The notes under the pieces are model-generated. The model did not search any database. It worked only from the letters and a program-made list of their open reading frames with translations, and was not told where the DNA came from. 42,704 nt of DNA, taken from a virus. The translations under genes were made by a program, and so were the position numbers. The stretch spans positions 1 through 42,704 of IMG/VR virus record IMGVR_UViG_3300025645_007429, one strand, 5' to 3'. This document shows positions 1 through 42,704 of this stretch, one piece after another (positions within the stretch are counted from its first letter, which is position 1; the number at the start of each line of letters is the position of its first letter).

Positions 1-459
1 ATGAATTGGGCAAAGCTTTGGCACCCTATTTATGAAGAAAAATACCTAGCGTTATTAACCTTAGTAGAACGCGAAATAGAACACTCCCCTGAACACTTTT
101 ACGAATCAAAAATTTATAAGTTTTTTGAGTGCGTAACTGACTGCATGGAAAATCGTATTTTCATAGACCCTACATTACCCGAGTTTGTACTAGGTAACAC
201 GCTGGGCAAAGAACATCGAGACTGGCGCAGAGCAAAAAAAGGCATGCCTAATCGCTATCGGTTGTTTTTTAAGTATGCCACCGTTAATGAACACATCGTC
301 TTGGCATGGTTTAATGATGAAAACACCTTGCGTAAAGCCGGTAGCAAAACAGATGTTTACGAAGTGTTTAAAAAAATGCTCTCGCGGGGTGAGATACCTA
401 GTGATATGCAAGAACTCATCACTGCATCATCAGTCACAAAGATACAAAAAATAACTTAG
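1..459 (+). CDS. yhaV: YhaV-family type II toxin (ribonuclease)
   Basis: The 152-residue product fits the usual size of YhaV, the ribosome-associated mRNA-cleaving toxin of the PrlF-YhaV toxin-antitoxin pair. Visible family hallmarks are a core RYRLFF (residues 85-90), WFNDENTLR (103-111) and the segment AGSKTDVYEVFKKML (113-127), which closely match what I know of E. coli YhaV. The antitoxin PrlF normally lies immediately upstream and would be outside the window. A terminator follows at 482-510. An attC-like site lies 280 bp downstream, so the pair could itself be a cassette or could be the flanking gene of the array. Family assignment is strong; toxin activity is inferred. Confidence 0.85.
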   Translation: MNWAKLWHPIYEEKYLALLTLVEREIEHSPEHFYESKIYKFFECVTDCMENRIFIDPTLPEFVLGNTLGKEHRDWRRAKKGMPNRYRLFFKYATVNEHIVLAWFNDENTLRKAGSKTDVYEVFKKMLSRGEIPSDMQELITASSVTKIQKIT

Positions 460-481
460 CAGCAAATGAATATAGCAGTAA

Positions 482-510
482 GCCGCGTCTAATTAGAACG
501 CGGCTTTTTT
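482..510 (+). terminator. Rho-independent terminator after yhaV
   Basis: A 7-bp GC-rich perfect stem (GCCGCGT at 482-488 pairing with ACGCGGC at 498-504) is followed directly by six T. It sits 23 bases after the yhaV stop codon. Confidence 0.85.
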
Positions 511-741
511 GTCGCTAAAAATTAATTGAGTCATATACAGCACGCCAAGCATCTTACCATTCATTAATACTCAGTAACTCTCCTGTTTCACGTTGGGTGA
601 TTACCGACCGCGGCCTAAAATTAAAAAGCTAAAACGATATCAAGTGATTACCCATCAAACGGTATAAAAAACCGCTACCGCAAAAAAGCAAATTCCTATA
701 GCATCATTTATACCAATTGACATGGATGTGGCAGCGGCCAA
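511..741. other. Gene-free stretch between yhaV terminator and first attC
   Basis: I see no convincing coding sequence here. The stretch is AT-rich, with a near-repeat of GTGATTACC (around 597 and 643) and a small imperfect hairpin around 660-680 (CGGTA / TACCG). It may be the degraded end of a cassette or a promoter region. Confidence 0.4.
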
Positions 742-801
742 GTCCAACAAGCGATTTATGCCCCGCAAACAGCGCAGCGCATAAATACTAAGACGTTATA
801 A
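742..801 (+). other. attC site a0 (short)
   Basis: Opening box GTCCAAC (742-748) and closing box GTTATAA (795-801) flank a 60-bp hairpin-forming site with inner arms ATTTATG / CATAAAT. The expected crossover is between G795 and T796, so the next cassette begins at 796. Confidence 0.7.
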
Positions 802-816
802 ATTTTAAGAGGACAT

Positions 817-1836
817 ATGAATACGGAAGTAAATTATCTTATCTTGTTTGACAAGAAAAATTTTCAGTTTTCCGGAGTTGATACTTTTATCAAACTCATA
901 AATTTGTTGGATGATATTACGGCAACAAATGACTCAATTAAGTTCAAAGGTAGTGAGTTTGGTTTTGGTTTAACTAGTGAGGGAGATCGTTTCGAAAATC
1001 ATGATACTGAACTTTTCGATCTAGTTATTACTTCCAACAAAAATGAAAAAGATGTAGAGCATCTTGCACAACTTTTAAGAGAAATTCGCATAACGGTTTC
1101 TAATCAGCAAGGAACTATAACTCCAGTATTTGATGGTATTTCGGCATTCTATGCTGAGAAAGCCTACCCCTATATTCACTATATTGAGAACCTGATGCGT
1201 AAGCTTTACTCAAAGTTTGCACTTATCAAGTTGGGACCTCAATGGGTTGATAGTATCCCAGATAACGTGGCTGTCTCCGGGAACAAAAATGGCGTCAATG
1301 GTTCTAATCCTCTTTATGATATGGACTTTATCACGATCAATGATTTGCTCTTCAAAGAACACCCTCTAAAAGAAATTACTCCCGATATTCTTAAAAAATT
1401 GAAAGCTGGAGATATCTCTCCTGAGGAGATCGAACCATATATTCCTACATCAAATTGGGTTCGTCATTTTTCAGACCTAGTTGACTGTGAATCCAACTAT
1501 CTTGAAACAAGATGGAAAAAACTCTATGAATTGCGTAATAAAATTGCACATAACAAGCAATTTACAAAACCAGATCTAGAAGATGTCAAGAAAATTACGG
1601 AAGATGTAAAGTCTAAGCTTTTACCTGCATTTACTAAAATATCGGATTTAGAAATTACAGAAGTTGAAACTCCAACCGTTGGACTACAAAAAGAGAGTAA
1701 CCCTCCAATTGAGGGTGAGCTTTGTAATGGGGATATTGTTAAGCAGAGTAGCGAAATCGTCAAAAAGGAAAACGATTTGGGAGGGCTTGCTACTTTAGCT
1801 TTGGTCGTAGGTTTTCTCGCTGCAATATCGAAGTGA
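817..1836 (+). CDS. HEPN-motif protein with C-terminal membrane anchor (cassette a1)
   Basis: This 339-residue protein is the only gene of its cassette. A helical segment near residues 231-245 holds R240-N-K-I-A-H245, the R-x4-H signature of HEPN domains, many of which are RNA-cutting toxins or defence effectors. Residues about 320-337 form one hydrophobic helix at the extreme C-terminus, suggesting a tail-anchored inner-membrane protein. The region before the HEPN motif resembles nothing I can name. The start has a good ribosome site (AAGAGGA, 7 bases upstream). Defence function is inferred from motif and setting only. Confidence 0.65.
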   Translation: MNTEVNYLILFDKKNFQFSGVDTFIKLINLLDDITATNDSIKFKGSEFGFGLTSEGDRFENHDTELFDLVITSNKNEKDVEHLAQLLREIRITVSNQQGTITPVFDGISAFYAEKAYPYIHYIENLMRKLYSKFALIKLGPQWVDSIPDNVAVSGNKNGVNGSNPLYDMDFITINDLLFKEHPLKEITPDILKKLKAGDISPEEIEPYIPTSNWVRHFSDLVDCESNYLETRWKKLYELRNKIAHNKQFTKPDLEDVKKITEDVKSKLLPAFTKISDLEITEVETPTVGLQKESNPPIEGELCNGDIVKQSSEIVKKENDLGGLATLALVVGFLAAISK

Positions 1837-1841
1837 AAAAT

Positions 1842-1966
1842 TTATAACAAACAATTTAAGAGTTATTCAGCACGCTTGGCATTTTGGGTTTGAGTCAATT
1901 TTGGTGATTACTGTGCTCAATTGAGTTGTATGGTCGCGTGCTTCACACCTTAATTGGGCGTTATAG
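1842..1966 (+). other. attC site a1 (long, VCR-sized)
   Basis: Opening box TTATAAC (1842-1848) and closing box GTTATAG (1960-1966) bound a 125-bp site, about the length of Vibrio cholerae repeats. Outer arms CAATTTAAG and CTTAATTG pair almost fully. Confidence 0.85.
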
Positions 1967-2000
1967 GGCAAACTGGCATCAGTGTCTAACAAGGGACTAT

Positions 2001-2744
2001 ATGAATAACTTACCAATAGTAAATGTTTTCGAATCACCGTATGAGTTGTGGGAAGAGCGTGATCAAACATCAGAAGAGATTATGCAGTCTGGTGATTTTC
2101 ATCAAAGAGTGAAAGTAAAGCTCGAAGCCAAAGTATCTAATCATGTAGATGCGGCAAAGCATATGATTGTAAAAGTAGTAGATAATCAGTTGGAAAGATT
2201 CATCAAGGATTTCCTGAATCAATCTCTTAGTTACAAAAATATGAGGGAGGAAATGCCTTCTCAAACCCCCAAGTCCTTATCTGATTATCAAAGGAAGTTT
2301 CAAAGTTCTACTTTTGAGCAAGTATCAATTGATATCAATAATTATGGAAAAGCACTTAGTGAGGGGCAGTATTTGTTTCACGGAGGGTTATATCCAATAA
2401 ATATGGGAGAGTCCTTCATAACGGAAAGACCATTTTCTACAAGCTTCTGTCCACAAATAGCACTAAGAAATGCTGAGTGGGGAGGTAAAAGCTATGATGC
2501 TGGTGAGATCAATTTATTTGTGCTGCGCACAGCTAATCCTCAAACTAAAACTTTTTGTTTTAGACTGAATGGAACGGATAAAGGACATGAGGCGGAAGTG
2601 TTGTTCGCCGCCGGTGCAAAAATTACACTTCGTAGCAAAACCAAAATAAAGAGTGGTAAAGCATATAAAGCCTGCAGTCAGTATGCAGGTAGATTTCTTG
2701 AAAAAGAAATACCTTTCTATTTGGTTGAAGTCGATATCTCTTGA
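2001..2744 (+). CDS. Putative ADP-ribosyltransferase-fold toxin (cassette a2)
   Basis: The 247-residue product has, in order, FHGGL (126-130), FSTS (145-148) and HEAEV with E197-x-E199. This is the pattern of R-S-E class mono-ADP-ribosyltransferases (an aromatic-R-G strand, an S-T-S strand, and an E-x-E loop followed by a 'VLF..GAK' strand). The usual arginine of the first strand is a histidine here, so either activity is altered or the motif is an unusual variant. The start at 2001 is chosen because AAGGGA lies 6 bases upstream and the cassette boundary (1961) excludes the upstream in-frame start at 1926. Likely substrate unknown; a conflict or anti-phage role is inferred. Confidence 0.6.
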   Translation: MNNLPIVNVFESPYELWEERDQTSEEIMQSGDFHQRVKVKLEAKVSNHVDAAKHMIVKVVDNQLERFIKDFLNQSLSYKNMREEMPSQTPKSLSDYQRKFQSSTFEQVSIDINNYGKALSEGQYLFHGGLYPINMGESFITERPFSTSFCPQIALRNAEWGGKSYDAGEINLFVLRTANPQTKTFCFRLNGTDKGHEAEVLFAAGAKITLRSKTKIKSGKAYKACSQYAGRFLEKEIPFYLVEVDIS

Positions 2745-2751
2745 AAATGCC

Positions 2752-2851
2752 CTATAACAAGAAATTAAACAATGACAAAAAACAGTTGGCTTTTGCTCCT
2801 TCGTCGCTTATGTTGGCGAACAATTTTTTGCCTGTTAATTAGGCGTTAGCT
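2752..2851 (+). other. attC site a2
   Basis: Opening box CTATAAC (2752-2758) and closing box GTTAGCT (2845-2851) with pairing arms GAAATTAAAC / GTTAATT and an inner CAAAAAAC / ATTTTTTG pair; 100 bp. Confidence 0.85.
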
Positions 2852-2894
2852 AGATATTTTAAGTTTTTGTGAAAAATCTAAATAAGGAGTAGTA

Positions 2895-3467
2895 ATGTCA
2901 TTTAAAGACAAAATGGAAAATAATCCTACAATCACCATCGGAGTTTTCGTTATAGGTGCATTTGTCGCTGGCTGGACAGCTAGAGATTCAATAATTTCAG
3001 TATCAGGTCAAGAGATCTTGTCAAAATCAGAAATCTCAGAGCTTAAACTCTATGCAAAGCTTGGAAAAGAAGACCTAGTAAACAGAAATATCTCTTTAAA
3101 AGATAGAGTCTTTGAGCTTGAAACAAAACTTGCGTCTATAGAAGCAGTTGAGCCACAAGATCTAGTTGAAATTTCAAATGTCCGATTTGCACCAAAACCT
3201 GGCTCGCCAATTAAAGCCGGTGAAAATATTAAGGTAACTTTTGATTATAAGTTTGATGAAGGAGTAAAAGGTAGTATTTGGGCATTTACTACTGACAAGG
3301 CGTCTACTTATTCACCGTCTAAAGTATATTCGTCTGAGGGGACTTTTACTCAGAGCTTTAGTGTAGAGGATGCTGGCTGGATAAACACGGTTGACATTTT
3401 TGTAAAAGATGAAAATGGAAAACAAATAAAACGAGTAACATTGCCAGCCAGATATGAGTTTATTTAG
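2895..3467 (+). CDS. Membrane-anchored protein with coiled coil and beta-sandwich domain (cassette a3)
   Basis: This 190-residue protein begins with one transmembrane helix (about residues 12-30), then a charged helical stretch (about 43-80) likely to form a coiled coil, then a beta-rich region (about 95-190) with alternating hydrophobic strands like an immunoglobulin-type sandwich. The domain would face the periplasm if the N-terminus is cytoplasmic. AAGGAG lies 9 bases before the start. I do not recognise the family. Confidence 0.6.
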   Translation: MSFKDKMENNPTITIGVFVIGAFVAGWTARDSIISVSGQEILSKSEISELKLYAKLGKEDLVNRNISLKDRVFELETKLASIEAVEPQDLVEISNVRFAPKPGSPIKAGENIKVTFDYKFDEGVKGSIWAFTTDKASTYSPSKVYSSEGTFTQSFSVEDAGWINTVDIFVKDENGKQIKRVTLPARYEFI

Positions 3468-3567
3468 CTAACAAGAAAATGTAGTGGGACTGCTAACAGT
3501 TTGCTCGGTTTCACTACGTTCAACTAGTTTAGTAAACTATTATCAGCCCTTAATGTTGGCGTTAGTT
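3466..3567 (+). other. attC site a3
   Basis: Opening box AGCTAAC (3466-3472) overlaps the stop codon of the preceding gene; closing box GTTAGTT is at 3561-3567. Inner arms GTAGTG / CACTAC pair perfectly; 102 bp. Confidence 0.85.
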
Positions 3568-3598
3568 ACACTTAATCAATCCAGAAGGAATTTGTATC

Positions 3599-3976
3599 AT
3601 GCTAAAGGAGAGGGAGTTTGAGCTGATCAAGACTATTAATGGAAATAAGTTCTTGAAGAGAGAGGATTTCCCTAGCGATTCTGAGTTCGATTATTTGTGT
3701 AATCTAGCTATCGAAATGCTGGAGAAAGGTATTTTTCGCACCAGCATGAGTACCCCATATGTTCTGAATCGCCAAGGAAGTGGACCGAAATATTCAATAG
3801 TAGGAAAGTTAGAGTTGTCTACTGAGGCCCAGGACTTACTTCGGTTTGAAAGTTATTCTAACTATACTCAAAGCATTCGAAAGTCTCCTTTTTCGGATAT
3901 TGGTAACAGACTTAACTTGCTGGGTATTGTAGTCAGTATCAGCGCTATCATCGTTTCAATATTACTAGCGATTTGA
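3599..3976 (+). CDS. Small tail-anchored protein, possible winged-helix N-terminus (cassette a4)
   Basis: The 125-residue product is soluble for about 100 residues and ends in one strongly hydrophobic helix (about 104-125), so it is probably inserted in the inner membrane by its tail. The helical N-terminal half followed by a strand-like 'KYSIVGKLELS' stretch near residue 63 could be a winged helix, but this is weak. Family not recognised. Confidence 0.55.
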   Translation: MLKEREFELIKTINGNKFLKREDFPSDSEFDYLCNLAIEMLEKGIFRTSMSTPYVLNRQGSGPKYSIVGKLELSTEAQDLLRFESYSNYTQSIRKSPFSDIGNRLNLLGIVVSISAIIVSILLAI

Positions 3977-3979
3977 TGC

Positions 3980-4069
3980 AACTAACAAGCCGCTGAAATT
4001 CGTTACGGCCACAGAAAGCGTGGCTTTCACTAGGACTCGCTTCGCTCGCCTTCTAGCAAAGCGTTATGC
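3980..4069 (+). other. attC site a4
   Basis: Opening box AACTAAC (3980-3986), closing box GTTATGC (4063-4069). The inner part (TCGTTACGGCCACAGAAAGC, 4000-4019) closely matches the attC at 26414-26507 read on the other strand, tying array A and array C to related integrons. Confidence 0.85.
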
Positions 4070-4083
4070 TTCCAAGGAAAACT

Positions 4084-4341
4084 ATGGCTGAAGCACCAGA
4101 GTATCGTGAGTTCACCGGCACACAGGAAGGGTTCGACGAAATCGAGAGAAAATATTCTGACTCGAAGAATACCGTTGCTGTAGTTGGTCAGCGTACAGAT
4201 GGTGCTTACACGTATTTTGTTTACAAATGGGATATTAGTGATTGGGAATATATTGGTGCAGGGTACTGGTCGCCTTCTGAAATAGGCGGTTTTTTCCAAG
4301 ATTTAGATTCAGCTAAAACAGAGGCTTATCTGAACCTATGA
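4084..4341 (+). CDS. Small soluble protein of unknown function (cassette a5)
   Basis: An 85-residue protein. An in-frame ATG at 4066 lies inside the attC closing box, but AAGGAA just before 4084 favours the later start. Aromatic, beta-rich middle (YTYFVYKW, W-x-x-I-G-A-G-Y-W) suggests a small globular domain. No family recognised. Confidence 0.55.
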   Translation: MAEAPEYREFTGTQEGFDEIERKYSDSKNTVAVVGQRTDGAYTYFVYKWDISDWEYIGAGYWSPSEIGGFFQDLDSAKTEAYLNL

Positions 4342-4363
4342 ATTTAGTGAAAACCTCTGAAAA

Positions 4364-4418
4364 ACATAACAAAGCGCTATTGTCGCCGCTATCGTGGCTG
4401 CAACGTTACCCGTTATGC
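4364..4418 (+). other. attC site a5 (short)
   Basis: Opening box ACATAAC (4364-4370) and closing box GTTATGC (4412-4418). Pairing arms are short and imperfect, so this call rests mainly on the boxes and the position 23 bases after a cassette gene. Confidence 0.6.
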
Positions 4419-4700
4419 TCCGTCCTAACTGAGTTAACGAGAGTTGATTGCCATCGAGTAAAGACTCGGTAGCAACCATTAGAGAATCAAGGTGTTTTTG
4501 ATACTCTTTTTAACAAAAGGTGAGTGGATTGTTTTTTGAGTAAATAGTGTAATATGTCGATATCACGCATGATGTTGGATCTAATAGTTTTTTGGCGAAA
4601 TTGATTAGATCAAACAGCATCATGTGTGTCTACTTTTTGAATCTTATCGAATTTATCTGGGGATTCGCTAGATCGCGGCGGTATGCAAACGGGAGAAAAT
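4419..4700. other. Long untranslated leader of cassette a6 with two hairpins
   Basis: No gene is seen in this 280-bp stretch. It holds an imperfect hairpin (about 4446-4478, arms around GCCATCGAGT and ACTCGGTAGC) and a strong long inverted repeat at 4564-4585 / 4604-4628 (arms share CATGATG and GATCTAAT in opposite order). The space could carry the cassette's own promoter or a small RNA. Confidence 0.5.
4564..4628. repeat. Inverted repeat in cassette a6 leader
   Basis: Arms of 22 and 25 bases (4564-4585 and 4604-4628) can pair at about 20 positions around an 18-base loop. There is no T-run after it, so a simple terminator is unlikely; it may be an operator, an RNA structure or a mini-element. 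Confidence 0.6.
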
Positions 4701-5204
4701 ATGCAACGACAGATGGATCGTGACGAGCTAGCTTATTTTTACCACTGTGTAGGTAGAGCTATTTGGCACATGCAGTATGTGGAGCAAACTTTAGGGCAAA
4801 TGCTTCTTATTATGGGTAGAGACATCAAGCCAAATAGTCTAGACCCAGAAGAAGCGGAAAGCATGCTACTTTCTGTCCAAAAGAAAACTCTTGGCGCAAT
4901 CATCAATGAAGTTGTTAAGAAAAGTTTGTTACCAGCAGATATTGAAAATAGGTTGGAAAAATTCAATTCAGAGCGCAGGTGGTTAGTGCATAAATCGGTA
5001 ATCGAAAATGCTGATGACCTCTATAACACTCACAAGCGAGCTGATGTATTTAAAAGAATCGATGCGTTTACAAACGAAGCAATCCTGTTAAACAAGGATC
5101 TATTGGTCCCATTGGAGATGCATATTGTTAGTATCGGGCTTAATCCTGCCGAACTTGCAGAAAAAGCAGAACAAGAACTTCGCGCGTTGAAAGGGTTTGC
5201 ATAA
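4701..5204 (+). CDS. HEPN-motif protein (cassette a6)
   Basis: A 167-residue, mostly helical soluble protein. R92-R-W-L-V-H97 matches the R-x4-H HEPN signature within a helix preceded by 'LEKFNSE', the usual 'E-R-x-x-x-H' arrangement of small HEPN proteins. The start at 4701 has GGGAG 5 bases upstream; an alternative in-frame ATG at 4683 would add six residues. No antitoxin partner is obvious next to it. The downstream attC is reduced to its right half. Confidence 0.55.
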   Translation: MQRQMDRDELAYFYHCVGRAIWHMQYVEQTLGQMLLIMGRDIKPNSLDPEEAESMLLSVQKKTLGAIINEVVKKSLLPADIENRLEKFNSERRWLVHKSVIENADDLYNTHKRADVFKRIDAFTNEAILLNKDLLVPLEMHIVSIGLNPAELAEKAEQELRALKGFA

Positions 5205-5239
5205 AAAACAATTTTTTGCCTCTTAGTGGGGTGTTATAA
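5205..5239 (+). other. Truncated attC half-site a6
   Basis: ACAATTTTTTGCCT followed by a closing box GTTATAA (5233-5239) resembles the right half of the attC at 2752-2851 (AACAATTTTTTGCCT then GTTAGC). No opening box is seen; the left half seems to be lost, which would fix this cassette to the next one. Confidence 0.5.
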
Positions 5240-5272
5240 GTTCATCAATTAACATCCGGAGTTTGTAATAAC

Positions 5273-5926
5273 ATGGAAGAGAAAACTTATCTTGAAAAAA
5301 TTTGTGGCAATATGGGGACTGTTATGGCAACAACTCTTGTTGCTGCTTCCAGTGGTATTTTTTTAGCTCCTTTACTTCCAGTGTTAACAGCTTCAATTGC
5401 AAGTTCACGTGCAGAGAAACGTGTTGAAAATGCATTAGAGGATCTTAATATTCGATTATCGATGTATGAAGAACAAATACTGAGCATGAGTGATAATCAA
5501 TATAAATTAATAGGTGAAATTGTTAGCTCTATAATGCAATGTACAAGTGAACCTAAAATTGAATTACTTAAAAATGCAGCAGTAGGCTGTTTGCATGAAA
5601 CTCAAGTAGAAGATCATGAAGCATCTGTTTTATCTAGAATTTTAAGGGATATAACAGTACTAGAGTATAAATTCTTAATCACTCTTAGTAAGTGCTCAGA
5701 AATTGTTGTTAGAAGTTCCCCATTGAAAAACTTCAAGTTAAGAGAAGGAATGGTTGAGTTTCAGCCCAAATCCCTTGAGGCTAATTTATTGAACAATTTA
5801 GAGCGCCTAAACCTTTTACACACAGTAATTAGCGGGTTTGGAGTTGATATTTATTTTGAATTTTCGCCAGTTACGCATAAGTTACTAGCTTTGTGCGGTG
5901 AATCGAACGTATATCAAACGCCTTAA
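5273..5926 (+). CDS. Membrane-associated protein of unknown function (cassette a7)
   Basis: This 217-residue protein has one hydrophobic segment near the N-terminus (about residues 15-42, rich in A, T, L and P), then a long helical cytoplasmic-type part. GGAG is 13 or more bases before the ATG, a loose spacing, so the start is less certain. I see no catalytic motif and cannot name a family. Confidence 0.55.
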   Translation: MEEKTYLEKICGNMGTVMATTLVAASSGIFLAPLLPVLTASIASSRAEKRVENALEDLNIRLSMYEEQILSMSDNQYKLIGEIVSSIMQCTSEPKIELLKNAAVGCLHETQVEDHEASVLSRILRDITVLEYKFLITLSKCSEIVVRSSPLKNFKLREGMVEFQPKSLEANLLNNLERLNLLHTVISGFGVDIYFEFSPVTHKLLALCGESNVYQTP

Positions 5927-5979
5927 ACATCGCGGCCTGCGGCCGCTAGACTTGCTCGCCGTCTAGGCGTGCGTTAATC
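5922..5979 (+). other. attC site a7, end of array A
   Basis: Opening box CTTAAAC (5922-5928) overlaps the stop of the preceding gene; closing box GTTAATC is at 5973-5979. Inner arms TAGAC / GTCTA pair around a short loop. Phage-like DNA begins immediately after. Confidence 0.65.
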
Positions 5980-5993
5980 CATAGAAATTTTAA

Positions 5994-6136
5994 CCCGTTC
6001 TCTACCTGCGCCTCGGGATCTACATCAATCAAATCGCCCGGTTTAAAATCGGGCGATTTGTTCTCGCCTTCCACCCTCAGAATAAACGAGCGCTTACTGC
6101 ATTTGATCGGGTAGGGTAAAGCTCTACATCGAGGGG
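5994..6136 (-). pseudogene. Relic of a phage repressor (S24 domain fragment)
   Basis: Read leftward, this stretch translates to about 40 residues matching the middle of the intact repressor at 6399-7013: YPIKCSKRSF, then I-L-R-V-E-G-E, then DLI-x-VDP-x-AQVENG. The DNA matches too, at clearly less than full identity, so it is a diverged relative and not a recent copy. The catalytic serine of the S24 domain is replaced (VEGE-N-K-S-P where intact copies have VEGE-S-M-x-P), no start or HTH is present, and the reading frame shifts at the upstream edge. It points to an older related prophage or recombination at this spot. Confidence 0.8.
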
Positions 6137-6146
6137 AGAGGGTTAT

Positions 6147-6356
6147 TTACTTTTTAGGTAAGCGTCCGCCGCTGGCTAAGCACTCTTTGATAGTTTCGTA
6201 TGGGGTATAGTTTTTAGTGCGTTTATAAGAGCGACTGGATTTATCGTGGCAAATATCATTCTTGCTCTTTTTTACATTTGGTTCACTGGCATCTTCATTG
6301 GCGAAGCTGGCGGGGGCAAATAAACACAACATTAAGCAAGCTGATATCCATCTCAT
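6147..6356 (-). CDS. Small secreted protein with two cysteines
   Basis: A 69-residue product with a clear signal peptide (hydrophobic 4-17, cleavage after A-S-F-A-N region near residue 20). The mature part has a 'DICHDKSSRSY..T..Y..Y....ECL..GGRLPK' pattern with two cysteines likely to pair. I recall this motif as a small C-terminal module in exported proteins and near some nucleases, but cannot assign a function. It sits between the repressor relic and the intact repressor, read in the same direction. Confidence 0.6.
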   Translation of the reverse strand: MRWISACLMLCLFAPASFANEDASEPNVKKSKNDICHDKSSRSYKRTKNYTPYETIKECLASGGRLPKK

Positions 6357-6398
6357 CCATTAATTCCTTTTAATTACTACTCACTATTTAAAAAATCA

Positions 6399-7013
6399 TT
6401 ACAGCGCTTTGCCTGTGAATACCACTTTGCCGACGATGGTGCAGTTACCATTGATTTCGACAAATTTATTCGGCCAGTCGGGGTTTAGGGCTTTGAGGTA
6501 TTTTTTATTGCCATCGATGATCAGCTGCTTGAAGGTGGCTTGGTTTTCATCATCCAGGCGCGCCACTACATAGCTACCGTTCTCCACCTGTGCGTCGGGG
6601 TCGACATAAATCAAATCGCCTTCTTCGAACTTCGGCAACATGCTTTCGCCTTCCACTTTCACGATAAACGAGCGCTTGCTGCATTTGATTGGGCAAGGGT
6701 AAAGCTCAACATCGAGGGGCGCCACTTCGTGAATATCTGTCCACACACCTGCCTGCACCATGCTTATCAGTGGTAAATAGTTGCCAGCACTGGCGACCAC
6801 GGTCGCGTTATCCATTTCACCCACGCCAAAACGCAAAAACTCTGGAGAGGTCTTTAAGACTTCAGCTAGCCGCTCAAGATTTCTTGGGTTTTTAGTTATT
6901 CCCGCTTCTATTTTTTGCAATGCGGTTTGGCTTGTCGACGCGAGCTCAGCAACTTGGAGCTGAGTCATTCCTAAAGCTGTGCGAAGTTTTTTAATTCTTT
7001 CTGCAATATCCAT
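6399..7013 (-). CDS. Cleavable phage repressor (HTH-XRE + S24 peptidase)
   Basis: The 204-residue protein has an N-terminal helix-turn-helix (about residues 14-40, 'MTQLQVAELASTSQTALQKIE') and a C-terminal LexA/CI-type autopeptidase: cleavage pair A88-G89, nucleophile S124 (GESMLP) and K162 (ATFKQL). It would keep the prophage silent and be inactivated by RecA filaments during the SOS response. This differs from P2's own small non-cleavable C repressor and is more like lambda CI or the pyocin repressor PrtR. It is divergent from the Cro-like gene, with operators expected in the shared 7014-7155 gap. Confidence 0.9.
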   Translation of the reverse strand: MDIAERIKKLRTALGMTQLQVAELASTSQTALQKIEAGITKNPRNLERLAEVLKTSPEFLRFGVGEMDNATVVASAGNYLPLISMVQAGVWTDIHEVAPLDVELYPCPIKCSKRSFIVKVEGESMLPKFEEGDLIYVDPDAQVENGSYVVARLDDENQATFKQLIIDGNKKYLKALNPDWPNKFVEINGNCTIVGKVVFTGKAL

Positions 7014-7155
7014 AAATACCTATAAATCAGTTAGTTGTTAATTTGCGGTGACATCATAAACAACTTTTATTCATTATTAAAACTTTTTGGGGTATTTACA
7101 AAGGATTTAAATTCATGTCAAATACGCTTAAATGTAATTGATAGGAATTAAAGTG
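7014..7155. promoter_or_regulatory. Divergent repressor/early control region
   Basis: A rightward promoter candidate is TTTACA (7095-7100), 17-base spacer, TCAAAT (7118-7123). TAAATACC at 7012-7019 and its reverse complement GGTATTTA at 7091-7098 are candidate operator half-sites, the second overlapping the -35 box; AAATAC recurs at 7120-7125. Assignment to the repressor or the Cro-like protein is inferred. Confidence 0.45.
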
Positions 7156-7380
7156 ATGAGCGCTATCGAGTCGGCAGTAAAAATAATCGGCGGCCAAACC
7201 AAGACTGCGAGGCAATTTAACATTCGTCAGACGCATGTTTGGAAATGGATCCATGTCAACAAACAAGCCCCAGCTAAGTACATCAAGCGCATTGCTGCGT
7301 TGACCAATCACGAGATCACAGTTGAGCAGTTACTGGCCGACCATGAACAGAATCATAAAGCCAAGGGAATGCAGCAATGA
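7156..7380 (+). CDS. Cro/YdaS-like antirepressor
   Basis: A 74-residue DNA-binding protein with a predicted helix-turn-helix (about residues 14-36: G-G-Q-T-K-T-A-R-Q-F-N-I then VWKWI) and 'PAKYIKRIAALT', typical of YdaS/Cro-type regulators that recognise the same operators as the repressor. The ATG at 7156 follows AGGAATT; a TTG at 7138 is possible but unlikely. It overlaps the next gene by 4 bases, so the two are probably co-translated. Confidence 0.75.
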   Translation: MSAIESAVKIIGGQTKTARQFNIRQTHVWKWIHVNKQAPAKYIKRIAALTNHEITVEQLLADHEQNHKAKGMQQ

Positions 7381-7640
7381 ATATGGCCTTTGCATTACTG
7401 GCGCGGTTTGAGTCACCAGTGGTGGCACTTAAGGATATTAGTGACGAGTTTTTAGGGTTAACCCCTAAAACCGCAGAGCAAAAGGCAAAGGCGCAAGATT
7501 TGCCGTTTCCGACCTTTAAGCTGCGCGACTCGGAGCGCTCACCGTCGCTGGTCAATGTGCAGGACTTAGCCGCGTACATGGACAGCCAGTATGCGTTATC
7601 GCGTAAAGACTGGGACACGATTCAGCAAGCCAAGCGCTAA
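7377..7640 (+). CDS. PrtN-like (pyocin activator family) regulator
   Basis: The 87-residue product matches the pyocin activator PrtN family: an N-terminal 'FALLARFESPVVALKDISDEFLGL' type stretch, 'P-F-P-T-F-K-L', and 'VQDLAAYMDSQ' near residues 61-71. In Pseudomonas, PrtN switches on pyocin genes once the PrtR repressor is cleaved. Here it sits directly behind the Cro-like gene, so a PrtR-PrtN-like control step in a P2-type phage is plausible. Confidence 0.7.
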   Translation: MNMAFALLARFESPVVALKDISDEFLGLTPKTAEQKAKAQDLPFPTFKLRDSERSPSLVNVQDLAAYMDSQYALSRKDWDTIQQAKR

Positions 7641-7689
7641 CGCAGCAGCTAATACAACTGCTTATAGGCACGGCAATGCAGGAGGATTT

Positions 7690-7887
7690 ATGAGTTATCG
7701 GCAAATAAAAGGCACCACGATTGAAGTACCAGATTGGGTACAAGTACCGGCTTTCGCGGAGTTTAGTGAAGCAAAATTGGAGAAGAGCCGCCGCGCGATT
7801 GCGTATCTACGCAGTAAGTATTTTGGGAATGGAGTTGGTAAACGAAAAACCAGAGTAGCAGAAAAAACAAAGCCACAACCGCTGTAA
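7690..7887 (+). CDS. Small early phage protein
   Basis: A 65-residue basic protein. AGGAGG is ideally placed before the ATG at 7690, which is chosen over an in-frame ATG upstream. Sequence is helix-prone with 'LEKSRRAIAYLRSKYFG'. Function unknown; position suggests an early gene. Confidence 0.6.
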   Translation: MSYRQIKGTTIEVPDWVQVPAFAEFSEAKLEKSRRAIAYLRSKYFGNGVGKRKTRVAEKTKPQPL

Positions 7888-7923
7888 CGGTTATGGCCTA
7901 TACCACTTAATGAGGCACATCAA

Positions 7924-8163
7924 ATGATGAAACCAAGCATAGCAGCACACATCACCCCAGCGCAAGCCATCACTAACGAGGCCAACCGCGTTATCTCAAC
8001 TTTAAAACTCAGCACGCCAGCTGACCGCGAAATGGTCGAAGCAGTGCTCGAATCCCTCAAAGAAGTGGCCGACATTCTCGCGCCAGCCATAGGAAAAACC
8101 ATTGGCATTCGCTTAATCGCCATCCGCAACAACATCGCAGTTCAACAAATACAGGCGGCCTGA
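7924..8163 (+). CDS. Small helical early phage protein
   Basis: 79 residues, almost entirely helical, with a hydrophobic C-terminal half (about residues 49-72). No motif recognised. Two bases separate it from the next gene, indicating one operon. Confidence 0.6.
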   Translation: MMKPSIAAHITPAQAITNEANRVISTLKLSTPADREMVEAVLESLKEVADILAPAIGKTIGIRLIAIRNNIAVQQIQAA

Positions 8164-8165
8164 TC

Positions 8166-8453
8166 ATGAACGTGCAAACCACTGCGGTGCCAGCATTAGC
8201 GCCGCAATTTGACTTAAATGACCCACAGCATTTAGCCATGCGGAAGTTAATGGCAAACGCTTATGCCAGACACGCTATTGCTTTGGAAAGGGGGCTGCCA
8301 GAGTCGGCGGCTAGAAATCTTGGCATAGCGCAAGGTTTTGATCTAATGGCATGGGTGGTCTTTCAAGACTGGGATTTGTCAGCGCTCGCAGCAGAACTAG
8401 AGACACATATGCTGAATTTAGAGCGTGCACATTTTTTGAGGGCAACAGCATGA
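8166..8453 (+). CDS. Small early phage protein
   Basis: 95 residues, soluble and helical, with no recognised motif. Its stop codon overlaps the start of the next gene (ATGA), a mark of translational coupling in this early operon. Confidence 0.6.
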   Translation: MNVQTTAVPALAPQFDLNDPQHLAMRKLMANAYARHAIALERGLPESAARNLGIAQGFDLMAWVVFQDWDLSALAAELETHMLNLERAHFLRATA

Positions 8454-8689
8454 AACTAGCCAATGTCGAGTTATCAGAAATCAGAGTTGTCTCGCTTTAT
8501 GTGATCACCTGTTTCATGTGTGAAAAACAACTCCATCTAGCCGCGAGTGAAATTGATGCCAGCGTTGGGGATGCAGCAGCAATGGCAGCATCACAGGGCT
8601 GGCATAGCTACGAAACCAGCGATGAAAGCTGTTCTGTTGCCTGCCCAAGCTGCATTAAAGAAGCGCAGGAAAACGAAGGGGAGGATTAA
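8450..8689 (+). CDS. Small zinc-ribbon-like phage protein
   Basis: 79 residues with two CxxC knuckles (C-F-M-C near residue 22 and C-P-S-C near residue 65), which should bind one zinc ion. Start at 8450 chosen from the ATGA overlap with the preceding stop. Similar small zinc proteins (TraR/DksA-like or ribbon) occur in P2-like early regions, but I cannot place it precisely. Confidence 0.6.
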   Translation: MKLANVELSEIRVVSLYVITCFMCEKQLHLAASEIDASVGDAAAMAASQGWHSYETSDESCSVACPSCIKEAQENEGED

Positions 8690-8691
8690 GC

Positions 8692-8961
8692 ATGTGTACG
8701 TTAGCCGCAGCAGAACGAATGTTAGCCACTGGCAAGTTTTACAGCGCCGGTACGTTAGCCGCCGAGTTAGGTATTTCGGCCGCGAGTGCATCGGGCAAGT
8801 TATCGAACATTCGTTCATCAAAAAAATATCAGTGCGTGGTGACGCCTTTGCCCAATCGCAAGGTCAAGGTCGTAGCCATTAACGGTAAGTCTGTTTCTAA
8901 ACAATCGATGTGGGATTTGGTGCTGTTCAAACGGCCATTGCCGCAGGGAGTGCACGCATGA
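8692..8961 (+). CDS. Putative winged-helix phage regulator
   Basis: 89 residues. 'YSAGTLAAELGISAASASGKLSNIR' (about 18-42) reads as a helix-turn-helix, followed by two strands typical of a wing. Likely DNA-binding; target unknown. Overlaps the next gene by 4 bases. Confidence 0.6.
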   Translation: MCTLAAAERMLATGKFYSAGTLAAELGISAASASGKLSNIRSSKKYQCVVTPLPNRKVKVVAINGKSVSKQSMWDLVLFKRPLPQGVHA

Positions 8962-9185
8962 GTCAGCATTGCCAAATTATTGCCGAACTGGGCTCAGCAC
9001 CGCGGCCTGTTTTTAATGGTCGCCACCCAGCAGGTTTGCGCAGTGATGGTTTGCCTTATGCCAGCCGCTGCAAAGTGAGTGATACAAAACGTGCGGAACG
9101 CGCGCGGACTCGCCGTATTGAAGATATGGCGTTAGCCAAAGAACTGGGCATTAGCCTAGAAGAATTACAGGGCGGTGCTCTATGA
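8958..9185 (+). CDS. Small basic phage protein
   Basis: 75 residues; a basic middle (KRAERARTRRIEDMALAKE) is followed by 'LGISLEELQGG'. The start at 8958 overlaps the previous stop (ATGA). Function unknown. Confidence 0.55.
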   Translation: MSQHCQIIAELGSAPRPVFNGRHPAGLRSDGLPYASRCKVSDTKRAERARTRRIEDMALAKELGISLEELQGGAL

Positions 9186-9244
9186 ATGATCATCAAGCCG
9201 ACACTGAATTTAGTCGTCCCACTCACTCTAAAAATGGTGGCTGA
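9182..9244 (+). CDS. Possible 20-residue micro-protein
   Basis: A 20-codon reading frame whose ATG overlaps the previous stop (ATGA) and whose stop is 3 bases before the next start. The tiling makes translation likely even if the peptide itself only relays ribosomes. Confidence 0.4.
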   Translation: MNDHQADTEFSRPTHSKNGG

Positions 9245-9247
9245 GTC

Positions 9248-9565
9248 ATGGCTAAAAAGTCCCATTTGTTTGCACATTTACTCAGGCACTTTCGTTCCCG
9301 TCGGGAAGACCTGCTTACTCTGTTTAGGCAACATCACGAGGACCCAACCGAGCTGAGTTTAATCAGATTAGCCGAGGTATTTGGCGCGCTTGATTGCCTT
9401 TACTGGCAGTCGCTTGGCTGTGGTGAAGTGTTGTTGGCTAAAAAAATCGCTAGAACGATTAAGGAGCCGTTCGAGTGCACTTTAGGTGCGGTTAGTCACG
9501 TTTCAACCGTTACTTTACATAGCTACTTCAGTAAGACAACGAGTGAGAGCTGTAACCCTCAATGA
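9248..9565 (+). CDS. Phage protein upstream of replication initiator
   Basis: 105 residues, helical, basic N-terminus. It overlaps the initiator gene by 4 bases. No motif is recognised; the position just before gpA is often held by small replication-linked genes. Confidence 0.55.
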   Translation: MAKKSHLFAHLLRHFRSRREDLLTLFRQHHEDPTELSLIRLAEVFGALDCLYWQSLGCGEVLLAKKIARTIKEPFECTLGAVSHVSTVTLHSYFSKTTSESCNPQ

Positions 9566-11838
9566 GCGCGCGCACCACTTCTAATCAACTTCCTTTCAAG
9601 CGGCGTTTGCAGCATTTGCCAACGCCGCTTGCTGATGACGTACTGGCTGCATTTGCTGTTGCGGCTGAGCGCTTGCCTGCCGCACCGGTTGACTTGTGGG
9701 AGGATGAGGTTGTTACTGGCGTGCGTGAAAAGGTTGATACCACTCGCTTGTATCAGCCTATTTTCGATAAGCCGGCAGAGCGTTTTACCGCGGCAAAAGG
9801 GTTTGAAATGCTTGCGCCGCTGTCATTCCATGTGCGCAATAAAGTACAAAATACCTATCAGCAACGTGTTAATCGCGGTGGCATTATTGCTGGCTCGGCG
9901 TATTTACGCGAAACCATTCAAAAGTTAACAGTGGTTTGGCATAAGTATCCATTTTTTAAAATATCGGGCATGAAGTTTGTTAAGCAACCAGAGCCAGTTG
10001 AGCAAGATGTTGTTGATAAGGATGAGATTGAAAACAGATTATTAGCTAAAGCGTCGCCCTTCAGTGCTTTTAGGCTATTGCGCCATCGTAAGTCCACTGA
10101 ACTAAAAAAGGCTTCAGCAATCATTGCGGATACTTGCATGCAGCAGGTTAAAGAGATTGCTGCCAGTGCAGACAAGGATGTCGCTTATTTTGATGCCTAT
10201 GACGCTGCCGCCAAAATATGCCAAACATGGGGTGTTATTCCGCCCTACTGGAACGCAGTAAAACGTGATCATATCGAAGATGCTGCCGAGTGCGCCATAT
10301 TGCGCATGACTTGTGCAAAGTGGTGGGGCAGGCAGTTGCTAAAGTTGCGTGACCAATGCTGTGAGCATTTATGTATTGTTGTCGGCTTAGTTAATCAACA
10401 CACGCCGTTTGTGAGTGACGAGTGCTTTAGCGAGTGGACCTCGCAGCAACGTACTGCGATGCAATGGCTTGAAAGCACCATGATTGAAAACGAGGCGGGG
10501 GTGATATTGCCGCTGATTGAAGCGGCGATGGCAGGTAATGCGAACCCTTCTAACCGTTTAGTTGAGCTAATTGTGCGTGCTCGTGGCTTAGATGAAATGG
10601 CTGAAGAGTCGGGCAAAATTGGCTTTATGGTCACGCTTACTTGCCCAAGTAAGTTTCACATGAAATCCCACAAATGGGATTTGAATAACGCCAAAACCGC
10701 CCAGCAATATCTGGTAAATGTGTTTGCTAAAATCCGCGCGGCATTAAGTTACCGCAATATTCCCTTTACTGGTTGCCGCGTCACTGAGCCGCATAAGGAC
10801 TCAACCCCACACTGGCACATGCTGTGTATGGTCAAGCCTGAGCATGAGCTGGCAGTAAAAGCCATTATCAAGAAATACGCCTATGAAGTTGACGGCGACG
10901 AGCCAGGCGCAAAAGAGCACCGCTTATTAATCGAAGCGATTGATAAGCAAAAGGGTTGTGCTGTGGGTTACATCATAAAGTACCTTTCAAAAAATATTAT
11001 GGGCGAGCACATGCAAGGCGAGTTAGACCTTGAGACGGGCAAGCCTGTTAATGAGGTTGCGCCACGCGCCACAGCTTGGGCTAACCGCCATAGGATCCGC
11101 CAGTTTCAATTTTACGGCACATCATCAGTACAGGTTTGGCGTGAGCTACGCCGGCTAAAAGTCGGGCCGCAATCGCCAGAGATTGAGGCCGCTAAGGCCG
11201 CTGCCTGTAACTCTGACTGGAAAGCTTTTGAATATGCGATGAAAAATGCCCAGCTATCACTTAACTATGAAGTCACCCCACAGGGGAATGAGTACGGTGA
11301 AATGACTAAGCGTGTGCAGGGCATTAGCGGTATTGCCTTTGGTGAAAAGCGATTAATCATCACCCGTGGCGAGCGCTGGAAACTGCGTAAGGCCAATGAT
11401 GATGAGTTGGAGGCATACAAGACGTTAAAACAACGCCGCAAAGATTTATTTACCGTTAATCGCGCCATGAATGCTGAAAGCCGGCTTTCAAGAAAGGAGC
11501 TCAAAGACGCAATGCCGAAGTGGAGCATGGCGCTGTTGCCGTTGCCTTTTGGCTCTCCTTGGACTTGTAGGAATAACTGTACAGACCCTGTTTTGGAGGA
11601 GGTTGATAGCCGAATTATCAGGCACCTTGCGCAGGTGGGGATTACTGATCCCGCCAACATTGAGCGTTTACTGTTCGATGGTTGTCGGGTGATGGATGCC
11701 GATGGCGGGGAATGGTGGGTTGATGATGGCCAGCTGCGGAACGAACCGTATCGATATCACGAAATTAGGGATCTTCCGCTTGATGAGCTTGTCTCAGAAA
11801 TGCAGTCGTGGGAAAAAACTATGGAGTATTCAGCATGA
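9562..11838 (+). CDS. A: P2 gpA-type rolling-circle replication initiator
   Basis: The 758-residue product is the length of P2 gpA. H417-W-H419 (TPHWHML) is the metal-binding HUH motif, and Y470-I-I-K-Y474 carries the paired tyrosines that nick and rejoin the origin strand in P2 gpA. It starts one round of rolling-circle DNA synthesis at an origin that in P2 lies inside gene A itself. It closes the early operon together with the overlapping gene downstream. Confidence 0.93.
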   Translation: MSARTTSNQLPFKRRLQHLPTPLADDVLAAFAVAAERLPAAPVDLWEDEVVTGVREKVDTTRLYQPIFDKPAERFTAAKGFEMLAPLSFHVRNKVQNTYQQRVNRGGIIAGSAYLRETIQKLTVVWHKYPFFKISGMKFVKQPEPVEQDVVDKDEIENRLLAKASPFSAFRLLRHRKSTELKKASAIIADTCMQQVKEIAASADKDVAYFDAYDAAAKICQTWGVIPPYWNAVKRDHIEDAAECAILRMTCAKWWGRQLLKLRDQCCEHLCIVVGLVNQHTPFVSDECFSEWTSQQRTAMQWLESTMIENEAGVILPLIEAAMAGNANPSNRLVELIVRARGLDEMAEESGKIGFMVTLTCPSKFHMKSHKWDLNNAKTAQQYLVNVFAKIRAALSYRNIPFTGCRVTEPHKDSTPHWHMLCMVKPEHELAVKAIIKKYAYEVDGDEPGAKEHRLLIEAIDKQKGCAVGYIIKYLSKNIMGEHMQGELDLETGKPVNEVAPRATAWANRHRIRQFQFYGTSSVQVWRELRRLKVGPQSPEIEAAKAAACNSDWKAFEYAMKNAQLSLNYEVTPQGNEYGEMTKRVQGISGIAFGEKRLIITRGERWKLRKANDDELEAYKTLKQRRKDLFTVNRAMNAESRLSRKELKDAMPKWSMALLPLPFGSPWTCRNNCTDPVLEEVDSRIIRHLAQVGITDPANIERLLFDGCRVMDADGGEWWVDDGQLRNEPYRYHEIRDLPLDELVSEMQSWEKTMEYSA

Positions 11839-12125
11839 AAACACTGATTCAAGGTTGTGAAAGTGCAGAACAGTTTGAGGTATTGCTAAAGCTAACGGGC
11901 ATCACCAGCGAAGATAAAAAAAATGCGCTGCGCGCTCACTTAGTTGAAGGTTTGCCAGCTAAGCGCGCGTATGCCCGCTTTCATGTTACCCAGCAGCATT
12001 TTAGCCTGGCATTAATGCTGCTAAACAGAAAAGCAGACTTGGCCATGCAGTATGCGGCGTTACAAAAAAGCAAAGATGAGCAGAACTTTAACGAGCTGCG
12101 ACAGCGGATCATTGAAGCAAAGTAA
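11835..12125 (+). CDS. PapB-like small DNA-binding protein
   Basis: 96 residues. 'LLKLTGITSEDKKNALRAHLVEG' followed by 'AKRAYARFHVTQQHFSLALMLLN' resembles the PapB/FocB adhesin-regulator fold (helix-turn-helix in residues about 36-65). Start at 11835 overlaps the initiator stop (ATGA), so it is coupled to gpA. Phage members may control copy number or late timing; this is inference. Confidence 0.65.
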   Translation: MKTLIQGCESAEQFEVLLKLTGITSEDKKNALRAHLVEGLPAKRAYARFHVTQQHFSLALMLLNRKADLAMQYAALQKSKDEQNFNELRQRIIEAK

Positions 12126-12325
12126 GCTGGCGGATATCAGCCGCTATTGACAGAAGACCTTCGGAATCCGCCAATTGATGAGCCAGAATTAAGATAATAA
12201 AAACCACACTAGATAAGTAGTGTAAAAATAGAGATATAAATAAATTGGATTAGCCTGAACTCAACCTGTTAATACTCAAATCTGGATGCAATCAGATTCG
12301 ACAGGTTACTTTAACTCATTTCTTT
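12126..12325. other. Gene-free junction before array B, with hairpins
   Basis: Holds a perfect 6-bp hairpin ACACTA/TAGTGT (12206-12223) flanked by A-runs and able to end transcription on either strand weakly, and a nested hairpin at 12263-12307 (outer AACCTGT / ACAGGTT, inner AATCTG / CAGATT). No gene is seen. Confidence 0.5.
12206..12228. terminator. Possible weak terminator after the early operon
   Basis: ACACTA (12206-12211) pairs with TAGTGT (12218-12223) around a 6-base loop, with A-runs on both sides but only a low-GC stem. Position between the early operon and array B fits an insulator; strength uncertain. Confidence 0.35.
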
Positions 12326-12449
12326 GCGCGTTTTTCCTGATGGTGTATTTGATAAGAATCTGATAAGTTTTTGCAATACAAATAGTTAACAATGCGCGTT
12401 TTTACTGGTCTAATGAGGTAAACGCGCATGCACTAATAAAATGTTAGCC
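12326..12449 (+). other. attI-like site of array B (forward)
   Basis: This 124-bp block is repeated in inverse orientation at 29281-29405 with about 85% identity by eye. It ends in CTAATAAAATGTTAG (12433-12447). Class 1 integron attI ends in CTAAAACAAAGTTAG, with the same CTAA-7-TTAG spacing; GTTAGCC (12443-12449) is the crossover box, so the first cassette starts at 12444. A GCGCGTTT / AAACGCGC inverted repeat precedes it. The next gene begins 14 bases after the box. What makes it attI-like is its place at the head of an array and its lack of the twofold attC hairpin layout. Confidence 0.7.
12386..12414 (+). promoter_or_regulatory. Candidate cassette promoter inside attI-like site
   Basis: TTAACA (12386-12391), 17-base spacer, TCTAAT (12409-12414) is 5/6 to both sigma-70 consensus boxes and points into the first cassette, as integron Pc promoters do. 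The inverted copy at 29281-29405 keeps the spacing with weaker boxes (TTAATG, CCTAAT). Confidence 0.55.
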
Positions 12450-12462
12450 TCTAAGGAAGATT

Positions 12463-13272
12463 ATGGCAATCTCACAAGACTTTCTCGCCTACCATGAGTC
12501 AATTGGCGCAGAGCTAAAATCATCAGAAACTAGAATTAGGAATCTCATTGGTAGCTCTCATTGGGCTACAGATGGCGAGCATAAAGAGGGTATTCTCAGA
12601 AAGGTTATATCGGATTTTGCACCAGAAATTTATAGAGTGGGAACTGGTTTTGTTTGTTACCCAGGCGAAGCTAATGGGGATCAAAGTAACTCTGGACAAA
12701 TAGATATTTTAATTACGTCAAAAGCCAACCCGACGCTTTTTAAGAGTGGCGAGCTTCACTTTGTTACTCCGGATTGCGCCAGTGCCATTGTTGAAGTTAA
12801 GTCACGAGTTGCAAACGGAGAATCCCTTAGATGTGTATTGCAAAAGCTTAGCAACGACATAAAATCCATTCGTACGCATTCAGGTAATCCTAATAACGCA
12901 TGGGCTGGTCTCTTCATATATAACAGCGATAGATTGAGAGACAGTCAAGTCTTAGAAATGCTGCAGGAGATTACTAATGATGACCCATTAGGTGTTATCA
13001 ACTGTGTGTCGATAGGTGAGAGTGTATTTATACGGTATTGGGAAAATGGGCATGCCAGCAGCAATCTTGGCGAGGATCCAGTTTGGCATTCATATAATTT
13101 AAATAACTTATCACATGCATATTTTGTAAGTAACCTAGTGTCTCATCTATCTCCAAATATTGATGACACTCTATCTCAGGCTTGGTTTCCTGTCGAAGGA
13201 TCAAAAGAAGTTCATCGCTCACGTTACGCCATGTTAGAGCAAAGAGAATCATTTGAATTTGACCAAGGCTAA
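12463..13272 (+). CDS. DUF6602-like PD-(D/E)XK nuclease-fold protein (cassette b1)
   Basis: The 269-residue protein has 'GEHKEGILRKVI' (38-49), 'VGTGFV' (59-64), 'SGQIDILI' with D81, and 'AIVEVKS' with E111-V-K113. The D...E-x-K spacing is that of the PD-(D/E)XK nuclease fold, and the full pattern is that of DUF6602. Proteins of this type are found among mobile defence genes; the substrate is unknown. AAGGAAG precedes the ATG. The C-terminal residues run up to the attC opening box. Confidence 0.7.
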   Translation: MAISQDFLAYHESIGAELKSSETRIRNLIGSSHWATDGEHKEGILRKVISDFAPEIYRVGTGFVCYPGEANGDQSNSGQIDILITSKANPTLFKSGELHFVTPDCASAIVEVKSRVANGESLRCVLQKLSNDIKSIRTHSGNPNNAWAGLFIYNSDRLRDSQVLEMLQEITNDDPLGVINCVSIGESVFIRYWENGHASSNLGEDPVWHSYNLNNLSHAYFVSNLVSHLSPNIDDTLSQAWFPVEGSKEVHRSRYAMLEQRESFEFDQG

Positions 13273-13326
13273 CAAGTTTAGGCAATCGGACGCAGCAAAG
13301 CTGCGCCGTTGCTAAAGGCGTTATGA
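13267..13326 (+). other. attC site b1
   Basis: Opening box GGCTAAC (13267-13273, overlapping the stop) and closing box GTTATGA (13320-13326). Arms GGCAATCGGACGCAGC / GCTGCGCCGTTGC pair almost fully around AAA; 60 bp. The CGCAGCAAAGCTGCG core recurs in the array C site at 24971-25045. Confidence 0.92.
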
Positions 13327-13350
13327 ATCAGAGCAAACATCGGAGTATGT

Positions 13351-14166
13351 ATGAACTGGAATATATTACAAATAGATGAAAGAGTTGGCTTACATCTCAA
13401 TTTTTTATTTTGGGTTGCAATCGTTTTGCCCTTTGTCTTTGCAATACTCTTGTCTATACCAGTTTATTTAGATTCAAATTTAGTCTTTAGTTGGACAGCT
13501 GAAGGGTATAAAAAGTTTTTAGAATTATACTCATTCCCCTTGTCACTCTTATCTTTATCTGTTCTTTTTGGGGTAATGATAGGCCGCTTTCATGGTTCAA
13601 AGCAAAGAGGAGTGGCGATTATAGAAAATGAAAACAATAATAAATTAAGGAACTTCTACGAGCATAGAAAATCATTTTATGAGCACATGGCTGACTTCGA
13701 CTGGAAAAACGCTAATGAGCGAGGGGTCGATTTTAAGCACCCTAAAAAATTATATAAACTGTTTTTTCCATCAAATTCACCCTTATCCTTCTCATTTATA
13801 TGTAATGAACAGGACTTGTTTGACAGATTAAAAAAGGTTGTGGATGATATCCTTCGTGATCCAAGATCCCCTCCTGACATCGAGGTTATTAAAGCTCTAT
13901 TTGACAACTTTGGCTGCGATGTTGATGAAAAAGCGTATTGTGAACATATTGATATGTATAATAAAGTTGATGGCGATGGTATTAATGTAGAGCTATGGTT
14001 AAGTGCACGAGATATGAGCTCTGCGCTTGGCTTAATAGAAGATTTAATTGAGTTTTCTTTGTTGTTTGTGGATTTGAATAAAGAGTTGGAAGACGGTGAT
14101 ATAACTCATGCATTTATGGATATATTGTATCCTCGTCAATCTTATAATCAAAATCAGGAAGCGTAG
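13351..14166 (+). CDS. Two-helix membrane protein of unknown function (cassette b2)
   Basis: 271 residues: transmembrane helices at about 16-40 and 55-77, then a soluble domain of about 190 residues rich in acidic residues. Two-helix anchors with a cytoplasmic domain are frequent among abortive-infection proteins, but no motif here proves that. GGAGTATGT stands before the ATG. Confidence 0.55.
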   Translation: MNWNILQIDERVGLHLNFLFWVAIVLPFVFAILLSIPVYLDSNLVFSWTAEGYKKFLELYSFPLSLLSLSVLFGVMIGRFHGSKQRGVAIIENENNNKLRNFYEHRKSFYEHMADFDWKNANERGVDFKHPKKLYKLFFPSNSPLSFSFICNEQDLFDRLKKVVDDILRDPRSPPDIEVIKALFDNFGCDVDEKAYCEHIDMYNKVDGDGINVELWLSARDMSSALGLIEDLIEFSLLFVDLNKELEDGDITHAFMDILYPRQSYNQNQEA

Positions 14167-14172
14167 AAAGAT

Positions 14173-14236
14173 TCATAACTAGTTGCTTAAACGGACACGT
14201 AAAGTCGGCTCGCGCTTCGCGCAGTTTAAGTTACGG
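14173..14236 (+). other. attC site b2
   Basis: Opening box TCATAAC (14173-14179), closing box GTTACGG (14230-14236). Arms TTGCTTAAAC / GTTTAAG pair, with a GCGC-TTC-GCGC tip; 64 bp. Confidence 0.8.
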
Positions 14237-14263
14237 GATATATCAACCAATAAGGAAGTTAAA

Positions 14264-14656
14264 ATGAAAAATGTTATCAAAATCAGTTTATTTACAATGA
14301 GTATGATGGTTTCGAGCATGTCTGTCGCCAACCAAATTTCTCCTGACTTTCTCAGGGAAGAAATTGAATTTGCTCATTCTCAATACTTAACAGGCACACC
14401 TGAAAGCGGAATCTATGCGCTACAAGCTTTAGCAAGAGTCCTTGAGTCAGACCAATCGAGTTCTCTACATTCTGAAGTGGGACCCAATAATTTGTCATTT
14501 ACATATCTGAGAATTGGGTTGATATACGAAAAGCTAGGAAGCGAATTTGAAGCAAGTGAATATTTCAATAAGGCTAGAATTGCTTATAAAGGTGAGAAAG
14601 TAGAAATAGCTCAATTGAGAGAGAGCGTCGCCTACATCGATGAAAAGCGCCGCTAA
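14264..14656 (+). CDS. Small exported TPR-like protein (cassette b3)
   Basis: The 130-residue product starts with a signal peptide (hydrophobic residues about 6-20, likely cleavage after S-V-A-N near 22). The rest is helical with 'YALQALARVLES' and 'LRIGLIYEKLGSEFEASEYFNKARIAY', a tetratricopeptide-type pair. AAGGAAGTT is well placed before 14264; an in-frame start at 14183 lies inside the attC and is rejected. Function unknown. Confidence 0.6.
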   Translation: MKNVIKISLFTMSMMVSSMSVANQISPDFLREEIEFAHSQYLTGTPESGIYALQALARVLESDQSSSLHSEVGPNNLSFTYLRIGLIYEKLGSEFEASEYFNKARIAYKGEKVEIAQLRESVAYIDEKRR

Positions 14657-14730
14657 CAAGTTGCCAACGTTCGCCGCAAAAAGCTCGGCTGGCCAAACAC
14701 TCGCATTTGCCCCTTGGCAAAGTGTTCTAC
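14651..14730 (+). other. attC site b3
   Basis: Opening box CGCTAAC (14651-14657, overlapping the stop) and closing box GTTCTAC (14724-14730). Outer arms GTTGCCAA / TTGGCAA pair; 80 bp. The closing box departs from GTTA, so it may recombine poorly. Confidence 0.75.
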
Positions 14731-14739
14731 GGAAGGATC

Positions 14740-15222
14740 ATGAAACCAGTAGAGTTAAGAAAAACGTATTTAGAGCATATTTCAAGGATGGATATTCCTG
14801 ATGACTTTCCGGAGATACGAGAAGAATTAGAAGAGCTTATTGTCTTCGACAATGGAGTATTTGCCTCATTTAGCCTATCAAACGACGATAAAGAAATTCT
14901 TTGTGAAATTGGTATTCCTCAAGAGTATCAAACTGGAATTGTATTTGAGCCAGATAGAGCACAAATAATCGAAGATAAGATTCGAATTGGTACTTCTACA
15001 AATGGTGGAGATGATGTCTTTTTGAAAAGAGATGGCAGCATCATTCTCCTAAATCATGATTACTTTATGGAAGAGGTTTTTATAGCCAGCAATATCTCAT
15101 GCCTTTTCTATTTTATAATCGCGTTTATGGAAAATGAATCACCAGATTTGTATGTTATTGATCAGGGCTTGAGGTCAAATAAAAATAACTATTGGTACAC
15201 TGATAGAAAGTACCAACCGTAG
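14740..15222 (+). CDS. SUKH (SMI1/KNR4)-like immunity-type protein (cassette b4)
   Basis: 160 residues. 'DKIRIGTSTNGGDDVFLKRDG' (spread over about 84-104) followed by 'IILLNHDYF' is the strand-GG-D-strand pattern of the SUKH superfamily, usually immunity proteins to contact-dependent or polymorphic toxins. ATG at 14740 follows GGAAGG; an in-frame ATG at 14707 is inside the attC. No partner toxin is seen next to it. Confidence 0.55.
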   Translation: MKPVELRKTYLEHISRMDIPDDFPEIREELEELIVFDNGVFASFSLSNDDKEILCEIGIPQEYQTGIVFEPDRAQIIEDKIRIGTSTNGGDDVFLKRDGSIILLNHDYFMEEVFIASNISCLFYFIIAFMENESPDLYVIDQGLRSNKNNYWYTDRKYQP

Positions 15223-15541
15223 AATAAGGGGCTGCAACGGACCTGCAAACCTGTCACTTAAATAGCTGGCGCAATTACGTGCCAGGTATCATCGAACTGA
15301 AAGCATCCAAGTAATCGCAAAACTAATCAGAAATATCTAATGGATCGCGGGGATCGTTAAATGATCGCAATCGCGTTTTTTTGCGTTTTTTGTAACTGGG
15401 CTTCACCAGTGAAAGCAGCAAGCGCTGGCGCGGTTTTAGGGGATTGCATTACTGCGTTTTTTTTACCCGACAAAGCGCGCAGGCGTGGCGTGGGTCTGAC
15501 GGCGCGCGCTGGGTTTAAAGTGGGGGTAAACTGCAGGCAAT
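15223..15541. other. Gene-free end of array B
   Basis: No gene and no convincing attC is seen after cassette b4. The segment changes from AT-rich cassette-like sequence to GC-rich phage-like sequence around 15350, which is the likely right edge of the inserted DNA. A small CTTCAC / GTGAAG hairpin lies near 15401-15414. Confidence 0.5.
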
Positions 15542-15563
15542 AAAAAACCGCCCGAGGGCGGTT
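15542..15563 (-). terminator. Terminator of the leftward P-Q operon
   Basis: Stem ACCGCCC / GGGCGGT (15547-15553 with 15556-15562), followed on the minus strand by six T. It lies 22 bases after the portal stop codon and separates it from array B. Confidence 0.9.
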
Positions 15564-15585
15564 GATGGGAATGGGGTTCCGATCG

Positions 15586-16632
15586 TTACTTGGCTTCGGT
15601 TGCAACCGCCAGCTGGTAAGGCTTGAAGCGGACTATCTCTTCGCCGGCCCATTCGTTGATGGCCAGTAGTGATTGGCGAATACAATCCAGCTCGTTAGCA
15701 TCAAATACCTGTGCCGCCTTGCCGGCATCACCAAAGCCTCCGGTATTGTTGGGCACAATCCCCATGAGTTGAGGCGGTACGCGGTGCGATGCCAGCTGGT
15801 CGTCACGGCTGACGTTCTTAATACTCAAAAACTCATCATTCGCGGCAACTTCTGCCACTGGGATTAATTTGATCCCATCCTTATTACCACCTGGTGCATG
15901 CAAAAACAAGTTGCGGAAGTTGCCAGGGCCTTTGCTGTTTCTTAGGGATTCACGCAGCTTGGCGACATCTTTCTCGTTCACGGTTGAGTCGGTGAGGTAC
16001 ATGATAAAACCAGCGTGACTACCGTTCTCATAGTACCGACGCCTAAACAGGGTCGCGCTTTCATTTAACAGCGATGAGTTCATGCTAGCCACATAGTCGG
16101 GGATACCATAAACCTCTTGGTTTAAGTCTGGATCTTTGACATGAAAGATTGATGCTTCGGGAAACTCCATCTCCTCGTGAAAGTTAGGCACCCACCAATA
16201 CTGATTAGGTTTAATGCCTACCCGCGTATATTTAGCCGGCGAGGCTTGATACTTCAATGCACCGCCAAGGCGATTTTTAATGACTTGCACATAGGCATTA
16301 TCAAAAACCAAATAGTCGAGCACAATGGCGGAAAAGTCATACAGGCTGAGCTTAGGATGCGGGATAAAACAACTTTTTAGAATGTTGCGCTTTACTTGAA
16401 TCGCGCTGGCATGATGCACCGACGCCCGATAAATGCGGCTAAGGCCAGTCAAGGACAGCGGCGGCTCGTAGTATTTACCATTCGACATGGCCTCAAGATA
16501 ATCGAAAATCTCACGCTGGCTAAGCACTGGCATAGGGTCGCCAAAGGTAAAGGTCTCAATTCGTTGCTCTTGCGGCCCTTGCTGCTGTTGCGGTTTGGCT
16601 GCCATGGTTCGAGCCTTTCTATATTTTGCCAT
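15586..16632 (-). CDS. Q: Portal protein (P2 gpQ)
   Basis: The 348-residue protein is the length of P2 gpQ (344). 'PPLSLTGLSRIYRASVHHASAI', 'VYGIPDY', 'FRRRYYENGSHAGFIMY', 'FKQ'-type 'FLSIKNVSRDDQLASHRVPPQLMG' and 'GGFGDAGKAAQVFDANEL' are the hallmarks of the PBSX/P2 portal family. It forms the ring through which DNA enters the head. Its start overlaps the terminase stop by one base. Identity is firm. Confidence 0.95.
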   Translation of the reverse strand: MAKYRKARTMAAKPQQQQGPQEQRIETFTFGDPMPVLSQREIFDYLEAMSNGKYYEPPLSLTGLSRIYRASVHHASAIQVKRNILKSCFIPHPKLSLYDFSAIVLDYLVFDNAYVQVIKNRLGGALKYQASPAKYTRVGIKPNQYWWVPNFHEEMEFPEASIFHVKDPDLNQEVYGIPDYVASMNSSLLNESATLFRRRYYENGSHAGFIMYLTDSTVNEKDVAKLRESLRNSKGPGNFRNLFLHAPGGNKDGIKLIPVAEVAANDEFLSIKNVSRDDQLASHRVPPQLMGIVPNNTGGFGDAGKAAQVFDANELDCIRQSLLAINEWAGEEIVRFKPYQLAVATEAK

Positions 16633-18401
16633 TAGTCGTAAATCTCCAACGTCGATGTACTGGTGCCGCTGGTATCCAGTGGCTCATTGTAAAGCGCATG
16701 CATTGCCGCCCACGCGATATCGGCGTGGCTAATTTCTTCACTGCGAGCGGATTCATAGGTAACTTGTTTGCCGCTAGCGGTCAGGGTTTTGCGAATGCTC
16801 ATAAATGCCTGGGCGAGGTCGGTCCAACCTGCGTCATATTCCAAGCGGCCTTTGCTGATCACGTCATAGGCCTTGATTACCATCTGACTTTTCAGCACTG
16901 GGTTGTAGAGGAATGGCGTGACCTGCGGGAAAAACTTCTTCACCAGTTGATACACAGCCTCACCCAGCCCAGTGGTATCGATACCGATAAAGGTCACGTT
17001 GTATTTATTGCAGATATCCTGAATTGCTTTGGCCTGTGCCTCAAAGTCCATCCCGTTCCAGCGGTGTTTTTCTATCACGCGGAACTTACCGCCTGGCACT
17101 GCAGGTGGGCAGATCACAATGCAACCTGCGCTATCACCTTTTCCGCCTTTGTTAGGGTCGTAACCAATCCACACTTCACGGTGCGCCAGTGGTCTTGGTG
17201 CAAAGGGTTTGTAGTCTGTCCACACTTCCCACGAGTCAACCATGCAGCGCTGCATCATCACCATAGGGAACACCGACATAGTGTCGTCGATGAACTCGCA
17301 CATCAGCAGGTTTGAATATTCGTCAGGGCTGTACTCTAAGTGCAGGGTATCTGGGTCGAATAAGTTGCAACCTTTGCGGATAGCATCATCGACCGTGACC
17401 ACTTGCCGCCATTGGCCATCCTCACACCTGCGGCCATTTGCTAGGGCACTATGGCTCACATCAATCTCAATGCGATCGGCTTTAGGGCGGCCACGGTTGA
17501 ATAATGTGCCAGTCCAAAATGGGTAGGCGTCGTGGGTAATCGAGGACGGTGTTGATATGTAGGTTTGGCGCCATTTGGCATGGATAGCCATCCCTGAGGC
17601 GACCTTGCGGAACTCTTGGAACTTGTGGATCCAGAAGTACTCATCCAAATACAGGTTGCCGTGGTACGACTGAGCTGTTCTGGCATTGGTGCCCAAAAAG
17701 TACAGAATGGCACCGTTGAAAAGCACAATAGGATCACCCTTGAGTTCAATGCCGGTGACATCCTTCACGAACTGAATGATGTACTGCTTAAACACATGGG
17801 CCTGCGCTTTACTGGCCGATAAGAAGATTTGGTTACGGCCCGTTACTAAGGCATCAATAATGGCTTCATGGGCAAAAAAGTACGTCGCGCCAATTTGGCG
17901 AGACTTTAAGATGTTGCGTATACGCTGGGTGAGTCCTGCTGTGTACCATTCCTTTTGATAGGCAAACATCGAGTCTTGGAACGCCTCAATCAGCTTTTCT
18001 AAATCCTCTTCGCTCACATGGTTCTTCACCGGCGGCTTTTTAGGTCCAGCATTGCGGTTTTGTACGTTCGGATTGAGGTCAGCCTCATTACCGCCATTGT
18101 GATAGCGAGTGATGCGGGCAATTCGCTCCAGCTGCCGACCGAGTAGGTCTATCTCCTTAAAATCCTTGCCGTCTTTATCCTCTTTGTTGATGAGCTGCAG
18201 CATGCGCATCTCAAGCGCAGAGTCGACCCTGTCAATGGGTTTGGCATCTTCCCAGGCATCGCGTTTTTTCCAACTCGACACGGTACTTTCAGGCAGTTGT
18301 AAATGCTGGCTAATCTCGCGGACAGCCCAGCCTTGCCAAAAAAGGTTTTTGGCATATTGGCGTTGATTCTTATCTGTAGAGATTTGGGGATTCAGTTTCA
18401 T
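16632..18401 (-). CDS. P: Terminase large subunit, ATPase (P2 gpP)
   Basis: 589 residues (P2 gpP 590). An N-terminal helix-turn-helix (about 25-45) precedes a packaging ATPase with a Walker A-like KSRQIGATY (166-174) and Walker B YLDEY (251-255); the 'SADIAW.AMHAL..EPLD' type end is also typical. It cuts concatemers/circles at cos and drives DNA into the head. Transcribed leftward with Q from the divergent late promoter region. Confidence 0.95.
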   Translation of the reverse strand: MKLNPQISTDKNQRQYAKNLFWQGWAVREISQHLQLPESTVSSWKKRDAWEDAKPIDRVDSALEMRMLQLINKEDKDGKDFKEIDLLGRQLERIARITRYHNGGNEADLNPNVQNRNAGPKKPPVKNHVSEEDLEKLIEAFQDSMFAYQKEWYTAGLTQRIRNILKSRQIGATYFFAHEAIIDALVTGRNQIFLSASKAQAHVFKQYIIQFVKDVTGIELKGDPIVLFNGAILYFLGTNARTAQSYHGNLYLDEYFWIHKFQEFRKVASGMAIHAKWRQTYISTPSSITHDAYPFWTGTLFNRGRPKADRIEIDVSHSALANGRRCEDGQWRQVVTVDDAIRKGCNLFDPDTLHLEYSPDEYSNLLMCEFIDDTMSVFPMVMMQRCMVDSWEVWTDYKPFAPRPLAHREVWIGYDPNKGGKGDSAGCIVICPPAVPGGKFRVIEKHRWNGMDFEAQAKAIQDICNKYNVTFIGIDTTGLGEAVYQLVKKFFPQVTPFLYNPVLKSQMVIKAYDVISKGRLEYDAGWTDLAQAFMSIRKTLTASGKQVTYESARSEEISHADIAWAAMHALYNEPLDTSGTSTSTLEIYD

Positions 18402-18553
18402 GGCGCCAGTGTAAATAGCCCAATACCGAAAACCCTGCTGTTTAAGCGGTATCGGTTTCCTTATACCGCCCGAAGCCCTTGCCCATCATCGCCTTGCTCT
18501 TGACCATACAGGCAGCAGTTAACAGACCTAATTCAACCCCAAAGGGCGACAAA
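18402..18553. promoter_or_regulatory. Divergent late promoter region (P-Q versus O-S)
   Basis: The 152-bp gap between P (leftward) and O (rightward) holds the P2 late promoters PP and PO. A repeated CGGTAT/ATACCG element is visible (18423-18466). I could not confirm the Ogr box TGT-N12-ACA by eye, so the exact sites are not placed. Confidence 0.5.
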
Positions 18554-19363
18554 ATGGCTAAGAAATCGAAATTTTTCCGTGTATTTACTGAAGGACATAC
18601 GACCGACGGCCGAGTCGTTGAGCGTCAGTGGATCACCGATATTGTAGAAACCTATAACACCGCAAAGTACGGCGCCCGTATTTGGCTTGAGCATATTCGC
18701 GGTATTACCCCCGACAGCGCATTTAAAGCCTACGGCGATGTGACTGCGGTAAAGGCTGAAGAAGTCGATGGCAAATTAACTCTGTTCGCGCAAATTGAGC
18801 CAACAGACGAACTGATCGCCATGAACCAGAAAAAGCAGAAAGTGTATACCAGTGTTGAGATTGATCCAGACTTTGCCAAAACAGGCAAATGCTATCTCTC
18901 AGGCTTGGCAGTAACCGATTCCCCCGCATCCCTTGGCACTGAAATGCTGGCGTTCTCCGCAACCTGCAAAGTCAACCCGCTTAACTCGCGTAAGCAACGC
19001 CCCGAAAACTTATTTACCTCTGCAGTGGAAGTGGATTTTGAATTTGAAGAGGTCAGCGACGAGCCCGGGCTATTTGCCAAGGTTAAAGCGCTGCTCGGTA
19101 AAAACAAGGCAGAAGCCAAAACCGACTTTGCCGATGTGCATCAGGCCGTTGAAGAAATCGCCAAAACAGTAACCGCCGCGGGTGATGAGTTCACCAACAA
19201 GCTTGAGAAATCCGTTAACGACTTCAACAAGTTGCAAACGGATTTTAATGAGCTCAGCACGCAATTCAATGCACTCAAGACTCAGCTCGAAAAAGAAGAG
19301 CCAACAGGCCAACGACGTTCACCCGCAACCGGTGGCGACACCAACATGAAAACCGATTGCTAA
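18554..19363 (+). CDS. O: Capsid scaffolding protein/protease (P2 gpO)
   Basis: 269 residues. 'FFRVFTEGHTTDGRVVERQWI', 'YGARIWLEHIRG' and 'LSGLAVTDSPASLGTE' are gpO hallmarks, with the serine protease residues in that region, and the last third is a helical scaffold. It guides head assembly and is removed by self-cleavage. The ATG at 18554 follows AAAGGGCG; a longer in-frame start at 18479 lacks a ribosome site. Confidence 0.93.
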   Translation: MAKKSKFFRVFTEGHTTDGRVVERQWITDIVETYNTAKYGARIWLEHIRGITPDSAFKAYGDVTAVKAEEVDGKLTLFAQIEPTDELIAMNQKKQKVYTSVEIDPDFAKTGKCYLSGLAVTDSPASLGTEMLAFSATCKVNPLNSRKQRPENLFTSAVEVDFEFEEVSDEPGLFAKVKALLGKNKAEAKTDFADVHQAVEEIAKTVTAAGDEFTNKLEKSVNDFNKLQTDFNELSTQFNALKTQLEKEEPTGQRRSPATGGDTNMKTDC

Positions 19364-19372
19364 GGAGCAAAC

Positions 19373-20377
19373 ATGCGCAATACCACTCGTACACTTTTTA
19401 ACGGTTACCTAGGCCAAGTCGCCACGCTCAATGGCGTAGAAACAGCAACCGCCAAATTTACCGTCGAACCAACAATCCAGCAGACGTTAGAAACGCGAAT
19501 GCAAGAAAGCTCGCAGTTCTTGACGATGATTAACGTTGTACCTGTCACCGAAAAGTCAGGCGAAAAGTTAGGCCTTGGCGTTAACGGTACGATTGCTGGC
19601 ACAACCGATACGACCCAAAGCGATCGCCAAGCCATTGACCCAACCGATTTAGATGCACTGGGTTATGACTGTACCCAAACCAACTTCGATACGGCGCTTC
19701 GCTACGCCAAAATCGATATGTGGGCCAAGTTCCCGGACTTTCAGGCGCGCATCCGTGATGCCATTTTGAAACAGCAAGCGCTCGACCGCATCATGATTGG
19801 CTTTAACGGTACCAGCCGCGCAGCTACCTCTAACCGCGCAAATAACCCATTGCTGCAAGATGTAAACATCGGCTGGCTGAAAAAAATTCGCCAGCATGCA
19901 CCGCAGCGTCATATGGCAGAAGTGGTTGAAGGCTCAGGTAAAATTGTCATTGGCACCGATTACGCCAACCTCGATGCCTTGGTGTACGACATGGTGAACA
20001 ACATGATTGACCCATGGCATCAAGACGATACTGAGCTGGTTGTGATTTGTGGCCGTAAATTGCTGGCTGATAAGTACTTCCCAATTATCAACAAAGACAA
20101 CGTCCCCACTGAAACCATGGCCGCTGACATGATCATCAGCCAAAAACGCATTGGCGGCTTAGGTGCCGTGCGGGTACCGCATTTCCCCGCTAACGCCTTG
20201 CTGGTCACGCGCCTGGATAACTTAAGCCTTTATTGGCAAGAAGGCGCTCGCCGTCGCAGTGTGATTGACAACCCTAAACGTGACCAAATTGAAAACTACG
20301 AATCATCAAACGATGCCTATGTGGTTGAAGATTATGGCTGCACAGCGTTTGCCGAAAACATTGAGATGGGAGCATAG
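19373..20377 (+). CDS. N: Major capsid protein (P2 gpN)
   Basis: 334 residues; P2 gpN is 357 before cleavage. 'FTVEPTIQQTLETRMQESSQFL', 'NVVPVTEKSGEKLGLG' and the C-terminal 'DQIENYESSNDAYVVEDY' are diagnostic for the HK97-fold P2 capsid. The N-terminus is cleaved during maturation in P2. AAGGAGC precedes the start. Confidence 0.95.
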   Translation: MRNTTRTLFNGYLGQVATLNGVETATAKFTVEPTIQQTLETRMQESSQFLTMINVVPVTEKSGEKLGLGVNGTIAGTTDTTQSDRQAIDPTDLDALGYDCTQTNFDTALRYAKIDMWAKFPDFQARIRDAILKQQALDRIMIGFNGTSRAATSNRANNPLLQDVNIGWLKKIRQHAPQRHMAEVVEGSGKIVIGTDYANLDALVYDMVNNMIDPWHQDDTELVVICGRKLLADKYFPIINKDNVPTETMAADMIISQKRIGGLGAVRVPHFPANALLVTRLDNLSLYWQEGARRRSVIDNPKRDQIENYESSNDAYVVEDYGCTAFAENIEMGA

Positions 20378-20379
20378 CC

Positions 20380-21084
20380 ATGACATCACCCGCCCATAAA
20401 CGCTTTCATGGTGTGTTAGCGGCAGCGCGGGGAACGGATTCCCCCTTAAGCGCTCGCTCCGAAAATACCTACGAGCTCATGCTCATGCAGCTTACCGAGC
20501 ATCGCCGCATCTTAAAAACGGTGCAGGCGCTCGCGCGTAAGCTGCAGGCTAAATCGCAATTCTTGCCTGAATATGATGCCTATATCGATGGCACCATTAA
20601 GGGCGACAGTGGCGTGCAGGATGAAGTGTTCGTCACTGTGCTGCTGTGGCATATCGACGTTGGCAACATCGACCGCGCGATAGAACTGGCTGCATACGCG
20701 CTTAAGCATGATTTGGTTATGCCTGACCGCTTTGAGCGCAATCTGGCTTGCACCATTGCCGAAGAAATTGCCGAAACCGCCGCGCGCGTGATTGAAACCG
20801 AAACTCCGGTGGCCAGTTCGCAGCTCAAAGCTGTGCTTGAGCTTACGGCCGAGTGCGACATGTACGACGAAGCGCGCGCTAAGCTGCTGCGTCAAATGGG
20901 GCAAGCATTTGAAGCCGAAGGCGAGTTAACCTCTGCGCTCGACGCCTATCAACAAGCTTTAGCCCTAAACGATAAAGTGGGTGTGAAGAAGTTTATCGAG
21001 AAAGTCACTCGTGATCTTAAGAACGCCGACAAACAAACAACCGAAAGCACTGAGCCCTCAGAAACACAAGTCAGTGCTGGTTAA
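20380..21084 (+). CDS. M: Terminase small subunit, endonuclease (P2 gpM)
   Basis: 234 residues (P2 gpM 247). 'DEVFVTVLLWHIDVGNIDRAIELAAYAL' in the middle is the gpM hallmark. It works with gpP to recognise and cut cos. Starts 2 bases after N, so the two are co-translated. Confidence 0.93.
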   Translation: MTSPAHKRFHGVLAAARGTDSPLSARSENTYELMLMQLTEHRRILKTVQALARKLQAKSQFLPEYDAYIDGTIKGDSGVQDEVFVTVLLWHIDVGNIDRAIELAAYALKHDLVMPDRFERNLACTIAEEIAETAARVIETETPVASSQLKAVLELTAECDMYDEARAKLLRQMGQAFEAEGELTSALDAYQQALALNDKVGVKKFIEKVTRDLKNADKQTTESTEPSETQVSAG

Positions 21085-21185
21085 CCGAGCGACCCTCGCA
21101 ACCCGTGCGGCGCTGGCAAAGTAGCGTTATCCAATTTCACTACTTAAGCCAGCCCACCGCACAACCTAGCCGCAAGCAGGTAAAC

Positions 21186-21647
21186 ATGAGTTTTATCGCC
21201 CCAGCCACTAGCGCAGCACCAAGCACGATTACCAACAGCCCGTTTTGGCCTGATTTTCAGTTAGCGACATTGCGCGATGCCATGCGCCTTGATGGCACAG
21301 TGACAAACGCACGACTTGAGCACGCAGTCATCAATGCAGCGCTGCAGACAAACAGTGATCTCAAGGATTGGCGTATCGGGCAGCAAATCTTGGGCTTTGA
21401 CGGTTTAGAACAAGTGCCAGCCGAGCAAATCAACGGCCAGAGCATCTATTTGCAATTGTATTTACGCGCTGTGTACTGCCTCACCAAAGCCAATCTCATT
21501 GAGCGTTATAGCGATTTTGATAGCACGGCCAAGGGGCTAAAGGCGGGTGAAGTGCTCGGCGAGAGTGTTGACGATCTGCGCCGTGATGCACGCTTTGCTA
21601 TTCGCGACATTTTAGGCGAAAGCCATGTCACGGTGGAACTCATTTAA
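21186..21647 (+). CDS. L: Head completion protein (P2 gpL)
   Basis: 153 residues (P2 gpL 169). 'FWPDFQLATLRDAMRLDGTVT' and 'YSDFDSTAKG...GE' match the family, which joins the portal to the neck. The ATG at 21186 is taken rather than an upstream in-frame start at 21105 because a conserved start here gives the usual length. Confidence 0.9.
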   Translation: MSFIAPATSAAPSTITNSPFWPDFQLATLRDAMRLDGTVTNARLEHAVINAALQTNSDLKDWRIGQQILGFDGLEQVPAEQINGQSIYLQLYLRAVYCLTKANLIERYSDFDSTAKGLKAGEVLGESVDDLRRDARFAIRDILGESHVTVELI

Positions 21648-21865
21648 TGAGTAGCTTGCAGGCAGTGCGCAGCATCGAGGGCGATACCGTCGATAAGATT
21701 TGTTATCGCTACCTTGGGGCAACGGCTGAGATCACTGAGCAAGTGCTAGACGCTAACCCGCAGCTGGCCGCCATCGGCCCTATATTGCCAAACGGTACGC
21801 TGATACTTCTTCCTGTGCAGGTGGCCGCGCCGACACAGCCAAACTTTATTCAACTATGGGATTAA
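21647..21865 (+). CDS. X: Tail protein X (P2 gpX)
   Basis: 72 residues (P2 gpX 67) with a LysM-type fold: 'GDTVDKICYRYLG', 'VLDANPQLA' and 'LPNGTLILLP'. It is a small tail-hub component. The start overlaps the stop of L (TAATG). Confidence 0.92.
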   Translation: MSSLQAVRSIEGDTVDKICYRYLGATAEITEQVLDANPQLAAIGPILPNGTLILLPVQVAAPTQPNFIQLWD

Positions 21866-21867
21866 TG

Positions 21868-22245
21868 ATGAGCGAGCCAATTTCAGCGACATCAGCCACA
21901 TCTGCAGTCGTCACCGCCAGCGTGCTTACATTAGTGCCAGGGGCTGAACCTGCAGTCATGATCGGTGCGTTTACCGGTGCAGTGTTGTTCATTATTTCGA
22001 ATGACGCCGCGGGGAATTACCAGCGTATCGGACTGTTTATTGTGTCATTTTTGGGCGGCGTACTGTGCGCCAATTGGGCCGCCAATGCCTTGAGTGCATT
22101 ACTGCCAGATGCCTTGCAGGTCAATGTGGGCATGGCAGCATTAATTTCATCCGCCTGTGTTGTGCGCATGCTGCAGTATTTTATGAAACTCACCAATAAC
22201 CCAGAAAGTTGGCTCAATGCCCTACGCGGGCTTAGGGGGAAATGA
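21868..22245 (+). CDS. Putative class holin
   Basis: 125 residues with three hydrophobic helices (about 10-25 near the start, 34-52, 60-80 and 90-110) and a basic tail. It stands in the lysis slot between X and the endolysin, where P2 has its holin gene Y. It would form membrane holes that let the endolysin out or trigger lysis timing. The ATG at 21865, overlapping X's stop, is an alternative start. Confidence 0.75.
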   Translation: MSEPISATSATSAVVTASVLTLVPGAEPAVMIGAFTGAVLFIISNDAAGNYQRIGLFIVSFLGGVLCANWAANALSALLPDALQVNVGMAALISSACVVRMLQYFMKLTNNPESWLNALRGLRGK

Positions 22246-22565
22246 TGCTGATCATCAATGCCATTATTTGCAGTTTGATTGTGTTGCGCCTGGCGTTGTT
22301 TGTACGAACAGGGCGGCATCGAATCTTCATCAGCATTTGCGCCTATCTCATCACCGTTGCCGCAGGCATTGAGGTCATTCTCACTGTGTATGGCGTCGCC
22401 ACAGTGCCGAGTTATGCGGAGCTATTGCTAAAGGCCACGCTCTGCATCGCCATTTTCCAAGTGCGGGGCAATGTTGCGCATCTGCTGCAACTCAATACGA
22501 ATAAAGCTGGCAGCAGGCTAGGGCGTATTCCCCGCCCACAAACATTCAAAACCAAACATAGGTAA
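22242..22565 (+). CDS. Second small membrane lysis protein (LydA/holin superfamily III-like)
   Basis: 107 residues with three transmembrane helices (about 2-20, 30-50, 60-80) and a basic C-terminus, resembling the Phage_holin_3-type family. It overlaps the first holin by 4 bases (ATGA). Either could be the true holin and the other an antiholin. Confidence 0.7.
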   Translation: MMLIINAIICSLIVLRLALFVRTGRHRIFISICAYLITVAAGIEVILTVYGVATVPSYAELLLKATLCIAIFQVRGNVAHLLQLNTNKAGSRLGRIPRPQTFKTKHR

Positions 22566-22570
22566 TTGAG

Positions 22571-23392
22571 ATGACTTTAAGAAAAGGCAGTAATGGCACG
22601 GCAGTGCGTGATTTACAACAACGGCTCAATGCCGCTGGCGCGTCATTAACGGTAGATGGTTGGTTTGGTGATGCAACCCAAAAGGCCATCGAGCAATTCC
22701 AAGACCAGCAAGACTTACCGCGCACCGGCTACGCAGGGGTAAGAACGCTGGCATTGCTTGCCGGCGAAAGCCGCAGCAAGTTTATTCAGCACTCACAATT
22801 AGCTGACGCTGCAATGGTGCTGGGCGTCTCATTTGCCGCCATGGCCAGTGTGGCAGAAGTGGAATCCAACGGCTTTGGCTTTTTCGCCTGTGGCAGGCCC
22901 ACGATTTTATTTGAGCGACACGTATTTTATCGCGAGCTATTAGAACAAGGCGCAGCTGCGGCAGAGCTTGCGGCTAAATACCCGAATATTTGCAACCCAG
23001 CCCGTGGCGGTTATACCGGCGGCAGTGGTGAATATCAGCGGTTTGCTATTGCGTACCAGCTTAATCCAGAAGCCGCGATTAGTGCCTGCAGCTGGGGTAT
23101 GTTTCAGATCATGGGCTTTCATTGGCAAGCCTTGGGCTATCCGTCGCCGCAGGCCTTCAAGCAAGCCATGGATATTTCAGAGGGGGAACAGCTTAATGCC
23201 TTAGTTAAATTTATCGAGGCGGATCCTGTGTTGCATAAGTCACTTAAAGCGCGTAAGTGGGCAGAGTTTGCCAAGCGCTACAACGGCCCAGCCTATAAAG
23301 AAAATGACTACGACATTAAATTAGCGCGCACGTATCAGCAGTTTACTGCCGCGAGTCAGCAGCAGAGCACCGATAATGTTGTCGCTGCTTAG
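22571..23392 (+). CDS. Endolysin (N-acetylmuramidase with peptidoglycan-binding domain)
   Basis: 273 residues. An N-terminal PG-binding domain (about 4-62, 'LQQRLNAAGASLTVDGWFGDATQKAIEQFQ') is followed by an N-acetylmuramidase domain (about 70-260) with 'EVESNGFGFF', 'PTILFERHVFYREL' and 'CSWGMFQIMGFHW'. It cuts the glycan chains of the cell wall. No signal peptide is seen, so release depends on the holins. Confidence 0.93.
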   Translation: MTLRKGSNGTAVRDLQQRLNAAGASLTVDGWFGDATQKAIEQFQDQQDLPRTGYAGVRTLALLAGESRSKFIQHSQLADAAMVLGVSFAAMASVAEVESNGFGFFACGRPTILFERHVFYRELLEQGAAAAELAAKYPNICNPARGGYTGGSGEYQRFAIAYQLNPEAAISACSWGMFQIMGFHWQALGYPSPQAFKQAMDISEGEQLNALVKFIEADPVLHKSLKARKWAEFAKRYNGPAYKENDYDIKLARTYQQFTAASQQQSTDNVVAA

Positions 23393-23828
23393 CAGGTTTA
23401 TTCAACCATTTGCAGGCTATTTAATTGTCGCCGCCATCGGGATTGCGCTCACCATGGCGGGCGTGATTTATCAGCAACAAGACCGGCTTAGTCAGTTGCA
23501 GCAGACGCAGGGCGCAATGCTGCAATCGCTGACACAAACATCACAGTCCTATTTTGACTTAAAGCAGCTATCAGCCGAAAACCAGCAAGCGCAGGCAGAG
23601 CTGCGAACACTGTTAGCCAGTGTAAACAGCACGAGCCAATACCGAAAAAACAAAATCGAGGAGCTAAAACGTGAACTTAGTGATGTTAAAGCCTGGGCTG
23701 ACACTCTGTTGCCTGATGCTATTCGCCGGCTGCACCAGCGCCCCGCCATTAGTGGCAGTGCAGAGTACCGTCGTTGGTTGTCCACTCGTGATCCCTTGCC
23801 TGTTGCCGGCGAGCAATCCTATCAGTAA
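23376..23828 (+). CDS. Inner-membrane spanin (LysB/Rz-like)
   Basis: 150 residues with one N-terminal transmembrane helix (about 12-32) and a long coiled coil (about 33-110), the layout of P2 LysB. It overlaps the endolysin end, and the outer-membrane partner gene is embedded in its 3' half in another frame. Confidence 0.85.
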   Translation: MLSLLSRFIQPFAGYLIVAAIGIALTMAGVIYQQQDRLSQLQQTQGAMLQSLTQTSQSYFDLKQLSAENQQAQAELRTLLASVNSTSQYRKNKIEELKRELSDVKAWADTLLPDAIRRLHQRPAISGSAEYRRWLSTRDPLPVAGEQSYQ

Positions 23829-23967
23829 TCAAGGGATGAGCAGTGAGCTCGATACCTGCGAAACGGCTTGGCATGACTGCGCCGCACAAATCGATATGAT
23901 CATTGACTGCCAGAATAAACATAAAGCTAAAGACTTAAGTCAGAAAGAAGGGAAACGTCATGAATAA
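23671..23967 (+). CDS. Outer-membrane spanin lipoprotein (LysC/Rz1-like)
   Basis: 98 residues starting at a GTG, with GAGGAG 8 bases before it. A hydrophobic signal ends in the lipobox L-F-A-G-C (C21), then a proline-containing segment. It lies within the inner spanin gene in a different frame, as LysC does in LysB of P2; together they fuse the two membranes at lysis. Confidence 0.85.
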   Translation: MNLVMLKPGLTLCCLMLFAGCTSAPPLVAVQSTVVGCPLVIPCLLPASNPISNQGMSSELDTCETAWHDCAAQIDMIIDCQNKHKAKDLSQKEGKRHE

Positions 23968-24433
23968 GCCGGCGCAGTTGCGTGAGCTGCTATCCAGTCA
24001 CGTTCCCCACTTGCAACAAAACCCTGATTGCCTACATGTCTTTATCGAGAACGGCAACATCATCGCCACCGGTGCGGGGCAAAACCTGAGTTTTGAGTAT
24101 CAATTCAACTGCGTATTAATCGTGACGGACTACGCCGCCCATGCTGATACGCTTATCGTGCCCATTTTAGGTTGGCTTGCCACGCAGCAGCCAGAGCTGC
24201 TATTGAATCCGGACAAACGCGAGACTGGCTTTAAGTTCAAAGCGGAAATCATTAATCACACCACTGCTGACATCGAAATTGTATTGGCACTTACTGAGCG
24301 CGTTAAGGTAGTCGCGGGGGAGGGGATGCAGCTCGAGGTGACACATTTACCTGAGCCGGTATTCAATGATGAAGCTATCGATTGGACGCTTTACACCAAT
24401 GGGATTGAAGTGCCATGGCCACCGACGATTTAA
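23960..24433 (+). CDS. R: Tail completion protein (P2 gpR)
   Basis: 157 residues (P2 gpR 155). 'PAQLRELL', 'FEYQFNCVLIVTDYAAHADTLIVPILGWL' are gpR hallmarks. It completes the tail end that joins the head. Overlaps the spanin stop and the next gene. Confidence 0.92.
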   Translation: MNKPAQLRELLSSHVPHLQQNPDCLHVFIENGNIIATGAGQNLSFEYQFNCVLIVTDYAAHADTLIVPILGWLATQQPELLLNPDKRETGFKFKAEIINHTTADIEIVLALTERVKVVAGEGMQLEVTHLPEPVFNDEAIDWTLYTNGIEVPWPPTI

Positions 24434-24879
24434 CTCGCCTAAATGAACTGTTTGACGGACTTATACAGCAACTATCACCAGCAGCGCGCAAGCAACTAAG
24501 CCGTGATATTGCAAGGCGACTGCGCGTCACCCAAGCACAGCGCATTAAACAAAATACCGCGCCAGATGGCTCTGCATTTGAAGCGAGAAAACCTCAGCCA
24601 GCATGGGCAAAACGCATCGGTGCCATTAAACGAAAACTGATGTTCCAAAAGATCATCAGGCAAAAATACTTAAAGGCCGAGTATTCAGCATCAGCAGCCA
24701 GTGTTGGGTTTACGGGGTTTATTTCCCGCGTAGCGACCGAGCATCAATACGGGCTTAGAGGGAGGATAAACGAGCGGATATCGGCACAATATCCTAAGCG
24801 TGAATTATTGGGGTTCACTGTTGATGAACAGGACATGATAGAAGAGGCTATCGTAAGGCATTTAGCGATCATGTACTAA
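24415..24879 (+). CDS. S: Tail completion/virion morphogenesis protein (P2 gpS)
   Basis: 154 residues (P2 gpS 150). 'LSPAARKQLSRDIARRLRVTQAQRI', 'PDGSAFEARKPQ' and 'PKRELLGFTVDEQDMIEE' are diagnostic. It overlaps R by 19 bases. It is the last phage gene before array C. Confidence 0.93.
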   Translation: MATDDLTRLNELFDGLIQQLSPAARKQLSRDIARRLRVTQAQRIKQNTAPDGSAFEARKPQPAWAKRIGAIKRKLMFQKIIRQKYLKAEYSASAASVGFTGFISRVATEHQYGLRGRINERISAQYPKRELLGFTVDEQDMIEEAIVRHLAIMY

Positions 24880-24970
24880 ATCCATCATCCAACTAAAAAC
24901 TCAAACAGCTTTGAGACAAATGCATGTTAGCTCATCAGCTATAACTGGTGAATTTCAAAAAATTTCTATT
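24880..24970. other. Short phage-side junction of array C
   Basis: No gene. GTTAGC (24926-24931) and GCTATAAC (24938-24945) make a small palindrome with boxes like those of attC, which could be a remnant or a secondary recombination site at the array's end. Confidence 0.35.
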
Positions 24971-25045
24971 GGGTAACGCCTCAATAACCGGCGCAGCTTT
25001 GCTGCGTCCGGCGCCGAAGGCGCGAAGTTAATTGATTTGTTATGT
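24971..25045 (-). other. attC site c5
   Basis: On the - strand, opening box ACATAAC (25039-25045) and closing box GTTACCC (24971-24977). Core CGCAGCAAAGCTGCG matches attC b1; arms pair well; 75 bp. Confidence 0.88.
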
Positions 25046-25534
25046 ATCTGGGCCTGCAGAAATACCATTTAGCAGTGCCCGCATAGTTTCAGCACCATCT
25101 TCCATTCGCTTGCGCTCATCATAGAAACCTTCTGAGCCATGTTCTCCAGTAGAGTGCGTAATTTGAAGGCCATTCTTTATTAGATCTTTGGCGATTTGAT
25201 ACGACTCTGGAAACTCTGAACTGTGTTTTTCGAGAAATGCGAATGATGAAAGTATGAAACCTCTATTCTTGCCAATATCACTAGTACCGTAATATTTATC
25301 AGCTAATTCCTTTGCGCCAATACGTAATGATGTGATTTTCGCCAACTCATTTTTAGCTAGAGATAATTCCTCTTGCGTTGATTGGTTATATATAAATACT
25401 GAACCAACAACTGCTGTTAGCAAAAAACCATAGACAGCGTGCAGTAGTCGTGACTTAGCAGTTGGCGCAGCCATCAATAGAGATACGACTGATGAGACAC
25501 TACCAATAATTCCAAGCAAAATGTAAGAGTCCAA
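25040..25534 (-). CDS. Small membrane protein with helical cytoplasmic domain (cassette c5)
   Basis: 164 residues: two transmembrane helices near the N-terminus (about 4-22 and 30-50), then a helical domain of about 110 residues. The stop codon lies inside the attC opening box. Family not recognised. Confidence 0.55.
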   Translation of the reverse strand: MDSYILLGIIGSVSSVVSLLMAAPTAKSRLLHAVYGFLLTAVVGSVFIYNQSTQEELSLAKNELAKITSLRIGAKELADKYYGTSDIGKNRGFILSSFAFLEKHSSEFPESYQIAKDLIKNGLQITHSTGEHGSEGFYDERKRMEDGAETMRALLNGISAGPDT

Positions 25535-25550
25535 CTTTTCTCCTTAAGGT

Positions 25551-25652
25551 ACATAACGCCCCAAGCAGGGGCAACTTTTTAAGCTGGCTAAAATTAGGAG
25601 CGAAGCGACGGGAACCAGCTTAAAATTGTCCCGTTGACTTGGCTTGTTAGCA
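25551..25652 (-). other. attC site c4
   Basis: On the - strand, opening box TGCTAAC (25646-25652) and closing box GTTATGT (25551-25557). Long arms around TTTTAAGCTGG / CCAGCTTAAAA pair; 102 bp. Confidence 0.9.
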
Positions 25653-26396
25653 TTTAAGCTTTTGTCGAGCAGTAAGAATCAAATCTTTATGTAACTCAAA
25701 AAGCTCTGTACCAAAGTCGTTTAATTCCCTGATTTGCTCATCTACATGAGGAGGCCAATCCCATGCATTTCTATATGCATCTGGCACACACGAAAAGATC
25801 TCGCCATTACCAATTGCGTAAGACCTGTTCGCCAATGTATAGATAAAGTGTCGAGACTTTGTGATGAAGTTACTTCGCTTTTGTTCGAGTTCAGTATCTA
25901 AAAACTGCTTCTGAGCATTGTTCCACGTATGAACAAATGTATCCAAAGCTTTAACTTCTTTACCATGATGAGAATTGCCAAAATCATGCTCCTCCAAAAG
26001 CTTAACGTCTAAGCCATCTGAGGGAAGTAACTCAACAAACTCAGTGAATAGCTTTTTATCAACTTCAATTAACTCTTGTTTTTCTATATGCGCTAACTTG
26101 TTTTCTTTATAAACAAAAAACCTGTAACCGATATTGTGGAACAATGCTAACAGTATCACGGCAAAACCTAACCAATAGTCCGCCGTACTAGATTGAAGCT
26201 CTGCTAAGGAATAGTGTTCGCCGGAATTTAAGTTAAAAGTGTCTACAAGCCAATTATAAAAAAGTTGCTTTAAAGGAGTCGGTGTTAAAAGAAGAGTTAC
26301 TCCAGCACCGCCGACCAACCATGTGAGCTTGTTCGAGAAGTCAGGAAATATCCATTTTTTTAATATAATTTCTTTAACTTCTTTACGGTTAAACAC
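25647..26396 (-). CDS. Two-helix membrane protein (cassette c4)
   Basis: 249 residues; helices at about 23-45 and 73-92 with a periplasmic loop between, then a cytoplasmic helical domain (about 100-249) with conserved-looking 'LFTEFVELLPS', 'HDFGNSHH' and 'WPPHVDEQ'. I recall similar proteins in other bacteria, but no function. AGGG is placed before the start. Confidence 0.6.
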   Translation of the reverse strand: MFNRKEVKEIILKKWIFPDFSNKLTWLVGGAGVTLLLTPTPLKQLFYNWLVDTFNLNSGEHYSLAELQSSTADYWLGFAVILLALFHNIGYRFFVYKENKLAHIEKQELIEVDKKLFTEFVELLPSDGLDVKLLEEHDFGNSHHGKEVKALDTFVHTWNNAQKQFLDTELEQKRSNFITKSRHFIYTLANRSYAIGNGEIFSCVPDAYRNAWDWPPHVDEQIRELNDFGTELFELHKDLILTARQKLKC

Positions 26397-26413
26397 CCTT
26401 ACTCTCCCTTAAA

Positions 26414-26507
26414 TGCTAACGCATTACTAATGGGCTGCCGCAGCACAGGCAGTCCCGTGGAGGCCACGCTTTTTGTGGCCGGAACGAAATTAAGTAACTT
26501 GTTAGCT
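26414..26507 (-). other. attC site c3
   Basis: On the - strand, opening box AGCTAAC (26501-26507) and closing box GTTAGCA (26414-26420). The inner GGCCACAAAAAGCGTGGCC hairpin matches attC a4 closely; 94 bp. Confidence 0.9.
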
Positions 26508-26511
26508 AATT

Positions 26512-26820
26512 TCACGGAATTTCGCCAAATCGGTTACTCAACTGAATAGTACAATTATCAACAACCGATAAAAACATTTTTCTTAATAACCATATGGTTA
26601 CTATATAAACAAATAATACTAAGGCAGCTTTGTACGAAACAGCGCCGCTAAAAACCTCTAGCATCGTTGAGTAGGCTTGCGGTAAAACTATCATAAACAA
26701 AACACTGATACTGATCGCTCCCCATCTGTAAATGGCTTTTACAGCGCGTAAAATTTCCCTGCGCGGAAAATTTATGAGAGCAACTATCACAAAAAGAATT
26801 TTGATGGCTAATGTTGTCAT
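26512..26820 (-). CDS. Small integral membrane protein (cassette c3)
   Basis: 102 residues with three hydrophobic helices (about 3-18, 32-52, 60-82). 'FPRREILRAVKAIYRWG' separates the first two. Function unknown. AGGACG is placed before the start. Confidence 0.5.
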   Translation of the reverse strand: MTTLAIKILFVIVALINFPRREILRAVKAIYRWGAISISVLFMIVLPQAYSTMLEVFSGAVSYKAALVLFVYIVTIWLLRKMFLSVVDNCTIQLSNRFGEIP

Positions 26821-26920
26821 TTGAACGTCCTAATTAATGTTGTTCACCACATTGTATCTATCTTTTTACAACCTGAAGTTTGGCAGAGGGCTTTTTTTAG
26901 TACCCCTGAAGCTTTTTTTC
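26821..26920. other. Leader of cassette c3
   Basis: Contains two runs of seven T (about 26892-26898 and 26913-26919) with no strong stem, and no gene. It could be the cassette's own AT-rich promoter region. Confidence 0.3.
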
Positions 26921-26996
26921 AGCAAACGTTTGGTTAAGGGGCGGGCTTTAGCCCATCCCAGTGAGCGCAGCGAACGATTTGAACCAGTTGTTATGA
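26921..26996 (-). other. attC site c2 (degenerate closing box)
   Basis: On the - strand, opening box TCATAAC (26990-26996); closing box GTTTGCT (26921-26927) departs from GTTA. Arms GGTT / AACC and GGGCTAAAGCCC tip pair; 76 bp. Excision of this cassette may be poor. Confidence 0.7.
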
Positions 26997-28229
26997 ATTT
27001 TTATTTCTCATGAAATACTCATAGTTTAACAAGCACTTAATTAACTGATTTAGAGAATGCATTAAACGATACGAATCTAATATTTTGCGTGTAAAACCTA
27101 AAAAGTAGATTTCATTTGGCTTTTCCTGCTTCATCCCCTCCTCTCTAGGGAAGTACGTTACTTTTTGAGAAACTTCGTCATATTCAGCTTTATAGTGTGC
27201 AACCGCATTTCTCAACTGATTATCAGCGACACTCTTTGAGATCGGTAGCCAAATATCATCAATGAATTCGAGTTTTTTACCAAATGGCTTATTAGCAAAG
27301 TCGTTAAGATTTTTAATCTTCTCATCTGAGAATTTATTGTGGTCACTACGTTTTAATAAATTATTAACACCGGCTACGAGTACAATTTGTCTGGATATTA
27401 TTTCTGAAATGTCTTTATAAAGATCCTTATAATTTTTGAATTCACGTGAAGACACACGATAAGGAACTTGCTCATTTCCATCGACATAATCTTTATCGTA
27501 GTCTAAAAATAGTGCAGGTCTGAGGGCTAGTTCTAGCTCCAATATTCTCGGGTAAATCTCAAAGCAATCCTCTTGAAGATTGAAAATGAATTTAGATTCA
27601 ACTATTTCTTTAACAAATGAGTCCATGATGTTTTTGTCTTTTTTGACAATATCATTGAACTTAGTAAGGTACAGACTGACATCTTCAGCATTAGATGTTG
27701 GGGTTGAAAACGGATAAAAAACCTTCGCAATAACACAATACATCATCATATTAATGTCACAGTCTTTAAACGATTTAGCAGGTTCAGCAAACTCTTTCTC
27801 TGCAAGAGCAGATAGGACTTTGTTTCTTTTTCTCTTGTATAAGTTGACCAAGCGCTCAATAACTTCATGCTTCTTGTACAACTGGTTCAACGAATCCAGT
27901 CTAAAGTTGTGGATTTGAAAATTTTCACGTCCAATACGACCAATAGCTCTAAGAAAAGGAGTCTGTCCCATCACATAAGGCTCAAATGACACTGGAAAAT
28001 CAATATGCAAGTCAATAAATGGGTTTTCACCAGTAAAGTGCCCATCCAATGGGTAGCTTTCTGCACCGTACATCTTGGGCTGTTTACCCTGTTCAACAGT
28101 TACTTCTATTCCAGATCCACAAGATGGGCAAGCAAACCTAAAAGGCTGAACATCTCGGTTAGACATACCAAAACGGCAATCAACTAACTCTCCACAGGTT
28201 GTACATTTTAATCTTTCATTAAAGTTCAC
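26991..28229 (-). CDS. Zinc-ribbon plus HEPN-motif protein (cassette c2)
   Basis: 412 residues. The N-terminus has a zinc ribbon (C9-x2-C12 and C34-x2-C37, from CTTCGE and CPSCGS). Near the C-terminus L-R340-N-A-V-A-H345 is the R-x4-H HEPN signature in a helix followed by more helices. The middle is helical and charged. A zinc-binding sensor joined to a HEPN nuclease would fit a defence protein, which is inference. The cassette is the second from the attI-like site. Confidence 0.6.
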   Translation of the reverse strand: MNFNERLKCTTCGELVDCRFGMSNRDVQPFRFACPSCGSGIEVTVEQGKQPKMYGAESYPLDGHFTGENPFIDLHIDFPVSFEPYVMGQTPFLRAIGRIGRENFQIHNFRLDSLNQLYKKHEVIERLVNLYKRKRNKVLSALAEKEFAEPAKSFKDCDINMMMYCVIAKVFYPFSTPTSNAEDVSLYLTKFNDIVKKDKNIMDSFVKEIVESKFIFNLQEDCFEIYPRILELELALRPALFLDYDKDYVDGNEQVPYRVSSREFKNYKDLYKDISEIISRQIVLVAGVNNLLKRSDHNKFSDEKIKNLNDFANKPFGKKLEFIDDIWLPISKSVADNQLRNAVAHYKAEYDEVSQKVTYFPREEGMKQEKPNEIYFLGFTRKILDSYRLMHSLNQLIKCLLNYEYFMRNKNS

Positions 28230-28252
28230 TAATTACACCTTACCTAAAAATT

Positions 28253-28300
28253 TCATAACGCCGCATTCAGCGGCTTGTCCGCTGCAATGCATTGTTATGC
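28253..28300 (-). other. attC site c1 (short)
   Basis: On the - strand, opening box GCATAAC (28294-28300) and closing box GTTATGA (28253-28259). Arms GCATT / AATGC and AGCGG / CCGCT pair; 48 bp. The preceding gene reads through the opening box to its stop at 28267. Confidence 0.9.
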
Positions 28301-29262
28301 GATGTTCTCATGGAGTGAATCCAAGACTCTATTTTTGACTTTTCTGCCGAATCCATTCGATATAGTTTCGCTTTGCAGTAGTACTGCGCGCCACTTGTGA
28401 GCCGGCTAGTTGTAGCTACTATGCCTTTTGTTGCACCAGCGTCATCGACTGTTGCCCAAAATGCACGAACCGAATCAACCTGGACAGGGTTGTGTTCAGA
28501 ATATTTTTTACACTGAACCATAATCATTTGTGGTCCAGCTATTGGATCATTCTTTCTTGCTATTACATCAATCCCGCCATCCCCCCGTCCTTTTGTTACT
28601 TCTACGTCGTAGCCATTTTTTCGAAAGTATTCACCGGTGAGGTATTCAAACTGACGCCAGTGTATTTCTCCAAGTTCATCTATTTGACGGGATAAATAGT
28701 CAATATATCTTTGGTCAAAGTAGCAATCCGTGTCTTCTGAGTTGGGTATTTCTTCTGATTCAAACAAAGCATCTAGAGGTAGAGCACCATTCCAATCTAC
28801 AGATTCAGGCATTTCATTATGGAAGACATACCGATCTTTGTAGTCTCTTACCAAGGCTCCAAAGTTTGACATTGACAAGAGTTCATTAGGAATATCACGT
28901 TTATACAAGGCATTTTCAGCGAGGTGATATTGAAGCACAGAACACGCTTCAACTTTTTTCATCACATCTTTTCCGTCTAGCGCAAATTGTTCAAGATTTT
29001 GTTCCACATAATCAATGACAACACCTGTCAAATCCCTGTCGTTTTCTAAAGCCCCGACCTTGTACATCAAATGAATGAATGCCTCTTCGAAATCTATCAT
29101 GTCGATTCGGATAACTTCTTCTTTCTCGCCCTCCCACCAACCTTCGGATATATCACTAAGAAAGCCAAGTGCTTTATTCTCCGACAGAGCCAAACCGGCC
29201 TTGATGCCGATAAGGTCAATCAAGTTGTCAATTAGGTGTTGTCTAGGTGACCAAATATGCAC
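28267..29262 (-). CDS. Mrr-type restriction endonuclease (cassette c1)
   Basis: 331 residues, starting at a GTG preceded by AAGGA. Residues about 1-190 are an unrecognised helical region. The C-terminal part is an Mrr catalytic domain: 'FEYLTGEYFRKNGYDVEVTKGRGDGG' region with D232 in IDV, and Q250-C-K252, giving the D...Q-x-K nuclease triad, then 'TKGIVATTSRLTSGAQYYC'. Mrr enzymes cut modified or foreign DNA. The last residues (NNALQRTSR) are encoded by the attC. It is the first cassette after the attI-like site, where expression should be highest. Confidence 0.8.
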   Translation of the reverse strand: MHIWSPRQHLIDNLIDLIGIKAGLALSENKALGFLSDISEGWWEGEKEEVIRIDMIDFEEAFIHLMYKVGALENDRDLTGVVIDYVEQNLEQFALDGKDVMKKVEACSVLQYHLAENALYKRDIPNELLSMSNFGALVRDYKDRYVFHNEMPESVDWNGALPLDALFESEEIPNSEDTDCYFDQRYIDYLSRQIDELGEIHWRQFEYLTGEYFRKNGYDVEVTKGRGDGGIDVIARKNDPIAGPQMIMVQCKKYSEHNPVQVDSVRAFWATVDDAGATKGIVATTSRLTSGAQYYCKAKLYRMDSAEKSKIESWIHSMRTSHNNALQRTSR

Positions 29263-29280
29263 GTAGAATCCTTATTTAAC

Positions 29281-29405
29281 GCATAACATTTTATTAGTGC
29301 GCATGCGCTTACCTCATTAGGCCAGTAAAAACGCGCATCATTAACTGCTTGTATTGCAAAGAACTTATCAGCTTTTTATCTAATACACCATCCGGAAAAA
29401 TGCGC
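29281..29405 (-). other. attI-like site of array C (inverted copy)
   Basis: The reverse complement of this block matches 12326-12449 at roughly 105 of 124 positions by eye, with one single-base gap. It ends in CTAATAAAATGTTAT (29283-29297 on the + strand reads ATAACATTTTATTAG). The crossover box GTTATGC is at 29281-29287, 19 bases before the GTG of the Mrr-type gene. A promoter like that in the other copy is kept, with weaker boxes. The match stops at both ends, so the copied unit is this site alone. Confidence 0.7.
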
Positions 29406-29765
29406 ATGCGCGTCTTCCAAACCTATTAACTAATTTGGGGAAAGTTTATACGAATGATTTTTAAGGGTTTTATAAATTATAGGCTGGATAAACGCGCAAA
29501 CTAATGAGTTTAAAAACACTCAAAAGCATCTAAATTTAAATACGACTGTATACCCATACATTGTTAGTCGCTTTACGATAGGGCCAAACATTGGGTAAAT
29601 AGATGAGATTTTGTAGGGCAATTCATTCGTCAGTTTTCAATTCACTAAATGAATGCCAGCCAGCTTTGGGTCAGAAATGATTTTAAATTTATATCTTGCG
29701 CTATAACTTCCCACATACCACCCAAAGCCTTTGCGGCTCGCCATACAACTGGCAACCATAGCCGC
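29406..29765. other. Gene-free stretch before the baseplate genes
   Basis: 360 bases, AT-rich, with no confirmed gene; it must carry the late promoter of the V-operon. I could not place an Ogr box by eye. GATTTTTAAGGGTTTTATAAATTATAGG near 29457-29484 could be promoter-like. A further short ACGCGCAAACTAATGAG stretch (29491-29507) resembles part of the attI-like site. Confidence 0.4.
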
Positions 29766-30374
29766 ATGAACACTGCTGCAGCTATAGCTGAACTCACACG
29801 CCGTATCGATAACCTTTTACGCATTGGCACCGTTGCCGAAGTGAAGGGTAATGTGTGCCGCGTAAAAACCGGCGACTTACTCACACAGTTTCGCCCCTTT
29901 TTTACTCGCCGCGCCGGCAAGGCCAAAACTAGCTGGCGGCCAACGGTGGGTGAGCAGGTCATGTTGCTATCGCTTAGCGGCGACCTGACGAACGCCTACA
30001 TACTTCCCGCGCTTTATAGCGATGAAAACCCAGAGCCTGACGGCAATAACAATCGTGAACGAACTGTGTATCCCGATGGTGCTGTGATTGAGTACGACCC
30101 AGATACCAGCGCGCTCACAGTCAAAGGCATTAAAACCGCCACAGTACAGGCGAGCGAGCTGGTCACCATCGACTGCCCCAATTCGGTCTTTACGGGCAAC
30201 TTACAAGTTAAGAAAAAGCTCACCGTAGAACAAGGCGCTAAGGTCACGGGCGCGATTGAACACCACGGGAAAATGACGAACTCAGGCGGCGTAAGTATCG
30301 ATGGCATTAACTTCGGTACCCATAAGCATCGAGATGTGCAGGGCGGTACGGGTACATCTGGTGGTCCACAATGA
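29766..30374 (+). CDS. V: Baseplate spike protein (P2 gpV)
   Basis: 202 residues (P2 gpV 211). 'RRIDNLLRIGTVAEV', 'WRPTVGEQVMLLSLSGDL', 'FTGNLQVKKKL' and the C-terminal 'GTHKHRDVQGG' metal-binding tip are diagnostic. It forms the membrane-piercing spike. The ATG at 29766 gives the normal length; an upstream in-frame start at 29649 would add 39 residues unlike gpV. Confidence 0.93.
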   Translation: MNTAAAIAELTRRIDNLLRIGTVAEVKGNVCRVKTGDLLTQFRPFFTRRAGKAKTSWRPTVGEQVMLLSLSGDLTNAYILPALYSDENPEPDGNNNRERTVYPDGAVIEYDPDTSALTVKGIKTATVQASELVTIDCPNSVFTGNLQVKKKLTVEQGAKVTGAIEHHGKMTNSGGVSIDGINFGTHKHRDVQGGTGTSGGPQ

Positions 30375-30730
30375 ATATGAAAAAAGCAAACTGGCAAGGC
30401 ATGAACCGCTTTGATGGTCGCGGTTTAAACGAGTCGCAGCATATCAGCCAAAGTATCCAGGATATTTTAACCACGCCACTGGGTTCACGCGTCATGCGCC
30501 GCGACTATGGCAGCGCTATTTTTGAACTCATCGACCAACCCCAAAGTGCAGCGGTAAAGCTGCAGATTATGGCTGCGGCGGTTATCGCGCTAACCCGTTG
30601 GGAGCCGCGTATTCGCATCACTGAGATAGAAGTTGTCGCCGGTGATCTTAACGGAAAAATGCAATTTAACTTGCTGACAGACCGCATCGATATCCAGCGC
30701 CAACAATCGTTTGAGGCGACCTATGGCTGA
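30371..30730 (+). CDS. W: Baseplate wedge protein (P2 gpW, gp25 family)
   Basis: 119 residues (P2 gpW 115). 'HISQSIQDILTTPLGSRVMRRDYGS' and 'ALTRWEPRIRITEIEV' are diagnostic of gp25-type lysozyme-fold wedge proteins. Overlaps V by 4 bases. Confidence 0.94.
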   Translation: MNMKKANWQGMNRFDGRGLNESQHISQSIQDILTTPLGSRVMRRDYGSAIFELIDQPQSAAVKLQIMAAAVIALTRWEPRIRITEIEVVAGDLNGKMQFNLLTDRIDIQRQQSFEATYG

Positions 30731-31646
30731 GCTCATTGACCTTTCTAAAGTCCCCGTTCCTGACATTATCCAGCCGTTGAGTTTTGAGCAGCGCTTTGCT
30801 GCACTTAAGCAGATATTGGTCGGCATTGATCAAGGTTATCAAGCTGTGCTGGCACTGGAATCTGATCCTATTACCAAATTACTGCAGGTGTTCGTTTACC
30901 GTGAAATGCACTTAGTTGCGCAAATTAATGATGCGACTCGCGGTAATATTTTGGCCTCATCAACGGGTAATAACCTGATTGCTTTAGGCTCGCGATATGA
31001 CCTCGCGCCATTAGTGATCCAAGCGGGAGATGCAACTGCAGTACCGCCTATCCCAGAAATTATTGAGGATGAGCCATCATTTAAGCGTCGTGTGCAAATG
31101 GCATTTGATGGGCTGAACACCGCCGGCAGTATTGATGGCTATGTTTTCTTTGCGTTGGGCGCCGATGGACGCGTGGCCGATGCAAACGCTGTCAGCCCTG
31201 AACCCTGCGACATGGTGGTGACTGTTTTATCTATTGAGGGCGATGGTGTAGCAAGTGTCGATTTACTCACAAAGGTACGCGCTACATTTGGCTTGAGTGC
31301 CGATGGGTTATCCCAATCAAATACGCCATCCAAGGTTAGGCCGCAGGGCGACAGAGTCACCATTCAATCCGCTGAGATCATTAGCTATAACGTTGAGGCT
31401 CAATTACAAATATTGCCAGGGCCAGATGCACAGGTCGTGTTAGCCGCTGCGAATAAAGCATTGGGCATGTATCAAAAAGAGCAGCGGCGTTTAGGTGCGG
31501 CTCACACTCGTTCGGGCATTTACCGCGCCTTGCATCAGCCAGGTGTGAGTAACGTAAAACTGATTAGCCCATTAGAAGATATTGTTGTACTCACTCACCA
31601 AGCGGCATTTTGCAGCGCTAGCGATGTCACGATTGGGGAGGGCTAA
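30723..31646 (+). CDS. J: Baseplate wedge protein (P2 gpJ)
   Basis: 307 residues (P2 gpJ 302). 'LPV' type start, 'YREMHLVAQINDATRGNILASSTGNNLIALGSRYD' and 'FKRRVQMAFDGLNTAGSIDGY' are diagnostic of the Mu gp47/P2 gpJ family. ATG at 30723 overlaps W. Confidence 0.94.
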   Translation: MAELIDLSKVPVPDIIQPLSFEQRFAALKQILVGIDQGYQAVLALESDPITKLLQVFVYREMHLVAQINDATRGNILASSTGNNLIALGSRYDLAPLVIQAGDATAVPPIPEIIEDEPSFKRRVQMAFDGLNTAGSIDGYVFFALGADGRVADANAVSPEPCDMVVTVLSIEGDGVASVDLLTKVRATFGLSADGLSQSNTPSKVRPQGDRVTIQSAEIISYNVEAQLQILPGPDAQVVLAAANKALGMYQKEQRRLGAAHTRSGIYRALHQPGVSNVKLISPLEDIVVLTHQAAFCSASDVTIGEG

Positions 31647-32266
31647 TGAGTTCTTCATTGTTACCCCCCAACGCATCCAAGCTTGAGCGTGATATCGAAC
31701 AAGTGATCGCCAGCTCGCTGGATTTACCCTTGTCGATTGCTGATTTGTGGGACCCGTTTCGTTGTCCGTTGTCATTACTGCCTTGGCTCGCATGGGCTTA
31801 CTCAGTTGACCAGTGGGAAGACAGTTGGCCCGAAAGCGTGAAGCGCCAAGTCGTTAATGATGCGTTCGACATTCATCGTTATAAAGCCACGCCCTATGCG
31901 GTGCAGCGGGCACTCAATAGTCTTGGGATTGAAACCAACATCATCGAGTGGTGGGAGCCTAATGGCAGCAACGTGCGCGGCACGATGAAAGTTAACGCAT
32001 TGGTTAAAGACAAAGGCATTGAGCTCACTGATTTAATTCAAATATCAAAGGCGTTGACGTCCTCGAAGCGTGGAGTCATACACGCTGTTATTCGTCCTGT
32101 GTTTCAGTCATCAGCAGCGATCACTCATGCGGCAACAACACTCTCAGCACAGATTACCGAAATTGGTTATTACACCTTATCCGAGCTGCATTCAGAGGGT
32201 GAGTTTTCGGTTATGGCGGGCAGCTTTTCAGCACTATCAGTCACAGTGGAGGCCATCAGTATATGA
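31646..32266 (+). CDS. I: Tail protein I (P2 gpI)
   Basis: 206 residues (P2 gpI 176). 'LWDPFRCPLSLLPWLAWAYSVDQWE' and 'HRYKATPYAVQRALNSLG' are gpI hallmarks. It links the baseplate to the fibre. Overlaps J by one base. Confidence 0.92.
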   Translation: MSSSLLPPNASKLERDIEQVIASSLDLPLSIADLWDPFRCPLSLLPWLAWAYSVDQWEDSWPESVKRQVVNDAFDIHRYKATPYAVQRALNSLGIETNIIEWWEPNGSNVRGTMKVNALVKDKGIELTDLIQISKALTSSKRGVIHAVIRPVFQSSAAITHAATTLSAQITEIGYYTLSELHSEGEFSVMAGSFSALSVTVEAISI

Positions 32267-33027
32267 GCCAGTTTTTTACAATTTTAACCCGCAGTGGGGC
32301 GGCGGCATTAGCCAATGGCATGGCCTTGGGGCAAGCCATTCACATCACCAGCTTTCAGGTGGGCGATGGCGGTGGCGAGGCTTACGAGCCCACGCTGGAG
32401 CAACTAAAAGCCAGTACCGCTTTGGTTAATCCCGTTTATACCGGCGCGATTAACGAGCTAAAACAAGACCCAGAAAATCCCGCTCGATATTACATAGAAG
32501 GCGTGGTGCCAGTAAATAAAGGCGGTTGGACCGTGCGCGAGGTCGGTTGGTTTTTAGAGAACGGCGAGATGTTTGCCGTGACAAAATTCCCACCGAGTTA
32601 CAAATCAATCCCCGCCGATGGCGCTGCGACTGAGCTGCCCATTAGAACCTATTTAGCCATCGGTTCTGACGCCAATGTCACCCTTAAAATTGACCCTACT
32701 GTGGTGTTGGCCACACGAGAATTTGTTGAAGTACGAAATCGGCTATTTCGTTCATCAATATTATTGTCTGACGACAATAGGGTTGAAGTCGGAAGACGTC
32801 ATCGATTTATGAAGCACAGCTCGCAACTTTTACCCGTAGTATCAAATGGGGAAACTGTCGTGTTTCATGTTGATTTTAGTGTAGAAATTGATAGTGGTGA
32901 TTGTCGTTTAGTTGCTCCTGATGGCGAAAAAATAGTGATGTTTGATGGTGAACATGACGAGCTATTAATAAAAGCCAAGGGAGTCGATTTTATATTGGAA
33001 AGGATCAATGGGAGATGGAGAGTATGA
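32263..33027 (+). CDS. H: Tail fibre/collar protein, short (P2 gpH N-terminal type)
   Basis: 254 residues. The first ~150 match the conserved tail-collar domain of gpH (FFTILTRSG..A; 'VGWFLENGEMFAVTKFPPSYK'; 'TYLAIGSDANVTLKIDPTVVLATREFV'). P2 gpH is about 670 residues; here the receptor-binding part is cut to ~100 residues of AT-rich, unrelated sequence, so the rest of the fibre may be encoded by the next two genes. Confidence 0.85.
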   Translation: MSQFFTILTRSGAAALANGMALGQAIHITSFQVGDGGGEAYEPTLEQLKASTALVNPVYTGAINELKQDPENPARYYIEGVVPVNKGGWTVREVGWFLENGEMFAVTKFPPSYKSIPADGAATELPIRTYLAIGSDANVTLKIDPTVVLATREFVEVRNRLFRSSILLSDDNRVEVGRRHRFMKHSSQLLPVVSNGETVVFHVDFSVEIDSGDCRLVAPDGEKIVMFDGEHDELLIKAKGVDFILERINGRWRV

Positions 33028-33443
33028 GTATCGGGATTTTAGGTGTGATGGCTAATTCAAGCTTCTTTCCTCGAAGTTTTTCCGGCCAGATGTCGGTCGG
33101 TGTCGTTCCTCCTGGTGATTTTATTATTCTAGAAGCGCAAGAAGGTAAACGAGTTCGGCTTGAGTCGTTGAATAGTGATGCAAGCGTTGCTCATATTACG
33201 GTTATTGTTGATGATGAAATCTTAATTAATGATAAAACCTTAGGCGCTAATGGTCAGTTTCTCGTTTCGCAAAGCGCGTTGCTTGAATATGTGAATACGC
33301 CGATTACCAGCTCTGATAGCAAAATGTCTCGTCTCAATAACCGCGTAATATCCGATGTTGTTGGCAAAAAAATTATCATTAGCAATGTGGCGGTTGGTAA
33401 CACGACTGGAAGCATTACTTATACATATAGCTACGGAGTCTAA
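33024..33443 (+). CDS. Possible receptor-binding accessory protein 1
   Basis: 139 residues, beta-rich, not recognised. The start at 33024 overlaps the previous stop (ATGA); another in-frame ATG at 33015 is possible. The gene is more AT-rich than its neighbours, and its place after gpH suggests a swapped fibre or fibre-tip module. Confidence 0.55.
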   Translation: MSIGILGVMANSSFFPRSFSGQMSVGVVPPGDFIILEAQEGKRVRLESLNSDASVAHITVIVDDEILINDKTLGANGQFLVSQSALLEYVNTPITSSDSKMSRLNNRVISDVVGKKIIISNVAVGNTTGSITYTYSYGV

Positions 33444-33445
33444 GT

Positions 33446-33868
33446 ATGTATTTAGTACAAAATACAAACGGTGAATGGGTGAAAGGTTCACCTAAAGCCG
33501 GTGAGATATTTAAACTAATAGAAAGTGGTGGTGAATTAGTTTCATACTGGCCAGGTGCTGCTGCTTCTCAATATGCAGGAAGTATGTCCGTCAGCGTAGA
33601 ACGTATAGTCGGCACCGTTAATCAGCCCATACTATTTCGCGTCGAATGTTCACTACCGCTGAATGATACGTTTGCTGTTCCATTAGAAGGGCTATTTGGC
33701 GCTCAAGGTAAAACTGTTTCGCTAACATTTGAAAATGGCATAGCTGAACGTGATGTTTTATTTGATGTCTCTGGTGAGTGGCGTATTACAGAAACGCAAA
33801 TCAATGCTCATTTGCCGTTTGGGAGTCAATTTCGTTTTGCAGGTTTATCTATCAGCATTACGGAGTAG
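33446..33868 (+). CDS. Possible receptor-binding accessory protein 2
   Basis: 140 residues, beta-rich, not recognised. Starts 2 bases after the preceding stop. AT-rich like that gene. It could be a fibre chaperone (gpG position in P2) or a tip protein. Confidence 0.5.
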   Translation: MYLVQNTNGEWVKGSPKAGEIFKLIESGGELVSYWPGAAASQYAGSMSVSVERIVGTVNQPILFRVECSLPLNDTFAVPLEGLFGAQGKTVSLTFENGIAERDVLFDVSGEWRITETQINAHLPFGSQFRFAGLSISITE

Positions 33869-33908
33869 GGCTTATCTAGCCACTCTTACCACCTAAACCA
33901 CTAGCACC

Positions 33909-33969
33909 GCTCCGGTGTGCTCTGCAAGCTTAGCCCTGCTTAGTTTTGCAAAACCCACAGCACCGGAGC
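33909..33969. repeat. Inverted repeat before the sheath gene
   Basis: GCTCCGGTG (33909-33917) pairs perfectly with CACCGGAGC (33961-33969), and CTCTGCAA / TTGCAAAAC extend it. The 43-base loop could make a bifurcated structure; it overlaps the sheath ribosome-binding region and may end the fibre operon or control the sheath start. Confidence 0.55.
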
Positions 33970-33974
33970 ACATT

Positions 33975-35144
33975 ATGGATTATCACCACGGGGTCCGCGT
34001 CATTGAAGTCAATGATGGCACCCGAACCATTCGCACAGTATCAACCTCAGTCATCGGCATTGTCTGCACCGCCAGCGATGCCGATGCAACGTTATTCCCG
34101 CTAAACACCCCAGTGTTGCTAACCAATGTCATGCAAGCCATTGGCAAAGCGGGCACCTTAGGCACATTAAAGCCCACGCTAGAAGGCATTGCTGACCAAG
34201 TGAATACGCTCACCGTCGTGGTGCGTGTTGAGCAGGGCGTGGATGAAACCGCCACAACGGCGAACATTATTGGCACTGTCACGCCACTGGGCCAATACAC
34301 TGGCCTTAAAGCACTACTGGCGGCCCAGTCTTTATTGGGCGTTAAGCCGCGTATTGTTGGCGTGCCAGGATTAGACACTTTACCCGTTGCTACAGCGCTT
34401 GCAGCAACCGCCAAAAAACTGCGCGCCTTTGCCTACATCAGCGCCTATGGCTGTGCCACCAAAGAAGAAGCCGTGGCTTACCGTGAAAACTTTGGCGACC
34501 GTGAAGTGATGATCATTTGGCCTGAGTTTGTTGCCTTTGATACGGTTGCCAAGGCAAGTGTTAACGCTACTGCTACCGCTCGCGCATTAGGTTTACGCGC
34601 GCGTATCGATAAAGAAGTCGGTTGGCACAAAACGCTATCAAACGTCACGGTTAGCGGCGTTACCGGTTTAAGTCAGCCGGTGTTCTGGGACTTACAAGAT
34701 CCGTCTACTGATGCTGGCTACTTAAACAGCAATGACATTACCACCTTGATTAACCAGTCAGGCTTTCGCTTTTGGGGCTCACGCACTTGCTCAGAAGATC
34801 CCTTATTCCAATTTGAAAACTACACCCGCACCGCGCAAGTGTTGGCTGACACCATTGCCGACGCGCACATGTGGGCCGTTGATAAACCGATAACCCCCAC
34901 ATTGGTTAAAGACATCATCGAAGGCATTAATGCCAATTTCCGCGAGTTAAAAGGCCTAGGGTATATCGTTGACGGCCAAGCCTGGTACAGCGAAGACGTG
35001 AACGATGTCAGCACGATTAAGGCCGGCAAGATGTATATCGATTACGACTATACCCCAGTGCCTCCGCTGGAAGATTTAACCTTCCGTCAAAAAATAACCG
35101 ACCGCTATTTAGTCGACTTCGCGTCCGCAGTTGCAGCGGCCTAA
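33975..35144 (+). CDS. FI: Tail sheath protein (P2 gpFI)
   Basis: 389 residues (P2 gpFI 396). 'YHHGVRVIEVNDGTRTIRTVSTSVIG', 'GFRFWGSRTCSEDPLFQFENYTR' and 'DYDYTPVPPLEDLTFRQKITDRYL' are diagnostic. The contractile sheath drives injection. ATG at 33975 chosen; the first 20 residues of a longer frame are not sheath-like. Confidence 0.96.
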   Translation: MDYHHGVRVIEVNDGTRTIRTVSTSVIGIVCTASDADATLFPLNTPVLLTNVMQAIGKAGTLGTLKPTLEGIADQVNTLTVVVRVEQGVDETATTANIIGTVTPLGQYTGLKALLAAQSLLGVKPRIVGVPGLDTLPVATALAATAKKLRAFAYISAYGCATKEEAVAYRENFGDREVMIIWPEFVAFDTVAKASVNATATARALGLRARIDKEVGWHKTLSNVTVSGVTGLSQPVFWDLQDPSTDAGYLNSNDITTLINQSGFRFWGSRTCSEDPLFQFENYTRTAQVLADTIADAHMWAVDKPITPTLVKDIIEGINANFRELKGLGYIVDGQAWYSEDVNDVSTIKAGKMYIDYDYTPVPPLEDLTFRQKITDRYLVDFASAVAAA

Positions 35145-35153
35145 GGATAACCC

Positions 35154-35672
35154 ATGGCATTACCAAGAAAACTCAAGCAATTAAATTTGTTTGGAGATGG
35201 TGGAAATTGGATTGGTTTAGCGGAGGAATTTACCCCCGCCAAACTCACTCGCAAATTTGAGAAATATCGCGGTGGCGGCATGCCAGGAGCCGTAGATATT
35301 GATATGGGGCTAGATGATGACGCCTTAGGTGTCGAATTCACCTTAGGCGGCTATGAATCTGAGCTGGTCAAGAAGATGTCAACCAGCAAGGTTGACGGCC
35401 TAATGCTGCGCTTTGCGGGTTCCATTCAGCGCGATGATACAGGCGAAATTCAGTCGGTCGAAATCGTTTGCCGTGGTCGTTACAAAGAACTCGACCGTGG
35501 CACCTTCAAAATCGGGGATAACACCCAAACCAAAGTCAGCATGACTTGTACTTATTACAAAGAAGTCGCGAACGGTGAAGTGCTGTGTGAAATCGACATC
35601 ATCAACATGATTGAAATCGGGGCTGATGGTGTCGACCGTATGGCCGAACATCGCAAAGCCATCGGTTTATAA
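35154..35672 (+). CDS. FII: Tail tube protein (P2 gpFII)
   Basis: 172 residues, exactly P2 length. 'LPRKLKQLNLFGDGGNWIGLAEEFTPAKLTRK' at the N-terminus and 'YKEVANGEVLCEIDIINMIE' are diagnostic. It builds the inner tube. Confidence 0.96.
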   Translation: MALPRKLKQLNLFGDGGNWIGLAEEFTPAKLTRKFEKYRGGGMPGAVDIDMGLDDDALGVEFTLGGYESELVKKMSTSKVDGLMLRFAGSIQRDDTGEIQSVEIVCRGRYKELDRGTFKIGDNTQTKVSMTCTYYKEVANGEVLCEIDIINMIEIGADGVDRMAEHRKAIGL

Positions 35673-35690
35673 CGCTAACCACCAACCTTA

Positions 35691-35724
35691 GCCCGCATCG
35701 GAGAGCCGTTTGCGGGCATTTTTT
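35691..35724 (+). terminator. Terminator after the sheath-tube operon
   Basis: GCCCGCA (35691-35697) pairs with TGCGGGC (35711-35717) and is followed by six T. It would lower transcription into E/T after abundant FI-FII. Confidence 0.9.
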
Positions 35725-35796
35725 AACTAGACGGCACCGGGCGTCCTGCCCTCTAGCCGCATACCGGCCATCCTGGCCATAACAGAGGGTCTAACA

Positions 35797-36078
35797 ATGT
35801 CAGAAACCACACACAAAACCGTCACTTTAGATAACGCTATTACTCGTGGCAAAGAAGAGATCACCACTATTCAACTGCGCAAACCTAAGACGGGTGAACT
35901 GCGCGGCCTCAACGTAGTGGATATTCTCAACATGGATGTCAATGCCATGTCGAATTTACTGCCGCGTATCAGCTCACCCGTACTCACTAAAGAAGAAGTG
36001 CAAGACCTTGCACCAGAAGACTTTGTGCAGCTCGCGGGGGAAGTCACCAGTTTTTTGATACCAAAGAAAATGCGCTAG
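35797..36078 (+). CDS. E: Tail assembly protein E (P2 gpE)
   Basis: 93 residues (P2 gpE 91). 'ITTIQLRKPKTGELRGLNVVDILNMDV' and 'LAPEDFVQLAGEVTSFLI' are diagnostic. It ends in a slippery T-TTT-TTG site from which an extended E+E' product can be made. Confidence 0.93.
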   Translation: MSETTHKTVTLDNAITRGKEEITTIQLRKPKTGELRGLNVVDILNMDVNAMSNLLPRISSPVLTKEEVQDLAPEDFVQLAGEVTSFLIPKKMR

Positions 36079-36233
36079 CCCTCCCAAGCTGCGTAGACGA
36101 CACCATGGCGGATATCGCCATGGTGTTCCATTGGCCACCCAGTGAAATGTACGCCATGGAGATTAACGAGCTCATGTGCTGGCACGAGAAAGCCATATCC
36201 CGCTGGAACCTGCAACACCCCCCATCAAAGTGA
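35797..36233 (+). CDS. E': Frameshifted tail assembly chaperone E+E' (P2-type)
   Basis: After the -1 slip at 36051-36057 the frame continues through 'MADIAMVFHWPPSEMYAMEINELMCWH', a typical GpU/E' type ending, and stops at 36233, giving about 144 residues instead of 93. In P2 this pair chaperones the tape measure. The extension begins in a frame that also holds an ATG at 36104, so E' alone could be made too. Confidence 0.85.
36051..36057 (+). promoter_or_regulatory. Programmed -1 frameshift site in gene E
   Basis: T-TTT-TTG (36051-36057) is read as AGT TTT TTG in the zero frame, and a slip of one base back opens a frame that runs to the stop at 36231-36233. The heptamer has the sequence and position of the known P2 E/E+E' site. 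Confidence 0.88.
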
Positions 36234-36241
36234 GGCCATGA

Positions 36242-39200
36242 ATGCAAAAAAAACTTGAGTTAAAACTGCTGCTGGACATGGTCGATAAAGTCACAGGGCC
36301 ACTTAAAAAAATCCGCCAAGCCAGCGGCAATGTCTCGGGGGAGTTAAAAGCCACGCGCGATAAACTCAAAGAACTCAATAAGCAGTCAGCCCAAATAGAC
36401 GGCTACAAAAAAGTAAGCCGCAGCCTAAGCATTACCTCGCAAGAACTCGTCGCGGCGCAAAAGAAAATGCAACTCCTCGACGAGCAAATGAAACAAAGCC
36501 AGAACCCAAGCAAAGCACTGAGGAAAGAACACGAACAATCCATCCAAACATTACGAAACCTTAAAGGAGCGCGAGGCAAGTTAGTCACCAGCCATAAGCA
36601 AGTGCGCGAAGAACTGCGTTTATCTGGTATCGATACCAGAAAACTCGGCGACGCCCAAAAAGAGCTCAAAGAAAAAATAGAGCGAACAACCGATGTAATG
36701 GAGCTGCAACGTAAGAAGCTCGAAGCTGTTTCAAGGCAGCAAAAGCGCCTCAATGATGCCGGAGCCAGCTATCAAAAAGCCAAGGCGTTACAGGGCGACC
36801 TTGCGGGCAAAGGTGCTGGCATGGTGGCAACGGGTGCGGCTATTGGTGCCGCCTCGGCAATCCCTATTATTGAGTTTTCAAAAGCAGAAACCGCCGCCAC
36901 AGACCTTAGGGTCGCGATGATGGGAGCGGGCGGAGTTGTGCGTAAAGAGTTTTCCGAAATCAATGCACTAGCCAATCAGCTCGGTAACAAACTCCCTGGC
37001 ACTACTGCCGACTTTCAAAACATGATGACCACCCTTATCCAGCAGGGGATGTCACCCAAAGCAATTTTGGGCGGCTTAGGCGAAGCGTCTGCATTTTTAG
37101 CGGTGCAAGTAAAAATGCCATTTAACGAGGCGGCAGAATTTGCGGCTAAATTGCAGGACTCCACTGGCACAGCCGAAAAGGACATGATGAGGCTGATGGA
37201 CACTATCCAGCGCATGTCCGGAACCGGGATGGAATCTGGAAATATAATGCAAAGCTTTACCAAGATGGGATCTGCACTGCCTATCTTAAGGAAAACTGGG
37301 CTAGAGGCGGCAGAGCTGCTGAGCCCGCTAAGCGTTATGGCTGACCAAGCTGGTTTGGCGGGTGAGGTTGCGGGTAACGCTTACGCTAAGATATTTAGAC
37401 TTTCAATGGGCAAGTCAAAAGTCGCCAAGGCAAACGAAATGTTAGAGGATAGAGGTATTAAGCTCGATTTTACTGACGGTAAAGGTGAGTTCGCAGGGCT
37501 AGACAACCTATTCAAACAGTTAGAAAAAATTAAAGGAATTAGCACCGAGGACCGTTTACCCATTCTTAGTCAAATATTCGGTGACGATGGCGATACCTTG
37601 ACAGTGCTTAATCTAATGACTGAAAAGGGCATTGCTGGCTACCGCGAAGCCGCTGCAAAGATGCAGGCGCAGGCATCACTGCAACTTAGGGTGAATGAGC
37701 AATTAAGCACCCTTACCAACTTGTGGGATGCCGCGACAGGCACTTTTACCAACGCGCTGGTTAACGTTGGCGAAGCGGTTGCACCAGAGCTGAAGCAGTT
37801 GGTTAACTGGCTGGGCGAAATGGCCGAAAAGCTCGGCACATGGATAAAAGCCAACCCCGAACTCACTGGCACCCTATTTAAAGTCGCTATGGGCGTGGGG
37901 GCGCTAGCCGTGGCTGGCGGTACGCTGACGTTAATGCTTGCGGGTATCTTAGGGCCGATCGCTTTACTCAAGTACAGCACATCTGTACTGGGCATTAATT
38001 TGATGGGGGCTGTAGCGCCAGCAGGATTACTAACAACAGCCTTTGGAGGATTATCTAAAGGTGTCACTGGGATAATTGGTAAAGCCACTAACTTTAAAGG
38101 CGTATGGGCAGGTATCGGTGCGCTATGGAAACAAAGCAATCCTAAAAATACCTTGCCAGCTTTTAAACAAGTTGCTGCAACACTCGACCGGTGGAATGGC
38201 TCATTAAAGCGCATTGGGCCACGCTTTTTGCAGGCTAGAGCTGCAACGGTGGCATTCGCTAAATCTCAGTGGCTAGCCGTCGTCTCGGGCTCAAAACTGG
38301 CAGCGGTCAATGCAGGGAAGGCAATCAAATCGACTGCAAGCGGCATACAGAGTTCCACTGCCGCAATGCGGGCTTATGTCCAAACTCATGGCAAAGTGGG
38401 CACTTTGTTGAATGGCTTTAAAGCCAGCGCGCGAGGAATTGGCCGCGTACTACTTACCAGTGTCACGTCACCGCTTCGCCTCGTTGGGCAAACGCTGCTA
38501 TTTGTTGGCCGCGCCGCCTTACTTAACCCCATTGGCCTACTGGTCACTGCCATCGGTTTGGGTGCGTTGGCCGTTTATAAGTATTGGCAACCCATCAAAG
38601 CCTTTTTTGTTGGCTTTTGGCAGGGGCTGCAAGAAGGGCTTGCGCCCGTAGCGGAAGCGCTTGGCCCTGCGTTCGTCGCATTTGGTAGCGCATTAGCCCC
38701 ACTCAAACCCATTTGGGACGGCATCGCCAGCGTGCTCGGTACTGTTTGGAAATGGGTAACAGAGTTACTTACCCCGATTAACGCCACCGCTGCCGAGCTT
38801 GAGAATGCCACCGGCGCAGGTAAGCGCTTTGGTTTATGGCTGGCTGACATCATTAATTTCTTCCCACAAGTCATCGGCAATTTTATGAGCTTTGGCGCCA
38901 ACATTATGGACGGCGTAATAAACGGCGTCGTGAGTAAAGTTGGCGCACTGAAAGAGGCTATATTCGGTGCCGCCAATGGCGCGATTGATAGTTTTAAAGA
39001 CATGCTCGGCATTGCTTCACCCAGTAAAGTGTTTGCGGTAATGGGCGACCAAACCATGCAGGACTTAACTGTCGGAATTAGCCGAACCCAGCAGGAGCCG
39101 TTAGCCGAGGTGAATAAACTCAGTAAGCAAATGGCAGGCACTGCATTTGTGTTGGGTATCTCGGCACTTCCTGCCGCCGCAATGCCAGATGCTACGCGGT

Positions 39201-39496
39201 TGATTAAAGGCGGTGAGTTACCTGCAAGGACAATTCAACGCGATGTTGATGATGGGCTAGCACCTAATGCTGCGTCAGCCGTCGATAGGCTTAGCGCCGG
39301 CAGTGCCTTTGCACAGCGCCAAGCGGCGCAGCCTCAAACCGTTCACATCGATGCGGGTATCCATGCACCCATTACCATCCACGCTACCGCCAATATGGAT
39401 GCGCAGGATGTCGCGCGCCTAGTCGCTATCGAACTAGAAAAGCGGGACCGTGCTCAGCAGGCACGCCTTCGCAGCAGCCTTAAGGACCTGAACTAA
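36242..39496 (+). CDS. T: Tape measure protein (P2 gpT)
   Basis: 1084 residues against 815 in P2, so the tail may be longer than P2's. A coiled-coil start (about 1-170), then 'GAGMVATGAAIGAASAIPIIEFSKAETAATDLRVAMMGAGG' and the TP901-type core (about 200-450), two hydrophobic helix groups (about 540-590 and 755-800) and a glycine/alanine-rich end. It sets tail length and leads DNA through the membrane. Confidence 0.95.
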   Translation: MQKKLELKLLLDMVDKVTGPLKKIRQASGNVSGELKATRDKLKELNKQSAQIDGYKKVSRSLSITSQELVAAQKKMQLLDEQMKQSQNPSKALRKEHEQSIQTLRNLKGARGKLVTSHKQVREELRLSGIDTRKLGDAQKELKEKIERTTDVMELQRKKLEAVSRQQKRLNDAGASYQKAKALQGDLAGKGAGMVATGAAIGAASAIPIIEFSKAETAATDLRVAMMGAGGVVRKEFSEINALANQLGNKLPGTTADFQNMMTTLIQQGMSPKAILGGLGEASAFLAVQVKMPFNEAAEFAAKLQDSTGTAEKDMMRLMDTIQRMSGTGMESGNIMQSFTKMGSALPILRKTGLEAAELLSPLSVMADQAGLAGEVAGNAYAKIFRLSMGKSKVAKANEMLEDRGIKLDFTDGKGEFAGLDNLFKQLEKIKGISTEDRLPILSQIFGDDGDTLTVLNLMTEKGIAGYREAAAKMQAQASLQLRVNEQLSTLTNLWDAATGTFTNALVNVGEAVAPELKQLVNWLGEMAEKLGTWIKANPELTGTLFKVAMGVGALAVAGGTLTLMLAGILGPIALLKYSTSVLGINLMGAVAPAGLLTTAFGGLSKGVTGIIGKATNFKGVWAGIGALWKQSNPKNTLPAFKQVAATLDRWNGSLKRIGPRFLQARAATVAFAKSQWLAVVSGSKLAAVNAGKAIKSTASGIQSSTAAMRAYVQTHGKVGTLLNGFKASARGIGRVLLTSVTSPLRLVGQTLLFVGRAALLNPIGLLVTAIGLGALAVYKYWQPIKAFFVGFWQGLQEGLAPVAEALGPAFVAFGSALAPLKPIWDGIASVLGTVWKWVTELLTPINATAAELENATGAGKRFGLWLADIINFFPQVIGNFMSFGANIMDGVINGVVSKVGALKEAIFGAANGAIDSFKDMLGIASPSKVFAVMGDQTMQDLTVGISRTQQEPLAEVNKLSKQMAGTAFVLGISALPAAAMPDATRLIKGGELPARTIQRDVDDGLAPNAASAVDRLSAGSAFAQRQAAQPQTVHIDAGIHAPITIHATANMDAQDVARLVAIELEKRDRAQQARLRSSLKDLN

Positions 39497-39511
39497 CATG
39501 AGCCAACCATT

Positions 39512-39961
39512 ATGATGATGACACTCGGTTTTTTCGTATTTAGCCGGCTAACTGTGCCATACCAAACATCGCAGCATGACATGGTATGGCGTCACCCAAC
39601 CAATAGCCGCGTGGGGGCAAGGCCATCCGCGCAGTTCTTGGGCGTGGGCGATGAAACGCTAACGCTTTCGGGCGTATTAGTGCCAGAAATCACCGGCGGA
39701 GAGTTAAGCCTTGATGCGCTGCGTAAAATGGCAGACACAGGTAAAGCCTATCCGCTTATCGAAGGGCGCGGCACTGTGACAGGCTTTTTTGTGATCGAGA
39801 AAATCAGCAAAGGCCGTAGCGAGTTTTTTAGTGACGGCGCCGCGAGGAAGATTGAATTTACGATTGAGCTGAAACGGGTGGATGAAAAGAACACTAGCCT
39901 CATCGCTAACGAGAACCTGATCGGCATGGGCATCAGCAAATTAGTGAGGGGGATTTTGTGA
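39512..39961 (+). CDS. U: Tail terminator-type protein (P2 gpU)
   Basis: 149 residues (P2 gpU 159). 'MMTLGFFVFSRLTVPYQT', 'RPSAQFLGVGDETLTLSGVLVPEITGG' and 'GFFVIEKISKGRSEFFSDG' are diagnostic. It caps the tail tube. Three consecutive ATG codons leave the exact start open by two residues. Confidence 0.95.
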   Translation: MMMTLGFFVFSRLTVPYQTSQHDMVWRHPTNSRVGARPSAQFLGVGDETLTLSGVLVPEITGGELSLDALRKMADTGKAYPLIEGRGTVTGFFVIEKISKGRSEFFSDGAARKIEFTIELKRVDEKNTSLIANENLIGMGISKLVRGIL

Positions 39962-41118
39962 ACCTACTTGAGCAGTTTAACCCGTTGGCATCGAGCGACC
40001 AGCCCACGCCAGACTATCAAATATTGGTCAATGGCAAAGACATCAGCCCCAAAGTGAAAACGCGGCTTATGTCGCTGCGCCTGACGGATAACCGTGGCTT
40101 TGAGGCCGACAGCATTGAAGTACAACTCGATGACGCCGACGGTGAACTGGCGATGCCACCCAAGGGTGCAACCATGCAAGTGCGTATTGGCTGGAAGGGT
40201 AGCCCGCTGGTTGATAAAGGCACGTACACCATTGACGAACTTGAACACAGCGGCCCGCCAGACGCCATAACCATCCGCGGCAAATCAGCCGATATGCGCG
40301 GCACCTTGCAGCAAAGCCGCGAGCAAAGCTTTCACCAGCAAAGCGTGAGCAGCATTATCGATGTCATCGCAGCTCGGCATCAGCTCAAGGCAAAAATTAG
40401 CGACAATTTGAAAATGGAGTTTATCGATCACATCGACCAAGCCAACGAGTCTGATGCCAACTTTCTAAGCCGCCTCGCCGAACAGTTTGATGCCATAGCG
40501 ACGGTAAAAAACGGCAACCTGTTATTTTTACAAGCGGGTTTGGCCCACAATGCCAGCGGCATCGCGCTAGACCGTGTAGACATTACCCGCCAGTCAGGCG
40601 ACAGCCATCACTTTGGCGTCGCCGATCGCGATGCTTACTCAGGTGTTGTGGCCTATTGGCAAAACGATAAAGCCGCCAAACGACAAACCGTTAAAGCTAA
40701 AAAGCCTTGGCAAAAAAGTAAACCGAAAGCTGAACCTGAGCAGCCTCTAGATCAAAATGGTGCGCCAATAGCTGTGGGCGAGAAGGAGATCATGGTTGGC
40801 AGTAACGACAACGTCAAAACCCTGCGGCATACCTACGCCAACAAGCAGAACGCCGAGCGCGCTGCGCGTGCCATGTGGGACAAACTGCAACGCGGCGTGG
40901 CTACCTTCACCATCACCTTAGCCATGGGGCGACCGGAGTTATTCCCTGAGCTGCCAGTTAGCGTTAGTGGCTTTAAACCGCAAATCGATAACAGTGACTG
41001 GCTACTTACTCGCGTCGAGCACAACATCACCGACACGGGTTACACCACAGGGATCGAGCTAGAAGTAAAAAACAGCGAAGTGGCTGAGTTGACCGGTGGC
41101 GAAGATGAAACAGGTTAA
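39958..41118 (+). CDS. D: Late control/baseplate hub protein (P2 gpD)
   Basis: 386 residues (P2 gpD 387). 'FEADSIEVQLDDADGELAMPPKGATMQVRIGWKG' and 'HQLKAKISDNLKMEFIDHIDQANESDANFLSRLAEQFDAIA' are diagnostic. It forms the hub with V. Overlaps U by 4 bases. Confidence 0.95.
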   Translation: MNLLEQFNPLASSDQPTPDYQILVNGKDISPKVKTRLMSLRLTDNRGFEADSIEVQLDDADGELAMPPKGATMQVRIGWKGSPLVDKGTYTIDELEHSGPPDAITIRGKSADMRGTLQQSREQSFHQQSVSSIIDVIAARHQLKAKISDNLKMEFIDHIDQANESDANFLSRLAEQFDAIATVKNGNLLFLQAGLAHNASGIALDRVDITRQSGDSHHFGVADRDAYSGVVAYWQNDKAAKRQTVKAKKPWQKSKPKAEPEQPLDQNGAPIAVGEKEIMVGSNDNVKTLRHTYANKQNAERAARAMWDKLQRGVATFTITLAMGRPELFPELPVSVSGFKPQIDNSDWLLTRVEHNITDTGYTTGIELEVKNSEVAELTGGEDETG

Positions 41119-41180
41119 CCGCCAAATGCATCGAGCACAGACGCCAAGAACTATGTTGGCCACAGCCGAAGGTAAAAATT

Positions 41181-41211
41181 TTGCAACGACACACAATATG
41201 TTGTGTATATA
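41181..41211 (+). promoter_or_regulatory. Promoter with palindromic operator before ogr
   Basis: TTGCAA (41181-41186) is followed after 17-20 bases by a TGTATATA -10-like stretch (41204-41211). Between them is the palindrome ACACAATATGTTGTGT (41191-41206, two 6-base arms). The position overlapping the promoter suggests a regulator blocks it, making it a middle promoter for ogr. Confidence 0.55.
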
Positions 41212-41265
41212 ACCCTATAGCCACCCTTTAGAATGGTTGTACGCAGTGACAATAAGGAGTTAACC

Positions 41266-41316
41266 ATGACCTCGCATAAACCATATAAAACCAACACCCA
41301 TAAAGAGGCTGTGTAA
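41266..41316 (+). CDS. 16-residue leader peptide upstream of ogr
   Basis: AAGGAG is 6 bases before the ATG at 41266; 16 codons, rich in lysine, histidine and threonine, end at a TAA whose last base starts the next ATG (TAATG). It is very likely translated and coupled to Ogr. Whether the peptide matters is unknown. Confidence 0.5.
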   Translation: MTSHKPYKTNTHKEAV

Positions 41317-41582
41317 TGGGTTGCGGTGCAGGCATGACCTGCCCACATTGCGACAGCCGCGCACTACAGCGCCGAACTCGCGCAATCACGCCGCTCACCC
41401 GTGAGAAAACCTACCGCTGCAATAACGACGAATGTGGTCACATATTCGTTAGTATTGAAGAAATCCAGCGCACCGTAGTACCGCCACGCATTCGCCGTGA
41501 AGGGATAAACCTGCAAATGAGCAGAATATCCAAGCCACAAGTAGAGCCTGGCCGAACAGAAGCTAGCCCCGCTCAGCGATAA
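41316..41582 (+). CDS. ogr: Late transcription activator (Ogr/Delta zinc finger)
   Basis: 88 residues (P2 Ogr 72). C-P-H-C near residues 9-12 and C-N-N-D-E-C-G-H-I-F-V near 32-42 form the Ogr/Delta zinc finger, with 'YRCNNDECGHIFVSIEEIQRTVVPP' as the family hallmark. It binds upstream of late promoters and contacts RNA polymerase. AGAGG before 41316 and the TAATG overlap support this start; ATG at 41334 is an alternative. Confidence 0.93.
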   Translation: MGCGAGMTCPHCDSRALQRRTRAITPLTREKTYRCNNDECGHIFVSIEEIQRTVVPPRIRREGINLQMSRISKPQVEPGRTEASPAQR

Positions 41583-41602
41583 CCAGCAGCAACACCAAAA
41601 CA

Positions 41603-41629
41603 AAAAGCCCACATCAAAGTGGGCTTTTA
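41603..41629. terminator. Bidirectional terminator between ogr and integrase
   Basis: AAAAGCCCAC and GTGGGCTTTT flank a 6-base loop. The ogr side ends in T and the integrase side in T on the minus strand, so it can serve both convergent genes. Confidence 0.88.
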
Positions 41630-41630
41630 G

Positions 41631-42704
41631 CTATTCTTTAAACTTATCATGCAGCTTATGTGGGAACAGCTGTGTATAAACTTGCCATAAAATATTTAGG
41701 TTTCTATGCCCTGTAACCTGAGCAACTTCCTCAATCGCATATCCCTTTTCAAACAGTCTACTAGCCCCTTCGCGGCGGAGATCATGGTAACGCAAATCAG
41801 TAATGCCAAGTTCATTACGAACACGCTGAAAGCCCGCTGTCACGGATTTGGCGTTATAGGGGAAAATTAAGTCATCAGAAACAGGTTGGCGCATAACAAT
41901 GTCAAACGATCCACCAAGCAAAGGCACAATCATATGGTTGCCTTCTTTTTTTCTTGGGTCCTTTCTATCTCGGACTAAAATCGTTTTATGGTCTTTGTTT
42001 AAGTCGACCCATTTTAATTTACATACTTCGCCAATGCGCATGCAGGTCAAAATACTGAAATCAAGCATGTCGATAAACGGGATGCGATTAGCCCCGTTTG
42101 GGCGGTAACTCATGCGTTGCTCAAGCCCTTCTTTTAATCGTTCAAGCTCATTCTCTGTCGGTCTACGGGTTCGCTTTTGGCTTTTACCCACTAACCCCAT
42201 TTCAATAAGAACAGGCACGGCCTCTTCAAAAACCTGAAAGTTAGCATCAATATTCCAGACGGGGGCGGCTTTTTTCATCACACTACGAAGGTAAGCAATA
42301 TCGTGATAAATCGTCGCGGGGCCAGCGCCAGCCATACGCCGATTTTTACAGTGCTCAATTAAATCGCTGGTCTTTAAATTGTTACTTCTTACTTTTGAAA
42401 TATCGCAGTCAATCAGCATACGAATAACGTATTGCTTAGTGCGGCCGGTTCTTGACCACAGGTCAGCATCTTCAAAAAAACGGTTAAGTAACTCACCGAT
42501 TAGAATCGCTTTATTCTTTTGCAGTACAGAATCATTTTCAATTGCATCGCAGCGGGCTTTGCCCCAAGTTCTAGCAACTTCCTTTTTACTGAAAGTTTTA
42601 GACTCACGATGTATAATTTCCCCACTTTCTTTAACGCGTATAGTGCAACGGTAGCTAAAGTCCCCGTTTGCCTTAGCGCGTTTTTCAATAGTAAATGACG
42701 CCAT
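41631..42704 (-). CDS. int: Phage tyrosine integrase
   Basis: 357 residues. Catalytic residues are visible: R223 (CMRIGE), a basic K near 248, H307-D-L-R310, H333 (TGHRN) and Y343 (VYTQL). An N-terminal arm-binding domain and core-binding region precede the catalytic part. It is a phage-type enzyme; the extra helix specific to integron integrases is not apparent. Its first codon is the last base of the window, so the attachment site next to it lies outside. Its place after ogr and its leftward direction differ from P2. Confidence 0.93.
   Translation of the reverse strand: MASFTIEKRAKANGDFSYRCTIRVKESGEIIHRESKTFSKKEVARTWGKARCDAIENDSVLQKNKAILIGELLNRFFEDADLWSRTGRTKQYVIRMLIDCDISKVRSNNLKTSDLIEHCKNRRMAGAGPATIYHDIAYLRSVMKKAAPVWNIDANFQVFEEAVPVLIEMGLVGKSQKRTRRPTENELERLKEGLEQRMSYRPNGANRIPFIDMLDFSILTCMRIGEVCKLKWVDLNKDHKTILVRDRKDPRKKEGNHMIVPLLGGSFDIVMRQPVSDDLIFPYNAKSVTAGFQRVRNELGITDLRYHDLRREGASRLFEKGYAIEEVAQVTGHRNLNILWQVYTQLFPHKLHDKFKE

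Follow-up and report, generated by a model that had tools for sequence, protein, structure and literature searches.

In the usual picture, an integron is a single platform consisting of an integrase gene (intI), one attI site, and one cassette array. The chromosomal integron of Shewanella oneidensis (SonIntIA; PMC3053210 and PMC9892861) has one intI and one attI, and its integrase is active (PMC3053210), an activity for which PMC3108266 cites Drouin et al. 2002. The closest described phage system is that of Shewanella phage M16-3 (Peduoviridae; MZ568829; Qi et al. 2023, PMC9892861), whose IntI was reported to be 95.3% identical to the S. oneidensis enzyme. A terminal motif described in the same paper, a Shewanella-type attI, is reported there at the head of the M16-3 CALIN as well as of the complete integron. 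One prophage has thus already provided an example of a phage CALIN headed by attI; the authors left open whether the integron parts preceded prophage decay, and their paper contains no description of exchange between four phages at one site. Scattered attC clusters are likewise already known in Shewanella: PMC9229058, in its available part, reports a peculiar amount of CALINs and SALINs, in genomes with and without intI, and treats them as platform-less arrays. In the literature searched (preprints and most subscription journals excluded), we found no report of cassettes being exchanged at a phage attI, nor of orphan attI sites forming a genus-wide family. Cassette insertion at attG sites, which are short and simple, has also been described for integrons.

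Here, we analyzed a 42,704-nucleotide stretch of viral DNA (referred to below as the window; IMG/VR record IMGVR_UViG_3300025645_007429) and a sequence block that occurs in it twice. The window resembles M16-3 in its phage family, its attI type, and the presence at S|V of an array that is headed by attI but lacks an integrase gene. M16-3, however, carries intI and an adjoining array, whereas in the window no intI was found and another orphan attI follows gpA. The attI type is also that of the S. oneidensis integron, but the window copies stand alone. As in the CALINs and SALINs of PMC9229058, cassettes bearing attC lie far from intI; in contrast to platform-less arrays, an attI unit heads most of the arrays tested here, and a right segment is present in the genomes that were examined for one. 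Insertion at attG, named in PMC12901181, shares with the present case the placement of cassettes away from the integron platform; the sites here, in contrast, are full attI sites of ~150 bp. We consider it probable that the block is an orphan attI, that is, a full Shewanella-type docking site without an integrase gene, and that phages, plasmids, and chromosomes carry such sites, on which an IntI with its gene at another location would act in trans.

Two inverted attI copies in one phage genome

The block at positions 29281 to 29405 (minus strand) matched a second copy at 12325 to 12446 (plus strand) with 88% identity over ~125 nt (E = 6.6e-39; BLAST against the window's own record, with one second copy found). 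This similarity is far beyond chance, and the pair 12370 to 12459 and 29271 to 29360 is the sole long inverted repeat in the window. The preliminary description of this DNA had correctly placed an inverted second copy here. It had put the differences between the copies at ~15%, concentrated outside the core; the measured figure is ~12%, and the last box also differs, through compensating 2-bp indels (AAACGCGCATGC--AC in copy 1 and AA--GCGCATGCGCAC in copy 2), in addition to scattered substitutions. Identity ends at GTTA, the integron crossover, with the crossover GTT at 29287 to 29285 (minus) in copy 2 and at 12443 to 12445 (plus) in copy 1.

Copy 2 (core of ~150 bp, 29284 to 29434, minus) heads the S|V array, contains the Shewanella attI motif of PMC9892861, and is 94% identical to the S|V copy of M16-3 and 85% identical to the M16-3 copy beside intI. 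It forms the 3' end of a left conserved unit of ~395 bp (29284 to 29679, minus), delimited by alignment to dozens of Shewanella loci that match from ~29670 to 29680 up to the GTT; the preliminary description had left this unit unmarked. A short direct repeat in the unit (TGACCCAAAGCTG, 29661 to 29674, minus) has a partner (TGTCTCAAAGCTG) at 24906 to 24920, and the two are suggestive, but only that, of the outer ends of an inserted unit. No terminal inverted repeats of a transposon were seen at the unit ends, which resemble short direct repeats. Copy 1 (12325 to 12447, plus) heads the gpA|Q array and lacks ~80 bp found upstream in the other copies; its last box is 2 bp shorter, which counts against reading it as an orphan attI.

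The label "attI-like" given earlier to the block can be replaced by attI. The block has the known attI sequence, including the crossover GTT, and the same type adjoins intI in M16-3 and in Shewanella chromosomes, with cassettes following. A very improbable alternative is that the block is a mere shared promoter or leader traveling with the cargo genes. At both places, the first cargo gene does follow the block immediately, read in the direction of transcription; however, matches to the block occur at the attI position beside intI, identity stops at the GTT and attC cassettes follow, and the S|V unit has no sigma-70-like match. A promoter scan of both units gave nothing above chance, and the block could have a promoter function in addition to its role as attI.

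attC-bounded cassettes behind both copies

We aligned 18 candidate attC sites from the window and M16-3, which served as seeds of a covariance model (R1). These sites have the classical R''-L''-L'-R' architecture with one extrahelical base; 91.7% of the alignment cells are paired, and both sides are changed in 60 cells, compared with 19.2 in shuffles. Two home-made detectors (a stem regular expression and ViennaRNA folding) were too insensitive and were dropped in favor of the covariance model. Matches in the window are confined to three arrays. Most of the strong window sites are themselves seeds, so that their E values follow by construction; the nonseed sites are those at 28254 to 28298, 1844 to 1964, 5911 to 5977, and 14653 to 14731.

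Five attC sites lie behind copy 2, all on the minus strand. The first cassette gene (28267 to 29262) encodes an Mrr_cat nuclease-like protein (Pfam PF04471, E = 6e-26) and is followed by an attC at 28254 to 28298 (E = 6.6e-7). The second gene (26991 to 28229; phrog_13366, no assigned function) precedes an attC at 26922 to 26994 (E = 3.2e-11, seed). The third to fifth genes span 25040 to 26820 (open reading frames at 26512 to 26820, 25647 to 26396, and 25040 to 25534), with seed attC sites between them at 26415 to 26505 (E = 2.3e-14) and 25552 to 25650 (E = 6e-13). After the last attC (24972 to 25043, E = 8.3e-14, seed) comes a right conserved segment (GTTACCCAATAGAAATTTTTTG..., 24906 to 24977, minus), which has the identical place in four phages and is related to the right segment of chromosomal copies. 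Behind copy 1, on the plus strand, the gpA|Q array has one clear and one weak attC. Its first gene (12463 to 13272) encodes a DUF6602 protein resembling NucC and PD-(D/E)XK nucleases (Pfam PF20247, E = 3e-14; PADLOC PD_DExK, E = 1e-14), followed by an attC at 13269 to 13325 (E = 1.7e-10, seed); further genes span 13351 to 15222 (13351 to 14166, 14183 to 14656, and 14707 to 15222), with the weak attC at 14653 to 14731 (E = 0.012). Both attI sites of the window are directly followed by nuclease-type cargo.

Cassettes begin where identity between the copies stops, on the 3' side of attI, and the attC arrays are on the attI strand. Both arrays have two or more attC sites, one of the two at gpA|Q being weak, and no integrase gene, as is required of CALINs, but they are attI headed, a feature outside the CALIN definition. 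It is hardly credible that IntI placed these cassettes at ordinary genomic sites by attG-type events, a known behavior of integrons, with the block as a bystander. At every place, a block of ~150 bp with all attI boxes precedes the cassettes, and the crossover is the last base pair of the block; the target is a full attI rather than a simple genomic site.

A third array, near the left end (619 to 5977, plus), begins with the end of an IS91-like cassette (619 to 799). R1 placed attC sites at 1844 to 1964, 2754 to 2850, 3468 to 3565, 3982 to 4068, and 5911 to 5977 and a weak one at 4366 to 4417 (E = 0.3). No canonical attI for this array was found within the window, nor is an intI gene encoded in its 42.7 kb. 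The phage integrase gene at 41631 to 42704 (minus; Pfam Phage_integrase) does not encode an IntI, to which its product shows 19% local identity (E = 0.5). The first base of the record belongs to the ATG of a yhaV toxin gene and its end is the ATG of the phage integrase gene; therefore, the record was probably cut at genes, leaving the left end open, and this phage may carry intI just outside the window. That such a phage-borne intI, just to the left, serves both attI copies in cis, as in M16-3, we regard as unlikely. The left-end array does match the M16-3 integron array in orientation and place, and the record is cut there, but the array is preceded by the IS91-like cassette end and the toxin gene instead of by attI and intI, and in other genomes a large distance separates most members of the family from intI. 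Two further features of the left end were recorded. The YhaV-type toxin gene (1 to 459) is at the very edge of the record, with its antitoxin absent from the window. A 122-nt direct repeat (78% identical; 5995 to 6116 and 6577 to 6698), with one copy in the repressor gene and the other just past its 3' end, appears from its sequence to be a partial duplication of that gene.

Different cassettes at orthologous places in related phages

M16-3 was the only phage in the collection that carries the block, and it has two records there. One M16-3 copy (38737 to 38587) lies between the annotated integron integrase gene, which has a LexA site, and the cassette array; the other (14426 to 14622) stands at the head of cargo genes, with baseplate gene V on one side of them and the tail completion genes on the other. 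In the window, M16-3, L005, and L007, the S|V flanks are ~90% identical, and these four phages have in common the place of attI and the right boundary (GTTACCCAATAGAAA). Between these limits lie 4,308, 2,374, 1,490, and 1,049 bp, respectively, and the interiors are unrelated, save for one common attC type and the last cassette of M16-3 and L005. This cassette (637 bp, 99.7% identical) becomes identical at GTTAGCCACTAAG, exactly at the G^TT crossover, and the bases before the shared GC/GTT differ, a pattern that is the signature of site-specific cassette movement. On the gpA side, attI follows gpA in three phages (the window, L004, and L085). Both places behave as cargo hotspots of P2-like phages (Peduoviridae), with variable genes at gpA|Q and S|V and flanks conserved in M16-3, L004, L005, L007, and L085. 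It counts against the orphan attI reading that none of the phages has an S|V attI without cassettes, and no phage record spans joined S|V flanks; an empty S|V site, with attI fused directly to the right segment, was also not found in 130 Shewanella genomes.

Differing cassettes within identical scaffold limits, at orthologous places and with G^TT boundaries, require that site-specific recombination took place after the scaffold was in place. This speaks against the idea that the arrays are fossils, i.e., units left by old integrons that lost intI, copied into phages passively by homologous recombination, and no longer recombining.

The suggestion that two sites had been maintained for some time agrees with these data, as both places predate this phage. 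Whether the copies are conserved by locus or by phage, a question raised along with it, received a divided answer. Synteny supports both places, and the S|V copies of the window, M16-3, and L005 are near each other in the tree of attI copies, together with chromosomal copies. Strict clustering by locus did not hold, however: the S|V copy of L007 stands apart, closest to chromosomal copies and to the L004 copy on the gpA side. Nor are the two window copies each other's nearest neighbors. The tree has ~128 columns, not enough to establish whether copies cluster by locus or by phage, and in AU tests a single S|V clade was borderline (P = 0.057, against), while a clade of the two window copies was not rejected (P = 0.157). 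The places are thus conserved by synteny, and the attI sequence itself may track the lineage of the host, possibly through conversion with copies in the host genome.

A dispersed family of attI sites in Shewanella

Seven Shewanella genomes, the first in which the block was found, hold 3 to 12 copies each. Of 130 genomes of the genus, scored for no more than six places each, 69 have matches; twelve fully scored genomes, most of them single-contig chromosomes, have 3 to 18 matches each, a few of which are fragments. The earlier argument that a single source integron would call for two separate captures or a copy within the phage is not borne out in that form: the copies need not share one integron, being members of a large dispersed family that reaches 17 to 18 attI copies in a single genome. 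Around 54 chromosomal copies, all 107 attC hits (E ≤ 0.01; loci L137 and L142 overlap and have some hits in common) are on the attI strand and 105 are downstream, at 47 of the 54 loci; around 21 second-set loci without the block, there was no attC hit. Copies within one genome are alike for ~150 to 600 bp left of the GTT and then have nothing in common until a right segment of ~75 bp, which lies behind the last attC and was seen in two closely studied genomes. At trmL, genomes of two species (G116 and G059) have the same flanks, attI unit, and right segment with no cassette in common, and the flanks are contiguous, leaving the place empty, in G044, G066, and G021.

An IntI match was found in 9 of 19 tested genomes, two of them with fragments only, and an intact intI is usually single and beside one attI copy. 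The other 10 genomes bear attI copies and gave no intI at E < 1e-15; therefore, the enzyme must come and go there, or activity has ended. The missing intI genes fit the reading of the arrays as fossils, as do the similarity of copies within a genome, which conversion would give, the hybrid or altered state of some attI copies, and the lack of intI remnants upstream of orphan copies, where only three intact neighbors were found; on that reading, even the loss of intI is old. Nevertheless, the attI boxes, which in 103 copies without a neighboring intI in the data show 90 to 97% consensus on average, stay conserved in several genomes in which upstream DNA diverges beyond detection. Taken with the exchanged cassettes described above, this leaves the fossil explanation improbable, and we favor orphan attI sites that may still be active.

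Block copies also occur on 19 plasmid records. On IncC plasmid pN069_1 of Enterobacter hormaechei (L010, 6001 to 6650), an orphan Shewanella-type attI stands immediately before the fosfomycin resistance gene fosG, which has an attC after it, indicating that members of the family have spread to plasmids of clinical Enterobacterales; a similar place is present in Citrobacter and Escherichia coli plasmid records. Recombinase genes beside the IncC copy were considered as the cause of dispersal and ruled out, as they are absent beside other copies.

Several other observations concern the surroundings of the units. In three genomes, a two-gene element, encoding a tyrosine recombinase 31% like IntI and an IS91-type transposase-like protein, starts precisely at the crossover of attI and has an attC at its end. 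This element occupies ~2.4 kb directly behind attI at L126, L127, L128, L129, and L142, its end is the one also found at 619 to 799 of the window, and its last ~30 bp are borne by hybrid attI/attC scars (L130, L137, L141, L144, and L145). The tyrosine recombinase adjoining several attI copies was accordingly rejected as an IntI, as it looks like part of this element inside a cassette. Many chromosomal attI units are flanked by REP-like Shewanella repeats, left of the unit and beyond the right segment (for example, GGTCACTGTTGCAACAATGGCAATC... on the left and GATTAGCGAGACGACCGTCC... on the right; L102 to L112 and L148 to L153). Providencia plasmids (L166, 4001 to 4072) have just the 72 bp at the outer end of the left segment, at 87% identity, near a tyrosine recombinase gene, a possible hint as to what moves the attI unit.

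Proposed role of orphan attI sites and implications

In the mechanism that we propose for orphan attI sites, a SonIntIA-type integrase, with its gene on a coresident element or at another place in the host genome, would act on the phage attI and join the attC of a free cassette to it at G^TT. Insertion would put new genes immediately after attI, always in one orientation, and older cassettes could be lost via attC × attC recombination. The phage would contribute the landing site only, one for each cargo hotspot (gpA|Q and S|V), and its two sites would be members of the dispersed family, composed of the attI unit, cassettes, and the right conserved segment. We lean, if only somewhat, toward a broader view of Shewanella as possessing a distributed integron, in which numerous attI scaffolds, each lacking an integrase gene and delimited by a left and a right segment, on chromosomes, in phage hotspots, and on plasmids, are fed in trans by a single or visiting IntI, and phages use them as standard cargo ports, e.g., for nuclease genes.

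Compared with the single-platform picture, the landing site is here uncoupled from the enzyme and multiplied, and whether one IntI serves many attI sites per cell becomes directly testable. Arrays headed by attI are missed wherever intI is the search key, and an orphan attI family would account for the scattered attC clusters that PMC9229058 describes in this genus. Such sites would give phages and plasmids precise uptake from the host cassette pool, including nuclease and resistance genes.
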